From: Methylophilus sp. Leaf416
Lineage (GTDB): Bacteria > Pseudomonadota > Gammaproteobacteria > Burkholderiales > Methylophilaceae
Direction of reading: 5' to 3'
DNA length: 64,000 bases
Assembly (NCBI RefSeq): GCF_001424665.1
Contig: NZ_LMQS01000005.1
Location: forward strand, 322 to 64,321
Below the pieces are notes generated by a model that was not told where the DNA came from, did no database searches, and was given only the letters and a program-made list of their open reading frames with translations. A program made the position numbers and the translations under genes. Of the stretch, positions 1 to 64,000 are shown piece by piece; the first letter of the stretch is position 1; each line of letters starts with the position of its first letter.

Positions 1-2943
1 GTTGAACTGAACGAGACACTGCCACTGACTATCGGTGGTGCGACTGGTACTGGTGTGATTGTTGATAATGACAGGGCTACGATAGACACTATCACTGCTG
101 GTCCGAATGGTGGGTCTGTTGAAGAAGGTAATAATCTGGTTTACACAGTCACTTTAAGCACTGCCACGAATGCACCGACAACCTATAGCTACACCCTGGG
201 TGGCGGTACAGCTTCCAGCGCAGATTATGGCTCCGCCGTGTTCAGCAATGGCGTTACTTACAATGCTGTTACCGGAACTATCACCGTTCCGGCAGGTGTG
301 AGCAGCTTCACTGTAACTGTGCCTACTATTGATGACACATTGATTGAGCCAAACGAAACCCTGCCATTGAGCATTGGTGGCAAATCAGCAACCGGTATCA
401 TCATTGACAACGATAGTGGTATCACAGTTGTGAATGGCAGCAAGTTCACTGTCTCTGAAGAAGGTTTGTCTGGCGGTATCAAAGATAATGCTGGCAACAC
501 TGATACTACTGATTCAGCCGTAGCCACAGGTTCGTTCAGCTTGAATGCTAGTAACAGTAGCGGTGCTGTATGGACGCTGACTGCGCCAACGGCAGGCACA
601 CTAACTTCCGGTGGAGTGACTGTGACATGGTCATTGTCTGCAGATGGCAAAACATTGACCGGTTTTGCAGGTAGCGAGAAAGTACTGACTGCAACGATCA
701 ACAACAGTGGTGCCTATAACGTTACATTAAGCAAACCAATTGATCATCCTATTACGACGACCGAAGACACTCTGAAAACTGAGATTGGTGTCAAAGTCGT
801 TGCCAATGGTGTGACACAAGTCACAACCCTGCCGGTAACGATTGAGGATGATTCACCTGTTGCAAACAACCAGACTGTTTATGCAACTAACTCCGCAAAC
901 ACCAATGTCATGATTACATTGGACGTTTCCGGCAGTATGGGTGGAAGAGATGGTGTGGGCGGCCAGACTCGTTTGGCAAGTGCTATTCAGTCAATCAAGA
1001 CGCTGTTGGCAAGCTATGATGATCTGGGTGATGTGAAAGTTGCCTTGGTTGTGTTTGCTGGCGATGCGCAAACGAGACAATTAGGGACAACCTGGTTGAC
1101 TGTTGCTGAAGCTAACACTCTCTTGAACACTTTGTCTGCCAATGGCAATACAAACTATGATTCAGCCCTTGAAACAGCAATCAATGCTTATGGTTCTCCT
1201 GGTAAATTGGATAATGCACAGACTGTGTCTTACTTTTTTACAGATGGTGAGCCTAACCGTGGGTTGGGTGGTACTAGTGACCTAAGCGGTAACGAGAATG
1301 CATCTTCTGCTGACGCTGGTATCCAAGCGGCTGAAGAAAGAGCATGGATTCAATTCCTGGAAACTTATAACATCAAGTCATATGCGCTTGGTTTAGGCCA
1401 AAACACCTCTACATCACAGCTGGACCCAATTGCATACGATGGTCAGGCTGGTGTGAATACCGGTGGTGTCAAAGTGACTAATTTTGACCAGCTCGATGGT
1501 GTGTTGAGCCAAACAGTTGCAGCTTCTATTTCTGGCAGCTTGGTGACTAACGGTGGTTTCGGTGCAGATGGTGGCTATGTGAAATCAGTGGTAGTGGATG
1601 GTAGTACTTACACATTCAATGCAACGACAGGTGCAATTACTGTAAACGGTACTAACAACAGTACTTATGATTCTGCAAGTCACAAACTGACAATTACCAC
1701 CAGCAAAGGGTCATTGGTTTTAGACATGGATGATGGCACGTTTGTCTTCACACCTAAAAACACCAGTGTTTCCGGTGTGGCTGACTTCAAATACACATTG
1801 AGTGACAGAGATGGTGATACCAGCTCTGCTACATTGAGCATCAATGTGACTAAGATCAATGCCGTTCCACAAGTTGCGCCTGATGTAAGCACCGGTATCA
1901 ATTCTGCTGGTTTGTTGACCATCCCAGGCTTGTTGAATGTTGATCTGCTGAACTTCTCCAGCAGACAAGGATTCAGTGCCAGCGATGTGAATAACAACAT
2001 CAATAATGTCACTATTACTTACAGCGCATTGATTGCACTGAGTGGCGCTTTCCTGAACTACTCTTCTGCTGTTGCAAGTGAGCTAGGCTTGAAAGTGACT
2101 TATGCACAAGATAATGGCTTCCTTAATGTACTAGGAGGCAGTGGTAAGCTGGAAGTGACTGCTCTAGATGGCGGTACCATCGATAACCTGAAGCTGAATG
2201 AATTCTTGTCTACCATCAGAACAGATAACACTATTGGTGTGAATGTGCTGGATAGCTTCAAGATTAGTGCGACAGACAGCACCAATCTAAGTGACAGTGC
2301 ATCTTCAGCCAACCTGATCAATATTGATCTGTTGACTAGCGGTAATAGCGGAATCATTAGTGGCACCAGCGGAAATGATACCCAGCTTAACGGTACTTCA
2401 GGAAACGATATCATTTACGGTTTAGGTGGTAACGATACACTGAACGGCGGTGCTGGTAACGATATCCTGCGCGGTGGTGCCGGTAACGATACCTTGAATG
2501 GCGGTGACGGTAACGACATCCTGATTGGTGGTAAAGGTAACGATACTCTGACTGGCGGTGCAGGCGTGGATGTCTTCAAATGGGATCGTGGTGATGATGG
2601 TGTAGCGGGCAACCCTGCACGTGACACTATCACTGATTTCAACAAGGCAGCCCCATCACAAGGTGGTGATGTGCTGGATATCCGTGATTTGTTACAAGGC
2701 GAGAATCCGGGCAATCTGCAGAACTACCTGCACTTTGAAAAATCAGGTAGCGATACCATTGTTCATATCAGTTCGAATGGTGGTTTTGCCAATGATGCAC
2801 ACAATGTGTCAGGAAGCTTTAGCAGCGGCAATACTACTCAGCAGATCGTGTTGAATGGTGTCGATATTACTACCGGTCAAAGCAGTGATGCAGCGATTAT
2901 CAATAGCCTGTTAGCACAACAAAAGTTGATTGTTGATCAGTAA
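1..2943 (+). CDS. RTX adhesin with Calx-beta repeats and VWA domain (5' end outside window)
   Basis: C-terminal 980 residues of a large secreted surface protein; the frame is open from base 1, so the start lies upstream. The first ~420 bases encode Calx-beta type repeats ending in the typical NETLPL...GIIIDND pattern. A von Willebrand A domain runs about 900-1540, with the metal-site motif DVSGS at 922-936. About eight glycine/aspartate nonapeptides of the GGAGNDTLN type (about 2374-2580) are calcium-binding RTX repeats. The last ~120 residues (DVFKW..., then DTITDFN and a hydrophobic tail) match the C-terminal target domain of type I secretion substrates. Known family role: LapA-like adhesins exported by an ABC transporter for attachment and biofilm. 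No secretion genes lie in the window. A strong terminator follows the stop. Family call is firm; the ligand is unknown. Confidence 0.9.
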
Positions 2944-2960
2944 TTAATGTAGTTGAAATA

Positions 2961-2989
2961 AAAAAAGCGACCTTCGGGTCGCTTTTTTT
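2961..2989 (+). terminator. Rho-independent terminator of the adhesin gene
   Basis: GCGACC-TTCG-GGTCGC hairpin (2967-2982) flanked by a run of A before and T after, 20 bases past the adhesin stop codon. The tetraloop and flanking A/T runs make it potentially bidirectional. Confidence 0.9.
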
Positions 2990-3033
2990 ATTTCTGAATT
3001 GGAATAACAATATTCCAAAAGAAGCGTTGATCG

Positions 3034-3060
3034 AATAAGAAAAGGGCACAAATGTGCCCT
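3034..3060 (-). terminator. Terminator of the prp operon
   Basis: Perfect 8-bp stem AGGGCACA/TGTGCCCT (3043-3060) with a 2-base loop. On the minus strand it is followed by TTTTCTTATT. It lies 23 bases beyond the prpD stop. Confidence 0.75.
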
Positions 3061-3083
3061 GGTTAAATTAAATGCAGTTGAGT

Positions 3084-4544
3084 CTAAAGTGCCAGCATAT
3101 CTACAAATTGGTGAACGGAGGTTTTTTCCAGTGCTTTCTGGTCTTGGCAAAGCGTTAATATTTCCGATTGTTTTTTTTCATCAAACCGACGAGCCAGATT
3201 CACCTTGAATTTCTTCACTAATTCGGGGATACCTTCTTCCCGACGGCGACGATGACCAATCGGGTACTCAACGGCAATATTGCTGGATTGAGTACCGTCT
3301 TTAAAAAAGATCTGGATGGCATTGGCGATTGAGCGTTTTTCCGGGTCCAGGTAATCGCGCGTGTATTCAGCTTTTTCCACACAAGTCATTTTATCGCGCA
3401 AGGCATCGATACGAGGATCAGCAGCTGCTTCATCTTCGTAGTCCAAAGCTGTCAGCTTACCTTTCAACAAGCCAACTGCAGCCATGTATTGGATGCAGTG
3501 GTCGCGGTCAGCAGGGTTATTCATCGGGCCCGATTTATCAATAATACGTATGGCTGATTCATGTGTGGTGATGACGATTTTTTCAATATTACTGATATCG
3601 TCCAGGGATTGCAGACGGTTTCCAACTTCTTTATTTAACTGGAAAGCACTTTCCACAGCGGTTTGTGCATGAAATTCTGCTGGAAAAGAAATCTTGAACA
3701 GCACTTGCTCCATGACATAGCTCCCGTATGGACGCTGGAATTTAAAAGCATTACCTTTAAACAACACATCATAGAAACCCCAGGTTTTGGCGGTGAGCGC
3801 ACTTGGATAGCCCATTTCACCTTGCAGCGTCATCCAGGCCAGGCGCACCGCACGAGAGGTGGCATCACCGGCAGCCCAGGATTTACGAGAGCCTGTATTC
3901 GGGCTATGTCTGTAAGTGCGCAGGCTCTGGCCATCGACAAACGCGTTGGAAACAGCATTGATGATATCTTGCTTGTTACCACCAAGCAGTTTGGTGACCA
4001 CAGCGGTAGAAGCAATCTTGACCAGGATAACGTGGTCCAGCCCTACGCGGTTAAAGCTGTTTTCCAGCGCCAGTACACCCTGGATTTCGTGCGCCTTGAT
4101 CATTGCTGTCAGCACCTCCTTCATGGTTAGCGGAGCCTTGCCTTCAGCTACATTTTTGCGTGAAATATAATCTGCTGAGGCCAGTATGCCGCCTAGATTA
4201 TCGGAAGGATGTCCCCACTCGGCGGCCAGCCAGGTATCATTGAAATCCAGCCAGCGGATCATGGCGCCAATATTGAATGCCGCCAGAATCGGGTCCAACT
4301 GGTAGGACGTGCCTGGTACTTTTGCACCGTTAGGTACTATTGTGCCGGTAATCACTGGCCCCAGCAATTTGGTACACGCTGGATAATCTAATGCTTCAAA
4401 CCCGCAACCCAGTGTATCCATCAGGCAGTTACGCGCTGTATCGTAAGCTTCGGCAGAGTCAATCTCAAAATCTGCCACGTAATTGGCGATATCGACAATC
4501 ACCTGATCCGGATCCGGGCGTACATTAGAAATATGGGCTGACAT
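3084..4544 (-). CDS. prpD: 2-methylcitrate dehydratase
   Basis: 486-residue MmgE/PrpD-family protein, close to the 483 of E. coli PrpD. It dehydrates 2-methylcitrate to 2-methyl-cis-aconitate in the cytoplasmic methylcitrate cycle. Family features include RWLDFNDTW near residue 80, the [10 protein letters not shown] segment and DHCIQYMAA near 350. The ATG at 4544 has AAAGG 8 bases upstream; an in-frame TTG six codons earlier lacks a good ribosome site. Last gene of a minus-strand operon after prpC (144-base gap) and followed by a terminator. No acnD/prpF pair is present, so aconitase B at 20808 is the likely partner for the rehydration step, as E. coli AcnB is known to do. Confidence 0.95.
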
Positions 4545-4688
4545 AGTTATTACCTTTATCAATAGGTTAAAAGTGAATCAATTGCTGCTTGTGATTCGTT
4601 AATATTTAAATTTTGACGCACCTTGGTCTTGATGCTTTATGTGTTAAAGCAACGGGAAGAACTAAAGATGCAGGTCAAAAGTGCGTGA

Positions 4689-5855
4689 TTAACGCTGTTT
4701 AATAGGAACAAAAGGCCTGTTATCCGGCCCGTTATATTCCGCATTAGGGCGAATAATTTTGTTATCAATACGCTGTTCAATGGAGTGTGCAACCCAACCG
4801 GTGGTGCGGGAGATCACAAAGATAGGCGTAAACATGCCGGTAGGAATGCCCATCATGTGATAGCTGGAAGCGCTGTACCAGTCCAGGTTGGGGAACATTT
4901 TCTTTTCACGCCACATGGTTTCTTCAATGCGGGCAGAAATATCGAAAAGTTTCAGATTGCCAGCGTCTTCTCCCAGTGAGCGGCTGACTTCCTTGATGGA
5001 TTCATTCCTTGGGTCGGCGATGGTATAAACCGGATGCCCAAAACCAATAATGATTTCCTTACGCGCCATGCGCGCCATGATGTCAGCCTCGGCTTCATCC
5101 GGATTGTTGTAGCGCTCTATGATTTCCATTGCCGCTTCATTGGCACCGCCATGTTTGGGTCCACGCAAGGCGCCAATCGCACCCGTGACACAGGAATACA
5201 GGTCAGACAAGGTGCCGGCAATCACCCGCGCGGTAAATGTGGAAGCATTGAACTCATGTTCCGCATACAGTACCAGGGATGTATTCATGGCTTTAATATG
5301 CAGTTCAGAAGGTTTTTTTCCGTGCAGGATATGCAGGAAATGTGCGGCAATCGAGTCATCATCGGTTTCTACCTCAATGCGCGTACCGCTCTGGCTGAAG
5401 TGATACCAGTACACCAGAATAGAACCGAAACAGGCAATCAGCCTGTCACCAAGTGCTTGTGCGCCTTCGGTATTTCGGTCTGTAGCTTCCGGTTCCAGCG
5501 TGCCTAGCATGGAGCAGCCAGTGCGCATGACATCCATAGGGTGCGCATCGGCAGGAATCTGTTCCAGTACGGCTTTCAGTGCACTGGGCAGGCCGCGCAG
5601 CTTTTTGAGCTTTTGATGATATTGCGTGAGTTGTGCCTGGGTGGGCAGCTCGCCGTAAATCAGCAAGTAGGCGACTTCTTCAAAGGTAGCATGTGTTGCC
5701 AGCTCGATAATATCGTAACCGCGGTAGTGTAAATCATTGCCACTATGGCCAACGGTGCAAATAGCTGTTGTGCCAGCCGCGACACCTGCCAGGGCAACAC
5801 CTTTCTTGCGTTTGGGTGCTTCCGTAGACGTGTTTAAATCAGTAGGTGTATTCAT
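4689..5855 (-). CDS. prpC: 2-methylcitrate synthase
   Basis: 388-residue citrate-synthase-fold enzyme condensing propionyl-CoA with oxaloacetate. The N-terminus [13 protein letters not shown]...YRGYDI is the signature of methylcitrate synthases rather than of housekeeping citrate synthases, which are longer. Catalytic histidines lie in the [14 protein letters not shown] and [10 protein letters not shown] segments and the catalytic aspartate region near ADPRNE. Two ATGs follow GGAG (5862-5865); the second, at 5855, has the better 6-base spacing and gives MNTPTDLN. It sits 18 bases downstream of prpB and clearly in the same transcript. Confidence 0.95.
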
Positions 5856-5873
5856 CATGATCTCCAAGAGCCC

Positions 5874-6752
5874 TTATTGCTTGAAAAGGGCGTCGAGTTT
5901 TTCTTCAAAGGCGTGATAACCGAGATGGGTATACAGGTCAGCACGCGTTTGCATCAGGTCCAGTACGTTTTTCTGTGTGCCATCCTTGCGCACACCCTGA
6001 TAGACGGTGAGGGCTGCCTGGTTCATGGCGCGGAAAGCAGAGAGTGGATATAGCACCATGCCCACGCCTGCCGTTGCCAATTCATCTACCGTAAACAATG
6101 GCGTCGCGCCAAATTCGGTGATATTCGCCAGTACCGGCACTTTGACCGCTTCAACAAATTGCTGGTACATCTTCAAGTCGGTCATGGCTTCCGGAAAAAT
6201 CATATCGGCACCGGCTTCTACACAAGCACTCGCGCGATCTATGGCTGATTGCAGCCCTTCCACCGCTAAAGCATCGGTACGTGCCATCACCACAAAATCA
6301 TCATAAGGTTTGGCATCCACTGCTGCTTTTACGCGGTCTACCATTTCATCCAGGCTGACGATGGCCTTGTTGGGCCTGTGTCCGCAACGTTTGGCGCTGA
6401 CCTGGTCTTCAATATGCACTGCAGCCGCACCGGCTTTAGCCACGCTTTTAATGGTACGGGCAATATTGAAAGCACCGCCAAACCCGGTATCAATATCTAC
6501 CAATAATGGCGTCTCCACCGCGTCAGTGATACGACGGACATCAATCAGCACATCTTCCAGCGTGGAAATACCTAAATCCGGCAAACCAAGCGAACCGGCC
6601 GCTACACCGCCACCAGACAGGTAAATGGCTTTAAAGCCGCTCTGTGTCGCCAGCATGGCGTGATAGGCATTAATGGCACCTATGATTTGTAACGGCTGTT
6701 CTGTCGCCAGCGCAGCACGGAAGCGTGCACCTGGCGTAAGAGATTGAATCAT
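5874..6752 (-). CDS. prpB: 2-methylisocitrate lyase
   Basis: 292-residue PEP mutase/isocitrate lyase superfamily enzyme splitting 2-methylisocitrate into pyruvate and succinate. The active-site loop KRCGH is present with Cys123, plus the [17 protein letters not shown] and VDIDTGFGG motifs, nearly identical to E. coli PrpB. Start ATG at 6752 with AGGAA about 10 bases upstream; a TTG two codons earlier is possible. The product succinate is the substrate of the SDH encoded on the opposite side of the cluster. Confidence 0.96.
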
Positions 6753-6777
6753 GATCAAGTTTTCCTGTTTGCCGGGG

Positions 6778-7779
6778 TTAGAAAAAAGCTGTTTCAGCTT
6801 CAGCTGGCATAGCTACGCCGGTTTGCTTGGCTTTCTGCAACACCTCCCAGAAGTATCGGTAGGTGGCGCGGTCGTGTAATTCCCCGGCGTACTGAATCGG
6901 GCCCCAATCAGCGGCTTGTGCCGTAAGCAGGATATTGGCCGCATCACTGACTTCGTCAAAGTTAGGTTTCATGGCGTCGACAATGGCCTGGATCTGCGTC
7001 GGGTAAATACTCCACATACGCATGAACCCGAATTCATTGCGGGCGCGATAGGCATCGCTGTAAGTCACTTCCGCATTTTTTAAATCAAGGGTGACGTTAT
7101 GCGCAGGCACTACCCCATTTGCCAGCGCGGCGGAAACGACTTCGCTTTTGGCGCGTGCAAGCAATTGATGGTCAAACTGCCCCGGACTACGCATGGCGGT
7201 GGCCGGAATCGCACCGTTATGGGCACTGACAAAATCCATTAAACCGAAATCCAGTACCTGTAACCACGGCAGTTGCGCGATCTCATGCACCTGGCGCAGG
7301 GCGCCATGTGTTTCAATCAGCAAATGTACGGGAATTTCACGCGCTATGCCGTGCTGTTTGGCAACCTGCTGAATATAGGCAATCATTTCCTGTGCCTGGC
7401 TAATATCCGTGCATTTGGGGATCGTCAGGTAGCTCAATACCTGGCCGGCACCACCAACCAGGATATCAATATCTTTTTTCCAGTGCGGATGCGTGTAGTC
7501 ATGGATACGCGCGCCCGCCATCTTGTGCTGGTTGGCTTCAGAATTCAGGATACGCACTATCATTTCTGCATGTGCTTGTTCCTGGCCACTGGCAGCGCCA
7601 TCTTCGCAATCGCAAGTGATATCGAATACCGGGCCTGCGCCATTTGGGTTCGCCGGGTCCTGCAAGGACAATGCTTTTAAAATCAGTTTTTCACTGCCGG
7701 CAAAATGTTCACAGGCCGGGATCACGGGAAAGGGTTTTTCACCGCCAAACAAAGCCTGATTTGGATGGACCGCCATCAT
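6778..7779 (-). CDS. HpcH/HpaI (CitE-like) lyase, candidate beta-methylmalyl-CoA/malyl-CoA lyase
   Basis: 333-residue TIM-barrel lyase of the citrate lyase beta/malyl-CoA lyase family. DCEDG (the acidic pair after strand 2), [10 protein letters not shown] (metal glutamate) and [13 protein letters not shown] (metal aspartate) are intact, so it should be active. The first ATG overlaps the stop of the upstream mesaconyl-CoA hydratase (TGATG), so the two are translationally coupled. The hydratase product is beta-methylmalyl-CoA, so cleavage to propionyl-CoA and glyoxylate is the most economical assignment, feeding prpC two genes downstream. The family also contains malyl-CoA thioesterases and citramalyl-CoA lyases, and sequence alone does not decide among these. 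Confidence 0.75.
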
Positions 7780-8837
7780 CAATTTCCTTTCCGTGGAATA
7801 AGTACTGTGTAATCGAGATCGAGCACCACATGCGGATGGTAGCCCTGTGTGGTTTTGATATTCTCCAGTGTGGTCGGCGGCATATTCTTGACACCCACCA
7901 TACGCAAGCGTAATGCACCCAGTTCCGGATAGGGCAGGGGCCATTTGTCCAATACCTTGGTCAGGCAGTAAATGGTGTCACCGGCATAACTCGGATTGGC
8001 ATGAGTACCGCCATTGATCGCCAGAATGGAAATGGCATTTTCCAGTCCTTCGTAACTCAGTGCCCGACATGCCGAAATCACCACGCCGCCATAGACCAGG
8101 CGCTTGCCTTGCGGTGTGCTTTTCATCAGGTGCGCGTCAAAATGCAGGCGGGCATTATTCTGGTATAAGTGCGTGGCCAGGGTATGGTCGGTCTCATTGA
8201 TAGTCAGGCCGGAAGGATGGCGCATACATTCTCCCACCTCGTAGTCATCCCACCAGTATTTGCCACCGGTGGCGACGCCCAGGTCATTTTGCAACTTGAA
8301 GTTAGTGGGCAAAGCCAATGATTCAGCGGCGACAAATTCCGGCAATTCTGGAATAGTGGTTTCCGGGGCAGGGGCCTCATGATTCTTTTTTTGTACCATG
8401 ACCCAGCGTACCCAGCTAAGCACAGGTTGTTGATGCTGGTTGACAGTGGTGGAACGTACCCAGACCACGCCATTTTTACCGCTGGAATTTTGTTTCAGGC
8501 CTATCACCTCGCTGGAAGTTGCGAGTGTGTCGCCTACATAGACTGGCTGCAGAAAGCGCACATCAGCATAGCCCAGATTGGCAACCGCATTGACTGACAC
8601 ATCCGGCACTGTTTTACCAAAAGCGATATGAAAAGCCAGTAAGTCATCAATCGGCGTTGTCGGATAGCCTAATGCCTGCGCCAGTGGCTCACAGCAATGC
8701 AGCGGGTTGCGCGCACCGGTCAGCGCGATATAAAGCGCGCTATCTCCTGCAGTAATAGTGCGAGGGGTCGCGTGCTGGATGACTTCGTGCAGTTTGAAGT
8801 CTTCGAAGAAACGGCCTGCAGAAATTTTGCTTTGCAT
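7779..8837 (-). CDS. mch: Mesaconyl-CoA hydratase (2-methylfumaryl-CoA hydratase)
   Basis: 352 residues with two MaoC-type hot-dog halves. It aligns by eye along its whole length with the mesaconyl-CoA hydratase of Rhodobacter: FFEDFKL, HATPRTITAGD, PIDDLLAFHIAFGKTVPD, the middle YWWDDYEVGE and the C-terminal LDYTVLIPRKG. Known reaction: reversible hydration of mesaconyl-C1-CoA to beta-methylmalyl-CoA, used in the ethylmalonyl-CoA pathway and the haloarchaeal methylaspartate cycle. AAAGGAGG precedes the ATG. It lies between two CitE-like genes and upstream of prpBCD, which suggests local supply of propionyl-CoA. No ethylmalonyl-CoA pathway genes are visible here. Confidence 0.88.
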   Translation of the reverse strand: MQSKISAGRFFEDFKLHEVIQHATPRTITAGDSALYIALTGARNPLHCCEPLAQALGYPTTPIDDLLAFHIAFGKTVPDVSVNAVANLGYADVRFLQPVYVGDTLATSSEVIGLKQNSSGKNGVVWVRSTTVNQHQQPVLSWVRWVMVQKKNHEAPAPETTIPELPEFVAAESLALPTNFKLQNDLGVATGGKYWWDDYEVGECMRHPSGLTINETDHTLATHLYQNNARLHFDAHLMKSTPQGKRLVYGGVVISACRALSYEGLENAISILAINGGTHANPSYAGDTIYCLTKVLDKWPLPYPELGALRLRMVGVKNMPPTTLENIKTTQGYHPHVVLDLDYTVLIPRKGN

Positions 8838-8874
8838 GGTGTCCTCCTTTAAAATTTTTCAGTAGGGTTAAGCA

Positions 8875-9756
8875 TTAAATAAACTCTTCTTCCAGTTCGC
8901 TGATGGCTTCTGCAAGCTGAATTAATCGTTGGGCTGCTTTGATATGGTGATGCTCAACCAGTTTATCGTTAACTACCACAGTACCTCGGCCCGCTTCATT
9001 GGCTTCTTTCAAGGCTTTAATAATCAGGCGCGCATGTTCAACTTCGCTGCGTTGTGGAGTGTAAGCGTCATTGCAATAAGCTATCTGCGCCGGGTGTACC
9101 AGGGACTTGCCATCCATGCCGATATCCCGGCCTATGCGACAGGCGTATTCAAATGAATGCATATTCTTGAAATCGCTGGTAATGCCATCAATGACGCCTT
9201 TACCATAAGCACGTGCGGCAAGGATTACCAGGGATAATGAAGTCAGGATAGCAGAACGCTCGTGCGTGACACGTGCATGTAACTGCGAAATCAGGTCTGA
9301 GGTGGCCATCACCATACAGATCACACGTTCGGAAGCAGCGGCGATTTCCTTGGCATTCAATACCGCCAGCGGGCTTTCTATCATCACCATCATGGGCACG
9401 TCTTTGCCACCGGCGGCGTCCAGTAATTGTTGCGCCCGCAATACATCTTCACGGGATTCTATATTAGGAAACAGGATGGCATCGGCGCCAACATTAGCCA
9501 CGGCCTGGATGTCATCGTGACCCCAGATTGAATCCAGGTCGTTGACTCGGATGACAACTTCTCGTTTGCCGTAACCACCCTGTTTGACAGCCTGAACCAC
9601 ATTTTCACGCGATTGCAGTTTGGCATCGATCAGGATCGGGTCGCCCAGGTCCAGGATGACTGAATCCGCCGCCAGTGTGCGTGCACGTTCCAGGTAGTGC
9701 GTATTGCATCCTGGCACATACAACATGGAGCGTCTGGGTCTGAGTGGATAGGGCAT
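8875..9756 (-). CDS. CitE-like lyase with altered DLED motif
   Basis: 293-residue HpcH/HpaI/CitE-family protein (RRSMLYVPGCN start, MIESPLAVLNAKEIA with the metal glutamate, ATSDLISQLHAR with the metal aspartate, SLVHPAQI near the end). The usual LDLEDA reads LDLGDPI here, so the glutamate of the acidic pair is lost and a proline replaces the alanine. Either it has another chemistry, such as thioesterase or lyase on another acyl-CoA, or the substitution is tolerated. First gene of the minus-strand operon; AAGGA 7 bases before the ATG. Malyl-CoA thioesterase and citramalyl-CoA lyase are alternatives. Confidence 0.75.
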   Translation of the reverse strand: MPYPLRPRRSMLYVPGCNTHYLERARTLAADSVILDLGDPILIDAKLQSRENVVQAVKQGGYGKREVVIRVNDLDSIWGHDDIQAVANVGADAILFPNIESREDVLRAQQLLDAAGGKDVPMMVMIESPLAVLNAKEIAAASERVICMVMATSDLISQLHARVTHERSAILTSLSLVILAARAYGKGVIDGITSDFKNMHSFEYACRIGRDIGMDGKSLVHPAQIAYCNDAYTPQRSEVEHARLIIKALKEANEAGRGTVVVNDKLVEHHHIKAAQRLIQLAEAISELEEEFI

Positions 9757-9802
9757 TATTTTTCCTTGTTAAGGAGATTTCACTGAATTATTGATGATAA
9801 AA

Positions 9803-9872
9803 TTTTGTCTGTCAATGAATATCTTATGTCTTATATAAGATATAAAACAGTGGACATCTGAGTTTTGTCTGT
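9803..9872. repeat. Direct repeat TTTTGTCTGT, two copies 60 bp apart
   Basis: Identical 10-mers at 9803-9812 and 9863-9872 flank the palindrome in the divergent region between the prp operon and gntR. Spacing of exactly 60 bp could place bound proteins on comparable faces of the helix. Function is inferred only. Confidence 0.5.
9819..9843. promoter_or_regulatory. Candidate operator of the GntR regulator
   Basis: Perfect 9-bp inverted repeat ATATCTTAT / ATAAGATAT (9819-9827 and 9835-9843). It overlaps a perfect 12-bp palindrome TCTTATATAAGA (9829-9840). It lies in the 198-bp divergent interval between a GntR gene and the prp operon, the usual place for an autoregulatory operator. Binding is not demonstrated. 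Confidence 0.6.
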
Positions 9873-9954
9873 GGTATAAATTAATTAAGCATGGCGGAAT
9901 GAAGTTTTTCGCATATCAGAAAATGAATATAGCGTTTACCTGGAGCGTTTACCA

Positions 9955-10692
9955 ATGATGGATAAGCAGTTTGCATCGGCGAGTTACAGACCCTTATATG
10001 ATCAGATTAAGGTGTTGATTACGCAAAGTCTGATAGGCGGTGAATGGCGCCCGGGTGATATGATCCCCAGCGAGATCGACCTGGCACAGCGCTATAAAGT
10101 AAGCCAGGGCACGGTGCGTAAAGCCATTGATAGTCTGGCGACGGAAAATATCCTGATTCGCCGCCAGGGCAAAGGCACGTTTGTCGCTACTCATAACCAG
10201 GATGACGTGAAATTGCGTTTTTTGCGGTTGACGGCAGAAAATGGCCAGAAAGAGTTGCTGCAAAACGAGTTTCTCTCCTGTATCAAGAGTAAAGCCAACG
10301 CGCATATCGGCAAAGTATTAGAAATCAAGGCTGGTGCAACCACTATTGAAGTAAAGCGTCTGTTGACGTTTTCCGGTCGCCCCCTGATTTATGACCATAT
10401 TGTGGTGCCAGCTGCCCCATTCAAAGGCCTGAACCGAGCCAAGGTTGAAGAAAGCAATGGCTCTATGTATAGCATGTACGAGTCACAATTTGGCATTCGC
10501 ATGATACGGGCGGAAGAACGCATTAAAGCAGTGGCAGCAGATGCTGAAGTTGCGAAAGCGCTGGGTTTGAAAGAGGGGTATCCACTACTGAGTATTGAGC
10601 GGGTGTCGTTTACTTATGGCGACAAACCTATGGAGTGGCGGTTCGGGTTGTGTCTTACTGATGATCACCACTATATGAGTGAGTTGGAATGA
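9955..10692 (+). CDS. GntR/HutC-family transcriptional regulator
   Basis: 245 residues: N-terminal winged-helix GntR DNA-binding domain (about 10-75; PLYDQIKVLI, PSEIDLAQRYKVSQGTVRKAID, RQGKGTFV) followed by a UTRA ligand-binding domain (about 95-240), so HutC subfamily. GGAG 9 bases upstream of ATG 9955; a second ATG follows immediately. Divergent from the prp operon and heading the plus-strand C4-acid genes, so it probably controls both sides in response to a cluster metabolite such as methylcitrate, a propionyl-CoA-derived acid or mesaconate. This is inference from position. Downstream there is an imperfect palindrome, then the malic enzyme gene. Confidence 0.9.
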   Translation: MMDKQFASASYRPLYDQIKVLITQSLIGGEWRPGDMIPSEIDLAQRYKVSQGTVRKAIDSLATENILIRRQGKGTFVATHNQDDVKLRFLRLTAENGQKELLQNEFLSCIKSKANAHIGKVLEIKAGATTIEVKRLLTFSGRPLIYDHIVVPAAPFKGLNRAKVEESNGSMYSMYESQFGIRMIRAEERIKAVAADAEVAKALGLKEGYPLLSIERVSFTYGDKPMEWRFGLCLTDDHHYMSELE

Positions 10693-10783
10693 TTAAAAAT
10701 TATTCATTAGCTGTGTTGAATTTCGCTGGCCGTGCTATTCGCACTGTCTGCGCTCATTCGCCTTGCTGCTGAAATTTTTAAAT
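10693..10783. repeat. Intergenic imperfect palindrome after gntR
   Basis: Begins directly after the gntR stop. Outer arms TTAAAAATT / AATTTTTAA and a central GTGC-TATTC-GCAC hairpin (10732-10744), with partial pairing between. It looks like a dispersed betaproteobacterial intergenic palindrome and may act as a transcription stop or mRNA stabiliser. Confidence 0.45.
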
Positions 10784-10824
10784 CATTTTATTAATAAAGC
10801 CAGGGCCATATTAAGGAAAAATCA

Positions 10825-12027
10825 ATGGACGATTTAAAAAAACGCGCACTGGATTACCATCAGTTCCCCAAGCCGGGAAAACTGAGCGTTGAATCGTCCA
10901 AACCATGCGCCACCCAGCAGGATTTGTCACTGGCTTATACGCCTGGTGTAGCCGAGCCGGTGCGTGAAATCGAGGCGGACCCAGCCAATGCTTACAAATA
11001 TACCAATAAGGGTAACTTGATTGCCGTGATTACCGATGGCACGGCGGTGCTGGGACTCGGCAATGTGGGCGCACTCGCAGGCAAGCCGGTGATGGAAGGA
11101 AAAGCCGTATTGTTCAAGCGTTTTGCCGGGATTGATGTGTTTGATATAGAAGTGAATGCAGCAACGCCGGATGATTTTATCCAGACAGTAGTAAATATTG
11201 CCCCTACGTTTGGGGGCATTAACCTTGAGGATATTGCAGCACCGCACTGTTTCTATATTGAAAATGAGTTGAAAAAACGCCTGGATATTCCGGTATTTCA
11301 TGACGACCAGCATGGCACTGCAGTCATTGTTGCGGCAGCATTGCTGAATGCCCTTGAATTACAGAGCAAAGCTTTGCCTAACGTCAAAATAGTGTTTTTA
11401 GGCGCAGGCGCGGCTGGTTGTTCTTGTGCGAAATTGCTTAAGTTAATGGGCGCGACAAATATCATCATGGTTGATCGCAAAGGGGTGCTGGATACTTCAC
11501 GTGATGATTTGCATGATAATAATCATGAGTTGGCCGTTGCGCCAACAGATGCCAAAACCCTGGCAGATGTCATATCCGGTGCCGATGTATTTATTGGCGT
11601 ATCCGCTAAAAATGGCCTGCCGCCAGCACTGGTTACCGAGATGGCGGCAAAGCCTGTGATCTTTGCACTGGCGAATCCGGATCCTGAAATCTTGCCTGAC
11701 CAGGTATTTGCACTACGCGATGACGTTATCATGGCGACCGGCCGCAGTGATTTTCCCAACCAGGTAAACAATGCCTTGTGTTTCCCTTATCTCTTCCGCG
11801 GCGCGCTTAATGCACAAGCGAAACAGATTACAGAAGAAATGAAAGTCGCGGCCGCTAAAGCATTAAGCGCGCTGGCACGTGAGCCGGTGCCGCAACAGGT
11901 GCTGGATGCTTACCAGTTGAAATCACTCTCATTCGGTAAGGATTACATTATCCCTAAACCATTTGATCCGCGGCTAATGGAGTTTGTCGCTGGCGCTGTG
12001 GCGCAGGCGGCCAAATCAGGTAAATGA
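10825..12027 (+). CDS. maeB: NAD(P)-dependent malic enzyme, short form
   Basis: 400-residue malic enzyme, oxidatively decarboxylating malate to pyruvate. Malic N-terminal domain (LAYTPGVAEP, then FKRFAGIDVFDIEV, ENELKKRLDIPVFHDDQHGTA) and NAD-binding domain (IVFLGAGAAG near 193, FALANPDPE). It stops where E. coli MaeB (759 residues) continues into a phosphotransacetylase-like domain, so this is the short form without that regulatory part. AAGGA upstream of the ATG. Followed 7 bases later by sdhC. In context it takes malate formed by SDH and fumarase to pyruvate; no malate dehydrogenase is present in the cluster. Confidence 0.93.
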   Translation: MDDLKKRALDYHQFPKPGKLSVESSKPCATQQDLSLAYTPGVAEPVREIEADPANAYKYTNKGNLIAVITDGTAVLGLGNVGALAGKPVMEGKAVLFKRFAGIDVFDIEVNAATPDDFIQTVVNIAPTFGGINLEDIAAPHCFYIENELKKRLDIPVFHDDQHGTAVIVAAALLNALELQSKALPNVKIVFLGAGAAGCSCAKLLKLMGATNIIMVDRKGVLDTSRDDLHDNNHELAVAPTDAKTLADVISGADVFIGVSAKNGLPPALVTEMAAKPVIFALANPDPEILPDQVFALRDDVIMATGRSDFPNQVNNALCFPYLFRGALNAQAKQITEEMKVAAAKALSALAREPVPQQVLDAYQLKSLSFGKDYIIPKPFDPRLMEFVAGAVAQAAKSGK

Positions 12028-12034
12028 AGACAGT

Positions 12035-12427
12035 ATGATTGTTAAAAAACCAAAAAAACAACGGCCCAAAAACCTCAATCTGTTCACCATTCGTTTGCCA
12101 GTCAATGCGGTGGTGTCGATTATGCATAGGGCCAGTGGCGTAGTGCTGTTTCTGATACAGCCGTTGATGTTATGGGCACTGTATCTCTCGTTGCGCAATG
12201 AGCAAGGTTACTCCACTGTATCCATGCAGTTGCAGCAATGGCCGGTAAAGCTGCTGTTGACTGGTTTGGCCTGGGCTTTCTTTCATCATTTTTACGCTGG
12301 TCTCCGGCATTTGGCAATGGACGTGCACTGGATGACTACTTTGCAAAAAGCAAGATTCTCCAGCCGCGTGGTATTGGGTTTGGTGGTGGCGACCATGTTG
12401 TTTGTGATATTCGCTATCTGGAAATAA
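12035..12427 (+). CDS. sdhC: Succinate dehydrogenase cytochrome b556 subunit
   Basis: 130-residue membrane subunit with three predicted transmembrane helices. The N-terminal RPKNLNLFTIRLP...SIMHRASG segment is the SdhC quinone-site signature, and HHFYAGLRHLAMD contains the conserved heme-ligand histidine region. The ATG at 12035 fits the family length and follows the malic enzyme stop by 7 bases; the ribosome site is weak (GAAGA). First of sdhCDAB. Confidence 0.92.
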   Translation: MIVKKPKKQRPKNLNLFTIRLPVNAVVSIMHRASGVVLFLIQPLMLWALYLSLRNEQGYSTVSMQLQQWPVKLLLTGLAWAFFHHFYAGLRHLAMDVHWMTTLQKARFSSRVVLGLVVATMLFVIFAIWK

Positions 12428-12463
12428 GTTTGGAATATTCTTTTTGCAGATTGAGTCTCAGCC

Positions 12464-12817
12464 ATGCTTTTTGAACTGCTGACCGCAAAGTACCCTGGTA
12501 TGCGGCTGTGGTTGACACAGCGCTTGTGTGCATTGTCCATGGTGGCGGGTTTACTGCTGTTTTGTATGCGTGTGTTATGGCTGGCACCGCATGATTACGC
12601 CGGCTGGGTGGCTGTATTTGCACCTTGGTGGTGGCGTTTGCTCAGTGTTTGGTTTTTTATCTGTATGTTGCTGCATGCCTGGCTGGGCGTACGAGATGTA
12701 TTGCGTGACTACGTACCGCATTTAGGTATTCGGGTGGTGTTGCAATGGGTAGTCAATCTCGCTGTGTGCGGGAACGCATTAGCAGTGGTATGGATTTTGT
12801 TTGCAATGAAGTTTTAA
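12464..12817 (+). CDS. sdhD: Succinate dehydrogenase hydrophobic membrane anchor
   Basis: 117 residues with three hydrophobic helices. LLHAWLGVRDVLRDYV is the SdhD heme-ligand helix (histidine near 70). The order between sdhC and sdhA supports the call despite weak sequence conservation. Together with SdhC it anchors the flavoprotein and iron-sulfur subunits and binds ubiquinone. Confidence 0.9.
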   Translation: MLFELLTAKYPGMRLWLTQRLCALSMVAGLLLFCMRVLWLAPHDYAGWVAVFAPWWWRLLSVWFFICMLLHAWLGVRDVLRDYVPHLGIRVVLQWVVNLAVCGNALAVVWILFAMKF

Positions 12818-12843
12818 GGTGATGGCATGACTGGGTTAACAAT

Positions 12844-14613
12844 ATGACTGCAAGTAATATTCAGCATCACAAGGTAGATGCCGTCATCATCGGTGGTGGT
12901 GGTGCCGGCTTGCGCGCCGCGTTACAGCTGGCTGAGTCTGGTGCAGATGTCGCTGTGCTATCCAAAGTGTTTCCTACCCGGTCGCATACGGTGGCAGCAC
13001 AAGGCGGCATTGCGGCAGCTTTGGGTAATGTCTCTGATGACAATTGGCTGTGGCATATGTATGACACGATCAAAGGTTCTGATTACCTAGGCGACCAGGA
13101 TGCCATCGAGTTTATGTGCCGCAATGCCGCCAAGGCGATTATTGAGCTCGAACATTTTGGCATGCCGTTTGACCGGCTGGAGAATGGCCGTATCTTCCAG
13201 CGCCCGTTTGGCGGCATGACGCGTAACTTCGGCGAACAGCCGATTTCCCGTACCTGTGCCGTGGCTGACCGTACCGGGCACGCCATGCTGCATACCTTGT
13301 ACCAACGAAATGTCAAAGCCAATACCCAGTTTTTAATCGAATGGTTCGCACTGGATCTTATCCGTGACATTGATGGCGATGTACTGGGCGTCATCGCCCT
13401 GGAAATAGAAACCGGTGATATCCATGTCATTCATGCCAAGGCAACCATGCTGGCTACCGGCGGTGGGGGCCGTATTTTCCAGGCCAGCACCAATGCGTTT
13501 ATCAATACCGGCGATGGCCTGGGGATGGCGGCGCGGGCAGGCTTGCCGTTGCAGGATATGGAGTTCTGGCAGTTTCACCCGACTGGTGTACTCAATGCCG
13601 GTGTGCTGATCACTGAGGGCGTACGTGGCGAGGGCGGTTACCTGGTTAACAGTGAAGGTGAGCGCTTTATGGAGCGTTACGCGCCAACCGCCAAAGACCT
13701 CGCCAGCCGGGATGTGGTTGCACGTGCAATGGCGACTGAAATCAAAGACGGTCGCGGTGTAGGCAAATATAAAGACGCTGTCTACCTTAAACTGGACCAT
13801 CTGGGCGAAGACATTATCAATAAACGTCTGCCGGGTATCCGCGAAATCGCCAAAACCTTTGCCGGGGTAGACCCGACTGTCGCTCCTATTCCGGTCGTGC
13901 CGACCGCACACTATATGATGGGCGGGATTCCAACTAACCTGGATGGCCAGGTAGTGATCCACGATGGCGAATCTGAACGCGTGGTCAATGGCCTGTATGC
14001 GGTGGGGGAATGTGCCTGTGTATCGGTGCATGGTGCCAACCGCCTGGGTTCTAATTCATTGCTGGACCTGGTGGTCTTCGGCAAGGCCGCTGGCGACAAA
14101 ATGGCGGCAGATATTGCTAGCAGCCAAACACACAAACCTTTGCCAGCCAATGCAGAAGAAGCCACCCTGGCACGCGTGCACCGCCTGGAAAGTCATTTAG
14201 CCGGAGAGAATGTAGCCGACACCGGGCACGCCATGCGCCAGGTGATGCAAAAACATTGTGGCGTATTCCGCTTTCCGGAATTACTGGAAACTGGTGTCAG
14301 TGCGATTGAACAAGTCGCCAGGCAGGCAGCGCATCTGCGTATCACAGACAAGAGCAAAGTATTCAATACCGCCCGCGTGGAAGCGCTCGAACTTGATAAC
14401 CTGATGCAAGTGGCAATGGCGACCATGAGTGCCGCACATGCGCGACAGGAAAGCCGTGGCGCACATGCGCGCGCAGATTTCCCGGAACGCGATGATACTA
14501 AATGGTTAACGCATTCACTATATTTTGCCAGTGAACAAAAGCTGATTTATAAACCGGTGCGCTTGCAGCCGCTGAGCGTTGAAACATTTGCGTTGAAGAA
14601 AAGGGTGTATTGA
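12844..14613 (+). CDS. sdhA: Succinate dehydrogenase flavoprotein subunit
   Basis: 589 residues. FAD-binding [17 protein letters not shown] at the N-terminus, the [10 protein letters not shown] segment whose histidine binds FAD covalently, the capping-domain [19 protein letters not shown] substrate site, and the C-terminal catalytic [11 protein letters not shown]. Full length for SdhA. It oxidises the succinate released by PrpB to fumarate at the inner membrane. sdhB begins one base after its stop. Confidence 0.97.
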
Positions 14614-14614
14614 T

Positions 14615-15361
14615 ATGCGCTTCTCCATCTACCGGTTTAATCCGGACGTAGACAAAAAGCCTTACATGCAGGATTACGATATTGCACTGGAAGACAGCGA
14701 CCAGATGCTGCTGGACGCACTCATGCGTGTGAAAGCGCTGGATGATACGTTGAGTATGCGTAAATCGTGCCGCGAAGGCGTATGCGGAAGTGATGCCATG
14801 AATATCAATGGCAAAAACGGACTGGCCTGTATTACCAAGCTGGAAGATTTGCAGGAGCCGGTAGTGTTGCGCCCTATGCCGGGCTTGCCGGTGATCCGCG
14901 ATCTGGTGGTCGATATGACGCAGTTTTTTGAGCACTACAACTCGGTGATGCCCTATCTGCAAAATCACGAGTCACCGCCGGAAACCGAGCGCCTGCAAAG
15001 CCCTGAAGACCGCGCCAAGTTGGATGGCCTGTATGAATGTATTTTATGTGGAGCCTGTACCACCTCATGTCCCAGTTTCTGGTGGAATCCGGATAAATTT
15101 GTGGGCCCGGCCGGATTATTGCAAGCCTATCGTTTTATTGCTGATAGCCGCGATCAGGAGCAGGAAGCGCGTTTGGAAAACCTGGAAGACCCTTACCGTT
15201 TATACCGCTGCCATAACATCATGAACTGTACCGATGTCTGCCCGAAAAAACTCAATCCGAATGCCGCGATTGCAGCCATCAAGGATTTGAAAATCGAGAA
15301 TGTTAAAGCGCACAAGCAGGATGCGCCGGGCAAGAAAATCTTTGGTATCAAAGTGCTTTAA
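14615..15361 (+). CDS. sdhB: Succinate dehydrogenase iron-sulfur subunit
   Basis: 248 residues. [2Fe-2S] cysteines in SCREGVCGSDAM plus GLAC, then CILCGACTTSCPSFWW and CHNIMNCTDVCPKKLNP for the [4Fe-4S] and [3Fe-4S] clusters. It passes electrons from SdhA to the SdhCD quinone site. The stop is followed by AGGAG and sdhE. Confidence 0.97.
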   Translation: MRFSIYRFNPDVDKKPYMQDYDIALEDSDQMLLDALMRVKALDDTLSMRKSCREGVCGSDAMNINGKNGLACITKLEDLQEPVVLRPMPGLPVIRDLVVDMTQFFEHYNSVMPYLQNHESPPETERLQSPEDRAKLDGLYECILCGACTTSCPSFWWNPDKFVGPAGLLQAYRFIADSRDQEQEARLENLEDPYRLYRCHNIMNCTDVCPKKLNPNAAIAAIKDLKIENVKAHKQDAPGKKIFGIKVL

Positions 15362-15370
15362 GGAGTGGAC

Positions 15371-15673
15371 ATGTTGAATGCGGAAATCTTACGAGAGGCA
15401 GAACAACGACGACTGGCCTGGCGCTGCCGCCGTGGCATGCTGGAACTGGACATCGTATTGCAGCGCTTTGTCAGCGAACATTTTAATGGACTGACCCTCG
15501 CAGAAATGGCACAGCTGGATACGCTCCTGGAATTGCCGGACAACGTGTTCTGGGAGTTGATACAAGAGGTAAAAACTCAAGCATCAGCCACAAAATCACT
15601 GGCTAAAGAGTACACAGCCGTGTTGCAGAAATTAAGGGAAAGCCGGCCATCGGCAGAACAGGAAACTGCATGA
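15371..15673 (+). CDS. sdhE: SDH flavinylation factor (SdhE/YgfY family)
   Basis: 100 residues with the diagnostic RRGMLELD (RGxxE) motif near residue 20, required in the family for covalent FAD attachment to SdhA. ATG 15371 with AGGAG directly downstream of sdhB is preferred over the GTG two codons earlier, which is part of the ribosome site. Its final codons overlap the next gene by ATGA. Confidence 0.92.
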   Translation: MLNAEILREAEQRRLAWRCRRGMLELDIVLQRFVSEHFNGLTLAEMAQLDTLLELPDNVFWELIQEVKTQASATKSLAKEYTAVLQKLRESRPSAEQETA

Positions 15674-16800
15674 TTCAGCATATGGGGGAAGAGCCAATCG
15701 CGCTGGACGCCAGCGCTTTGGGTGACTACTGGCCAGGGATCCAGTTATATTATCCGCCGGTGAAATATGCGCCCAGCCTGGGTATTTATGAAGATATGGA
15801 ACAGGCAGCTAACCGTATGGTCAAGCATGCCCATTTCACCAATGCGCACACCCTGATTTTTGACCTGGAAGATGGCTGTAGACAGAAGGAAATGAGCCGG
15901 ACTTTATTACGTCAGGAACTGCCAAAGCTGCGTAAAGTTAACGAGCGCGTGACAATTGCGATTCGTGCCAATTCTTTCCGTACTGATGAGTATGAAGAGG
16001 ACATGAAACTGGTGCGCGACATGGGCGAGTATATCGATGTCGTGATGCTGGCTAAAGCAGGGGAGTCCTATGGCGCAGCAGAAGTACGCGACTTATCCAG
16101 TTTCCTGATCAGCATTAACCCACACATCACCATCCAGCCGATTATCGAGCATCCGAAATCGCTCAAAATCGCGCCTGACTTGATGCAGTACGACACGGTA
16201 AAACATGTGGTATTCGGTATCCATGACTTCTCCAAAGCACTGGGCATACACATCACGCCGGAACACTGGATAGAGGAGCTGTTTTACTTTATCAACCAGA
16301 TGATTTTTGAAGCCAGGATTGCCGGTAAAGGGGTGATTGGCGGCGTGGAAACATTAATAGGCAGCAATATCATGCCGGACAAGTTTGTTGAGCCACATGA
16401 TGTGCGCCGCTGGCTGGACCTGCATGGTGATAACGAGTCGCGAGTGGTGTACAAGCATGCTTGCCAGGAAGCCGCGATGGGCCTGACCGGTAAGCAGGTG
16501 ATACATCCTGGCCATATTCATTTATGCAAAACCGCCTACACGCCATCACCTACTGAAATTAACCAGAAAGTGGCGATTTTAAAGGCAGCGATTGAAGCGG
16601 ATGCTTTACTGGGTGGCGCAATCAAGTTTGATGGTGAAATGCTGGATCCACCTATGTTTGGTAAGGCCTTGCAGACATTGTTGCGGGCGCATGCATTAAG
16701 GGCGTTGAAGACCAGTGATATGGAGTTTGCTTTGCATGTACTGCAATTGATGCCGGCGCAAGTAGTACGCCAGAACTGGCCCTACGGCATTCTGCTTTAA
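15670..16800 (+). CDS. Third HpcH/HpaI (CitE-like) lyase family protein
   Basis: 376 residues, longer than the two CitE-like proteins on the other strand. FDLEDGCRQ (intact acidic pair), QPIIEHPKSL (metal glutamate) and FGIHDFSKALG (metal aspartate) mark the CitE/malyl-CoA lyase fold; a C-terminal ~80-residue extension follows the usual VIHPGHI motif. The start overlaps the sdhE stop (ATGA), so it is translationally coupled to the SDH genes, a context I do not know from other bacteria. Possible roles: malyl-CoA lyase or thioesterase handling glyoxylate from beta-methylmalyl-CoA cleavage, or citramalyl-CoA lyase. Exact substrate unknown. Confidence 0.7.
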   Translation: MIQHMGEEPIALDASALGDYWPGIQLYYPPVKYAPSLGIYEDMEQAANRMVKHAHFTNAHTLIFDLEDGCRQKEMSRTLLRQELPKLRKVNERVTIAIRANSFRTDEYEEDMKLVRDMGEYIDVVMLAKAGESYGAAEVRDLSSFLISINPHITIQPIIEHPKSLKIAPDLMQYDTVKHVVFGIHDFSKALGIHITPEHWIEELFYFINQMIFEARIAGKGVIGGVETLIGSNIMPDKFVEPHDVRRWLDLHGDNESRVVYKHACQEAAMGLTGKQVIHPGHIHLCKTAYTPSPTEINQKVAILKAAIEADALLGGAIKFDGEMLDPPMFGKALQTLLRAHALRALKTSDMEFALHVLQLMPAQVVRQNWPYGILL

Positions 16801-16917
16801 TCAATGGCTGCGCTGGCGAATCACGGCGTTGCGCGGTACTCGAAATCCTCATGTACTCGAGTACATTCCGGTTTCTGCGTGCCGTGCGTCTTGTGCTTCA
16901 TCCCGCTCGCTCATTGA
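16801..16917. repeat. 117-bp imperfect palindrome centred on a 16-bp perfect palindrome
   Basis: Starts right after the stop of the CitE-like gene. Centre ATGTACTCGAGTACAT (16851-16866) is a perfect palindrome; outer arms begin TCAATGG and end CTCATTGA with about half the positions between pairing. It resembles dispersed intergenic palindromes seen in many betaproteobacteria; I cannot name the family. Probably a dispersed element acting as an mRNA end. Confidence 0.6.
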
Positions 16918-17013
16918 TAGGAGTGATGATTATTTAAAAGGCATTTCCAAAAGAAATGCGTATGACGCGTGATACCAACCCTGCACGCTTAGAGATTCAG
17001 GAAAGGTTTTGAG

Positions 17014-18663
17014 ATGACACAGTTAGCACCTTATCCACAATGGCAATGGGATATCCCCGAGCTGTTCAATATTGGCGTCGCTTGTAGCGACCGCCATTTG
17101 GGAACTGCCAAGGCTGGCGAGATTGCCATGATTGTGGAGGATGATACCTTCGGTACCAGCACGATTACGTTTGCTGAACTGGCGGAGCAGACTGACAGGT
17201 TTGCGCAAGTGTTGCGTGACCTTGGTGTTACCGCAGGGGATCGCATCCTGATTCGTTTGCCAAATAGCCTGGATTATCCGATAGCCTTTTTGGGGGCAAT
17301 GAAAACCGGAGCGATTTCGGTGCCGACATCGACGTTGTTAACTGCTGAAGAAGTCGCTTATTTAGCTAAGGATTCAGGAGCTGTCGTCTTGGTCACGGAT
17401 GCTGCTGCCTGGGCAACCATGTCTGCCAAAATGCAGGAAAATATCGCACAGACGCCTAACCTCAAGCATATTCTGCTGACACAATTGACTGATGAGGCAG
17501 TTGCTTCAACTGTTGTCAATGTATTGTCATTACAAACCGCTTTGGCTGAAGCCACAGAAGCACAGGCTGCTTATGCTACGCGCGCTGAAGACCCTGCTTA
17601 CCTGGTCTATACCTCAGGCACGACTGGTTATCCTAAAGGCGTGTTACACGCGCACCGTGCCTTGCTTGGGCGCCAGCCAGCAGCAGATTACTGGTTTAAT
17701 TACAGTGACCAGTTGCAAGACCGCATTATGCATTCCGGCAAATTCAACTGGACTTATGTGTTAGGCACCGGCCTGATGGATCCTTTGTATCTGGGTAAAA
17801 CCGTGATTGTGCATGAAGGTAAAAACGACGCACAAAAATGGCTGGACTTGATTGCCAAGCATAAAGCGACCATTTTTATCGGTGTACCAACGATTTATCG
17901 CCAGTTATTGCAGAAAACCACCGCTACACAAGCGGATATTCCAAGCGTTCGCCACTATATGAGCGCTGGTGAGCATTTGTCCGATGAAGTGTTGGTGCAA
18001 TGGCGTGAACGTTTTGGGCTGGATATCTATGAGGCGGTGGGTATGAGCGAGTTTTCCTATTACTTGTCGCAAAGTATTTACCGGCCCATACGCGCGGGAT
18101 CGGCTGGTTTTCCGCAGCCTGGGCATGATCTGGTCTTGTTGAATCCGGAAACACGGGAACCGGTCGCTGCAGGTGAAGAGGGCATGATTTGTGTGCCTGA
18201 GTCTGATCCAGGGCTATTCCTGAGTTATTGGAATCTGCCGGAAGAAACCGTCAAATACAAACATGATGGTTATTTCTTCACCGGTGACTATGCTAAATAC
18301 GACGCTGATGGCTACATCTGGTTCCTGGGGCGCAAGGATGACATCATCAAGAGCTTTGGCTACCGCGTCTCGCCTTACGAGATTGAGCGGGTTTACAAAG
18401 GCCATCCTGCCGTGGCGGATTGTGCCGCGATTGGTGAAGAGATTGAGAAAGACAAATTGCTGGTGGTGATCTATGTGATACCTAAGCCGGAGTGTGAAGT
18501 GCAGGCAGATGAACTGATCGCCTTTGGCAAGCAACACCTGGCCGCTTACAAAACACCGAAAACGGTTTACCTGGCTAAGGAATTTCCACGCACTAAAAAT
18601 GGTAAAATTCTACGTAAAGATGTTGGACCGGCGATTGCCTACATGAAAAGCAACGCCCGCTAA
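17014..18663 (+). CDS. AMP-forming acyl-CoA ligase (benzoate-CoA ligase-like)
   Basis: 549-residue ANL-superfamily adenylating enzyme. P-loop YTSGTTGYPKG near 200, MSAGEHL and EAVGMSEFS in the A5 region, YFFTGDYAKYDADGY (A7), GRKDDIIKSFGYRVSP (A8 hinge) and the catalytic lysine in RTKNGKILRK near the end. Overall pattern is nearest benzoate/medium-chain acyl-CoA ligases, not PrpE or acetyl-CoA synthetase, which are longer. In this cluster a carboxylate such as propionate, mesaconate or another short acid is the plausible substrate, but sequence does not show which. 39 bases before fumarase. Confidence 0.85.
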   Translation: MTQLAPYPQWQWDIPELFNIGVACSDRHLGTAKAGEIAMIVEDDTFGTSTITFAELAEQTDRFAQVLRDLGVTAGDRILIRLPNSLDYPIAFLGAMKTGAISVPTSTLLTAEEVAYLAKDSGAVVLVTDAAAWATMSAKMQENIAQTPNLKHILLTQLTDEAVASTVVNVLSLQTALAEATEAQAAYATRAEDPAYLVYTSGTTGYPKGVLHAHRALLGRQPAADYWFNYSDQLQDRIMHSGKFNWTYVLGTGLMDPLYLGKTVIVHEGKNDAQKWLDLIAKHKATIFIGVPTIYRQLLQKTTATQADIPSVRHYMSAGEHLSDEVLVQWRERFGLDIYEAVGMSEFSYYLSQSIYRPIRAGSAGFPQPGHDLVLLNPETREPVAAGEEGMICVPESDPGLFLSYWNLPEETVKYKHDGYFFTGDYAKYDADGYIWFLGRKDDIIKSFGYRVSPYEIERVYKGHPAVADCAAIGEEIEKDKLLVVIYVIPKPECEVQADELIAFGKQHLAAYKTPKTVYLAKEFPRTKNGKILRKDVGPAIAYMKSNAR

Positions 18664-18702
18664 CAATAACAATCATTTCAAGAACACCTATATCGAAAAA
18701 CC

Positions 18703-20208
18703 ATGGCCCTGATCAAGACCCAGGATTTTATCGAGAGTATTGCAGACGCCTTGCAATATATCTCTTACTACCACCCGGAAGATTACATCCGGGCCTTGGC
18801 CGTGGCTTACGAAAAAGAGCAGTCGCCTGCCGCGAAAGATGCGATTGCACAGATTTTGACGAATTCTCGGATGTGCGCAGAAGGCAAGCGCCCCTTGTGC
18901 CAGGATACCGGCATTGTGGTTGCCTTTGTGAAAGTCGGCATGCAAACGCAGTTTGAAGGCGATATGACAGTTGCAGAAATGGTGAACGAAGGTGTGCGCC
19001 GTGCTTACCTGCATCCGGAAAACACCTTGCGGGCTTCTATTGTCAATGATCCGGCCGGCGCGCGTAAAAACACTAAAGACAATACACCTGCCATTACCCA
19101 TATTGAAATGGTTGCAGGCGACACTGTCGATATCCAGATTGCGGCCAAAGGCGGCGGCTCGGAAAATAAATCCAAATTGGCAATGCTTAACCCTAACGAC
19201 AGTATTGTCGATTGGGTGATGGAAGTAGTCCCAAAGATGGGTGCTGGCTGGTGCCCGCCTGGTATGCTGGGTATAGGCATAGGTGGTAGTGCGGAAAAAG
19301 CCATGCTGCTGGCTAAAGAGTCATTGATGGAGCCGATTGATATCCAGGAGTTACAAGCCCGCGGCGCCCAAAATAAAATCGAAGAACTGCGGCTGGAATT
19401 GTATGAAAAGGTCAACCAATTAGGCATAGGCGCGCAAGGCCTGGGTGGCTTGACCACGGTGCTGGATGTGAAAATCCTGGATTATCCGACCCATGCCGCC
19501 AGTTTGCCGGTGGCGATTATTCCGAATTGTGCAGCCACACGCCACGTGCACTTTACGCTGGATGGTTCCGGTGTGGCAGAATTGGTGCCGCCAAACCCTG
19601 ATGTATATCCGGATGTGCATTGGGCACCAAGCCCGCAAGCTAACCGTGTTAATCTGGAGACGGTGACGCAAGAAGAAACCCAAACCTGGAAAAACGGCGA
19701 TACATTGCTGCTGACCGGTAAAATACTGACCGGGCGCGATGCCGCACACAAACGCATTAAAACCATGCTGGAAAAAGGCGAGCGATTACCAGTAGATTTC
19801 AACAACCGTTTTATTTATTACGTCGGCCCGGTAGATGCGGTCCGTGATGAAGCGGTCGGCCCGGCTGGACCAACCACTGCCACGCGTATGGATAGTTATA
19901 CGGATATGATGCTGAATACCGGCCTGTTAGGTTCGATCGGCAAAGCGGAGCGTGGTGAACAGGCGCTTAAAGAAATCGCCAAACATAAGTCCGTTTATCT
20001 GATGGCTGTAGGCGGTGCCGCGTATTTAGTGAGCAAAGCCATTAAGAAATCCCGGGTGCTGGCCTTTGCAGACTTGGGCATGGAAGCGATTTATGAGTTT
20101 GATGTGGTGGATATGCCGGTGACTGTTGCTGTGAGTGCGAATGGCGAGTCTGTGCATAATACCGGCCCGGCACACTGGAAGAAAAAAATTGCCCTGCTTG
20201 CCGTGTAA
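18703..20208 (+). CDS. fumA: Class I fumarate hydratase (possible mesaconase side activity)
   Basis: 501-residue single-chain class I ([4Fe-4S]) fumarase, alpha part then beta part. Cluster cysteines are expected in RPLCQDTGIV near 65, in the PNCAATRHVHF segment, and in the ENKSKLAM region area of the core; the beta part has NRFIYYVGPVDAVRDE and GPAGPTTATRMDSYTDMML. It hydrates fumarate from SDH to malate. Class I fumarases are known to be promiscuous for mesaconate/(S)-citramalate, which matters here because mesaconyl-CoA enzymes are nearby. Confidence 0.93.
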   Translation: MALIKTQDFIESIADALQYISYYHPEDYIRALAVAYEKEQSPAAKDAIAQILTNSRMCAEGKRPLCQDTGIVVAFVKVGMQTQFEGDMTVAEMVNEGVRRAYLHPENTLRASIVNDPAGARKNTKDNTPAITHIEMVAGDTVDIQIAAKGGGSENKSKLAMLNPNDSIVDWVMEVVPKMGAGWCPPGMLGIGIGGSAEKAMLLAKESLMEPIDIQELQARGAQNKIEELRLELYEKVNQLGIGAQGLGGLTTVLDVKILDYPTHAASLPVAIIPNCAATRHVHFTLDGSGVAELVPPNPDVYPDVHWAPSPQANRVNLETVTQEETQTWKNGDTLLLTGKILTGRDAAHKRIKTMLEKGERLPVDFNNRFIYYVGPVDAVRDEAVGPAGPTTATRMDSYTDMMLNTGLLGSIGKAERGEQALKEIAKHKSVYLMAVGGAAYLVSKAIKKSRVLAFADLGMEAIYEFDVVDMPVTVAVSANGESVHNTGPAHWKKKIALLAV

Positions 20209-20300
20209 GACATGCAAAAACATTGTGAGTGATATCACTGAACATAAGCACGATCTGGTAAAAGATACGTCATACAACTAAGCGCATAAATGAGGGTGGT

Positions 20301-20633
20301 ATGATAAAAATGAACACTGGGGTTTTACAATATTCACTTGCATGGGCAGGGCTGATGTTCATATTTAGCCTGCCCGGGCATGCCGAATCGGCGCTGGATT
20401 ATTTTACAGATAAAGATGGACGCTACAGCGGACCATCACTTGAACAACAGGTAGCTTTAATGGATACCGATCGCAACGGCTTTGCCGATGTGTTTGAAGT
20501 ACGTGCCTATCTGGAAAAGCAGCATGGCAAAGGCTACCAGAAAGAATTGCTGGATAAATGGGAGTCATCTGCCTATGGAAAAAGTTGCAGTACCCCGTTT
20601 GCCAAAGAGTTATATGGAGACCGCACTCAATAG
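20301..20633 (+). CDS. Small exported EF-hand protein
   Basis: 110 residues: hydrophobic N-terminal segment ending PGHAES (signal peptide, probable cleavage after HA) and one EF-hand loop DTDRNGFADVFEV. Two cysteines would be the only candidates for cofactor or disulfide. GAGG before the ATG. Lies between fumA and acnB on the same strand. Probably periplasmic and calcium-binding (or another trivalent/divalent metal); no known role in the methylcitrate cycle. Confidence 0.6.
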   Translation: MIKMNTGVLQYSLAWAGLMFIFSLPGHAESALDYFTDKDGRYSGPSLEQQVALMDTDRNGFADVFEVRAYLEKQHGKGYQKELLDKWESSAYGKSCSTPFAKELYGDRTQ

Positions 20634-20807
20634 TCAGTTCGCTTAAGTGCAGATTTATTAACGGCTGAAAGAATGTTACACACAATTAACATTATGCCGA
20701 GTGGGCTGAATTATAATGACAAGATACTTCGCGGTTAGCCAATAACGCTGGCCCAGCATAACCAATTTCAAGCATTACAACTTAAGTTTATTGATAGAGC
20801 TCACATC

Positions 20808-23387
20808 ATGTTAGAAGCATACGACACCCACGTAAAAGAACGCGCTGCGCAAAACTTGCCTCCCTTACCCCTCAATCCCGAGCAGGTCGCCGGACTGGTG
20901 GAGTTATTAAAAAGTCCGCCAGCAGGTCAAGAAGCATTATTGGTCGATCTGCTTGAAAACCGTATTCCTGCAGGGGTAGACCAGGCAGCGTATGTGAAAG
21001 CGGCATTTCTGGCCGATATAGCCAATGGCAAAGCGCATTCTCGTTTGGTTAGCCCTGAAAAAGCGGTAGAGCTACTGGGCACTATGCTGGGTGGCTACAA
21101 CGTGCAGGCCCTGGTTGCGCTGCTGGATACCCCCTTGGCAGCCCATGCCATGAAAGCGTTATCAACCACTATCCTGATGTTTGATGCCTTTCATGATGTA
21201 GAAGAGAAAATGAAGGCGGGTAACCTGCACGCCAAAGCATTGATCACTTCATGGGCCAATGCTGAGTGGTTCACCAGCCGACCAGCGCTGGCAGAAGAAA
21301 TCAAGCTGGTGGTGTTCAAGCTGGATGGCGAGACCAATACTGATGACTTAAGCCCGGCACAAGATGCCTGGAGCCGTCCGGATATTCCTTTGCATGCCAA
21401 AGCCATGCTGGTGAATCGCATGACTGACGGTCTCACTGTAATCGAAAACCTCAAGCAAAAAGGTTTGCCATTGGCTTATGTAGGTGACGTAGTCGGTACT
21501 GGCTCTTCACGTAAATCTGCCATTAACTCAGTGCAATGGTGGATGGGTGACGACATCCCGTTTATCCCTAACAAACGTACCGGTGGCGTGGTCATCGGCA
21601 GCAAGATAGCGCCTATCTTTTTTAACACCGCTGAAGATTCCGGTGCCTTACCGATTCAATGCGATGTTTCCGGGCTGAACACGGGTGATGTGATCGTGAT
21701 TAAACCCTATGAAGGCAAAGTACTGTCTGAGGCGGGGGCATTACTTTCTACTTTTGAAATGAACCCGATTACCTTACCTGACGAAGTGCGTGCTGGTGGC
21801 CGTATTCCGCTAATTATTGGTCGCGGCCTGACTTCTAATGCACGCAAGGCCTTAAGCCTGCCGGACACTGATGTTTTCATCAAATCGATTCCGGCCAAAG
21901 ATACTGGTAAAGGTTATACCCTGGCACAGAAAATGGTCGGCCGTGCGTGCGGTTTGCCAGAAGGTTTCGGCGTACGCCCGGGCACATATTGCGAACCAAA
22001 AGCGACCACGGTGGGTTCTCAGGATACCACTGGAGGTATGACGCGTGATGAGTTGAAAGAACTGGCTTGCCTGGGCTTTAGTGCCGACCTGGTTATGCAG
22101 AGTTTCTGTCATACCGCAGCTTATCCAAAGCCGGTAGATATTAAACTGCAACACGAGTTGCCCGAGTTTATGTCCAGCCGTGGTGGCGTCAGTTTACGTG
22201 CTGGTGATGGCGTCATTCACTCCTGGTTAAATCGCTTGATTTTGCCGGATACGGTCGGAACCGGTGGTGACTCACATACCCGTTTCCCGATTGGCATCAG
22301 TTTCCCTGCCGGTTCAGGCCTGGTGGCATTTGCCGCGGCTACCGGCGCGATGCCCCTGGATATGCCAGAATCGGTACTGGTGCGCTTTAAAGGTGAAATG
22401 CAACCTGGGATTACCTTGCGTGACCTGGTGAATGCAATTCCTTATGCCGCGATCAAAGAAGGCACATTGACCGTAGGCAAACAGGGTAAGAAAAACGTAT
22501 TTAATGGCCGTGTGTTGGAAATTGAAGGCTTGCCAGACCTGAAAGTCGAACAGGCTTTTGAACTGGCGGATGCTTCAGCCGAGCGTTCTGCCAATGGTTG
22601 TACCGTGCTGCTGAATAAAGAACCGGTGATCGAATTCCTGAATTCCAACATTGTGCTGATGCAGAACATGATTGAAAACGGTTATGCCGATGCTCGCACA
22701 CTGGAGCGCCGTATCGCCAGCATGAAAGCGTGGCTGGCGAAACCGGAACTGTTGCAACCGGATAGCGACGCCGAATATGCACATGTGATTGAGATTGACT
22801 TGGCAGACATTAAAGAGCCATTGGTGGCATGCCCGAATGACCCTGACGACATCAAACCATTATCCGCTGTTGTGGGCGACAAAATTGATGAAGTCTTTAT
22901 CGGTAGCTGCATGACCAATATTGGTCACTACCGCGCCGCCGGTAAAGTGCTGGAAGGCGCTGGCAGCATCCCAACGCGCTTGTGGATTGCCCCGCCGACG
23001 CGTATGGATGAAGCGCAATTACGAGCAGAAGGTGTATATTCCACCTTTGGTGTTGCCGGCGCGCGTACTGAAATCCCGGGTTGCTCGCTATGTATGGGTA
23101 ACCAGGCGCGCGTGGCCGATAAAGCCACGGTATTCTCTACCTCTACCCGTAACTTTGATAACCGCATGGGTAAAGATGCACGTGTCTACCTGGGTTCTGC
23201 CGAGTTGGCCGCGGTGTGCGCAAAATTAGGCAGGATGCCGACGGTACAAGAGTACCTGGATACATTGGGTTCCAAACTCAGCAATACCGCCGAGATTTAC
23301 AAATACCTTAACTTTGACCAGATGACACAATACGCAGATTCACTGCAAAATGTGAAGAAAATCATACCGATACAAGAAACAGCCTAG
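20808..23387 (+). CDS. acnB: Bifunctional aconitase / 2-methylisocitrate dehydratase
   Basis: 859 residues, the AcnB length, with the AcnB domain order (HEAT-like N-terminal domain [15 protein letters not shown], then swivel domain before the catalytic core). [4Fe-4S] cysteines in [10 protein letters not shown] and PGCSLCMGN; substrate-binding [11 protein letters not shown]. Housekeeping role: citrate-isocitrate. In this operon it most likely rehydrates 2-methyl-cis-aconitate to 2-methylisocitrate between PrpD and PrpB, as known for E. coli AcnB. Terminator follows. Confidence 0.95.
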
Positions 23388-23405
23388 CCGTTTCAATAGT
23401 TATGC

Positions 23406-23432
23406 AAAAAGGGAGCCCAGGCTCCCTTTTTT
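23406..23432 (+). terminator. Terminator of the acnB transcript
   Basis: AAAAA + GGGAGCC/GGCTCCC stem (23411-23426) followed by TTTTTT, 18 bases beyond the acnB stop. Confidence 0.9.
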
Positions 23433-23583
23433 GTTTTAAATCGAACGCATCCTTGCAACTGTAAAACCTGTATAGCCCACTTCAGTTTTGATTATGATGT
23501 ATTTACCGGCGTAAGTTATCTGATGCGCACGCGTCACCTTATGTTGAGTTTATTCACCACTTTTCACTGTCAAGGAGAAACAC

Positions 23584-24558
23584 ATGAAACCGTTTGAAAA
23601 AGGATTGGTTAATTATCAACATCGTCTATTGGCACATGATTATGGCCAGGTATTTTGCCGTTTTGATGCCGTGCAACAAACTTTGTGGAGCTATTTGCAT
23701 CAGCCACAGCGTATCCCTTGCATCAACCATGACTTACTACTCAATCTGTATGCACATCATGAAGATATTCAGCGTAGCGGGGGTTATGTACAGACCGACG
23801 ATGAAGAGGTGCTGCCTATTCGTTATTCAGTATTTGCTTCGGCCACACCGGGTTATTTCAATATGGGCGGCGATCTGCAAAAAATGGCCATGGCCATCCG
23901 CAATCAGGATAGGGCCCAACTGCAGGCATATGCAAAGCTGAGTATTGATGTTGTAGCGCAACGTGCCTTCCGCTTTAACCTGGATCACGTGACTAAAATA
24001 TCGTTACTTCAAGGTGAAGTGTTAGGGGCAGGGATAGAAGCCGCAATGACCAGCGATGTACTGATTGCTGAACGCCAATCCGTCTTCTGCTTCCCGGAAT
24101 TATTTTTTAACATGATTCCTGGGATGGGTGCTTATAGTTTTATTGCGCGCAAAGCCGGCATGGCGGTGGCCGATGAAATGATTCTGGGTTGTGAGCGTTT
24201 TACGGCTGAGCAATGCCTGGAAATGGGCCTGATCGATATAGTGGTGGATGAAGGGGAAGGCGAGCAGGCGGTGCAGGCATTTATCCAGAAAAACAGCCGC
24301 CAGGCAGAAGGCTTTCTATCTGCGCAAAAAGCTAAAGCCAGAATCAATCCGTTAACCTATAGCGAGCTGGAAGATATCGTCAACGTATGGGTAGAAAATG
24401 CATTGCGGCTGACAGAGCGCGATTTAAAAGTAATGGATCGTTTTTGTCGTGCCCAGACACGATTGTTCCCGGAGCAGGAGGCAGCCAAAGAGCAGGTGAT
24501 ATTAAATGATCAGCAGCAGACTGGGGAGTTACTGCAACAGCAGGTCGTAAATCAATAG
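23584..24558 (+). CDS. rpfF: DSF synthase (RpfF-type enoyl-CoA hydratase)
   Basis: 324-residue crotonase-fold enzyme. The block LGAGIEAAMTSDVLIAE then CFPELFFNMIPGMGAYSF is the RpfF signature; Glu152 and Glu172 have the same 20-residue spacing as the catalytic Glu141/Glu161 of Xanthomonas RpfF. These enzymes make cis-2-unsaturated fatty acid signals (diffusible signal factor) from acyl-ACP. AAGGAG 8 bases before ATG. Convergent with rpfC, the same arrangement as in Xanthomonas. 43 bases separate the two stops. Confidence 0.9.
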   Translation: MKPFEKGLVNYQHRLLAHDYGQVFCRFDAVQQTLWSYLHQPQRIPCINHDLLLNLYAHHEDIQRSGGYVQTDDEEVLPIRYSVFASATPGYFNMGGDLQKMAMAIRNQDRAQLQAYAKLSIDVVAQRAFRFNLDHVTKISLLQGEVLGAGIEAAMTSDVLIAERQSVFCFPELFFNMIPGMGAYSFIARKAGMAVADEMILGCERFTAEQCLEMGLIDIVVDEGEGEQAVQAFIQKNSRQAEGFLSAQKAKARINPLTYSELEDIVNVWVENALRLTERDLKVMDRFCRAQTRLFPEQEAAKEQVILNDQQQTGELLQQQVVNQ

Positions 24559-24600
24559 GTGTTAAGCACTATTGAGGGTGCCTTGAGTTATCAATGCCAA

Positions 24601-26829
24601 TTATTTGTTTGAGCGCTTAGAAGAAAGCTTGCTGCGATATAAGTGCAACTGCACGCGAGTTTCTTCATAAGCATCAAAAACTGCTTGATACAGACTGGAA
24701 ATTGTTTGGGCATCCTCCATACTCAAGCCCAACAGGCGACGGCTGCGCTTGCTTAGTGGAATCAGGCCCATATTGGCTGATTCCCCGGCCAGTGTGTGCG
24801 CCAGCTTATGAACTTGCTCAAGTTTAAGGTCTAGCGTTTCTGTGCGCAAGTCACGGATCAAGTCGTCGGTAGTTTCGATAAATTCGGTAATTAAACGATA
24901 CAAGAATGCTTCGCTGCCGCCCAGTTTCAGCAAATGTTCCATACGATTAATATCAATCAATGGCTCATTATAAGCTGCCATGTTCGCCACGCGTTCAGGG
25001 GCCTGCTCAATGGGCACGCTAACCGGTTTCACAGGCTCTTGTGCAGGTGCTGCACGTGCAACGCGTGTCGCCGCTTTGGAGGTTGGCTTGACTGTTTCAC
25101 CGGTTTCAATGGTTTGGGCAACCGCTTCTATCAAAGTTTGGATCTGCCTGGAAATCACTGGTTTGGTCAGTACTTGATAGACGCCAGCGTTTAAACAGCG
25201 GTTTTGAGTTGCTTTAGTTGCATCTGCGGTCAGAATCACCGTACGCAAAGGTTTGCTGCCAGGCAAGGCATGGTAAATATTGAATACTTCCAGGCCATTC
25301 ATTTCCGGCATGTTGTAGTCAAGAATCATCAGGTCAAACTGGTGATGTTCCAATGCATCCAGCGCATCATCGCCATTGTCGGCGGCTTTGACTACGCAAT
25401 GCATCCGCTGCAATGTTTCATTCAAAATCATGCGATTAACTACATTGTCATCTGCAATCAATACGCGGATTTTCTTGCGGAACCGGGTGTGGCTGCTCAA
25501 TGGCACCACGTTAGAGTTCACTTCTAGGTTGATCTCGTTTGTCGCCTGTTGCGTTGATGGCTCAGCATGTGCCAGAGGCAGCATTACTTCAAAGCTGGTG
25601 CCATTGGTTTCGTCGCTGGTGACATGAATTTTACCGGACATCAGTTCAACCAATTGTTTGGCAATGGATGTCCCCAAACCTGTGCCGCCATAACGCCTGG
25701 TGATGCTGCTATCCGCCTGGGTGAAGCTATCGAAGATATGTGGCAATGCCTCGGGCTTGATGCCGATACCAGTATCGCGGATCTGGAATTTGAGCATGCT
25801 CATATTGGCATAGCGCTCGGCCACAGACACAACCACATCAACGCCGCCATGTTGGGTAAATTTTATCCCATTGGCGACCAGGTTCATTAATACCTGCTCG
25901 ATATGATGCATGCTGCCGACATAATGACGTTCTACGCCAGGGTCCAGATCAAAGTGCAACCATAATTGTTTGCGATCAACTTCAATCTGGAACATCAACT
26001 GAAGCCGCTGAAACATGTCAGGAAGATAGAACGCGATTTCTTCAAGGTCAATTTTGCCTTTTTCAATTTTGCTGATATCAAGCACATCATTAATCAGCTT
26101 TTTCAGGCTGGTGGCGGAAGCGCCTACCATTTGTAACAACTCGGATTGTTTGATATCGAGTTTGGATTGAGCCAATAACTCACTTGCACCAATAATGCCA
26201 TTGAGCGGCGTGCGCATTTCGTGGCTGATATTCGACAGGAAATTAGTTTTGGCCTCATTGGCTTCACCGGCCTGTTTGGTTGCTTTTTCCAGGCTGATCT
26301 GCAAGCGCAAGGTATGTGGCGGAATCAGCAATAATGTGAGCAGGAAACCATAAGCCAAGTGCTGGTGCTGGTTCCAGTAAGGATTCAGGTATAAGGTGAT
26401 GCTAAAACCAATCAGGCTTAATACATAACAGCCCTTAAAGAACTTGGTGCCGTAGCGCAGGCCATAGCCGATAATCAGCCATAAATAGATGCCGATAAAC
26501 ACGCCTGCCATCGGTCCGGAAATCATCTGTTCGACCGAGGTGGCCGTGATATCCATCACCATTGCAATCCACTGGCGTCTTTCGTTTTTCTGCGGGTTGC
26601 GCAGCGTATTTAAAAGCATCAGGAAGCCGCAGCACAAATACACCAGGCAAACACCAACCGGTTGATAGCTACTGCCATTGAATAACAGGTACAGCGTGAT
26701 GAAACTAACAAAAGTAACGCGAATCAAGGCCTGCTCAGTTTCGTTACTGACGGACTTGATTTCGATTAACTTATGTTTAATTTTTCTAATTAGATCGCGC
26801 ATACCTGATGACGGCCAGAATTGTTGCAT
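24601..26829 (-). CDS. rpfC: DSF sensor hybrid histidine kinase
   Basis: 742 residues: five or so N-terminal transmembrane helices (about 38-175), HisKA with His203 in ISHEMRTPLNG, HATPase with NLVANGIKF / RDTGIGI / GGTGLGTSIAK, receiver with Asp504 in MILDYNMPEMNG, and C-terminal Hpt with His678 in KLAHTLAGES. Same domain order as Xanthomonas RpfC, including the GYGLRYG motif in the membrane part. ATG 26829 is chosen because AGGG lies 7 bases upstream; an earlier frame-open codon at 26877 has no ribosome site. The output regulator RpfG (HD-GYP) is not in the window. Confidence 0.92.
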   Translation of the reverse strand: MQQFWPSSGMRDLIRKIKHKLIEIKSVSNETEQALIRVTFVSFITLYLLFNGSSYQPVGVCLVYLCCGFLMLLNTLRNPQKNERRQWIAMVMDITATSVEQMISGPMAGVFIGIYLWLIIGYGLRYGTKFFKGCYVLSLIGFSITLYLNPYWNQHQHLAYGFLLTLLLIPPHTLRLQISLEKATKQAGEANEAKTNFLSNISHEMRTPLNGIIGASELLAQSKLDIKQSELLQMVGASATSLKKLINDVLDISKIEKGKIDLEEIAFYLPDMFQRLQLMFQIEVDRKQLWLHFDLDPGVERHYVGSMHHIEQVLMNLVANGIKFTQHGGVDVVVSVAERYANMSMLKFQIRDTGIGIKPEALPHIFDSFTQADSSITRRYGGTGLGTSIAKQLVELMSGKIHVTSDETNGTSFEVMLPLAHAEPSTQQATNEINLEVNSNVVPLSSHTRFRKKIRVLIADDNVVNRMILNETLQRMHCVVKAADNGDDALDALEHHQFDLMILDYNMPEMNGLEVFNIYHALPGSKPLRTVILTADATKATQNRCLNAGVYQVLTKPVISRQIQTLIEAVAQTIETGETVKPTSKAATRVARAAPAQEPVKPVSVPIEQAPERVANMAAYNEPLIDINRMEHLLKLGGSEAFLYRLITEFIETTDDLIRDLRTETLDLKLEQVHKLAHTLAGESANMGLIPLSKRSRRLLGLSMEDAQTISSLYQAVFDAYEETRVQLHLYRSKLSSKRSNK

Positions 26830-27011
26830 ACAGATGCCCTTACATGGAGAACATCTTCTAAGATATATAACGGACAACTCTTAAGATAACTTAAAGTTTA
26901 ACAGGCCCGATTTGATAATCAAAGAAAGTTTACCTTTGTAGCTGCCAAGCAGTGACAGTTGCTGCCATATATGATAAAAATGCCGATGGTTTTTAAGCTT
27001 TACCCTCCATT

Positions 27012-28142
27012 ATGACTGATCCACTCATGTCTACGCCTGTTCCAGATCAACCCTCTTTCATAGCCCGCTGTCTCGGGCGCACGCGAGCCGTGCTGCCGAT
27101 TACATTTTTTATCGGTGGATTTGCCTGGGATGCGATCACTATAGGAAAGAAAGTCGCCATTCTCGATATGGTGATTTTTGCCATTTATTTACTAATGGCT
27201 GCCATTCTGATGTATCAATTGGCCGAACCGAGCGCCAGCGCACGCCGCGTCCGTGAAAGGTTGATGGGCTGGCAGTGGGTCCAGAACAGAGTGTCGAGCT
27301 GGCCCGTGCACGACTGGCCTTACTGGATATTGCAGTTTTTGTTCGGCAGTGTATTAAGCGCGCTATTCATTCTCTATTTCAAAAGCTCAAGTTATGGCCT
27401 GGCCTGGGTGCTTACTTTGGTGCTGGGTGCGCTGCTGGTCGCTAATGAGTTTATGGAAAGCGAATACCGGCGCCTAAGTCTGTGCTGGAGTATGTTCGGT
27501 TTATGCTCAATTCTGTGGTGTAACTTTGCGTTTCCTTTCCTGTTTGGTAGTGTGCATGCCGTATGGTTTTATTTAAGCACCCTGTTAGGTGCAGCTATTA
27601 CATATGTGCTTTATAAACGTGCCCCCAGCCATGCCGGACGCATCTGGCCGGTATGGGTGATTGCTGCTTTATTGATGGTCGCTTATCGTGCGGACATGAT
27701 TCCGCCGGTCCCACTGGTGAAGCAGGCAGTCGTGGTCGCCTATGATTTAGAAAAATCACCTGAAGGCTACTGGATGACAGTAGAGAAATCGCCGTGGTGG
27801 AATTTCTGGCGGGTGGATACTGATCATTTACGCCTGGCGCCAGGCCAGAGGCTGGTTTGTTTTTCTTCGGTATTTGCACCACAGGGGTTGCATACCAAAT
27901 TAGTGCATGACTGGCAGAAAAAGGTAGCAGGGCGCTGGGTGAGTGTATCGACCGCTGGATTTTCGCTGGTGGGAGGGCGGGATAATGGTTACCGCGGTTA
28001 TACCTATAAAAGCAATGTCACAGCCGGCGAATGGCGGGTAAAGATACAAACGGCTACCCGGCAAACGATTGCCGTGAGCACTTTTGAAGTGAGTGTCGGC
28101 ACGCAGTCTGATTCAGACCACCGCGTGCGTATCCGCTACTAA
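27012..28142 (+). CDS. Membrane protein with C-terminal DUF2914 domain
   Basis: 376 residues: about seven hydrophobic helices (about 25-235) followed by a soluble domain (about 245-376) with the DUF2914 pattern (RLVCFSSVFAPQG, VHDWQKKVAGRWV, GYRGYTYKSNVTAGEWRVKI). Function of the family is unknown. Stop lies 4 bases from the convergent rlmJ stop. Confidence 0.7.
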   Translation: MTDPLMSTPVPDQPSFIARCLGRTRAVLPITFFIGGFAWDAITIGKKVAILDMVIFAIYLLMAAILMYQLAEPSASARRVRERLMGWQWVQNRVSSWPVHDWPYWILQFLFGSVLSALFILYFKSSSYGLAWVLTLVLGALLVANEFMESEYRRLSLCWSMFGLCSILWCNFAFPFLFGSVHAVWFYLSTLLGAAITYVLYKRAPSHAGRIWPVWVIAALLMVAYRADMIPPVPLVKQAVVVAYDLEKSPEGYWMTVEKSPWWNFWRVDTDHLRLAPGQRLVCFSSVFAPQGLHTKLVHDWQKKVAGRWVSVSTAGFSLVGGRDNGYRGYTYKSNVTAGEWRVKIQTATRQTIAVSTFEVSVGTQSDSDHRVRIRY

Positions 28143-28146
28143 GCGC

Positions 28147-28986
28147 TTATTTCTGCTGGCCTTCACACCAGGCTCGCGCATGGTCATCTTGTGCTAATGT
28201 CTGTGCTAACCACTCTAATTGTGGCTCTACAGATTGGCGCAGTGTCCAGGGTGGGTTAATTACCCACATGCCGCTGCCATGCATGCCAAACCCATTAGCG
28301 CCAGGCTGCTGCACATCGAGGCAGATATGCAAATAATCCGTATTCAGTTCACGCAGTTTATCCAGCATTTGCTGCGGTTCAGGTCGTTGCAGTCGCGGAT
28401 ACCAGATCAGGTAAGTCCCGGTAGAAAAACGCTTTAGGGCTTCTTTGATACAGCTGACTACGCGCGCATAGTCATCTTTGACTTCATACGGCGGGTCGAT
28501 AAGCACCAGGCCGCGCTTGGTAGGCGGTGGTAAGCAGGCTTTGATTCCTTCAAATCCATCCTTGGCTTGAATCGAAACCTGTCTTTTGCAATGATCAAAT
28601 CGCTGTTCAAGCAGGGCAGCATCTGCAGGATGCAGTTCAAACAAACGTAACTTATCGTCTGCTCTTAAAAAATGATTGGCGATACAAGGTGAACCAGGGT
28701 ATGTATCCTTGCCTGCGATGTTGTGTGTATTTGAAAGTGCTTGCAGATAACTGGCAAAAGCTGCTGGCGGGCTGGTTTTGTGCAACCTGGTAATACCGCC
28801 AAGATACTCAGCGGTTTTATTAGCGATTGCCGTATCCAGGCGATAAATACCCGCCCCGGCATGAGTATCTACTACCCAGTAAGGTTTGTCTTTTTGATTG
28901 AAATATTCCAGCACCAGGCTGTAAATCCAATGTTTGAGAACATCGGCATGATTGCCGGCATGAAAGGCGTGTCGGTAACTTAACAT
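28147..28986 (-). CDS. rlmJ: 23S rRNA (adenine(2030)-N6)-methyltransferase
   Basis: 279 residues, matching E. coli RlmJ in length. N-terminal LSYRHAFHAGNHADVLKH, SAM region VDTHAGAGIYRL and the methyltransferase tetrapeptide DPPY in LVLIDPPYEVKDDY. Methylates A2030 of 23S rRNA. Confidence 0.95.
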   Translation of the reverse strand: MLSYRHAFHAGNHADVLKHWIYSLVLEYFNQKDKPYWVVDTHAGAGIYRLDTAIANKTAEYLGGITRLHKTSPPAAFASYLQALSNTHNIAGKDTYPGSPCIANHFLRADDKLRLFELHPADAALLEQRFDHCKRQVSIQAKDGFEGIKACLPPPTKRGLVLIDPPYEVKDDYARVVSCIKEALKRFSTGTYLIWYPRLQRPEPQQMLDKLRELNTDYLHICLDVQQPGANGFGMHGSGMWVINPPWTLRQSVEPQLEWLAQTLAQDDHARAWCEGQQK

Positions 28987-29088
28987 GGCATAGCTCTTGA
29001 GGAGCCGCTATAAAACAATCCAATATTATAAGTCCATTTTTGTTGCGGCCTATTGTGGAATCACGCTAAATTGTTTTAGCATGCAGAC

Positions 29089-29805
29089 ATGGACAAATCT
29101 CATACAAAACACGCTGCAACGCATGACTGCTGTGGTTCAGGTCAGCAAAAACACCATGCAAAAGATGATCACCATCACGATGACCATGTTCATGGTGATC
29201 ACGAGCACACTAACCCGTTTTTAATTCCTTTTCTGGCAATCACTGTTTTTGCAGTAGTCGAGTTTGCGGGTGGGCTCTGGACGCAATCCCTGGCATTACT
29301 CAGTGATGCCTGGCATATGTTATTTGATGTGCTGGCGCTCGGGTTAGCCATGTGGGCCGCGCACCAGACGCGTAAAAGCCCGGAAACCAGCCGCCTGGAG
29401 TTACGCGTTTCCATGGTGAATGCTGTCTCCATGCTTGTGGTCGCGGTCTGGATCATTATCGAAGCAATTGAGCGGCTTAAAAATCCAGTGCCTGTAGCCG
29501 GCGGCTATGTCAGTATCATTGCTGTATTGGGTTTGCTGGTGAATATCTTTGTTGCCAAGCATATGCATCATCAGCATCAACATCATGGGGGTGATGCCAG
29601 CCTCAATCACCGTGCCGCTTTTTTACACGTTCTGGGTGACCTGTTAGGCTCTGTCACAGCAATCGTCGCTGGCGTAGTGATTTATTTCACTGGCTGGGTG
29701 ACTATAGATCCCATATTATCGATTGTGATTTCAGTTTTACTGTTTGCCGTCACCGTTAATTTAATCAGGGACATACGACGCGGCACTGTTAATCATCCAC
29801 ATTAG
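29089..29805 (+). CDS. Cation diffusion facilitator (zinc/cobalt efflux)
   Basis: 238 residues with a histidine-rich cytoplasmic N-terminus (HHAKDDHHHDDHVHGDHEH) and six predicted helices. Zinc-site aspartate/histidines in LLSDAWHMLFDVLAL (helix 2) and HVLGDLLGS (helix 5), plus a His-rich loop HHQHQHHGGDA between helices 4 and 5. It ends after the membrane domain, lacking the usual C-terminal cytoplasmic metallochaperone-like domain. Probable Zn(II)/H+ antiporter. Confidence 0.9.
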   Translation: MDKSHTKHAATHDCCGSGQQKHHAKDDHHHDDHVHGDHEHTNPFLIPFLAITVFAVVEFAGGLWTQSLALLSDAWHMLFDVLALGLAMWAAHQTRKSPETSRLELRVSMVNAVSMLVVAVWIIIEAIERLKNPVPVAGGYVSIIAVLGLLVNIFVAKHMHHQHQHHGGDASLNHRAAFLHVLGDLLGSVTAIVAGVVIYFTGWVTIDPILSIVISVLLFAVTVNLIRDIRRGTVNHPH

Positions 29806-29834
29806 CTTGTACTTTAATTGATAGGAGAGCACTC

Positions 29835-30014
29835 ATGCCATACGTGAATGTCAAACTGGCTGGTTCTGTGACTAAAGAGCAGAAAAAGCAAATCGCCAAG
29901 GAAATCACAGAAACCCTGACCAGGCATGCACAAAAACCTGCCAGCTATACCTATATAGTATTTGAGGAAGTCGAATACGAGGATTGGGCGATTGGTGGGG
30001 AGTTGCTGGGTTGA
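29835..30014 (+). CDS. 4-oxalocrotonate tautomerase family protein
   Basis: 59 residues starting MPYVNVKLAG; Pro after the initiator Met is the catalytic base of the tautomerase superfamily, and KKQIAKEITETL is the family helix. AGGAG 7 bases before the ATG. Typical length is 60-75. Substrate unknown. Between the efflux gene and uvrC, 29 bases after the former. Confidence 0.85.
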   Translation: MPYVNVKLAGSVTKEQKKQIAKEITETLTRHAQKPASYTYIVFEEVEYEDWAIGGELLG

Positions 30015-30066
30015 CGCCTTCAAAGTTAACGTCTTGAACCCATGCACATGCGTGTAAAATACACGC

Positions 30067-31866
30067 ATGTTTGATCCCAAACCCATACTCAAGAATTTAC
30101 CGAATTTGCCGGGTGTCTACCGCATGCTCAATGCGGAAAACACGCCTATTTATGTCGGCAAAGCCAAAGACCTGAAAAAACGGGTTTCCAGTTACTTCAA
30201 TAAAAATATCAACAGCCCGCGGACCAAAATGATGGTGTCGCAGATTGCGGCTATTGAAACCACAGTGACCCGCTCAGAGGCGGAAGCCCTGCTGCTGGAA
30301 AATAACCTGATTAAAGGCTTGATGCCGCGTTACAACGTGTTGTTCCGCGATGATAAGTCCTATCCCTACATTAGCCTTACCGGCGACGCGTTTCCCAGGC
30401 TGGCGTTTCATCGGGGCGCACAGCGTAAAGGGCATCAATACTTCGGGCCTTTCCCGAGTGCTTTGGCCGTGCGCGAAAGTATTCAGTTGCTGCAGAAGGT
30501 ATTTAAATTACGCACATGTGAAAACACCGTATTTGCCAATCGTTCCCGCCCATGCCTGCAATACCAGATTGCACGTTGTACTGCGCCATGTGTGAACCTG
30601 ATCTCGGAAGAGAATTACGCGAGCGATGTCCGGCACGCTGCCATGTTTTTGCTAGGCAAAACCAACGAAGTGATCGATGCGCTGGGTAGCGAAATGAATG
30701 AGGCCGCCGAAGCGTTTGAGTATGAGCATGCTGCGATTCTGCGTGACCGTATGCAAGCCTTGCGCCAGGTACAGGCCAAGCAGTTCGTCAGTGATTTCAG
30801 TGTCAGTGATGCCGATGTGATTGCCTGCGCCGAGACACAAGGTCAGCACTGCATTAACCTGGTGATGATCCGTGGCGGAAGGCATTTGGGGGATAAAAGT
30901 TTTTTCCCAAAAAACAGCCAGGATGCAGAACTGGCAGAAACGGTAGAAGCGTTTCTCACGCAATATTACATTTCGCAAAACACGCCGCCATTACTGGTCT
31001 GCGGGGCTGAGGTAGCCAAGGATGAGTTTGAAGAAATATTAAGTGAACAGTCTGGCCGTAAAATTAGAGTCTTAACCAATGCCATTGGCGATAAGAAAGT
31101 CTGGCTGAAAATGGCGCAAACGAATGCTGAGCTGGCGCTACAGCAACGATTGGCAACTTCAGCCAATCAGCAAGCGAGACTGATTGCATTGCGTGAAGCA
31201 CTGCATTTATCGGAAGGCACAGAGCGGATCGAGTGTTTCGATATCAGTCACACCATGGGTGAAGCGACTGTTGGCAGCTGCGTAGTGTTTGACCGCGGCG
31301 ATATGCAAAATAGCGAATACCGGCGCTACAACATTACCGGCATTACGCCAGGCGATGACTATGCGGCCATGCGAGATGTATTAACCCGGCGCTATCGCAA
31401 AGTGGCGGCGGGTGAGGGCAAGCGGCCTGATCTGGTGTTTATTGATGGCGGTAAGGGTCAGCTAGGCGTTGCTATCGAAGTCATGCAGGAAGTCGGTCTG
31501 GACGATATCTTGCTGGTCGGCATTGCCAAGGGCGAGGAACGTAAGCCCGGGCTGGAAACCATGATCTTTTCGGATACGGGTGAAATGCTGAATTTGCCGA
31601 CCGATAACCTTGGTTTGCATTTGCTTCAGCAAATCCGCGACGAAGCGCATAGATTTGCCATTACCGGTCACCGCGCCAAACGAGCTAAAGCGCGAATTAC
31701 ATCCAGCCTGGAAGAAATCGAAGGCATCGGCGCCAAGCGGCGCAAAGCCTTGCTGATGCGTTTTGGTGGCCTGGATGGGATAAAAAGTGCTAGCATAGAT
31801 GAAATTGCCCAAGTCGAAGGCATTAGTCAGGCATTGGCGCAAAGCATTTATGAACGCCTGCATTGA
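30067..31866 (+). CDS. uvrC: Excinuclease ABC subunit C
   Basis: 599 residues. GIY-YIG nuclease at the N-terminus (LPGVYRML...IYVGKAKDLKKRV), UVR domain (about 205-240), RNase H-like endonuclease (IECFDISHTMGEATVGSCVVF; FIDGGKGQL) and C-terminal helix-hairpin-helix pair (LEEIEGIGAKRRKALL; IAQVEGISQALAQSIYERL). Incises both sides of a lesion in nucleotide excision repair with UvrAB. Followed by pgsA, the common proteobacterial order. Confidence 0.97.
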   Translation: MFDPKPILKNLPNLPGVYRMLNAENTPIYVGKAKDLKKRVSSYFNKNINSPRTKMMVSQIAAIETTVTRSEAEALLLENNLIKGLMPRYNVLFRDDKSYPYISLTGDAFPRLAFHRGAQRKGHQYFGPFPSALAVRESIQLLQKVFKLRTCENTVFANRSRPCLQYQIARCTAPCVNLISEENYASDVRHAAMFLLGKTNEVIDALGSEMNEAAEAFEYEHAAILRDRMQALRQVQAKQFVSDFSVSDADVIACAETQGQHCINLVMIRGGRHLGDKSFFPKNSQDAELAETVEAFLTQYYISQNTPPLLVCGAEVAKDEFEEILSEQSGRKIRVLTNAIGDKKVWLKMAQTNAELALQQRLATSANQQARLIALREALHLSEGTERIECFDISHTMGEATVGSCVVFDRGDMQNSEYRRYNITGITPGDDYAAMRDVLTRRYRKVAAGEGKRPDLVFIDGGKGQLGVAIEVMQEVGLDDILLVGIAKGEERKPGLETMIFSDTGEMLNLPTDNLGLHLLQQIRDEAHRFAITGHRAKRAKARITSSLEEIEGIGAKRRKALLMRFGGLDGIKSASIDEIAQVEGISQALAQSIYERLH

Positions 31867-31902
31867 TTACTTTCAAGCGACATCAATAAGAAACAGATAT
31901 CT

Positions 31903-32484
31903 ATGTGGACTATCCCCAACCTGCTAACCTTGCTGCGTATCGCCATGATTCCGGTGTTCGTCGGCATGTTCTACTTTCCAGCCAATGCAGTGACAGCACA
32001 AGGTTTACCCGCCCATTGGGTCAACCTGGCGGCTTCTTCCGTATTTATGCTGGCCGCATTTACCGACTGGCTGGATGGCTACTGGGCACGCAAATACCAG
32101 CAGATGTCAAAGTTCGGCGCATTCCTGGACCCGGTAGCAGATAAATTAATGGTTGCTGCAGCACTCATCGTGTTGGTAGAGTTAAATCGGGTAGGGGCCG
32201 TGGTTGCCCTCATCATCATAGGTCGTGAAATTGCGATCAGTGCTTTACGCGAGTGGATGGCCAGTATCGGTAAAGGTGCAAATGTTGCAGTGGCCGTGGT
32301 GGGCAAAGTGAAAACTGCAGCACAAATGCTCGCCATTATCCTGTTGCTTTGGTACGACCCGCTGTTCGGGGTGAATATCCAGTGGTTGGGCGAGTGGTTA
32401 ATCGTCATCGCTGCATTATTGACCCTGATTTCGATGGGTTATTACCTTAAAGCAGCATGGCCTGCCATCCGCGAAACCATCTGA
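31903..32484 (+). CDS. pgsA: CDP-diacylglycerol-glycerol-3-phosphate 3-phosphatidyltransferase
   Basis: 193-residue CDP-alcohol phosphatidyltransferase with the signature DG-x2-AR-x8-G-x3-D-x3-D (DGYWARKYQ...GAFLDPVADK, about residues 59-82) and several membrane helices. Commits CDP-diacylglycerol to phosphatidylglycerol synthesis. Same uvrC-pgsA-tRNA order as in E. coli. Confidence 0.96.
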   Translation: MWTIPNLLTLLRIAMIPVFVGMFYFPANAVTAQGLPAHWVNLAASSVFMLAAFTDWLDGYWARKYQQMSKFGAFLDPVADKLMVAAALIVLVELNRVGAVVALIIIGREIAISALREWMASIGKGANVAVAVVGKVKTAAQMLAIILLLWYDPLFGVNIQWLGEWLIVIAALLTLISMGYYLKAAWPAIRETI

Positions 32485-32527
32485 AAAAGCATTCCTGCAT
32501 AAAGTCTGGTTTTTTCATAAATCTTCC

Positions 32528-32555
32528 TTGACACAGGGTCAAAAATCATTAAAAT
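32528..32555 (+). promoter_or_regulatory. Sigma-70 promoter of the tRNA cluster
   Basis: TTGACA (32528-32533), 16-base spacer, TAAAAT (32550-32555), about 36 bases before the first tRNA-Gly. Expected start near 32562. Confidence 0.75.
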
Positions 32556-32591
32556 GCCAGCTTCCTTACGACGCATGGCGCAAGGAAATAC

Positions 32592-32667
32592 GCGGGAATA
32601 GCTCAGTTGGTAGAGCGCAACCTTGCCAAGGTTGAGGTCGCGAGTTCGAGACTCGTTTCCCGCTCCA
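32592..32667 (+). tRNA. tRNA-Gly (GCC)
   Basis: 76 nt cloverleaf: acceptor GCGGGAA/TTCCCGC, anticodon GCC in CCTTGCCAAGG, T-loop GTTCGAG, encoded CCA. Confidence 0.98.
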
Positions 32668-32673
32668 AATTCA

Positions 32674-32698
32674 GGGGAAAGCACTGCTTTCCCTTTTT
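32674..32698 (+). terminator. Terminator between tRNA-Gly and tRNA-Cys
   Basis: GGGAAAG/CTTTCCC stem (32675-32681 and 32687-32693) and five T's, seven bases after the tRNA-Gly CCA. Suggests the first tRNA-Gly is partly transcribed alone. Confidence 0.7.
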
Positions 32699-32728
32699 AA
32701 CATAAGTGGTTTTTATGTTGTTGGTTCT

Positions 32729-32802
32729 GGCGCGATAGCAAAGCGGTTATGCCGCGGCCTGCAAAGCCGTTTAGGCCGGTTCGACTCCGGCTCGCGCCTC
32801 CA
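32729..32802 (+). tRNA. tRNA-Cys (GCA)
   Basis: 74 nt: acceptor GGCGCGA/TCGCGCC, anticodon GCA in the loop CTGCAAA, encoded CCA. Confidence 0.97.
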
Positions 32803-32807
32803 GATAT

Positions 32808-32883
32808 GCGGGAATAGCTCAGTTGGTAGAGCGCAACCTTGCCAAGGTTGAGGTCGCGAGTTCGAGACTCGTTTCCCGCTCCA
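32808..32883 (+). tRNA. tRNA-Gly (GCC), second copy
   Basis: Identical to the copy at 32592, with CCA; five bases after tRNA-Cys. A gene duplication flanking tRNA-Cys. Confidence 0.98.
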
Positions 32884-32962
32884 AATTTCTCTCAAGCACG
32901 TCACCTAAGAGGGTATGCAAAACCCTTCAAAGTGTTAGAATACGCAGCTTGACAGACCTACC

Positions 32963-33049
32963 GCCCGGATGGTGAAACTGGTAGACACAAGGGACTTAAA
33001 ATCCCTCGGCTTAACGGCTGTGCCGGTTCGATTCCGGCTCCGGGCACCA
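32963..33049 (+). tRNA. tRNA-Leu (TAA)
   Basis: 87 nt class II tRNA: acceptor GCCCGGA/TCCGGGC, anticodon TAA in CTTAAAA, long variable arm CTCGGCTTAACGGCTG, encoded CCA. A TAGAAT -10-like box lies at 32936-32941. Confidence 0.97.
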
Positions 33050-33065
33050 TTACACAAAATCAATA

Positions 33066-33095
33066 CCTGTTTATTCGACTAAGTCAATAAACAGG
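33066..33095. terminator. Stem-loop after tRNA-Leu
   Basis: Perfect 10-bp arms CCTGTTTATT / AATAAACAGG with a 10-base loop, 16 bases past tRNA-Leu. No T-run follows, so it may be a processing or weak termination signal. Confidence 0.45.
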
Positions 33096-33287
33096 CCCAG
33101 CCTAAACATCCCGCAGCCCTTTTTCACTGTCCAGGCGTATACTGAGATATGTTGTAGAGACTACATTTCTTGTCAGCCATATAGACTCAAAGGAACTGCC
33201 AGGTCTATCTTGTATCTATTCATATAAATAATAATCTTTGCCATGGTGACGCAGGTTTTTTTTGCAGTAAATCAACTTGGAGTGTTT

Positions 33288-33674
33288 ATGAAAAACATAC
33301 TCATCCTGCTCATGGCCATTCATTTGTCGGCATGCATAACCACGCCTCAAGTGAAGAGTAGCGAAGTGGCACCGGCGCAAAATTACCAGTTCGCAGGCGA
33401 TAATGAATCCACCAAAATTACCGGTTTGCTGGAAAAGTACGGCAATGACTGGGCCTATCACGGTGCGTTTCTGACGGTTAAAATTGGTAACGAGGAAGTG
33501 ATCGTGAGAAAGCCTGTCGATAGATATAATTTTTCAGGCGAAGTTGGCGGCAATACTTATCGTGACAAAAAGGTAAGCGCTTCATGCATAGGTTATGCGG
33601 TGACGGATAGATGGACGGATGTGCATTGTACTGTCTTCGTCGGCAATGAGCAGACAGTGACGCTGACATTCTAG
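33288..33674 (+). CDS. Small lipoprotein of unknown function
   Basis: 128 residues from ATG 33288 (GGAG 7 bases upstream). Lipoprotein signal MKNILILLMAIHLSAC with lipobox LSAC (Cys16). Mature part is small, beta-rich by eye, with a cysteine pair (SCIGYAV, VHCTVFVG) that could form a disulfide. I do not recognise a family. Confidence 0.65.
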   Translation: MKNILILLMAIHLSACITTPQVKSSEVAPAQNYQFAGDNESTKITGLLEKYGNDWAYHGAFLTVKIGNEEVIVRKPVDRYNFSGEVGGNTYRDKKVSASCIGYAVTDRWTDVHCTVFVGNEQTVTLTF

Positions 33675-33857
33675 TGGGTTGTAGTGGTTCCACTTACTCT
33701 AGTGCCGCTGTAATATCCTTTATCAACCTAAAGTGGGCGTTGTTAATTCAATGTCCACTTTGCATTTAATAGCATGTAAATAGTTTTTCCCTTTTTAATC
33801 AAAGAATTAATTTCAATCAAATATGGTTACCTTATAAAAACATATAAGGAGGCAATC

Positions 33858-34229
33858 ATGAATTTCAATACTATTGATGCTGTCAGCAAAATCGGGCATA
33901 CGAATACAGCGCTTAAATTTAATAAGAAAGATATTGAAGACTCTGTAGAACAAAACACTACTGCTAGCAAAACTTTCCTAAGTGAATCTACCTCTCAAAA
34001 AATGGGTGTGAAAGATCCGTACCAGGAATTGAGCGACTTTATGAAAATGACGGATGCGCAAAAGATGCAATATCTCTGGCTCAAGAAACACGGCATTTCA
34101 CAAGAGGAGTTTGATGCCATGAGCGGTGAAGATAAACAGAAGCTGGTTGAAAAAATGCAGGAAGAACTGAAAGCTCAGATGAAAAACGCAATTGAGTCAC
34201 CAGAGAAAACATCGTTATCCTTAGCCTAA
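33858..34229 (+). CDS. Hypothetical small soluble protein
   Basis: 123 residues, charged, with a helical C-terminal half (DAQKMQYLWLKKHGISQEEFD then EDKQKLVEKMQEEL). AAGGAGG 6 bases upstream gives a very strong start. No signal peptide. No family recognised. The intervals 33675-33857 and 34230-34526 hold no other gene that I can see. Confidence 0.6.
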   Translation: MNFNTIDAVSKIGHTNTALKFNKKDIEDSVEQNTTASKTFLSESTSQKMGVKDPYQELSDFMKMTDAQKMQYLWLKKHGISQEEFDAMSGEDKQKLVEKMQEELKAQMKNAIESPEKTSLSLA

Positions 34230-34398
34230 TCTGCGACTAATCCTGCGCACAAAGTTTGTTCGCTTTCCTAACGTAAAAACAATACGTAAGCCCTTTCTGA
34301 CAGCAGAATACGTTTTATCTTATGCCTTCGCCACAATGAAATAGTTATCCTGAGTTTGCTGATTTCAATGAGCTTGTCTCATTTAGAACGCGGCATCG

Positions 34399-34427
34399 AA
34401 CGGTGCCTTTAGGTACCGTTTTCTTTT
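34399..34427 (+). terminator. Possible terminator
   Basis: AACGGTGCC/GGTACCGTT stem (one mismatch, 34399-34420) followed by TTCTTTTT. It is 170 bases after the hypothetical gene, so assignment to that gene is uncertain. Confidence 0.5.
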
Positions 34428-34526
34428 TGATGAGAGCAATTTCTTATGCTTCCATAAGATCGCTGCATTAGGCTAATTGCTTGTCACACCTTAAAAAAAC
34501 TAAAAATGAAGAGTGAATAGACTGAG

Positions 34527-35492
34527 ATGACAATGAAAGAAACCTGGGTATTGATTAAAAGCGCTTTTACTTCGTGGAGCGATGACTACGCACAAAGTAT
34601 GGGTGCTGCTCTGGCGTATTACACCATGTTTTCGATTGCACCTCTATTGCTGATCGTGATTTCTATTTCGGGCTTGATTTTCGGGCAAGAAGCGGCACGT
34701 GGCGAAATCATTGGCCAATTGAATAATCTGATGGGCGAGCAGGGTGCAGAAGCGGTGCAGACGCTGCTGCAAAGCACCAGTCAGCCACTTGAAGGCGTCA
34801 CCGCAACCACTATTGGCATCATATTATTGCTGGTCGGTGCCACCAGTGTCTTTGGTGAGCTGCAAGATTCCCTGGACCGTATTTGGAAAGCACCGGCAAG
34901 AGCCAAGAGTGGTGTGTGGAAACTGATTCGCGCCCGATTATTGTCTTTTGGCATGATCATGGGTATTGGGTTTTTACTGATGGTTTCGCTGGTATTCAGT
35001 GCAGGCTTATCAGCCATGAGTAAATGGTGGTCACCGGTATTTTCCAGTTGGGTGATGGTGGCTAGCATCTTCAATTTCATATTCAGTTTTTTACTGACCA
35101 CAGGCATGTTTGCCATGATCTACAAAATCATGCCGCGCGCCAGGATCCGCTGGAACGAAGTGTGGATAGGGGCACTACTAACCGCGGTTTTGTTTACCAT
35201 AGGTAAATGGTTAATTGGCATTTATATCGGCAGAAGTGCGATTTCAAGCGGTTACGGTGCCGCCGGTTCTATTCTGGCCTTACTGATCTGGATTTATTAC
35301 TCTGCACAGATATTCCTGATTGGCGCCGAGTTTACCTGGGCTTATTCGCATATTTTCGGTTCACGAAAAGGCAGGGATACACCAGAAGACCTGGCGATTG
35401 CTTTGGTGGAGAATGGCGCTAAAACGCTGGAGTCTGACAGCAAAATTGCGCAAACCGTGCGTACCCAAAAACGTAAGCCCCGGCTTAAATAG
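34527..35492 (+). CDS. YihY/BrkB family inner-membrane protein
   Basis: 321 residues with about six hydrophobic helices; N-terminal DDYAQSMGAALAYYTMFSIAPLLLI and SGYGAAGSILALLIWIYYSAQIFLIGAEFTW are family signatures. The family was once called ribonuclease BN; its real role is unclear, with transport or envelope functions suggested. Confidence 0.88.
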   Translation: MTMKETWVLIKSAFTSWSDDYAQSMGAALAYYTMFSIAPLLLIVISISGLIFGQEAARGEIIGQLNNLMGEQGAEAVQTLLQSTSQPLEGVTATTIGIILLLVGATSVFGELQDSLDRIWKAPARAKSGVWKLIRARLLSFGMIMGIGFLLMVSLVFSAGLSAMSKWWSPVFSSWVMVASIFNFIFSFLLTTGMFAMIYKIMPRARIRWNEVWIGALLTAVLFTIGKWLIGIYIGRSAISSGYGAAGSILALLIWIYYSAQIFLIGAEFTWAYSHIFGSRKGRDTPEDLAIALVENGAKTLESDSKIAQTVRTQKRKPRLK

Positions 35493-35686
35493 GCTTCGCT
35501 ATATCATTTAACCTGCATACAAATTTAATTTCTACATTATCAATTCTAATATTATATAAAATTGTATAATGACTCCGGTTCCAGCCTCAGTATTGATCCC
35601 GATCAATACAATTGTCTAACAGCAACGATAGGCTGAGAAGACTCCAGGTCTTCAAACCGAACAAGAGTTTAAATGTGGGAAGTAGT

Positions 35687-35935
35687 GTGATTTACGTTGA
35701 ATTAAAATCTGTCATTCTAAAAAAACAATTGGTGTGGGGTAGAACCATCACCATCACCGAAATAGCCGATGCAAGCGGGATCAGTCGCATGACCCTGCAT
35801 CGTATGCTCAAAGACCAGACCTACAATGCCAGCACTGATCACCTCAATAAGCTGTGTGCTTACCTGGAATGTACATTATATGACGTGGTTCGCTGGGAGC
35901 CGGATAGCCCTAATTTGCAGGAATATGTCGCCTGA
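35687..35935 (+). CDS. XRE-type (HTH_26) DNA-binding protein
   Basis: 82 residues from GTG 35687, where family members normally begin (VIYVELKSVILKK) and where GGGA sits 6 bases upstream; a TTG 25 codons earlier gives a non-conserved extension without a ribosome site. Helix-turn-helix TEIADASGISRMTLHRMLKD near 25-45. Lone regulator upstream of the giant glycosyltransferase gene; target unknown. A TATAAT-like -10 is at about 35564. Confidence 0.7.
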   Translation: MIYVELKSVILKKQLVWGRTITITEIADASGISRMTLHRMLKDQTYNASTDHLNKLCAYLECTLYDVVRWEPDSPNLQEYVA

Positions 35936-36234
35936 GCTACACTCGTTTCTGTTTCCAAGCAGCCTCTCGAATACAGTTCCTTCGCAAAAGCCTTGTCAAA
36001 AACTGCATTGTTTACGGCTTTTTCTCCCAAAGCTTTAATTAAAAGCGCTGATTTATAAAAACCTGCAGAGCCATGGTTTTACGTGAGTTTGAGGCCAGGC
36101 AAAGGCTGGTAGGGTGTTTCGGGTAATGCTACCCGTTTGAAACAGTTAAGTTGACTGGTTTTTCCAGCGTTTTTTCTGCAATCCATATCTACGCAAACTC
36201 ACAATAATAAGAGAAATTTTTTGGAATTTCTTTT

Positions 36235-39200
36235 ATGCGTTTGTCGTCCGATGTCTCGTCGTCTGCTCACTCCCTGCAAAGGGATTGCAGCTATTGGATG
36301 CAACAGCTTGTTGAAGCCTGGAAACAGGGCGACTGGCCTGTGTGCCTGACATTGGCGCAGAAAATCACGACTGACTTCCCCGAGGAAGGCCTGGCCTGGA
36401 AGTTACTGGGCAGCCTGTATCAGCAGCAAGATCAATTAAGCGCTGCCGTAGAAGCCTTTTCACAGGCAGGAAAATTGCTGAAGAAAGATGCCGAAGTATT
36501 CTATAACCTTGCGAATGTACATGCACAGTTGCAGGAGCATCCACAAGCAATCAAACATTACCGCCAGACGCTCAAACTAAGCCCGGCCTTTAGCCGTGCC
36601 TATGCAAACTGGGCGAGCGTACTAAAAAAAACCGGTCAATTGAAAGAGGCCGAAAAACTATTGCGCCGCGGCCTGAATATTCACCAGCAGGATGGCCGTG
36701 TCAACTTTGAACTGGCAACCTTGCTGCATGAAGCAGACAAGCCATTGGAAGCGATCCAGTATTACCGAGAAGCGGCCGCTATCGAGCCAGGCAATGCCAT
36801 CATCTTTTTTAACATGGCGGTCGCGCTGGAGCTATTGGGTAACGAAAGTGAAGCCATTCAGGCCTATGAAACAGCTATTGCACATCAGCCAGACTATGTG
36901 GAAGCTTATAGCTATCTGGGCGCGCTATATCTTAAAAAAGCCAATTTTAATGAAGCGGAGCAATGGCTGCTTGCGGGCTACGCTGTCAACTCGCAAGAAT
37001 TATCCATATTAAAAAATCTGGCCAAGTTGTACCGGGTCACGCAACGTACACGCGAGTATCAGCATTACGTTGACCAGGTCATGCGCATGCAAGACTTTAA
37101 TGCGGAGCAATTGAATAATGTAGCCGCTGAATTACTGGATCAGTGCCTGTACGCAGAGGCTGAGCGCTATTGCAATAAAGCTTTGGAGCAGGACCCGGGT
37201 AACCCTTATATTTATGGCAACCTGGGGTTGATCGAGAATGCACGTTCAGCGTTTGACAAGGCATGCCTCAACTTTGAAAAAGCCCTGGAGTTGTTGCCTG
37301 ATTCTGAGGTGATACTGAGCAATTACAGTATCAGCCTGCGCCTGTTGGGCCGCTATCCTGAAGCGATTGCCAGCCTGGAAAAAGCCATTGCGCTCAAGCC
37401 TGACCACCTTTCAGCTTATATCAACCTGAGCAGTATTTACCTGGATCTGGGCAAAGCTGAACTGGCGATTGAGATACTGGAAAAAGTACTGGTGCAGGAC
37501 CCTGACCATGTTATGGCGCTGAGAAACCTGTTATTTTCAGATAGCTATGTGAATTACCTGACTGAAGAAAAACATACTGCCTATGTTGCCAGACTTGGGC
37601 AGTTAATGATGCAGGAAAAAACGCCGTTCGAGGCATGGAACATCCACAAAAATGACCAGCGCTTACGCGTAGGCATTGTGTCTGCAGATCTGAGACGCCA
37701 CCCGGTTGGTTATTTCATTGAAAACTGGGTAAAGCATTTTAATCCTGGCCAGCTGGAAGTCTATGGCTACTCTACCGATGGTCGTGAAGATGTACTCACG
37801 CACGAATTAAAAGGCTATTGCAACGAATGGCGCTCGCTGGCTGGTTTGACCGATGAACAGGCTGCACGCCTGATTCATAACGATGGCATTCATGTTTTAC
37901 TGGATTTGTCCGGCCTGACCGGCGGCACACGCTTACCTGTATTTGCCTGGAAACCGGCGCCGGTACAAGCTGCCTGGCTAGGTTACTGGGGTACCACTGG
38001 CTTGCCGGTGATGGATTATGTGATTGCTGACCCTGTCAGTGTCAATGCACAGGTGGCAAAACGCTTTACCGAGCAAATTGCCTATCTGCCGCATACCAGA
38101 TTGTGTTTTACGGCACCGCCATTCGACATTGCCGTCAATGCCTTACCTGCTGAACAATCGGGAGTTGTCACTTTCGGTTGCTATCAAAACTACACCAAGG
38201 TCACCGATGCGGTATTAACGCTTTGGGGACGCATTTTTGCAGCGCAGCCAGCAGCCAGGTTACGCTGGCAGTGCAAGACCTTCAACGATGCCGCCGCCAG
38301 GGCGGAAACCGTCGAAAGATTAGCTAACGTTGGTATCAATGCCGAGCGTTGTGAATTGCTGGGGATGGTGACGCGGGAGGCTTACCTGAAGAGCCATCAC
38401 GCAGTTGATATGATCCTGGATACTTTCCCTTTCAGTGGCGGTACCACGACTTGTGAAGCCTTGTGGATGGGTGTACCTACCCTGACATTGTTGAGCGATA
38501 CGCTGATCGGTCGCCAGGGTGCCAGCATGCTGACCTGCGCTGGTTTGAGCGACTGGGTGGCGGAAACTGCTGATGAATATGTAGAAAAAGCGGTGACATT
38601 CGCCAATGATTTGCCGGCTTTGGCCACCACGCGATTAGGTTTGCGGGCAAAAGTGTTGCAGTCACCATTGATGGATGCTGCACTATTTGCGCAAGATTTT
38701 GAAAGGCTGTTATTCAGCTTGTGGCAGCAGGCCACATCCGGCCTGACGGAAAATCAGCTACTTGCTCGCGCGCCAGTTCAGGCCGTGTTTAGCGGTGAGC
38801 AACCTGTATGGGTAGTCAGTGCCACACGCATGAGCGAAGAAGCCTTCTGGCGCGATGCGGCGCTGGGTAAATCTTTAAAACGTCATATGCGCCAGGATGC
38901 GCGACTGGTTGCCAGGATCGCTTGTGAAAACACGCGCGGCCTGTCCGAGATTTTTAATGACGCCATTGCTGCTGCGCCTGATGATGCCTTGCTTGTATTT
39001 ATCCATGACGATGTCTGGATTGATGAAAATACTTTTGTACAAACAATCACTGACGGCTTGCAGCAATACGACGTGATTGGGGTGGCCGGTAATGCCCGTA
39101 TTCAGCCCGGCCAAACCGGCTGGTGTTTTGTCGATACCAAATTTACTTGGGATGACACCGCTTATCTGCGTGGTGCAGTCAGTCATGGCCAGCACGCATT

Positions 39201-42200
39201 CGGTCCTGCATCCTCCTATGGAGAACCTGCCGGTGCTGCGCAATTAATGGATGGCGTTTTCCTGGCCGCTTATAAAAAGCGACTGGTCGAATCACAGGTG
39301 AGCTTTGATCCGCAGTTTGACTTTCACTTTTATGACCTGGATTTTTGCCGTACCGCCACCCGTGCCGGATTGCAACTGGGTGTGTGGCCTTTGCGCATGA
39401 CCCATCAAAGTGGCGGTGCATTTGGTACCCAGCGCTGGCGGGATAAATACCTGCAATATGCGCAAAAATGGGAACCAGCATTGCAAACACCATCCGCAGC
39501 GCTGGAAGCCTCCATTGCTGAAGTGTTTGACCAGGCAGCTGCGGAGCAGCAACTGGGCCGGTATGCTGCAGCACGCGCGCTGTACCAGGAAATCCTGCAG
39601 ATTCATCCCCGGCATGCATTGTCATTACATAACCTGGGCCTGATTGCCTGGGATGAGCAACAGCACACGCAAGCGATTGCTTTATTTGAGCAGGCTCACA
39701 GATTGGAGCCCGAGCAATGGCAATTATTGAGTAATTACCTGAATGCGTTACACGGTTCAAATGACCCTCAATTCCAGGAAGTACTGGGACAGGCATTGCA
39801 ACGCGGCCAGCATACGCAAGCACTGAACGCTTTGCTAGCCTCATGGGGATTGGCAGAGCAGGCGACCAGTGTTCAAGCCCTGGAAGCTGAGGAGGCGGAT
39901 TTACTTGGTCTGTTTGAGCTTGCCAAATACACCGAGATGCAACAGCGTTTGGACAGTGTGTTGCAACAGCACCCGGACTGGCTGAACGGCTGGAAAATGC
40001 TGAGCGACGTACGCATGTTGCTGAAGGAAGATGCACGCGAGCCGGCCAAGCGCGCCCTGGCACTCAATGCTAATGACCCGATAGAGCATTGCTATTACGG
40101 CCTGGTGCTGAAAGCACAGGGTGATTTGACCGCTGCCGTCCAGGCATTTGAACAAGCCATCGCACTGAAACCGGATTACGCAGCTGCCTACAATAACCTG
40201 GGTATTGTGCTGAAAGACCTGGGTGCCGTGGATAAAGCGATCGCCCACTTTAAACAGGCACTGACATTACAACCTGGCGATGCCGGTTGTTTCAGCAACC
40301 TGCTGTTTTGCATGAGCCATGCGCAAGGCATTCCCGCAGCAGAATTATTGCAGGCCCACCAGGCCTATGCAGAATTATATGAAGCACCGTTAAAAGCTCA
40401 CTGGCAGCCACATGACAATGACCGAGACCTGGATAGGCCACTGAAAGTAGGCTTTGTGTCTGCTGATTTTAGGGCGCATTCCATTCCCCATTTCCTCAAG
40501 CCATTGTTGCTTGGCTTGGCAAGTAACCAGCAACTGGAGTTGCATGCTTATTACAACCATCCAATAAGCGATCAAGTCACCGCAAAAATGCGTGAATATT
40601 TTGCCAGCTGGAAAGACGTCACTGAGCAGTCTGATGAGGCTCTGGCAAATACAATCCGCCAGGATGGCATTGATATCCTGATTGATTTATCCGGCCATAC
40701 CTCAGGTAACCGCCTGCTGACATTTGCCAGGAAACCTGCGCCTATCCAGCTTAGCTGGCTGGGCTATATGAACACCACAGGCCTGGCTGCTATGGATTAC
40801 TACCTGACGGATGAGGCATTGACGCCGGTTGGTGAGTTTGATGCCCAGTTCACTGAAAAACTGGTGCAGTTGCCGGTAAATGCGCCATTTATGCCAGATA
40901 CAAGCATGTCTGAGGTTAAGCCATTGCCTGCGTTAAGCAATGGTTATATCACCATTGGCTGCTTTAACCGCCCGAACAAAATCACGCAGGCCACCGTACA
41001 GTTATGGGCGCAGCTAATGCAAGTTGTACCAGATAGCCGTATGATCCTGGGGGGTATATCCTCTTCAGAGAATGGCAGTCATCTGGTGAGCTGGTTTCAG
41101 GAGGCAGGCATCGCGGGTGACCGCCTGCAACTGGTTGCGCGCAGTCACATGGCTGACTATTTACAGCAATACCATCGTGTAGATATTTGCCTGGATACCT
41201 TTCCGTCGAATGGGCTCACCACTACCGCCCATGCCTTATGGATGGGTGTACCTACGCTTTGCCAGGTAGGTGATCGCCTCAACAGCCGCGGTGCAATGGC
41301 ATTGATGCAGCATGCGGGTTTAAACAACTGGATTGCTGCAGATGCACAGGCCTGGATAGCTCAAGGGGCCACTTTATGTGCTGATCTTGCAGCGCTGGCA
41401 GAAGTACGTAACGGCATGCGTGAGCGCTTGCAACAGTCATTGTTGTCACAGCCTGCCAAATTGTCAGCCACCCTGGCTGATGCATTACGCGTGATGTGGC
41501 AACGCTGGTGCCAACACCAGCCTGCACAATCTTTTAACATGCACTTGCTTGCAGAAGAGAGCGACGCCCTGGCGTCACCTGCAACCCAACTGACCGCAAC
41601 CAAACAAATGACCTTAAAAGGACCCACCATGGAAACTTTAGCGATGCAATCTGCCCCTGCGGAAACAGCTTTAGACTCACAAAACGCTCACCAACAGACA
41701 CTGGAACAAACCGTTGAAGAAGTCTTGCAACTGGCGATACAGCACCAGGAAAAAGGAGAGTTGGCTGAGGCAGCAGCGCTGTACCAGGAGATTCTGGGGA
41801 TTGCCCCGAAACATGATGTGGCTTATTACGGGCTGGGGCTTATTGCTTTGCAGGAATCCGCTAAAGCAGCGTTGCCATTACTAGAGCAGGCTGTGATCCT
41901 GGCACCACAAACGCAGGATTACTGGACTGCCTATGTGCACGCCTTAATGCAAACCACGAACCAGAAAGAAGTGACTGAGGTCATCGCTTTCGCCAGACAG
42001 CATGGTTTGTCCGAAGCAGCGATTCAGCAACTGAACCAGGCTTGCCAGGAATTTTACGCGCAGGCTGCGCCGGTGAATGTTGCACTTGTTGCCACAGGCA
42101 ACCAGAAGCCAGCAACTGTTGGTGGTTATATTTACCGCGCGCAAGACAACTTTTACCAGCGTGCGCAGGCGGAAGCCTTTGGCTATGAGGATGCCGGTAA

Positions 42201-43800
42201 TGCCGAGCAACGTTTGTATGACATCATCCGCCAGGCCCGCGACAAAAGTGTATTTTCGGATGAATTGGCTTCCAAAGCGACTGACTGGCCCAGCTATTAC
42301 CACCTGACTTCACAACGCGCAAACCTGTTGCGTCCTTTTGCAGAGAAAATAGCTAACGGCAAGGTACTTGAGCTGGGTGCCGGTTGTGGTGCGATCACAC
42401 GTTTCCTGGGTGAGCTGGGCGGGGAAGTGGTCGTGGTGGAGGGCAGTCCTAACCGCGCCCGTATCATCGGCCAACGCTGCGCTGAGTTAAAGAACGTCAA
42501 TGTATTCTGCGATTTGATCCAGTCTTATGAGACGGATGAAAAATTTGATGTCGTCACTTTGATTGGCGTGCTGGAATACGCACAAGTGTATGTCAAGGAA
42601 CCTAATCCGCTGCTGACTTTACTGCAAAAAGCCAAGTCTTTCCTGAAAGAAGACGGCATGCTGATTGTGGCGATTGAGAACCAGCTGGGCCTGAAGTATT
42701 TCAACGGCGCGCCTGAAGACCATATGGGTCAGGCGATGTATGGTATTAATGATTCCTACAGCACTACCAGCCCGATCACCTTCGGCCGCGTCGAGCTCGA
42801 TGCATTGATCCGCAGCGCCGGTTTTGAAACGACAGAACTGTATGTGCCACTGCCTGATTACAAAACACCGGTCACTGTGATTTATCCTGAAGGGTTTAAC
42901 ATTGCGCATAAAGCAGCAGGCTGGGATATCGGTGCTTTGGCTGCCGGTTCAGTCGTGCATGACAGACAATCGCCACGTCATCCTACCTTCTCGCTGGAAA
43001 ATGCATGGAAAGTCCTTGCCCGCAATAACCTGGTAGAAGACATGGCCAACTCGTTTATGTTCGTGGCTTACCCTACGCAGCAAACCGGCAAACAGCATCC
43101 TGAGGTACTGGCAGCCCATTATGGTTGCCAGCGCCAGGCAGTGTTCAGCAAGGAAACCCAATTCGTGCAGGCTGACAAGGGATTGGTAACACGCACGCGT
43201 AATACCGGTGAGACTGTCAAACTGCTGACAGCAGACTGGGAACAATCTCCATACCACGGCGGTACTTTATGGATGGATAAACTGACCCAGTTGGTGAATC
43301 GTCCCGGATGGCATGTAGAGCATCTGGCTGCCTGGGCTGAAGTATGGGTAAAAGCACTTGCTGCCAATGCAACACAGAGTGGACATACCCTTCCGGAGTT
43401 TGCCGGAGCAACAGATTTGCTGCCATCAAAATACTTTGATGCCACACCGACTAATTTCGTGATGGATACACAAGGGCAAGGCCACTTCTTTGACCTAGAA
43501 TGGGACTTTGCTATTCCGCTGCCAGTGTCATTTGTGGCATTGCGTGGCCTGTTCCTGACATTGCATCGCATCCGTGGCTGCGCCAAGCCGCATGCGAATA
43601 CGCCATCTAATATTGGAGGCTTGTCACTGGCTATCCTGGAGATACTGGGGTATACCTACCAGGATCATGAGTTGCAGGCGTTTATCAGTGTATTCAACCG
43701 TTTGCAGAACCTGATCCAGGGCTTGCCGGAACAACATGTGAATGGCTTGACGGCGGAATTCTCCCGCGCTGTATTGCCGGTGCGTCAGCTGTTTACTTAA
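36235..43800 (+). CDS. Giant TPR / dual O-GlcNAc-transferase-like (GT41) / GT2 / methyltransferase protein
   Basis: 2521 residues, cytoplasmic by appearance. Order: TPR repeats about 40-440; GT41 module about 475-830 with His489 (RRHPVG) and Lys655 (NYTK) at the positions of the key His498 and Lys842 of human OGT, and DTFPFSGGTTT; GT2-like domain about 857-1078 with the DD pair at 925 (HDDVW) and FDFHFYDLDF; second TPR block about 1098-1380; second GT41 module about 1400-1750 with His1415 and Lys1582; linker; third TPR block about 1828-1950; class I SAM methyltransferase about 2035-2225 (VLELGAGCGAITRFLG); unrecognised C-terminal part to 2521. Such TPR-glycosyltransferase fusions decorate flagellin in other proteobacteria. 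An internal ribosome site and ATG at 41629 (residue 1799) suggest fusion of two genes. Confidence 0.88.
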   Translation: MRLSSDVSSSAHSLQRDCSYWMQQLVEAWKQGDWPVCLTLAQKITTDFPEEGLAWKLLGSLYQQQDQLSAAVEAFSQAGKLLKKDAEVFYNLANVHAQLQEHPQAIKHYRQTLKLSPAFSRAYANWASVLKKTGQLKEAEKLLRRGLNIHQQDGRVNFELATLLHEADKPLEAIQYYREAAAIEPGNAIIFFNMAVALELLGNESEAIQAYETAIAHQPDYVEAYSYLGALYLKKANFNEAEQWLLAGYAVNSQELSILKNLAKLYRVTQRTREYQHYVDQVMRMQDFNAEQLNNVAAELLDQCLYAEAERYCNKALEQDPGNPYIYGNLGLIENARSAFDKACLNFEKALELLPDSEVILSNYSISLRLLGRYPEAIASLEKAIALKPDHLSAYINLSSIYLDLGKAELAIEILEKVLVQDPDHVMALRNLLFSDSYVNYLTEEKHTAYVARLGQLMMQEKTPFEAWNIHKNDQRLRVGIVSADLRRHPVGYFIENWVKHFNPGQLEVYGYSTDGREDVLTHELKGYCNEWRSLAGLTDEQAARLIHNDGIHVLLDLSGLTGGTRLPVFAWKPAPVQAAWLGYWGTTGLPVMDYVIADPVSVNAQVAKRFTEQIAYLPHTRLCFTAPPFDIAVNALPAEQSGVVTFGCYQNYTKVTDAVLTLWGRIFAAQPAARLRWQCKTFNDAAARAETVERLANVGINAERCELLGMVTREAYLKSHHAVDMILDTFPFSGGTTTCEALWMGVPTLTLLSDTLIGRQGASMLTCAGLSDWVAETADEYVEKAVTFANDLPALATTRLGLRAKVLQSPLMDAALFAQDFERLLFSLWQQATSGLTENQLLARAPVQAVFSGEQPVWVVSATRMSEEAFWRDAALGKSLKRHMRQDARLVARIACENTRGLSEIFNDAIAAAPDDALLVFIHDDVWIDENTFVQTITDGLQQYDVIGVAGNARIQPGQTGWCFVDTKFTWDDTAYLRGAVSHGQHAFGPASSYGEPAGAAQLMDGVFLAAYKKRLVESQVSFDPQFDFHFYDLDFCRTATRAGLQLGVWPLRMTHQSGGAFGTQRWRDKYLQYAQKWEPALQTPSAALEASIAEVFDQAAAEQQLGRYAAARALYQEILQIHPRHALSLHNLGLIAWDEQQHTQAIALFEQAHRLEPEQWQLLSNYLNALHGSNDPQFQEVLGQALQRGQHTQALNALLASWGLAEQATSVQALEAEEADLLGLFELAKYTEMQQRLDSVLQQHPDWLNGWKMLSDVRMLLKEDAREPAKRALALNANDPIEHCYYGLVLKAQGDLTAAVQAFEQAIALKPDYAAAYNNLGIVLKDLGAVDKAIAHFKQALTLQPGDAGCFSNLLFCMSHAQGIPAAELLQAHQAYAELYEAPLKAHWQPHDNDRDLDRPLKVGFVSADFRAHSIPHFLKPLLLGLASNQQLELHAYYNHPISDQVTAKMREYFASWKDVTEQSDEALANTIRQDGIDILIDLSGHTSGNRLLTFARKPAPIQLSWLGYMNTTGLAAMDYYLTDEALTPVGEFDAQFTEKLVQLPVNAPFMPDTSMSEVKPLPALSNGYITIGCFNRPNKITQATVQLWAQLMQVVPDSRMILGGISSSENGSHLVSWFQEAGIAGDRLQLVARSHMADYLQQYHRVDICLDTFPSNGLTTTAHALWMGVPTLCQVGDRLNSRGAMALMQHAGLNNWIAADAQAWIAQGATLCADLAALAEVRNGMRERLQQSLLSQPAKLSATLADALRVMWQRWCQHQPAQSFNMHLLAEESDALASPATQLTATKQMTLKGPTMETLAMQSAPAETALDSQNAHQQTLEQTVEEVLQLAIQHQEKGELAEAAALYQEILGIAPKHDVAYYGLGLIALQESAKAALPLLEQAVILAPQTQDYWTAYVHALMQTTNQKEVTEVIAFARQHGLSEAAIQQLNQACQEFYAQAAPVNVALVATGNQKPATVGGYIYRAQDNFYQRAQAEAFGYEDAGNAEQRLYDIIRQARDKSVFSDELASKATDWPSYYHLTSQRANLLRPFAEKIANGKVLELGAGCGAITRFLGELGGEVVVVEGSPNRARIIGQRCAELKNVNVFCDLIQSYETDEKFDVVTLIGVLEYAQVYVKEPNPLLTLLQKAKSFLKEDGMLIVAIENQLGLKYFNGAPEDHMGQAMYGINDSYSTTSPITFGRVELDALIRSAGFETTELYVPLPDYKTPVTVIYPEGFNIAHKAAGWDIGALAAGSVVHDRQSPRHPTFSLENAWKVLARNNLVEDMANSFMFVAYPTQQTGKQHPEVLAAHYGCQRQAVFSKETQFVQADKGLVTRTRNTGETVKLLTADWEQSPYHGGTLWMDKLTQLVNRPGWHVEHLAAWAEVWVKALAANATQSGHTLPEFAGATDLLPSKYFDATPTNFVMDTQGQGHFFDLEWDFAIPLPVSFVALRGLFLTLHRIRGCAKPHANTPSNIGGLSLAILEILGYTYQDHELQAFISVFNRLQNLIQGLPEQHVNGLTAEFSRAVLPVRQLFT

Positions 43801-43820
43801 TGAACGGGGTTTGATGAAAG

Positions 43821-43853
43821 AAAGCCTGCCATTGCGAAGTGGCAGGCTTTTTT
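43821..43853 (+). terminator. Terminator of the giant gene
   Basis: AAGCCTGCCA / TGGCAGGCTT perfect 10-bp stem (43822-43831 and 43840-43849), loop of 8, followed by T's; 21 bases after the stop. Confidence 0.92.
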
Positions 43854-43937
43854 ATGGTTGCTGGATATGAAGCTCAGCAGACTAGCAAACTGTACGCTTA
43901 GTTTGCTTGCAACAAAGAGCAGTAGCTTTGAGGGTTT

Positions 43938-44635
43938 AATCGGTATTTCTTTGGTTATTCACCTATGTATTTCGCCTTTATGCGAGTTACTTTTCTTTGC
44001 TTGCCCAAAGAATAAGTAACCAAAAGAAAGGGCACCCTAGCTCCGCTTGTTTCCTGCGTTGCTCGTCAAAATAAGCGGTCGCGAAACTCGCCCTGACAAG
44101 CCACACACTTCGTGGCTTGTTGCGGAGCTCAGACAGTCGCACCCTTCCTCCTTATTTTGACTCCGCTACTCGGCGCGTCAGATAGGGAACCCTGAAAGAC
44201 ACTACGCAGTTATTTGGGTAAGTTTCCTAACATTGCATCCCGCTCGACTAGCGTAAGAAAACAAATCAAAAGCAAAGCAGAAAGATAGTTGGCGGGTTCG
44301 TCTTAAATTACACAGGTGCTTAGCGCCCTCAATCCCAACCCGTTTAACTAACGTTCCATCGTGATGGTTTTAAACGGGCCCCTATCTGACGCGCCGAGTA
44401 GCGCAGTCAGCGTGGGAGTCTTCGGCCAGCGTCTGTTTGAGTTCCGCGGTGGCTTGCGTTCTTTGCAAGCCGCTAGGGCGAGTTTTGTTGGACGCCCACG
44501 TTGACGAGCAACGCAGGGAAAAAGCGGAAGCTAGGGTGCATTTCTTTTGGTTACGTTTTCTTTGGGCAAACAAAGAAAAGTAACTCGCCTAGAGGCGAAA
44601 AAGAACGCTTAATACACCCTAAGAAATACCGATTA
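43938..44635. repeat. 0.7-kb long inverted repeat filling the gene-free gap
   Basis: Two arms of about 250 bp (43938-44185 and 44382-44635) are reverse complements with scattered differences: TAATCGGTATTTCTT at 43938 versus its complement ending 44635, the GCGAGTTACTTTTCTTTG blocks at 43982 and 44588, and a perfect 22-bp inner pair at 44164-44185 / 44382-44403. The 196-bp centre carries a nested hairpin (CCCGTTTA/TAAACGGG, 44339-44378). Together with the terminator this accounts for the 904-bp interval 43801-44704, in which I see no credible gene. The GAGTTACTTTTCTTT-type sequence is a dispersed intergenic element I associate with many beta- and gammaproteobacteria; no transposase is present. 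Confidence 0.75.
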
Positions 44636-44704
44636 GGAACTTCACATATCAGCCAGCAGGTGAGTACAATCATGTTGCGCTAAATCCCTGCCAGCACTGA
44701 AAAT

Positions 44705-46096
44705 CTAGAACATCGTTTCCATGCATTTACGGATATGCGGAATAGAAGCCGCTGAATTAGGCGCATGCTTGCTCAGTTTCACCAGCGTCTGCAATGCCTT
44801 ATCCGCCTTTTGCTGCAAACAATATACTTCCGTCAGATTGCTCAGCGGAATCGCAGGGTTTTCCTGCGCGAAATGCACCGCTTTTTCCAGCAGCATCTCG
44901 GCATCTTCAAATTGCCCCTGGCTGACCAGCAAGGTACCCAGGTCGTTGTAGGGTTCCCAGCAGGTACTGCCTTTTTTGATCAGCTCCAGCATGATCTGGG
45001 TAGACAGTTGCATATCGCCTTCTGCAGCCAGCTGTTCTGCATGCTGGTAAGTCGTACGGTCGATTTCCACCTGGGCTGTCAGTGGTGGTGTCGGTAATGG
45101 CTGGCATTGCAAGGCTGCGACCATATTGTCCACAATCAATCTGGCGCTTTCACCAAGATGGGCAAATTGCTGTTTTTTATTCGTATCAATCTCGGTCTGG
45201 TATTGCTGCGGATTCTCCAGCACATTCAATACGGTGTCGCGCAGGTTGGCGCGTGTGGTTTTGGTGACATAATCATATGGCACGCAAGCCGGTCTTGGCG
45301 GGTTGGTGTCAGGAATCACCCAGTCAATCACTGCCACGCCGGGCACGTCCAGCAGCAAAGCTTCGGTCAGCACACTGGATTCGTCAGATACCATGACATC
45401 GGCCAGCCCCAGGCAGTACATAATGCTGATCTCGCGATCAATCACATAGACATTGTCGGCGCAGCCTCTGTGCAGGGCATCCATCTCGTCAATATTATTC
45501 AGCACCCAGCGGTATTTTTCTGACCAGGGCGCCTGTTTCAGCAGGAGGTTGACCGGCAAATCTTTTAACGCCTGTACAAAGTCATCCTGCTTGCCGTGGT
45601 TTTCCCATGAAGGAGCATATAACACAGAGCGCTCGTATTTCAGGCCCAGTTGCTCGCGCAAGGCTTTTGCCTGCTGCTTGAATTCATCCTGGTTGCGGTA
45701 GACCAGGTCGGCCTTGGGCCAGCCCAGGTCAAATACGCCTAATTTAGGCCTGGCCTTGGCAAATACTGCCTGTGTTTGCCAGCGTTCTACCCAGTTGGCG
45801 CCGGGTACGATGCCCATATCAAAGGCATCCCACGGTTCGTGATGCCAGAAATGCGGCCAGATATCATGGCGCTGTGCCAGATCGTGCAGCAATATGATGG
45901 AAAAGCCGGCATTGGGCTTGCAAGCATGCTCGCAATAGACACCGATTTCAGCATATTGCCTGGAATCCATGCTCCATTGAATCGGAAAACCTCTGCCTGC
46001 CGCTTCATCCGCGATAGGTGCTAATGCCTGGCGCTCGCAATTATCGGTATAAAAGAAAGTAATCGCAGGCAGGGTGCTAAGTGTGGATGTCGTCAT
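44705..46096 (-). CDS. CDP-glycerol glycerophosphotransferase-like protein with TPR tail
   Basis: 463 residues. Residues 1-335 resemble the CDP-glycerol:poly(glycerophosphate) glycerophosphotransferase fold (SVLYAPSWENHGK, SDESSVLTEALLLDVPGVAVIDW), enzymes that move a phospho-alcohol from a CDP-activated donor to a polymer. Residues about 345-455 are TPR-like (YNDLGTLLVSQGQFEDAEMLLEKAV). Last gene of the phosphonate operon, 9 bases after the methyltransferase. Inference: it transfers aminoethylphosphonate from CMP-AEP to a glycan. A plain glycosyltransferase-B role is the alternative. Confidence 0.7.
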   Translation of the reverse strand: MTTSTLSTLPAITFFYTDNCERQALAPIADEAAGRGFPIQWSMDSRQYAEIGVYCEHACKPNAGFSIILLHDLAQRHDIWPHFWHHEPWDAFDMGIVPGANWVERWQTQAVFAKARPKLGVFDLGWPKADLVYRNQDEFKQQAKALREQLGLKYERSVLYAPSWENHGKQDDFVQALKDLPVNLLLKQAPWSEKYRWVLNNIDEMDALHRGCADNVYVIDREISIMYCLGLADVMVSDESSVLTEALLLDVPGVAVIDWVIPDTNPPRPACVPYDYVTKTTRANLRDTVLNVLENPQQYQTEIDTNKKQQFAHLGESARLIVDNMVAALQCQPLPTPPLTAQVEIDRTTYQHAEQLAAEGDMQLSTQIMLELIKKGSTCWEPYNDLGTLLVSQGQFEDAEMLLEKAVHFAQENPAIPLSNLTEVYCLQQKADKALQTLVKLSKHAPNSAASIPHIRKCMETMF

Positions 46097-46105
46097 GATC
46101 AGTCG

Positions 46106-46804
46106 TTATCCATGTAAATGTTTGGAGAAAATCACACTGAAGCGAAATTCGCTTTGCGTATAGTTGGGCACGCAGCTTTCGAAGGCCTGGTGCGGCCATT
46201 GCGGCAACTGATTGATAAACCATTCCGGAGTGTAATAAGTGTGGTGCAAACCACGGTATTTCTCTTCGTATTCAGCCTCAGTTAGCGCTTCACGGCGAGC
46301 CAGCTCACAGGCTGCCCTAGTGGCTGCATTCGGGACATCCAGTATGGCAATACCATGCCTGGCTTTTTTCCACATGGCTTGTAATACCTGTGCGGCGGTC
46401 GCTTCATCGAAATAGTGAAACACGCTATTGGCAATGACAAAATCGTAGCCTGTTTCGGTATCGAGAGACTGCGCACCTTGTACCAGGAATTCACCGTCTG
46501 GCATGGCTTTTTGAGCGGCTGCTATCAAACCTGCGGCATAATCCAGGCCGCCGACTTCCAGTGCCATTTGTTCACGCAATGAGAAAAGGAAAGCGCCGGC
46601 ACCGCAACCAACTTCAAATACGGAGTTGCCCGGTTTCAGGCCCAATTTTTCACTGATGCGGCGGGTATATTCCTGCCAGTCGGCCAGGTTGATCTTGCCG
46701 GCACCGCTATCAAAGCCATCCAGCGAGATCAAGGTCTCGAGCGTGATTGCATGTTGCGGTTGCAGGGTACGTTTTTCCCAGATTTGTTGCCATAAATTGC
46801 TCAT
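46106..46804 (-). CDS. Class I SAM-dependent methyltransferase
   Basis: 232 residues; SAM motif I VFEVGCGAGAFLFSL near 60, motif II/III YDFVIANSVFHYF, then AILDVPN. ATGA overlap with the upstream cytidylyltransferase. In a phosphonate operon, N-methylation of aminoethylphosphonate or methylation of the acceptor sugar is plausible; neither is shown by sequence. Confidence 0.8.
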   Translation of the reverse strand: MSNLWQQIWEKRTLQPQHAITLETLISLDGFDSGAGKINLADWQEYTRRISEKLGLKPGNSVFEVGCGAGAFLFSLREQMALEVGGLDYAAGLIAAAQKAMPDGEFLVQGAQSLDTETGYDFVIANSVFHYFDEATAAQVLQAMWKKARHGIAILDVPNAATRAACELARREALTEAEYEEKYRGLHHTYYTPEWFINQLPQWPHQAFESCVPNYTQSEFRFSVIFSKHLHG

Positions 46805-47211
46805 GAGTTAGCTTCCATTTTTTGACTGACGGCTTTGAGCACACGAGCACGCAACTGTGTGCTGCTGATGCCTTCTGTGCGTGGCAGGATATGTAGTTTT
46901 TCAGCCGCGATCGGATTACTGTTATCGTGGCCGTGTACCAGTAAATCAATATTGTGCTGCGCTAAAAACGCTTCATCCAGCAGCCAGGGGCTGGGCACAA
47001 CTTCATCGACATCTCGCATCGCCAGTAACACTTCTGCACGAGCGGTATAATCCAGCTCAGGCTCATAGCCTTTCTTGCTGCGGATTTCTTCGTCGGTGGT
47101 CAAGGCCACTACTACGTGACCTAGCTGTTTCGCCTGTTTTAGCAGGCGGACATGCCCGTGATGGATCAGGGTGGCGGACATATCAACCATGATGCGTTTT
47201 GGTGCGTTCAC
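46801..47211 (-). CDS. TagD-like cytidylyltransferase
   Basis: 136 residues, a free-standing nucleotidyltransferase of the glycerol-3-phosphate/phosphonate cytidylyltransferase type: HHGH (residues about 17-20) and RTEGISST near 110 are the CTP-binding motifs. Start is GTG 47211, overlapping the stop of the transaminase gene (GTGA). Likely activates aminoethylphosphonate or a related phospho-compound with CTP. A second such domain is fused to the PEP mutase. Confidence 0.85.
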   Translation of the reverse strand: MNAPKRIMVDMSATLIHHGHVRLLKQAKQLGHVVVALTTDEEIRSKKGYEPELDYTARAEVLLAMRDVDEVVPSPWLLDEAFLAQHNIDLLVHGHDNSNPIAAEKLHILPRTEGISSTQLRARVLKAVSQKMEANS

Positions 47212-48200
47212 GCCAGTACCTCCAGCATATTTAAGATCTCACCCGTTGCCGCTGAGCCGAGGTGCGCTTCACCAAGGTGGCAAACTACGCTACCACGACT
47301 GATGCCGCGTGGTGCATACAACACGGCACGTGGGTCACGCGAGCCTATCCTGGCATCTACCCAGGTGCACAATGCAGGCTGGTGACTCGCCGGATGGGTG
47401 GCATAGCCTGAAAATTTTTGCAGCATGGCCGTTTTATTAATAAATACGGCCTCGCGTAAATCATTATGCTTGGGCAACACTTCATATAATGAAGCAATTG
47501 CATGGTAAGGGCCGGTCATGCGCCGCTCCAGATGCGTATGCAGGTTCAGGTAAAACCCGTCCACGCTATTGGTCGGCAACTGGTTAAATGCAATGAATGC
47601 AGCACCGGTCAGGCCAAACAGTCCTTTGCAGGAACTATAGGCAATCACATCCGCCTGGTCGTGGTCGGCTTCCAGGCCGATAGAGGCGGTCGCATCCAGG
47701 AAAAGTTGTGCATCTACGCGGTTTGCCAGCACACGTAATTCATTCATGGGTAGTTTCAGGCCTATGCTGGTTTCGGTGTAGCAGGCGACGACCCAGTCAT
47801 ATTGTCCAGCAATATCTGCAATATCCAGCCAGTTGACCACGGTAACCGTACGCACATGGCCCAGACGCTGGGCTGCTTCGGCAAAACTTGCCAGGCGTTG
47901 GGCATAGTAGCCGCTGTCTATCACCAGCACTTTGCCGAACAGGAAATTCAGTGAGGCGATTTCCAGCGCCAGGCTGGCAGAGCCTTGCAGGCGGGCGATC
48001 TGGGCATGACCTGTCATGCTTTTTAATGCATCGAGGACAGCCTGTTCTACCTGCTGGTAATCTGTATCGCCACGGCCAAAACACGGCCGCAAGCCGAGCA
48101 GGTTTTCTTCCAGCAAACTGGCTGGCCCAGCAGTAAACAAGGCTTTGGCGCTATTTTTCTGCGTGATATGCGCCAATAGAGTTGGCGACTGGTCAGGCAT
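47208..48200 (-). CDS. Class V aminotransferase, probable 2-aminoethylphosphonate-forming transaminase
   Basis: 330-residue PLP enzyme of the PhnW/alanine-glyoxylate aminotransferase group: LFTAGPASLLEENLL start, RLQGSASLALE, LFLDATASIGLE, and PLP lysine in SSCKGLFGLTGAAF. Phosphonoacetaldehyde to 2-aminoethylphosphonate is the expected step after the decarboxylase. Start overlaps the ppd stop by 8 bases. Confidence 0.85.
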   Translation of the reverse strand: MPDQSPTLLAHITQKNSAKALFTAGPASLLEENLLGLRPCFGRGDTDYQQVEQAVLDALKSMTGHAQIARLQGSASLALEIASLNFLFGKVLVIDSGYYAQRLASFAEAAQRLGHVRTVTVVNWLDIADIAGQYDWVVACYTETSIGLKLPMNELRVLANRVDAQLFLDATASIGLEADHDQADVIAYSSCKGLFGLTGAAFIAFNQLPTNSVDGFYLNLHTHLERRMTGPYHAIASLYEVLPKHNDLREAVFINKTAMLQKFSGYATHPASHQPALCTWVDARIGSRDPRAVLYAPRGISRGSVVCHLGEAHLGSAATGEILNMLEVLA

Positions 48201-49353
48201 ACGCGACCTCTTCCAAAAATTGCATAAAGTCTTGTTTGTTCTGTGCCGGTGTACGGGTAGGGCGACCTAAATCAGCGCGTGCTCCACGTCGGCACAGCAC
48301 TTCGATAAAGCAGCTTTGGCCCAGGCTCAAGGCATACTGTAATGCCTCACTGAGCTGGCTGTTCGAGCTGACCCGGATGACCCACTGGTAACCGGCTGCT
48401 TTGGCAATGCTGGAAAGATTCAATTGTGCGGCCACGGTAGGCTGGCCGCCAACAGAATCATGCGCACCATTGTTAAAGACGATATGTACCAGGTTGTGTT
48501 GTTGTGCGCTCAATGTCAGGCTGCCCATATGCATCAGCAGGGCACCATCTCCATCCAGGCAAACCACTTGCCGGTCCGGCTGTGCCAACGCGATGCCGCA
48601 GGCAATTTGTGAAGCATGCCCCATGCCGCCTACGGTTAAAAAATCTCGTGCATGACCGCTATTGTTTGCATGCCTGAATTCAAATAGCTCGCGCGATGCC
48701 ATGCCAGTCGTGGAAACCACGGCGACATCATTGGAAAGCAGGCTGACGATACGCGTCAGCATATCCTCACGGCTAGGCAGTAAAGCATCTTTGCCCGCTG
48801 GTTTGTTGGCCGATTTTGGTTTGTAAGGCGCAAAGCATTGTTTGCGCACCACCAAAGCCACCGGGCCTGACCGGCGTTTTGCCAGGGATAGCAGCCGGCG
48901 GGTTTGTGTCAATGCGCAACTAAGATCAGTCTGGAAAATTTCAAACGGAATACCCATGATTTCCAATTGCTCAAGCGTGATCTGGCCTTGCTTGACGTGC
49001 TGCGGTTCATCATGGATCTGCGTACCATCCTGCTGCATTTCACCACGCCAGCCAATCACCATCAGCATGGGGATACCATAAATCTGCGGGTCAGCCAGGG
49101 AAGCGACAGGGTTCACCACATTGCCTAGACCGGAATTTTGCATATAGACCAGTGCAGGACTGCCAGTGGCAAGATAATGCCCCATGGCCAGACCAGTAGC
49201 ACCCCCTTCATTGGCGGCAATCACATGTTTGTGTTCCGGAAGACGATCAGAAAAACAGGCGCATAACTCCTTTAATAAGGAATCAGGCACACCGGTAAAA
49301 AACTGCACGCCTGCCAGTTGCAGCGCCTCAAGAAATGCACCAGCTTCTATCAT
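48193..49353 (-). CDS. ppd: Phosphonopyruvate decarboxylase
   Basis: 386-residue thiamine-diphosphate enzyme. N-terminal FFTGVPDSLLKELCACF with NEGGATGLAMGHYLA, C-terminal TPP motif GDGALLMHMGSLTLSAQQ...NN. Converts phosphonopyruvate to phosphonoacetaldehyde, the irreversible step that pulls the PEP mutase reaction. ATG 49353 with AAGGAG 8 bases upstream; 17 bases after pepM. The frame is open further upstream but inside pepM. Confidence 0.94.
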   Translation of the reverse strand: MIEAGAFLEALQLAGVQFFTGVPDSLLKELCACFSDRLPEHKHVIAANEGGATGLAMGHYLATGSPALVYMQNSGLGNVVNPVASLADPQIYGIPMLMVIGWRGEMQQDGTQIHDEPQHVKQGQITLEQLEIMGIPFEIFQTDLSCALTQTRRLLSLAKRRSGPVALVVRKQCFAPYKPKSANKPAGKDALLPSREDMLTRIVSLLSNDVAVVSTTGMASRELFEFRHANNSGHARDFLTVGGMGHASQIACGIALAQPDRQVVCLDGDGALLMHMGSLTLSAQQHNLVHIVFNNGAHDSVGGQPTVAAQLNLSSIAKAAGYQWVIRVSSNSQLSEALQYALSLGQSCFIEVLCRRGARADLGRPTRTPAQNKQDFMQFLEEVAYA

Positions 49354-49370
49354 GGTGGATGCTCCTTTTA

Positions 49371-50669
49371 TTATTTGGTACCAGGGATCAGTGACAACAC
49401 GTCGTTGATCGACATCAGTTCGGATTCGACTTCTGCGGTCCGCCCATTTTTGAGAATTTCCATGGCCGTACGCTGCATAGCCGGATAAGCTGCGCGCATC
49501 ATGTGGTTGGCATAAATCACCAGGTTGAATCCACGGGCGGCCAGTTCTTCTTCGGTCACCGTGCAGTAACTGGTAGGTACACACACCAATGGTGTCGTCG
49601 GGAATTCGGATTTAAAGATTTTGGCAAACTCGAATACTTCGTCCGGCGATTTCTGGCGGCTGTGTATCATGATGCCGTCCACGCCTGCACCGACATAAGC
49701 TTGTGCACGTTTGACGGCGTCTTCCATACCTTTTTCCAGGATCAGGCTTTCGATACGCGCAATCACCATAAAGTCATCACTGACACGGGCGGCACGGCCG
49801 GCGGCGATCTTGTCGCAGAAGGGTTGAATGTCATCCTGCAATTGCGCAACCTCATTGCCAAACAGAGAATTCTTTTTTAAGCCTATTTTGTCTTCAATGA
49901 TGGTGGCGGAAATACCAAGGCGTTCCATGCTGCGCACATTGAGTTCAAAGTGCTCCAGCTTGCCGCCGGTATCAGCGTCCATCACCAATGGTTTGGTGGT
50001 GACATCGAAAATATCGTTGATATTGGATAAACGGCTGTTGATCTCCAGTGCTTCAATATCCGGTTTGCCGCGCGCAGTGGAGTCAGTCAGTGAGCTGGAC
50101 CAGAAACCATCGAACTGGCAGTTTTTGCCATTGCGTTGGGCAATCGCATGCTCTGCAATGAGGGCCGAGATCGGGTTATGTGCTTCGATAAAGCGGGAAA
50201 TCGGTTTGGCGGCCAGTAATCTTTTTAAGGTACGGCGGCGGATATCGGGCGTGGTTCCCAGTGTTTGTATCTGGCCCAGCATCTCGTTGGATGAGATGCC
50301 GCGGGTGTAAGGAATCTCAATGAGATGGCCGCCATATTCAGCCAGTGCTGCGCGGGCGCGTTCACGATAAGGCAGTAATGGGCCATCCAGCCAGTCATCG
50401 CCATGCACCATGATGTCAGGTTTGTGTTTCAGCAGGTTGGGTGCGTAGTCCCATTCGTCCTGTGGCACGACATTGACCACACCACGGATATTCTCAACGA
50501 TAGATTTACGTTGATCATAAGTCAGGTAGGGCAAGCGTTTGTGATCTGCCACAGCCGCATCCGACAATAAACCAATCGTGACATCGCCGTACTTTCTTGC
50601 CTGCTCGATGATATTGATATGCCCGTGATGCAGAATATCTACCGTCATACCTACATAAACTGATGCCAT
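49371..50669 (-). CDS. pepM: Cytidylyltransferase-PEP mutase fusion
   Basis: 432 residues. 1-135: TagD-like nucleotidyltransferase (HHGH at 14-17, RGISSNEM at 123-130). 145-432: phosphoenolpyruvate mutase with the diagnostic EDK-x5-NS motif (EDK 259-261, NS 267-268) and VMDADTGG. Rearranges PEP to phosphonopyruvate, the entry step of nearly all natural phosphonates; the N-terminal domain predicts CTP activation of the product in the same protein. AGGAG 7 bases before the ATG. Head of the six-gene operon, divergent from fliC. Confidence 0.95.
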   Translation of the reverse strand: MASVYVGMTVDILHHGHINIIEQARKYGDVTIGLLSDAAVADHKRLPYLTYDQRKSIVENIRGVVNVVPQDEWDYAPNLLKHKPDIMVHGDDWLDGPLLPYRERARAALAEYGGHLIEIPYTRGISSNEMLGQIQTLGTTPDIRRRTLKRLLAAKPISRFIEAHNPISALIAEHAIAQRNGKNCQFDGFWSSSLTDSTARGKPDIEALEINSRLSNINDIFDVTTKPLVMDADTGGKLEHFELNVRSMERLGISATIIEDKIGLKKNSLFGNEVAQLQDDIQPFCDKIAAGRAARVSDDFMVIARIESLILEKGMEDAVKRAQAYVGAGVDGIMIHSRQKSPDEVFEFAKIFKSEFPTTPLVCVPTSYCTVTEEELAARGFNLVIYANHMMRAAYPAMQRTAMEILKNGRTAEVESELMSINDVLSLIPGTK

Positions 50670-50950
50670 GCAACACTCCTATATATATGCCTTGTTCACA
50701 TCCGCCAGAAAGGCGAGCTGAACATCTGTAGGAATTATGAAGTGCAGGGTATGAAATTAATTGTGTGAAAAACGCCTTAAAGCACCTTTAAATCCTTATC
50801 TATATATAAGGTTGCTTTTCAGGCAGATATCGCATCCGCTAGTTAAATAAATTAAGAGGTGATTCACGGCTAACTCCGCAAATGAGTTTGGGCGGGCCTT
50901 ATTTAAAATAGGTCAAATTGAATTTATAACCATTAAATTTAAATAAGGAC

Positions 50951-50977
50951 TAAAGAACTTCGAAGAGCCGTCGTTAA
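50951..50977 (+). promoter_or_regulatory. Second possible sigma-28 promoter
   Basis: TAAAGAAC, 11-base spacer, GTCGTTAA; weaker match than the one downstream. Confidence 0.35.
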
Positions 50978-51034
50978 CAGAAACAAGTGCTCGACCGATG
51001 TAAAGATGTAAAAAAGAAATTTTAAATGCAACAT

Positions 51035-51061
51035 TAAAGAAATTTCGTAAGCGGTCGATAA
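51035..51061 (+). promoter_or_regulatory. Sigma-28 (FliA) promoter of fliC
   Basis: TAAAGAAA (51035-51042), 11-base spacer, GTCGATAA (51054-51061) against the consensus TAAAGTTT-N11-GCCGATAA; 119 bases before the fliC ATG. Confidence 0.8.
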
Positions 51062-51180
51062 CATAAACAACAACGATGAATTAGCAAGATTTAGTAAGTA
51101 GTAAGCGAATCAACGTTGAAGTAATAGTAATACGACGATTTGACACTTAACTGGATATACGACTCTCAAGGAGAAATAAC

Positions 51181-51978
51181 ATGGCTGCTGTAATTAACAC
51201 AAACATTGCATCTTTAAACGCACAACGTAACCTGAGTGCTTCACAATCAAGCATGAATCAATCGATTCAACGTTTGTCTTCAGGTCTGCGCATTAACAGT
51301 TCTAAAGATGACGCTGCTGGCTTGGCAATTGCTACACGTATGGACGCACAAATCCGCGGTATGGATGTAGCGGTTCGTAACTCTAACGACGCGATTTCTT
51401 TCCTGCAAACTGCTGAAGGTGGTTTGTCTAAAGGTACAGACGCTCTGCAACGTATGCGTGAACTGGCTGTACAGGCTGCTAACGGTTCTTATAGCTCTGG
51501 TGACCGTGCAAACCTGAATGCTGAATTCTCACAACTGTCTTCAGAATTGACCCGCTTGAGCACTGCCACCAAGTTCAACGGTGAGCCAGCTTTAGGCCAG
51601 GGCTATCAGTTCCAGGTAGGTGCAGATGCATCTGACACTATCAGCGTTAGCTCTGTAGCTGCGGTAAGTATGTCTGGTTCCCTGTCTACAGCAGCTTCTG
51701 CTTCTGCTGCACTGACAGCGATCGATGCGGCACTGGATACAGTGAACACCAACCGTGCGACATTGGGTGCTTACCAAAACCGTTTTGAATCTGTGATCAG
51801 CAACCTGCAAATTTCGTCTGAGAACATGTCTGCTGCCAAGTCTCGTATCATGGATGCCGACTTTGCTTCAGAAACAGCGAAGATGACACGTGCACAGATC
51901 CTGCAACAAGCTGGTACAGCAATGTTGGCTCAGGCGAACCAGTTGCCTAACCAAGTGATGACACTGTTAAGAGGTTAA
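51181..51978 (+). CDS. fliC: Flagellin
   Basis: 265 residues: conserved N-terminal D0/D1 (AAVINTNIASLNAQRNL, QRLSSGLRINSSKDDAAGLAIA, LQRMRELAVQAANG) and C-terminal D1/D0 (ENMSAAKSRIMDADFASETA, AMLAQANQLPNQVMTLLRG). The middle is only about 40-50 residues, Ser/Ala rich (SVSSVAAVSMSGSLSTAASAS), so the variable D2/D3 domains are absent. The filament surface would be the D1 serine/threonine-rich face, the usual place for glycosylation. AAGGAG before the ATG; sigma-28 promoter upstream. Confidence 0.97.
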   Translation: MAAVINTNIASLNAQRNLSASQSSMNQSIQRLSSGLRINSSKDDAAGLAIATRMDAQIRGMDVAVRNSNDAISFLQTAEGGLSKGTDALQRMRELAVQAANGSYSSGDRANLNAEFSQLSSELTRLSTATKFNGEPALGQGYQFQVGADASDTISVSSVAAVSMSGSLSTAASASAALTAIDAALDTVNTNRATLGAYQNRFESVISNLQISSENMSAAKSRIMDADFASETAKMTRAQILQQAGTAMLAQANQLPNQVMTLLRG

Positions 51979-51999
51979 TTCCCTAACCAGTTGAATCCC

Positions 52000-52027
52000 A
52001 TCCACAGAGACCCGTCTCTGTGGATTT
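52000..52027 (+). terminator. Stem-loop between fliC and flaG
   Basis: Perfect 11-bp stem ATCCACAGAGA / TCTCTGTGGAT with loop CCCG and a short T-run (3). Probably attenuates read-through so that fliC mRNA exceeds flaG-fliD. Confidence 0.75.
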
Positions 52028-52051
52028 AGGTTAAGCAGAAGGAGCATTATC

Positions 52052-52390
52052 ATGAGTCAATCTATAGATGGAGTAGGCGGACGTCCGGTAAGCGGACTGG
52101 CTGCTGTAAACAGTCTTAAGTTGGTGAAGTATGGAAGTGGTGAGCAAAAACCTGCTGAGGTGTTAGACAAGGCAACCTTGACAGGTGCAGTCAACAAACT
52201 GAATGAGTATGTTGCCCCTGCATTGCAGACCATTGAGTTTTCAATTGATGATGAGTCTGATCGCATTGTGGTGAAAGTAGTGGATACCGAAACGCAAAAG
52301 GTATTACGCCAGATCCCGAATGAAGAAGTGCTTGCGATTAGTAAAACCCTGGATAAGCTGCGTGGCCTGGTGATCAGGCAAACGGTCTAG
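52052..52390 (+). CDS. flaG: FlaG family protein
   Basis: 112 residues, with the C-terminal FlaG pattern (LQTIEFSIDDESDRIVVKVVD...VLRQIPNEEVLAI). Between fliC and fliD as in many bacteria; influences filament length in some. AAGGAG upstream. Confidence 0.93.
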   Translation: MSQSIDGVGGRPVSGLAAVNSLKLVKYGSGEQKPAEVLDKATLTGAVNKLNEYVAPALQTIEFSIDDESDRIVVKVVDTETQKVLRQIPNEEVLAISKTLDKLRGLVIRQTV

Positions 52391-52424
52391 GGTAACTTTG
52401 TTTAAAGTGTCTGGAGAATAAAAG

Positions 52425-54119
52425 ATGGCTTCAATTACATCCACAACCGGGGCATCCGGCTTAGCAATCGATTCGATTGTGACAGGATTGATGACGATTG
52501 AGAAACAGCCATTAACTCAAATCCAGACCCAGATTACATCCTATAACAGCAAGCTTTCTGCCTACGGTAAACTGAATAGTGGTTTAAGTGCTTTTCAGGC
52601 AGCAGTGGATAAACTGGCTACTGCAGCCAAATTCACGGCACAATCAGTCAAAGTTTCTGATGGCAGCAGTATCGTAGCCACGGCTGACGGTACAGCGGCA
52701 AATGGAAACTACAATATTTCAGTTACGCAACTGGCGGCTTCGCAAAAAATTGCTACCTCTGCCTATGCCAATGCCACAGACATCATCGGCACCGGTACCC
52801 TGAATATTTCGTTCGGCACTTTTACCGCTGCGGATAGCGGAAACGGTACTCCGGCAAGTTTTAGTGCCAATGCGGATAAACAGGCGATCAGTATTACGAT
52901 AGATAGCACCAACAATACGCTGGCTGGTATTCGGGATGCAATCAATGCGAAAAATGCGTCTGTATCAGCCTCGATTGTAAATGACGGCAGTGGCAACCGT
53001 CTGGTCATCACTTCAAAAGATACCGGCGCAGTGAACAGCCTGAAAATCGATGTGACCGACAGCGATGACAACAGCACGGATGGCACAGGGTTATCTGCGC
53101 TGGCCTATGATCCTATGGGTGCAGTCGGGACCGGTAAAAACATGACCCAGCTTGTAGCTGCACAAAATGCATTGTTAACCGTGGATGGATTAAGCATCAG
53201 CAAATCAAGCAATACCCTGAATGACGTTATCCAGGGGGTGACTTTAAACCTGAAATCTATCACTGCAACCAGTGCAACCCTGGAAGTAGCGACAGATACA
53301 GACACCATCCAGGCATCAGTACAGAATTTTGTCGATGCCTACAATAAATTAAATACCACTTTGCGTGACCTGACCAAGTTTGTGGAAGGCGGTTCTACTT
53401 CCAATGGTCCGTTATTGGGTGACTCCACCACCCGTGACATCATGGTGAAGCTGAAGTCTATGCTGGCTCGCCCTTCAACCACGGCAACTACCTTCCGTAC
53501 ATTGGGCGATATCGGTGTGAAATCGGATTATAAAGATGGCACGTTAACCCTGGATACCGCGAAACTGACAAGCGCATTAAGCACGAATCTGGGTGATGTA
53601 GCCAAGTTATTCGCACCCTCTGCAAAAACTTCAGATCCTCAGGTGACTTATGTCAGCAGCTCCGCCAAAACACAGACTGGTACTTATGCCATCAATGTGA
53701 CCAGCCTGGGTAGCAGTACACAGGATGCCAGCGGCATGATTAATGGTGTGACTGCCTATGGTAGTGGTGCCAGTTTGATTGGCGCGGCTGACAACGCTGC
53801 ACAAGGTTTGAAAGTCGCTATTAATGGTTCTACCACCGGTGCACGTGGAACAGTCACATTTAACAAGGGCCTGGCCGGAGAATTAAGCAGCATGATAGGT
53901 AGCTGGCTGGACAGCACTGGTTCAGTAACCACCAAAACCGAAGGTATCCAGACATCGATTAAAGCATTGAACAAACGTTCATCGGATTTGAGCGCCAAGC
54001 TGCCAGCCATTGAAGCTCGTTACAGGGCGCAATATGCAAAACTGGATGCATTGCTGTCTGGCATGCAAAGCACAAGCTCATATCTTAGCCAGCAAATTGC
54101 TGCATTGAATAAAAGCTAA
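52425..54119 (+). CDS. fliD: Flagellar filament cap protein
   Basis: 564 residues: N-terminal GLAIDSIVTGLMTIEKQPLTQIQTQI, FliD_C region ending in LDALLSGMQSTSSYLSQQIAALNKS with coiled coil. Caps the filament and directs flagellin assembly. GGAG before the ATG. Confidence 0.95.
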   Translation: MASITSTTGASGLAIDSIVTGLMTIEKQPLTQIQTQITSYNSKLSAYGKLNSGLSAFQAAVDKLATAAKFTAQSVKVSDGSSIVATADGTAANGNYNISVTQLAASQKIATSAYANATDIIGTGTLNISFGTFTAADSGNGTPASFSANADKQAISITIDSTNNTLAGIRDAINAKNASVSASIVNDGSGNRLVITSKDTGAVNSLKIDVTDSDDNSTDGTGLSALAYDPMGAVGTGKNMTQLVAAQNALLTVDGLSISKSSNTLNDVIQGVTLNLKSITATSATLEVATDTDTIQASVQNFVDAYNKLNTTLRDLTKFVEGGSTSNGPLLGDSTTRDIMVKLKSMLARPSTTATTFRTLGDIGVKSDYKDGTLTLDTAKLTSALSTNLGDVAKLFAPSAKTSDPQVTYVSSSAKTQTGTYAINVTSLGSSTQDASGMINGVTAYGSGASLIGAADNAAQGLKVAINGSTTGARGTVTFNKGLAGELSSMIGSWLDSTGSVTTKTEGIQTSIKALNKRSSDLSAKLPAIEARYRAQYAKLDALLSGMQSTSSYLSQQIAALNKS

Positions 54120-54151
54120 CAGCATCAAGAATTAGGAATCAGGAGAATTTT

Positions 54152-54652
54152 ATGTTTGGGACAAAACAATCAGGTATCAATGCTTATGCAAAAGTTGGCT
54201 TGGAAACAGGCGTGGTGGATGCCAGCCCATTAAAGCTGACTGTGATGCTTTATGAAGGCGCTATTACTGCGTGCATTCATGCCCAGCAAGCAATCCAGCA
54301 AGGCAATATCGAGAAAAAAGGCGAATGCCTGACCAAGGCCGTGACCATTATCGATAATGGCTTGCGCTCCAGCCTGGACAAACGTGCCGGTGGCCAGATT
54401 GCTAGCAACCTGGACCAGTTGTACCAATACATGACCCGTAGCCTGATGCAGGCCAGCCTGCACCTCGATGCGAAAAAAGTAAATGAAATACAGCAACTGT
54501 TGATGGAGTTGAAAACTGCGTGGGAATCCCTGGAAAAATCCGGTGTACAAAAGACAGCCCAGGCTGGCGCTCCTTTCAATGCACTGGTTTCCCAAAAGGC
54601 ACAGTCCATTCCTGCCGTAAACTCAAATCGTTTGGTTGTTGCCGGAGTATAA
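54152..54652 (+). CDS. fliS: Flagellin export chaperone
   Basis: 166 residues, FliS fold (YAKVGLETGVVDASPLKLTVMLYEGAI; LRSSLDKRAGGQIASNLDQLYQYM). C-terminal extension beyond the usual ~130 residues. AGGAG upstream of the ATG. Confidence 0.95.
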   Translation: MFGTKQSGINAYAKVGLETGVVDASPLKLTVMLYEGAITACIHAQQAIQQGNIEKKGECLTKAVTIIDNGLRSSLDKRAGGQIASNLDQLYQYMTRSLMQASLHLDAKKVNEIQQLLMELKTAWESLEKSGVQKTAQAGAPFNALVSQKAQSIPAVNSNRLVVAGV

Positions 54653-54656
54653 GCGT

Positions 54657-54989
54657 ATGTCAAAAGCACTAATTGATACCTATGAATCTTCTGCGAAAAT
54701 CATGGAGCAGATGCTGATTGCCGCCAGGCAAAGTGCCTGGGAGAAAGTCACCGAGCTCGAGCAATCTTATATGCTCAAAATTGAGGTGATTAAAACCCTG
54801 GAACAAAACCTGAGGTTGCAGTCCGAGACATTAAGCCCGGAAGAGCATGGCCGCAAACAGAAACTGGTGCAGAAGATCCTGGCTGACGATGGTGAGATAC
54901 GTAATTTGCTGTACCCGGTCATGCACAGGATTACCGATATGATTTTTGATGCGCAGCTGCATGCGCGCATACCGCCGGACGCCATATAG
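54657..54989 (+). CDS. fliT: FliT-like flagellar chaperone
   Basis: 110 residues, all-helical (IDTYESSAKIMEQMLIAARQSAW; LEQSYMLKIEVIKTLEQNL). Start ATG 54657, with GGAG inside the fliS end. Position after fliS supports FliT, the FliD chaperone. The weak conservation of this family keeps confidence below that of its neighbours. Confidence 0.8.
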   Translation: MSKALIDTYESSAKIMEQMLIAARQSAWEKVTELEQSYMLKIEVIKTLEQNLRLQSETLSPEEHGRKQKLVQKILADDGEIRNLLYPVMHRITDMIFDAQLHARIPPDAI

Positions 54990-56117
54990 ATGATTCCTAT
55001 CCCGCAAGTTCTCGCTAATCGTTTCGTTGCACAGGAAACAGAGAGCTTGCGTGCCGTCTCCTCTATCATGCCGGTCGAAGGGGCACAATCCGAAGCACCT
55101 TTATGGAGCCGCTTGCGCCCGGGAATGCAGTTCTCCGGGATGATCCTGCAAAAAGAATCCAATGCCGCCAATGGCTCCGAATTAGCCAATTTCAAAGTCC
55201 AGGTTCAACTCCCTAACCAGCAACCGGCTGTGGTACAGATGCAACTACCAGCACATCTTGCCCAGCAGCAAGCCCTGCAAATGCAATACTTGGGTCAGGC
55301 AGCTACTGGGAAAGATGCACAAAGCGTATATCCGCAGGTGCGGTGGGGAATACAGACACAGAATAAAAGTGCTGATCAGCCTGCCACCAGCTTGGTGACG
55401 GCCGGGTCGCTGACCGCGTCGCAGTCAGATGCAACGGACAATTTGCCTCAGTTATTAGGGGCCATGGCCGGCCAGACTGCCAGCCAGGTAGATTTAAGTA
55501 ACCCTGCCCAGCAATTACAACGCTGGCTAAGCTCACCCATGTTTCAACAACAGGCGAGTGCATTGCAGGCGCAAGCCATTGTCAGCCATAGCCCGCAAAA
55601 GCCACAAGTGCTGGCACAAGACTTGAAGCATGCACTGGATAGCTCAGGCCTGTTTTACGAATCCCACTTGAAAGATGCCGCGCTAGGCAGCCGCCCATGG
55701 CATCAGTTATTGCAGGAACCACAAAACAAACCAAATTTTGTGCCGCCGGAAATGGTGGCGCAACAGCTCCAGGTGCTGGAACAGCAACGACTGGCCTGGC
55801 ATGGTGAAGTCTGGCCAGGGCAAAGCATGCAATGGGAAATCAGCGAGCGTGAGTCTTCTGCCCATTCGTCGGATGACCCGACCTTGAACGCCATTCAAAG
55901 TAACCTGAAATTACAACTGCCGCGCCTGGGCGAAGTCTCAGTGCGTATCACCATGGTGAATGGCCGTTTTTCAATTCGTGTACAACCGCAGGAGGCCAAC
56001 ATACTGGCGACTATGCAATCGACGCGTAGTCAGCTAGCCATGAATCTTCAGTCCGCCGGGCTAACGCTGGAATCATTACAGATTACCAGCGAGACACATG
56101 AAGCAGTCAGCCAATAA
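54990..56117 (+). CDS. FliK-like (Flg_hook) protein
   Basis: 375 residues, Gln-rich; the C-terminal part (LKLQLPRLGEVSVRITMVNGRFSIRVQ...LQSAGLTLESLQI) is a hook-length-control-like domain. It starts directly after the fliT stop (no gap) and precedes an FlhB-like gene. A true fliK begins at 62635, so this is a second, paralogous gene; role unknown, possibly secretion switching. Confidence 0.75.
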   Translation: MIPIPQVLANRFVAQETESLRAVSSIMPVEGAQSEAPLWSRLRPGMQFSGMILQKESNAANGSELANFKVQVQLPNQQPAVVQMQLPAHLAQQQALQMQYLGQAATGKDAQSVYPQVRWGIQTQNKSADQPATSLVTAGSLTASQSDATDNLPQLLGAMAGQTASQVDLSNPAQQLQRWLSSPMFQQQASALQAQAIVSHSPQKPQVLAQDLKHALDSSGLFYESHLKDAALGSRPWHQLLQEPQNKPNFVPPEMVAQQLQVLEQQRLAWHGEVWPGQSMQWEISERESSAHSSDDPTLNAIQSNLKLQLPRLGEVSVRITMVNGRFSIRVQPQEANILATMQSTRSQLAMNLQSAGLTLESLQITSETHEAVSQ

Positions 56118-56118
56118 T

Positions 56119-56409
56119 ATGCAGCCGGATAAACACTACACCCAATCTGCAGTGGCGCTGGCTTATGAAGCAGGCGACCTCGCGCCCCGCGTAGTGGCAA
56201 AAGGTAAGGGATTATTGGCTGAACGGATTATCGCAATTGCAAAAGAGCACGATGTCTATGTGCATGAATCGCAGGCATTGTTGGGATTATTGATGCAGGT
56301 GGAGCTGGATGCGCATATTCCACCGCAGTTATACCAAGCGATTGCCGAGATTCTGGCATGGTTATATCAGTTAGAGCAGGGTGAAGTGCGGGAAGCGCCG
56401 CTGGTGTAA
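56119..56409 (+). CDS. Stand-alone FlhB C-terminal domain protein
   Basis: 96 residues equivalent to the cytoplasmic C-terminal part of FlhB after its NPTH cleavage site (AVALAYEAGDLAPRVVAKGKGLLAERI), with no membrane part and no NPTH. ATG 56119 is taken; ATG 56098 overlapping the previous gene is equally possible and both lack a clear ribosome site. Such proteins can substitute for the FlhB C-terminal piece in export. Confidence 0.8.
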   Translation: MQPDKHYTQSAVALAYEAGDLAPRVVAKGKGLLAERIIAIAKEHDVYVHESQALLGLLMQVELDAHIPPQLYQAIAEILAWLYQLEQGEVREAPLV

Positions 56410-56472
56410 AGGGTTGGTGCTGAATATGCTGGTGGAACTGTCGCTATTGGGCAGTTATAACGACGATTCCAG

Positions 56473-56844
56473 TTACACCTGCATATTCATCATGTCTTGA
56501 TAAGCACTTACCAGCTTGTTACGCACCTGCACGGTAGCCTGGAATGCAATGTTGGCTTTTTGCCCAGAAATCATGACATCAGACAGGCTGACGTTGTCAT
56601 TTCCCATGGCAAAATCCTGTCCCAGTTTTTCGGACTGAAGTTGCATATTGTTAACTGAATCCAAAGAGGATTTCAGGGCGTCGCTAAAGCTGACCTGGCT
56701 GGTCGGGCTGGCCGCAGTGGGTTTCTGTACTGTATTAAGTGCCTGGGTTGCGCTGGCACCCAACCCTTCGGGTTTCTGCGCAGCTGCTCGCAATTGCGCC
56801 AGCATGGACGAGATGCGTTGAGCATCAATACCGCCTACGCTCAT
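56473..56844 (-). CDS. fliE: Flagellar hook-basal body protein FliE
   Basis: 123 residues; conserved C-terminal half (SQVSFSDALKSSLDSVNNMQ; DVMISGQKANIAFQATVQVRNKLVSAYQDMMNM). AAAGGAG before the ATG. Single gene divergent from fliF, the arrangement seen in E. coli. Links MS ring and rod. Confidence 0.95.
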   Translation of the reverse strand: MSVGGIDAQRISSMLAQLRAAAQKPEGLGASATQALNTVQKPTAASPTSQVSFSDALKSSLDSVNNMQLQSEKLGQDFAMGNDNVSLSDVMISGQKANIAFQATVQVRNKLVSAYQDMMNMQV

Positions 56845-57092
56845 GTTGGACTCCTTTCATTATCGGGTTGTTAACCCACTTGTGTCGATGGTGTCACTTT
56901 AGCATTGCGCTATTGGAGTCGCTCTCAAAAATAGGCGATATTAAGCCGTCTTATTTGCCAATTTGAATTTGCAGGTGAGGCGCATAATGTGTCCCATGTA
57001 TGAATACCAATGTAATGGTGTTCTGTTTAGATTTAAGACATGCCTGCTGCAGTACCTTATGTCTGGTGCAGGTGATCAACATGGAGATTTAA

Positions 57093-58799
57093 ATGGCTGC
57101 TGCTGATGCCACGCTTGCTTCAACAATAGAGTCCACCACTGCGACACCGGATATATTCGGTAAGATGGGCCAGAAATTGCTGCTAGTAGCTGGAATTGCC
57201 GCCGTGGTTGCGGTGATGGTAGTGTTTTGGCTATGGAGCCAGAAACCGGATTACCGTGTCCTGTTCTCCAATTTTGCCGATAAAGATGGCGGTGCCATCG
57301 TTGCTGAACTCGACAAGCTCAATATCCCATACAAATTTTCTGAAGGTGGCAGTGCCATCATGATCCCTGCCGACCAAGTGCACCAAGTGCGTTTGAAACT
57401 GGCAGCACAAGGTCTGCCAAAAGGCGGCAATATCGGTTTTGAATTACTTGAAAACCAGAAGTTCGGTGTTTCCCAATTTGTTGAACAAGTCAATTTCCAG
57501 CGTGGCCTGGAAGGCGAACTGGAGCGTAGCATCCAGTCTATTTCTGCTGTCCAGGCAGCGCGTATTCATTTGGCTATTCCTAAACCAAGCGTGTTCGTAC
57601 GTGAGCAACAGTATCCGACAGCTTCCGTATTATTAAACCTGCATAATGGCCGCCGTCTGGATGGCCAGCAAGTGGCTGCTGTGGTGCATCTGGTGGCCAG
57701 TAGTGTGCCCAACCTCTCGGCAGACCATGTGACCGTGGTAGACCAGAATGGCAACCTGTTATCCGACAATGCGAATAAATTAAAGCAAAACGGCCTGGAC
57801 CCTGAGCAAATGGCTTATGTGGAAAACATGCAAAGCAACATTGCCCGCCGTGTAGAGTCCATCATCACACCGATTGTGGGCGCGAAAAATGTACACGCTG
57901 AAGCCAGTGCTGAAATTGATTTCTCAAACACTGAGCAAGCCAACGAATCTTACAAACCAAACAGCAAACCGGAAGACATGGCGGTGCGTAGCGCACAAAA
58001 CCACGAGTCACAAAATAGCAGTGGCAGTAATGGTGCCGTGCCAGGTGCAGTATCTAATCAGCCACCTGGTGAATCTACTGCCCCTGTCAATGCACCAGCC
58101 GCACAGGGCGGGGATGAAAATGCGCCGGCTGCAGCTCCACCAGCACCGCCACAAAACACCCAAAAAGACACTACTACCAATTATGAGCTGGATAAAACCA
58201 TCAGTTATGTCCAGCAGGCTAAAGGCGGTGTCAAACGCCTGCACGTAGCGGTCGTGGTTAACCATATCCCGGTAGTGGATAGCACCGGTAAAACAACTTA
58301 CCGCGCACTGAATACTGCCGAGAAACAGCAAGTGAGTGACCTGGCGATGCAGGCGATGGGTTTCAACCGTGAACGCGGTGACACTATCTCTGTGGTCAAT
58401 ACGCCATTTATCAGCGAAGCACAGGAAAAACTGGCTGAGCCACCATTGTGGAAAGACCCGATGGCAATCGAGTATGGCAAGGATGCCCTGCGTTTCCTGG
58501 CTGGTGTGATTGTCCTGTTGATGATCTACAAGAAATTGCTCAAGCCTCTGGCCAACAAGCTGACTGGTGCTGATAAAAAACAACTGGAACTGGTGCAGGG
58601 TGCTGCGGCGTTGCCTGGTGCTGAAGGTGCTTCAGAAGAAGACGCACTGGTGACATTGAGTGGCGATTCACCAGCCTTGCCAGGCGCTGCCAGTACCAGT
58701 GCATTGAATGCAACTCTGGAGGCAGCAAAGCTGGTCGCGAAAGAAAATCCGCGCATGGTAGCTAATGTGGTTTCTAACTGGACTTCCGCGGAGAAATAG
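57093..58799 (+). CDS. fliF: Flagellar MS-ring protein
   Basis: 568 residues: transmembrane helices at about 29-48 and 470-490, YscJ/FliF ring domain (YRVLFSNFADKDGGAIVAELDK, NFQRGLEGELERSIQSI), then a Pro/Ala/Gln-rich linker before the C-terminal FliG-binding tail. GGAG before the ATG. First gene of fliFGHIJK. Confidence 0.96.
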   Translation: MAAADATLASTIESTTATPDIFGKMGQKLLLVAGIAAVVAVMVVFWLWSQKPDYRVLFSNFADKDGGAIVAELDKLNIPYKFSEGGSAIMIPADQVHQVRLKLAAQGLPKGGNIGFELLENQKFGVSQFVEQVNFQRGLEGELERSIQSISAVQAARIHLAIPKPSVFVREQQYPTASVLLNLHNGRRLDGQQVAAVVHLVASSVPNLSADHVTVVDQNGNLLSDNANKLKQNGLDPEQMAYVENMQSNIARRVESIITPIVGAKNVHAEASAEIDFSNTEQANESYKPNSKPEDMAVRSAQNHESQNSSGSNGAVPGAVSNQPPGESTAPVNAPAAQGGDENAPAAAPPAPPQNTQKDTTTNYELDKTISYVQQAKGGVKRLHVAVVVNHIPVVDSTGKTTYRALNTAEKQQVSDLAMQAMGFNRERGDTISVVNTPFISEAQEKLAEPPLWKDPMAIEYGKDALRFLAGVIVLLMIYKKLLKPLANKLTGADKKQLELVQGAAALPGAEGASEEDALVTLSGDSPALPGAASTSALNATLEAAKLVAKENPRMVANVVSNWTSAEK

Positions 58800-58802
58800 C
58801 AA

Positions 58803-59801
58803 ATGGCTGCTGATGGTTTAACAAAAAGTGCAATTTTGATGCTGGCTCTGGGCGAAGACGAAGCTGCCGAGGTCATGAAACACCTGACGCCTAAAGAAGT
58901 ACAGCGTTTGGGCATCGTCATGGCTTCCATGAAACCGGTGCCTAAAGAAGAAGTGGAAGAGGTGCTGGAGAAATTCATGCTCGACTTCGCCGGCAGTAGC
59001 GACTTTGGCCTGGATTCTGACAGCTATATCCGCTCTGTGCTGGTAAAAGCGTTTGGTGATGACAAGGCTTCCAATTTATTGAACCGTATTCCGCAATCAC
59101 AGGATGCCGCAGGTATCGAAAGCCTGAAGTGGATGGATGCATTCAGCGTGGCTGATTTCATCAAGAACGAGCATCCACAGATCATTGCTACTATCCTCTC
59201 GCACCTGGAAGCGGAACAGTCTGCAGAGATTCTCGGCCATTTCACGGAGCGCTTACGCCAGGACGTCATTTTGCGGATTGCCACACTGGACAGTGTCAAA
59301 CCAACCGCCTTGCGCGAGCTGAACGAAGGCATGCTGAAAATGCTGGCCGGTAACGATAACCTCAAGCGCCAGACCATCGGGGGTGTGAAAACTGCCGCTG
59401 AAATCATGAACTTCCTCAGCGGTGAGAATGAAGCCAAATTGATGGATGGCCTGAAAAGTTATGATGATGGCATGGCGCAGCAGATCATGGACCAGATGTT
59501 TGTATTCGATAACATCATCGATATCGATGACCGAGGCATACAGGTATTGCTGCGCGAAGTGCAATCCGATGTACTGATCGTGGCACTGAAAGGGACTTCC
59601 GAAGAAATGCGCGAGAAATTCTTCCGCAATATGTCTTCGCGTGCGGCTGACATGATGCGTGAAGACCTGGAAAGCCGCGGCCCAGTCAAATTGTCTGAAG
59701 TTGAAACACAACAAAAAGTCATTCTGCAAACCGTTAGACGCTTGTCCGATGAAGGCCAGATCATGCTGGCTGGCAAAGGCGACAGCGAGCAGTACGTATA
59801 A
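58803..59801 (+). CDS. fliG: Flagellar motor switch protein FliG
   Basis: 332 residues; EDEAAEVMKHLTPKEVQRLG N-terminus, middle EHPQIIATILSHLE, and C-terminal charged motor helix region (RGIQVLLREVQSDVLIVALKG; MSSRAADMMREDLE). Starts 3 bases after the fliF stop. Confidence 0.97.
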   Translation: MAADGLTKSAILMLALGEDEAAEVMKHLTPKEVQRLGIVMASMKPVPKEEVEEVLEKFMLDFAGSSDFGLDSDSYIRSVLVKAFGDDKASNLLNRIPQSQDAAGIESLKWMDAFSVADFIKNEHPQIIATILSHLEAEQSAEILGHFTERLRQDVILRIATLDSVKPTALRELNEGMLKMLAGNDNLKRQTIGGVKTAAEIMNFLSGENEAKLMDGLKSYDDGMAQQIMDQMFVFDNIIDIDDRGIQVLLREVQSDVLIVALKGTSEEMREKFFRNMSSRAADMMREDLESRGPVKLSEVETQQKVILQTVRRLSDEGQIMLAGKGDSEQYV

Positions 59802-59823
59802 AGCATTTTAAGGAAACACTGAC

Positions 59824-60492
59824 ATGGTAGCTTCTGCAACGCCTAAAGAACAAATGACCGCTTATCAACGTTGGGAAATGGCCAGCTTTGATGATGTCGC
59901 TTCTACCGAGCGGGTCAGGCGCGATCGCGTACAGGCAGAAGAAAATGCCCGTACCGTTAGCCATATTCTCAAGCAAGTCAGGCAGGAAGCGTATGAAGAA
60001 GGCTTCAAGATAGGTTATGGCGATGGCATCAAGCAATCGCAGGCCGAGATTGAGGCAGAACGTACGCAGTTGCTGCAACTATCCGGTAATTTCCAGCAGG
60101 CTTTGTCGATGCAGGATGTGGCGATCGCGGAATCTGTACTGACCCTGGCGTTGGAACTGTCAAAAGCCATGCTGAAAAGCAAACTGCAGGCAGACCCGCA
60201 AAGTATTATTCCGGTAGTGCTGGATGCCATGCAATACCTGCCACAAGTGAAACAGCCCGCGCGCGTGATTGTGCATCACGAAGATGCCAAAATATTGCGC
60301 GCTAGCATTGGCGATCAGATGAAAGATCAAGGCTGGCAATTAGTAGAAGATAGCCAGATAGAACGTGGTGGCTGCCTGGTGGAAACTGCAGAAAACCAGA
60401 TTGATGCGACTAATGAAATGCGCTGGAAACGACTGGTACAAGGTTTGTCCCGTTATGATGACTGGAATAAACCTGCTTCATTGACGGATTAA
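59824..60492 (+). CDS. fliH: Flagellar assembly protein FliH
   Basis: 222 residues: RQEAYEEGFKIGYGDGIKQS with GxxxG-like helix and C-terminal VNFQQALSMQDV.../IERGGCLVETAENQIDAT. Negative regulator/stator of the FliI ATPase. In order between fliG and fliI. Confidence 0.93.
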   Translation: MVASATPKEQMTAYQRWEMASFDDVASTERVRRDRVQAEENARTVSHILKQVRQEAYEEGFKIGYGDGIKQSQAEIEAERTQLLQLSGNFQQALSMQDVAIAESVLTLALELSKAMLKSKLQADPQSIIPVVLDAMQYLPQVKQPARVIVHHEDAKILRASIGDQMKDQGWQLVEDSQIERGGCLVETAENQIDATNEMRWKRLVQGLSRYDDWNKPASLTD

Positions 60493-60522
60493 AACAGCGT
60501 CTTTCAATCCAGAATAGATGGT

Positions 60523-62088
60523 ATGAATAACGTACACGACGCTGACATCGATTCCAAACCCTTTTCCGGGCAAGATCAAAGCTCAGAATCAGAATCCCCA
60601 GGATCACAGACAGCAGAATTACCTTCAATACTGTCTGAGGCGTCCGGCTCTACTGACCCCGATTCCGCTAGTCCTGCTCCCAAAGACATGCAAGACAATA
60701 TACATACCCAACGGTGGCAGAGTTATCTAAAAGATTGCCGCGAAATCATCAACCTGGTTGAACCGCTGGAAGTTGCTGGCCGTATTATTAAAGTCACTGG
60801 TCTGGTAATGGTCGCTACCGGTATCAAAATGCCGATTGGCGGCGCCTGTTTTATCCCTTTGCAGGATGGTGGCCGGGTAGAAGCAGAAGTAGTCGGTTTT
60901 GATGGTGAAAACCTGCTGTTGATGCCGCAAACTGCGGTGGATGGCGTCACGCCGGGTGCCAAGGTATTCAGTATGGAAGTCATGGAAACATTGCCTAAAC
61001 CGCAATTCGGCCGCCCGCCACGCCGCCGGGCCCAGGACAGGGCGCGCCATTTTCCGGTGGGGGATGGTTTGCTTGGACGGGTAGTGGATGCGGCGGGTAT
61101 TCCGCTGGATGGCCTGGGGCCTATTTCCAACGATGTCACGGCGCCGTTGAATGGACGTGTGATCAACCCGCTGATGCGTGCCCCGATTGAAGCGACCATG
61201 GATGTAGGCGTGCGTGCCATTAATGCCATGCTGACCGTGGGCCGCGGACAACGCCTGGGCCTTTTTGCCGGTTCCGGCGTTGGTAAAAGCGTACTGCTGG
61301 GCATGATGGCGCGTTACACCACTGCCGATGTGATTGTGGTGGGCCTGATTGGTGAGCGGGGCCGTGAGGTTCAAGAATTTATCGAACAGATTTTAGGGCC
61401 TGAAGGCCTGGCACGCTCAGTCGTCGTTGCGGCGCCAGCCGATGTCTCCGCGTTGATGCGTTTGCAGGGAGCAAGTTATGCCACCACGATTGCCGAAGGC
61501 TTCCGCAAGCAGGGTAAACATGTATTGCTGATTATGGATTCATTGACACGTTATGCCATGGCACAACGTGAAATCGCACTGGCGATTGGCGAGCCACCGG
61601 CTACCAAAGGTTATCCACCTTCCGTTTTTGCCAAATTACCGGCGCTGGTAGAGCGTACCGGTAACGGCGCACGTGGTGAAGGTTCGATTACCGCTTTCTA
61701 CACTGTGCTGACCGAAGGCGATGACCAGCAAGACCCGATTGCCGATTCTGCACGCGCCATTCTCGATGGACACATTGTGCTCAACCGTACGCTGGCCGAA
61801 AGCGGTCATTACCCGGCAATTGATATCGAACAATCGATCAGCCGAGCCATGCATAACATTACCAGCAGCGAGCATCAGCAACAGGCACGCTTGCTCAAGC
61901 AATTGTATTCCCGTTATTTGCGTAACCAGGACTTGATCGCCGTCGGTGCTTACCAGCCGGGTTCTGACCCGATGCTGGATGTCGCGATTAAAAAGCGCGA
62001 CCAGATCAATGCCTTTCTACAGCAGGATATTCACGAATGTGCGGATATGCAATTCAGCTTGCAGCATTTGTCACAAGTGCTGTCTTAA
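60523..62088 (+). CDS. fliI: Flagellum-specific ATP synthase FliI
   Basis: 521 residues; Walker [15 protein letters not shown], Walker [22 protein letters not shown], and [15 protein letters not shown]. The export ATPase. About 60 residues longer at the N-terminus than E. coli FliI (457), in a Ser/Glu/Pro-rich stretch; an internal ATG at 60688 ([11 protein letters not shown]) would give the standard length. Neither start has a strong ribosome site. Confidence 0.96.
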
Positions 62089-62102
62089 AGCGAATTAAAA
62101 AC

Positions 62103-62552
62103 ATGGCTAATAAACAATCTACCCAGACATTGACCCTGCTGAGTCAGCTGGCCGGTGATGAAGTAGAGCTTGCCATGAAGGCATTGGCACAGGCGATGAA
62201 ACAGCTGGAGCAGGGCCAGCAGCAAAAGTCATTGCTGAGTCAATATCAGCAGGAATACCAGCAGCAATGGCAAACTGTCGTGCAAAAAGGACTCAAAGCG
62301 GATTTATACCGCAACTTTCAGGGCTTTTTCTCGCAATTGGAAACCGCTGTCAACAGTCAGAATGCTCAAATAGAACAATTGCAGGCAGTTGTTCTGCAGC
62401 GACAACAGGTACTGCAGGAAAAACAGCGTAAACAAAAGTCCTATGAAGTGCTGATCACGCGGGCCCGGACCTTAAACGAAAAGATCGAGCGCAAGCGTGA
62501 CCAGAAACTGATGGATGAGTTTGCCAGCCGTGCGAAGCGGACCACTATGTAA
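62103..62552 (+). CDS. fliJ: Flagellar export protein FliJ
   Basis: 149 residues, coiled coil and Gln-rich (LEQGQQQKSLLSQYQQEYQ). Start ATG 62103 (MANKQSTQT), 14 bases after fliI. Weak ribosome site. Confidence 0.9.
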   Translation: MANKQSTQTLTLLSQLAGDEVELAMKALAQAMKQLEQGQQQKSLLSQYQQEYQQQWQTVVQKGLKADLYRNFQGFFSQLETAVNSQNAQIEQLQAVVLQRQQVLQEKQRKQKSYEVLITRARTLNEKIERKRDQKLMDEFASRAKRTTM

Positions 62553-62601
62553 AGCATCAGGCCGTGCGAAACACTCTATTAAAAGCGTAGGGCCGTGCGA
62601 A
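62527..62601 (+). repeat. Three copies of GCCGTGCGAA across the fliJ 3' end
   Basis: Copies at 62527-62536 (inside fliJ), 62561-62570 and 62592-62601, with neighbouring duplicated TAAAGCATCAGG / TAAAGTATCAGG. Local slippage duplication or a recent duplication of the gene end; it makes the fliJ-fliK gap. Confidence 0.6.
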
Positions 62602-62634
62602 ACGCACTAGCATTTAAAGTATCAGGAGGGTCAC

Positions 62635-64000
62635 ATGACATTTTTAAATTCCGCAGGATTACTGAATATGGGTAATGCTGATGCCGTAAAGACTGCAGCC
62701 AGCAATGCACCGCAGGATTTCCAGGCTAACCAGTCTGATGAATTTGCCCAGGCGTTACGTAAACAATTGCAGCAAGCTAACAAACCTGCCAATACTATTG
62801 TCCCGCCTGCAGATAAAAATAAGCCATCGGTGAAAGAGCCTGCAAAAGCAGAATCAGCGCAGACTAATAACGTCAAAAACGAAGCTGCGGCCAAAGAACC
62901 TGCAGCAAAAGACCAGCCAAAAACAAACACTGCCACTGCTAAAGATAAAAGCGCAGATGACAGTAAAACGGACAAAAGCAAAGAGATTGACGACCAGGCA
63001 GCTGCCGCTGGAGAAGCCTCCGGCATAGATGAAACTGCGCTGGACCGCAAAAGAAGATTAATCACTAACCTGCAAGCAACCGACCCGAATGACCCTAGTA
63101 TTACGCCATGGATGCAAACCATGACCGCCATGATTGCCATGCGCAATCCATCAGGCCAGAGTGGTACAGACGACAAGGCAGGTCTGAATATTGACGGTGC
63201 CGGATTGGCGTTGCCAAAAGGTGAATTTGTAGTTGACCCGAATGCAACAGCCTTGCCTGAAGAAGCGCTGGCTGATAAAACACTCGCAGCCAATATTCCG
63301 GTCAGTGCACAACCCGCAAATCAGACAGCTGCGGTAGATACAAAAACGCCATTAGTGACTGATGGCCAAACACCGGTGACCGATAAACCGGCTAATTTCT
63401 CCGAAACATTGGGCATTGCAAAATCAACAGCAGATGCGGTTAGCGAAACTGTAATCACCGATAAAGCCGTGGCCCAAGCCATGAGTGCCGATATTCAGAT
63501 TGAAAATGCCAATACGGTGACTGTACCAGTCGCACAGGCCTTGCCTAATAGCCCATGGTTAAATACAGCAGGCATTTCACAGAATGCCAACGTCATTATG
63601 TCGCAAGTCTCTACGCCATTTGGCAATGAGCGTTGGCAAACGGCGATGAACCAGCATGTAATGAATATGGTAGGCAGTGGCGACGATGTAGCCAGTTTGA
63701 CTTTGTCGCCGCCTGACCTTGGTCCGATTCAGGTGGTGTTGAAAGTTGATAACCAGTCAGTGAATACCAGTTTTATTACCGATAACCCCTTAGTACGCCA
63801 GGCACTTGAAGATGGCATGCAGGACTTGCGTGACCGCATGGAGTCGCAAGGCCTGCAATTAGGGCAGACTTTTGTCGGTAACGGTCATCAGGCCGAGCAG
63901 CATTTTGAGCAACAATCCGCAAAAGGTAATGCTAAAGTGACTGCTGAAACCGAGACTGTTGCAGCAACCCAGACTGCCGTTAAAACCACCGTCTCACGTG
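62635..64000 (+). CDS. fliK: Flagellar hook-length control protein FliK (3' end outside window)
   Basis: 455 codons visible, frame open to the window end. Ala/Lys/Asp-rich low-complexity N-terminal half, then the Flg_hook domain (MVGSGDDVASLTLSPPDLGPIQVVLKV without the full string; LTLSPPDLGPIQVV at about 63693). GGAGGG before ATG 62635. Follows fliJ; secreted molecular ruler. Confidence 0.93.
   Translation, partial: MTFLNSAGLLNMGNADAVKTAASNAPQDFQANQSDEFAQALRKQLQQANKPANTIVPPADKNKPSVKEPAKAESAQTNNVKNEAAAKEPAAKDQPKTNTATAKDKSADDSKTDKSKEIDDQAAAAGEASGIDETALDRKRRLITNLQATDPNDPSITPWMQTMTAMIAMRNPSGQSGTDDKAGLNIDGAGLALPKGEFVVDPNATALPEEALADKTLAANIPVSAQPANQTAAVDTKTPLVTDGQTPVTDKPANFSETLGIAKSTADAVSETVITDKAVAQAMSADIQIENANTVTVPVAQALPNSPWLNTAGISQNANVIMSQVSTPFGNERWQTAMNQHVMNMVGSGDDVASLTLSPPDLGPIQVVLKVDNQSVNTSFITDNPLVRQALEDGMQDLRDRMESQGLQLGQTFVGNGHQAEQHFEQQSAKGNAKVTAETETVAATQTAVKTTVSR

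Follow-up and report, generated by a model that had tools for sequence, protein, structure and literature searches.

The window (the whole 64,000-nucleotide stretch of Methylophilus sp. Leaf416 DNA analysed here) contains a phosphonate-type operon of six genes, all on the minus strand at 44705–50669, that lies divergent from the flagellin gene fliC, raising the question of whether its product is destined for the flagellum, for another surface polymer or for neither. Judging from sequence, we consider it likely that the operon is a flagellin-decoration cassette, in which CMP-activated 2-aminoethylphosphonate (CMP-AEP), perhaps N-methylated, would supply a flagellin O-glycan. All six ORFs described in the initial annotation were found, with the following features in and around them:

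49371..50669, minus strand: cytidylyltransferase (CyTase)-PepM fusion (TIGR02320, CyTase motifs, PEP mutase motif)
48193..49353, minus strand: TPP-dependent phosphonopyruvate decarboxylase (TIGR03297)
47208..48200, minus strand: divergent class-V PLP aminotransferase, predicted to convert phosphonoacetaldehyde to AEP (remote TIGR03301 match, 7e7g)
46801..47211, minus strand: CyTase 2, predicted CMP-AEP synthase (PF01467; 3elb)
46106..46804, minus strand: SAM methyltransferase that may N-methylate AEP (SAM-binding part similar to phosphoethanolamine N-methyltransferases)
44705..46096, minus strand: TagF-like phosphotransferase (PT), TPRs at its C-terminus, predicted to pass the phosphonyl group of the CMP donor on to a glycan (PF04464, TPR_19, Cps3D/TagF profile matches)
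36235..43800, plus strand: giant 2521-aa TPR/GT41 protein, predicted cytosolic flagellin O-glycosyltransferase (PF13844, TPR families)
42037..43800, plus strand: methyltransferase and unclassified kinase-like domain of about 300 aa, the C-terminus of the giant protein
50670..51180, no strand: intergenic region from which pepM and fliC diverge
51035..51061, plus strand: sigma-28-like fliC promoter, TAAAGAAA-N11-GTCGATAA
51181..51978, plus strand: fliC, flagellin of 265 aa, the proposed carrier protein (PF00669, PF00700)

The operon had been described as tightly spaced with overlaps of 1–8 bases, which holds at three of the five junctions (overlaps of 4–8 bases) and fails at the two that are gaps (in gene order, +17, −8, −4, −4 and +9 bp). 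A spacer of 511 bp separates the operon from fliC, in line with the 0.5-kb shared region first reported, and the giant TPR glycosyltransferase gene does lie just beyond the operon's other end, across 904 bp. Chance ORFs were ruled out because orthologues of all six genes are conserved in relatives: of the 13 other pepM loci over the cut-off in the family sample, 12 keep them in the same order, with two abutting ORFs in place of the CyTase-PepM fusion in one genome (G105).

Predicted phosphonate synthesis and activation

The PepM domain scores 411.5 bits against TIGR02320 (curated cut-off 319.55) and carries the motif EDKIGLKKNS, matching the EDKx5NS pattern noted earlier, and the TPP-dependent decarboxylase scores 477.1 bits against TIGR03297 (curated cut-off 312.5), with a start that we infer at ATG 49353 (as listed, the ORF begins further upstream, at GTG 49584). 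Together, the two enzymes would convert PEP to phosphonoacetaldehyde. A second pepM candidate elsewhere in the genome (G000:C5:6276-7040), a PEP_mutase-family match at 118.8 bits and thus far under the cut-off, was taken as a methylisocitrate-lyase-type paralogue; its coordinates overlap those of a window ORF at 5874–6758.

The next enzyme, annotated initially as a class V transaminase, retains its class but proves to be a remote member, as it has no match in a Pfam search at 0.001 and scores only 65.3 bits against TIGR03301 (curated cut-off 360.8), and we therefore file it as AEP-transaminase-like in function only. A profile of seven orthologues has the AEP-pyruvate transaminase 7e7g as its first PDB match (4e-16), with K192 aligned to what is presumably the PLP-binding lysine of that structure. 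The enzyme is predicted to form AEP from phosphonoacetaldehyde. The distance from the AEP-transaminase cut-off was counted against the flagellin-AEP reading, as was the presence of two CyTases for one product.

CyTases of this kind carry the motifs HxGH and R..GIS(S/T), and both modules named in the initial annotation, which exceed the Pfam cut-off for PF01467, have them intact (HHGH and RGISS in the N-terminal domain of the fusion, HHGH and RTEGISS in CyTase 2). The two differ in type: the best PDB match of the fusion's N-domain is 5x3d (E 1.3e-45), titled phosphoenolpyruvate phosphomutase and which we take to be the Fom1 CyTase domain, and that of CyTase 2 is the ethanolamine-phosphate cytidylyltransferase 3elb (3e-19). 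CMP-AEP could arise from one CyTase or both. Synthesis plus CMP activation, as proposed at the outset, is supported by the enzyme families and CyTase motifs. The SAM methyltransferase, found at 46804–46106 as described, resembles phosphoethanolamine N-methyltransferases in its SAM-binding part (among four matches) and is 49% identical to a gene in the Andreprevotia locus discussed below; N-methylation of AEP is possible.

The unusual transaminase and the two dissimilar CyTases, one of them like Fom1, whose substrate is hydroxyethylphosphonate (PMC6697681), could instead indicate that the flagellin phosphonate is something other than AEP, such as an amine variant, or that two CMP-phosphonates are made. 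We regard this as quite improbable, since the best match to the transaminase among solved structures is an AEP transaminase, the Andreprevotia PT and methyltransferase homologues accompany an AEP transaminase over the curated cut-off, and the CyTase 2 homologue of G070, a genome from another family member, is fused to a class-V aminotransferase. Such a fusion is seen at locus L031, where the CyTase 2 homologue is 67% identical; a motif scan of the G070 fusion did not find the second of the two CyTase motifs, R..GIS(S/T).

Linkage to flagellin in relatives

Conservation of the neighbourhood in relatives had been set beforehand as a test of the flagellar reading, and the neighbourhood is conserved. 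The same six-gene order, with the giant gene on one side and fliC on the other, occurs in all 10 other pepM-bearing Methylophilus-type genomes, and the locus is present in Methylophilus methylotrophus DSM 46235 (L062/L042); two further genomes (G139 and G145) have PT on contigs that end inside the transaminase gene and were not counted as pepM-bearing. Synteny within Methylophilus may reflect a single inheritance event. Three Methylotenera genomes have all six genes running in the same direction as fliC, with PT upstream of it, the distance from the PT end to fliC being 2.5 kb (L068), 3.4 kb (G051) or 24 kb (G027, where the interval holds further genes, mostly unnamed here). The AEP cluster of Andreprevotia is built differently, from a PepM-NTP_transf_3 protein, a decarboxylase and an AEP transaminase, each over its curated cut-off, followed by the methyltransferase and a 2061-aa protein (PT, methyltransferase/kinase-like domain, RgpF and GT2) that ends 209 bp before fliC. 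Since nothing in this fused protein matches GT41, the three flagellin-linked genera do not all share a GT41 component. G070, the fourteenth pepM genome of the family sample, has a different locus and was left out of the flagellin-linked count; at 48% completeness, it yielded no flagellin match.

Beyond these genera, none of 27 other genomes with both pepM and flagellin (12 from the class sample, including G363, whose PepM match is below the cut-off, and 15 from the phylum sample, including G678, whose PepM match has an internal stop) places them within 50 kb of each other on a single contig. In 21 of the 27 the genes are on different contigs and hence test linkage little; in the six with a measurable distance they are at least 76 kb apart. 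That pepM elsewhere need not adjoin flagellin would be expected if the operon made a free or lipid-bound phosphonate unconnected to the flagellum, but we consider this highly improbable, as the linkage of pepM to fliC recurs in three genera and the conservation extends to a TagF-like transferase and a glycosyltransferase. A CDP-alcohol transferase at 31903 (PF01066) was considered as a phosphonolipid enzyme and set aside, its gene coming after that of UvrC.

The sigma-28 consensus served for a promoter scan of 11 regions (two of which end slightly short of the pepM start), and the sigma-28-like fliC promoter is identical in all 11. On the operon-facing strand no conserved sigma-28-like site was found among the 11 regions, a weak partial site being present in only two, and sigma-28 control of the operon was rejected; co-regulation of the operon with fliC is therefore not supported.

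Proposed transfer to flagellin and to other carriers

The giant protein matches PF13844 (GT41) in four stretches at 3.9e-97 (326 bits; Pfam cut-off 25), along with several TPR families, Glyco_tranf_2_5 (GT2-like) and Methyltransf_12. GT41 is a family of protein glycosyltransferases, and we hypothesize that this enzyme would place a sugar on flagellin Ser/Thr residues in the cytosol before export, after which the TagF-like TPR phosphotransferase would move the phosphonyl group from CMP onto that flagellin-bound sugar. The assignment of PT as a CDP-glycerol-phosphotransferase-like protein is sustained by a PF04464 match (25.6; Pfam cut-off 22.1) to part of the profile, and by TPR_19. Its profile finds Cps3D at 4.7e-6 and TagF at 0.011, with similarity across about 130–200 residues; unlike TagF and Cps3D, PT has TPRs and is linked to phosphonate genes, and we take it to be a single-unit transferase and not a polymerase.

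The initial annotation overlooked that PT and the methyltransferase/kinase-like domain at the C-terminus of the giant enzyme seem to form one module, in which the domain may take part in the same capping. The domain stands alone beside PT in Methylotenera and is fused to PT in Andreprevotia, and, of 22 genomes of the genus, the 13 that have PT are also the 13 that have the domain. Its kinase-like part has an invariant D-x4-N-x12-D-x-E-W motif in nine sequences; a PDB sequence search to E 10 gave nothing, and no Pfam family matched convincingly. WbdD from E. coli O9a, a glycan-capping protein, likewise has a methyltransferase followed by a kinase domain (PMC3482155), a likeness confined to layout and the D-N-D motif and unaccompanied, for the kinase-like part here, by a PDB sequence match.

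PT homologues also occur at loci that are non-flagellin in the stretches examined, beside Wzm/Wzt-type transporter genes and WbsX in Accumulibacter (L071), a flippase-like gene in G246 (L075) and glycosyltransferase genes in L072, so the PT family is not flagellin-specific, and flagellin is the carrier by inference, given that PT homologues also adjoin polysaccharide genes. The operon could accordingly decorate a surface polysaccharide (LPS O-chain or EPS), with fliC adjacent only because the site gathers surface-glycan genes: the methyltransferase/kinase-like domain accompanies PT at these three loci, and the CyTase-PepM of G070 lies in a GDP-sugar/flippase locus. We nevertheless judge this unlikely. 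From the giant gene to fliC the window has no transporter, flippase or polymerase gene; hydropathy gives no clear membrane span in the six operon proteins or the giant protein (PT, the aminotransferase and the giant protein each have one 19-residue window just above 1.6); the partner enzyme is GT41-type; and three genera whose cluster architectures differ all show linkage to fliC, set against the distances in the six measurable genomes above. We lean slightly towards a broader formulation, in which the TagF-like transferase and the methyltransferase/kinase-like domain form a portable capping module that joins any available PepM pathway and whose carrier varies, being flagellin in Methylophilus and Methylotenera (GT41-type) and Andreprevotia (RgpF/GT2); in Accumulibacter and others it would probably be polysaccharide. 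If true, this would be the first flagellum with a self-made phosphonate from a dedicated locus.

Known systems and significance

The initial annotation knew of no flagellin with a C-P bond, a statement that is outdated: a C. difficile study reports 2-AEP on the GlcNAc of FliC by MS/MS, and describes the organism as pepM-negative with the AEP source not known (PMC8861647), in contrast to the full phosphonate synthesis set in the flagellin locus here. The main type A group is N-methylthreonine phosphate, and the type A locus, which adjoins flagellin, encodes a glycosyltransferase, a CyTase-like protein, a methyltransferase and a glycerophosphotransferase-like protein (PMC8861647, PMC4441256). 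The flagellin-linked set described here shares that gene layout, and the predicted product would likewise be an O-glycan with a phosphorus group; the six genes differ in having no counterpart of the phosphoserine-phosphatase-like gene (CD0241 there). Some full modification remained in a mutant of the glycerophosphotransferase-like CD0244, whose role is unclear (PMC4441256), and this was counted against the flagellin-AEP reading.

The PepM-CyTase fusion and the use of a CMP-phosphonate as the activated donor in surface tailoring recall the PntC and phosphonyl tailoring pathways, in which PF01467 CyTase fusions make up 23.6% of Ppm proteins and the two characterised PntC enzymes, unlike the CyTases of the window, are PF12804 (PMC6697681); the string 'flagell' is absent from the main text of that paper. 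Fom1 of fosfomycin biosynthesis also joins an N-terminal CyTase to a C-terminal PepM in one protein but serves an antibiotic, activating hydroxyethylphosphonate, whereas here a transaminase, a methyltransferase and a TagF-like transferase come after. We found no literature on Methylophilus flagellin glycosylation, and a Pelobacter paper names PEP phosphomutase and flagellins without connecting them.

Phosphonate on flagellin being already known, what is new here is a dedicated synthesis locus for a likely flagellar phosphonate. In methylotrophs, among them M. methylotrophus DSM 46235, which is not known as a pathogen, a set for synthesis, activation and transfer is tied to flagellin, and the question of phosphonates built into flagella is therefore directly testable. 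PT is a candidate for the role of phosphonyl transferase, one of the tailoring steps that PMC6697681 describes as enigmatic, and the locus may offer a genetic handle on phosphonoglycoproteins, from which one study proposes that marine phosphonates may derive (PMC8931226).

The phosphonate operon and its flagellar surroundings

The six-gene phosphonate operon that the initial annotation placed divergent from fliC across about 0.5 kb is confirmed, with a spacer of 511 bp; the overlaps of 1–8 bases that it described hold at three of the five junctions, and the other two are gaps (+17, -8, -4, -4 and +9 bp, in order). The locus comprises:

50669 to 44705, minus strand: six-gene operon, in the order cytidylyltransferase (CyTase)–PEP mutase (PepM) fusion, phosphonopyruvate decarboxylase, aminotransferase, CyTase 2, methyltransferase and TagF-like phosphotransferase (PT)
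Start 511 bp from pepM, opposite strand to pepM: fliC
Convergent to PT, 904 bp apart: gene for a giant 2521-aa protein that has TPRs, several stretches of GT41 and one each of GT2-like and methyltransferase type

The ORFs downstream of fliC are presumably flaG, fliD, fliS, fliF and fliG. All 11 fliC–pepM regions scanned contain a sigma-28-like site at the fliC promoter, and none has a conserved one toward pepM. No clear membrane span was found in the six operon proteins using 19-residue hydropathy windows (a single window barely exceeds 1.6 in each of PT, the aminotransferase and the giant protein). A palindromic element of ~680 bp (43937–44635; nested inverted arms of 18, 114 and 43 nt) lies between PT and the giant gene, and BLAST against the same genome returned 44 overlapping pieces in many places; because this spacing is only ~120–300 bp in ten pepM-bearing relatives of the genus, the element looks like an insertion in this genome, outside the operon proper.

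PEP mutase and phosphonopyruvate decarboxylase, as first annotated, both exceed the NCBI curated cut-offs, and the N-terminal CyTase of the fusion matches PDB 5x3d (1.3e-45), which we take to be the Fom1 CyTase domain. The proposed class V transaminase is remote from the 2-aminoethylphosphonate (AEP) transaminase model (65 bits, far under the cut-off of 360.8). A profile of seven orthologues retrieves AEP transaminase 7e7g first (4e-16, with the lysine aligned), followed by 2yri, by 1m32, another AEP transaminase, and by 6pd1, in which a nucleotidyltransferase is fused to an aminotransferase. CyTase 2 is nearer to ethanolamine-phosphate and glycerol-3-phosphate cytidylyltransferases, and its homologue in sampled genome G070 (67% identical) is fused to a class-V aminotransferase, consistent with a putative AEP-to-CMP-AEP module. 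The PT profile matches TagF-like Cps3D at 4.7e-6 and TagF at 0.011. The methyltransferase profile has four matches at 1e-6, read here as covering the SAM-binding part; two are to phosphoethanolamine N-methyltransferases, which makes N-methylation of AEP by this enzyme a guess.

In the C-terminal domain of the giant enzyme, the ~300 residues beyond the methyltransferase part gave no PDB match even at E values as high as 10, and no convincing Pfam match. Invariant residues of the domain across nine sequences (identity down to 18%) include D-x4-N-x12-D-x-E-W, a pattern resembling the catalytic motif of aminoglycoside-kinase-like folds. The E. coli O9a chain is capped by WbdD, a methyltransferase joined to a kinase (PMC3482155).

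Conservation and rarity of the linkage

Among 150 sampled genomes of the family, PEP mutase exceeds the cut-off in 14 (11 of the window's genus, Methylophilus, this one included, two Methylotenera and one of genus g10), and the stretches around all 13 other loci were compared. In 10/10 other pepM-bearing genus genomes the six genes keep their order and are flanked by the giant gene on one side and a divergent fliC on the other. Both Methylotenera genomes carry, in this order on a single strand, a protein like the N-terminal half of the giant, the six genes and a stand-alone copy of the giant C-terminal part; fliC lies 3.4 kb downstream of PT in G051 and, in G027, 24 kb beyond PT on the same strand, with other genes intervening. 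A third Methylotenera locus (L068, from a MAG) has fliC 2.5 kb downstream of PT. Both the operon and its place beside flagellin are genuine and have been kept in relatives, a point that the initial annotation had left to be checked. In G070, CyTase–PepM sits in a GDP-sugar/flippase locus instead, and this genome (48% complete) yielded no match to the FliC of the window. In G105 (L033:9083-10435), CyTase and PepM are two abutting, unfused ORFs.

A search of 22 genus genomes found PT and the giant C-terminal domain in the same 13: the 11 with pepM and two more, G139 and G145. The contigs of these two, 4.9 and 4.6 kb long, show aminotransferase, CyTase 2, methyltransferase, PT and the giant gene, in that order, and extend no further. 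BLAST detected none of the six operon genes in the fliC stretches (L044–L052, 12–20 kb each) of the nine other genomes. The pepM label takes 3 changes when mapped onto a 28-row FliC tree, at least two of them forced by well-supported branches, and 0/500 label shufflings were as low. The G125 stretch (L049:3617-19107) has no phosphonate genes; there a giant GT41-like protein that stops short of the C-terminal domain adjoins fliC, with a TOD1/FkbM-like protein between the two and type I restriction genes beyond, and the site perhaps holds alternative decoration genes. G081 (L044) and G099 (L045) each have three flagellin genes within ~5 kb and, among the flagellar genes, a 531-aa protein weakly similar to TPRs.

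More broadly, PEP mutase occurs at E <= 1e-80 in 29/368 class genomes (26 of the 29 over the cut-off; 12 with flagellin-family PF00669 matches) and at E <= 1e-95 in 18/397 phylum-sample genomes (15 with PF00669 matches), this genome being excluded from both counts. None of the 27 genomes with both has pepM and flagellin within 50 kb on one contig; 21 of these test linkage little, since the two fall on different contigs, and the remaining six have them ~76 kb (G678), ~96 kb (G362), ~100 kb (G268), ~357 kb (G517) or >1 Mb (G481 and G721) apart. PT is rare, occurring in 2/369 class genomes (this one and G246) and 4/399 order genomes (this one, G019, G036 and G1231, apparently the Andreprevotia genome).

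Related clusters and the carrier of the phosphonate

When genome contigs were scanned by pattern with the PT alignment, 86 pattern matches led to 15 loci: nine from Methylophilus, three from Methylotenera and one each from Andreprevotia sp. IGB-42 (Chitinibacteraceae, as labelled on the FliC tree), Ca. Accumulibacter contiguus and an unclassified Pseudomonadota MAG. Andreprevotia has a cluster of another architecture, encoding PepM fused to NTP_transf_3 (TIGR02320, 383.5), phosphonopyruvate decarboxylase (TIGR03297, 403), AEP transaminase (TIGR03301, 362, above the 360.8 cut-off) and, after the transaminase, a methyltransferase 49% identical to that of the window. In the 2061-aa protein that comes next, PT (62% identical) is joined with the C-terminal domain of the giant enzyme (39%), RgpF and GT2; homologues of fliC (209 bp on), flaG and fliD come after it. 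A curated AEP pathway next to flagellin is thus paired here with a homologous PT and methyltransferase. The 2061-aa protein has no GT41 match, a fact contrary to AEP being placed on a flagellin glycan.

Elsewhere PT keeps company that would suit a polysaccharide carrier. In Accumulibacter (L071:2704-14959), PepM–NTP_transf_3, PT and the methyltransferase/kinase-like domain are joined to Wzm/Wzt-type transporter genes (ABC2_membrane and Wzt_C-like) and a WbsX glycosyltransferase, a candidate locus for a phosphonate-capped exported polysaccharide. The pair of PT and that domain adjoins glycosyltransferase-like genes in L072 and a polysaccharide flippase-like gene in G246 (L075), a genome that has no PF00669 match and whose PepM matches are all partial, below the cut-off and on contigs other than this one. 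BLAST matches to the window methyltransferase were seen in the three flagellin-linked genera (Methylophilus, Methylotenera and Andreprevotia) and were absent from L071, L072 and L075. The polysaccharide-type genes beside its homologues in L071, G246 and L072 suggest that PT is a glycan transferase and that its carrier depends on context; in the window that context is fliC and a GT41-type enzyme, GT41 being a protein glycosyltransferase family, with no export genes between them.

Precedent and most likely function

The initial annotation knew of no described flagellin with a C–P bond, but PMC8861647 reports 2-AEP on GlcNAc of FliC in C. difficile, an organism reported as pepM-negative. This was the sole report of phosphonate on flagellin found in our literature search, with none noted in the portions covered of PMC8931226, PMC9933511, PMC6429109 and PMC3543383. 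The type A flagellin modification genes of C. difficile are described in PMC4441256, in which a mutant of CD0244 (glycerophosphotransferase-like) still produced some full modification, a second contrary fact. PMC6697681 gives nucleotidyltransferase fusions in ~60% of Ppm proteins, and "flagell" is absent from its main text. In the literature searched, the coverage of which excluded most subscription papers and all preprints, we saw no pepM operon described as part of a flagellin locus.

The missing GT41 in Andreprevotia and the CD0244 mutant leave the odds of AEP on a flagellin glycan where they were, in our judgement at probable. Flagellin as the carrier and AEP as the exact phosphonate are what we infer, and the most likely function of the operon, which we hold with reasonable confidence, is to make CMP-AEP and attach AEP, perhaps N-methylated, to a flagellin O-glycan.
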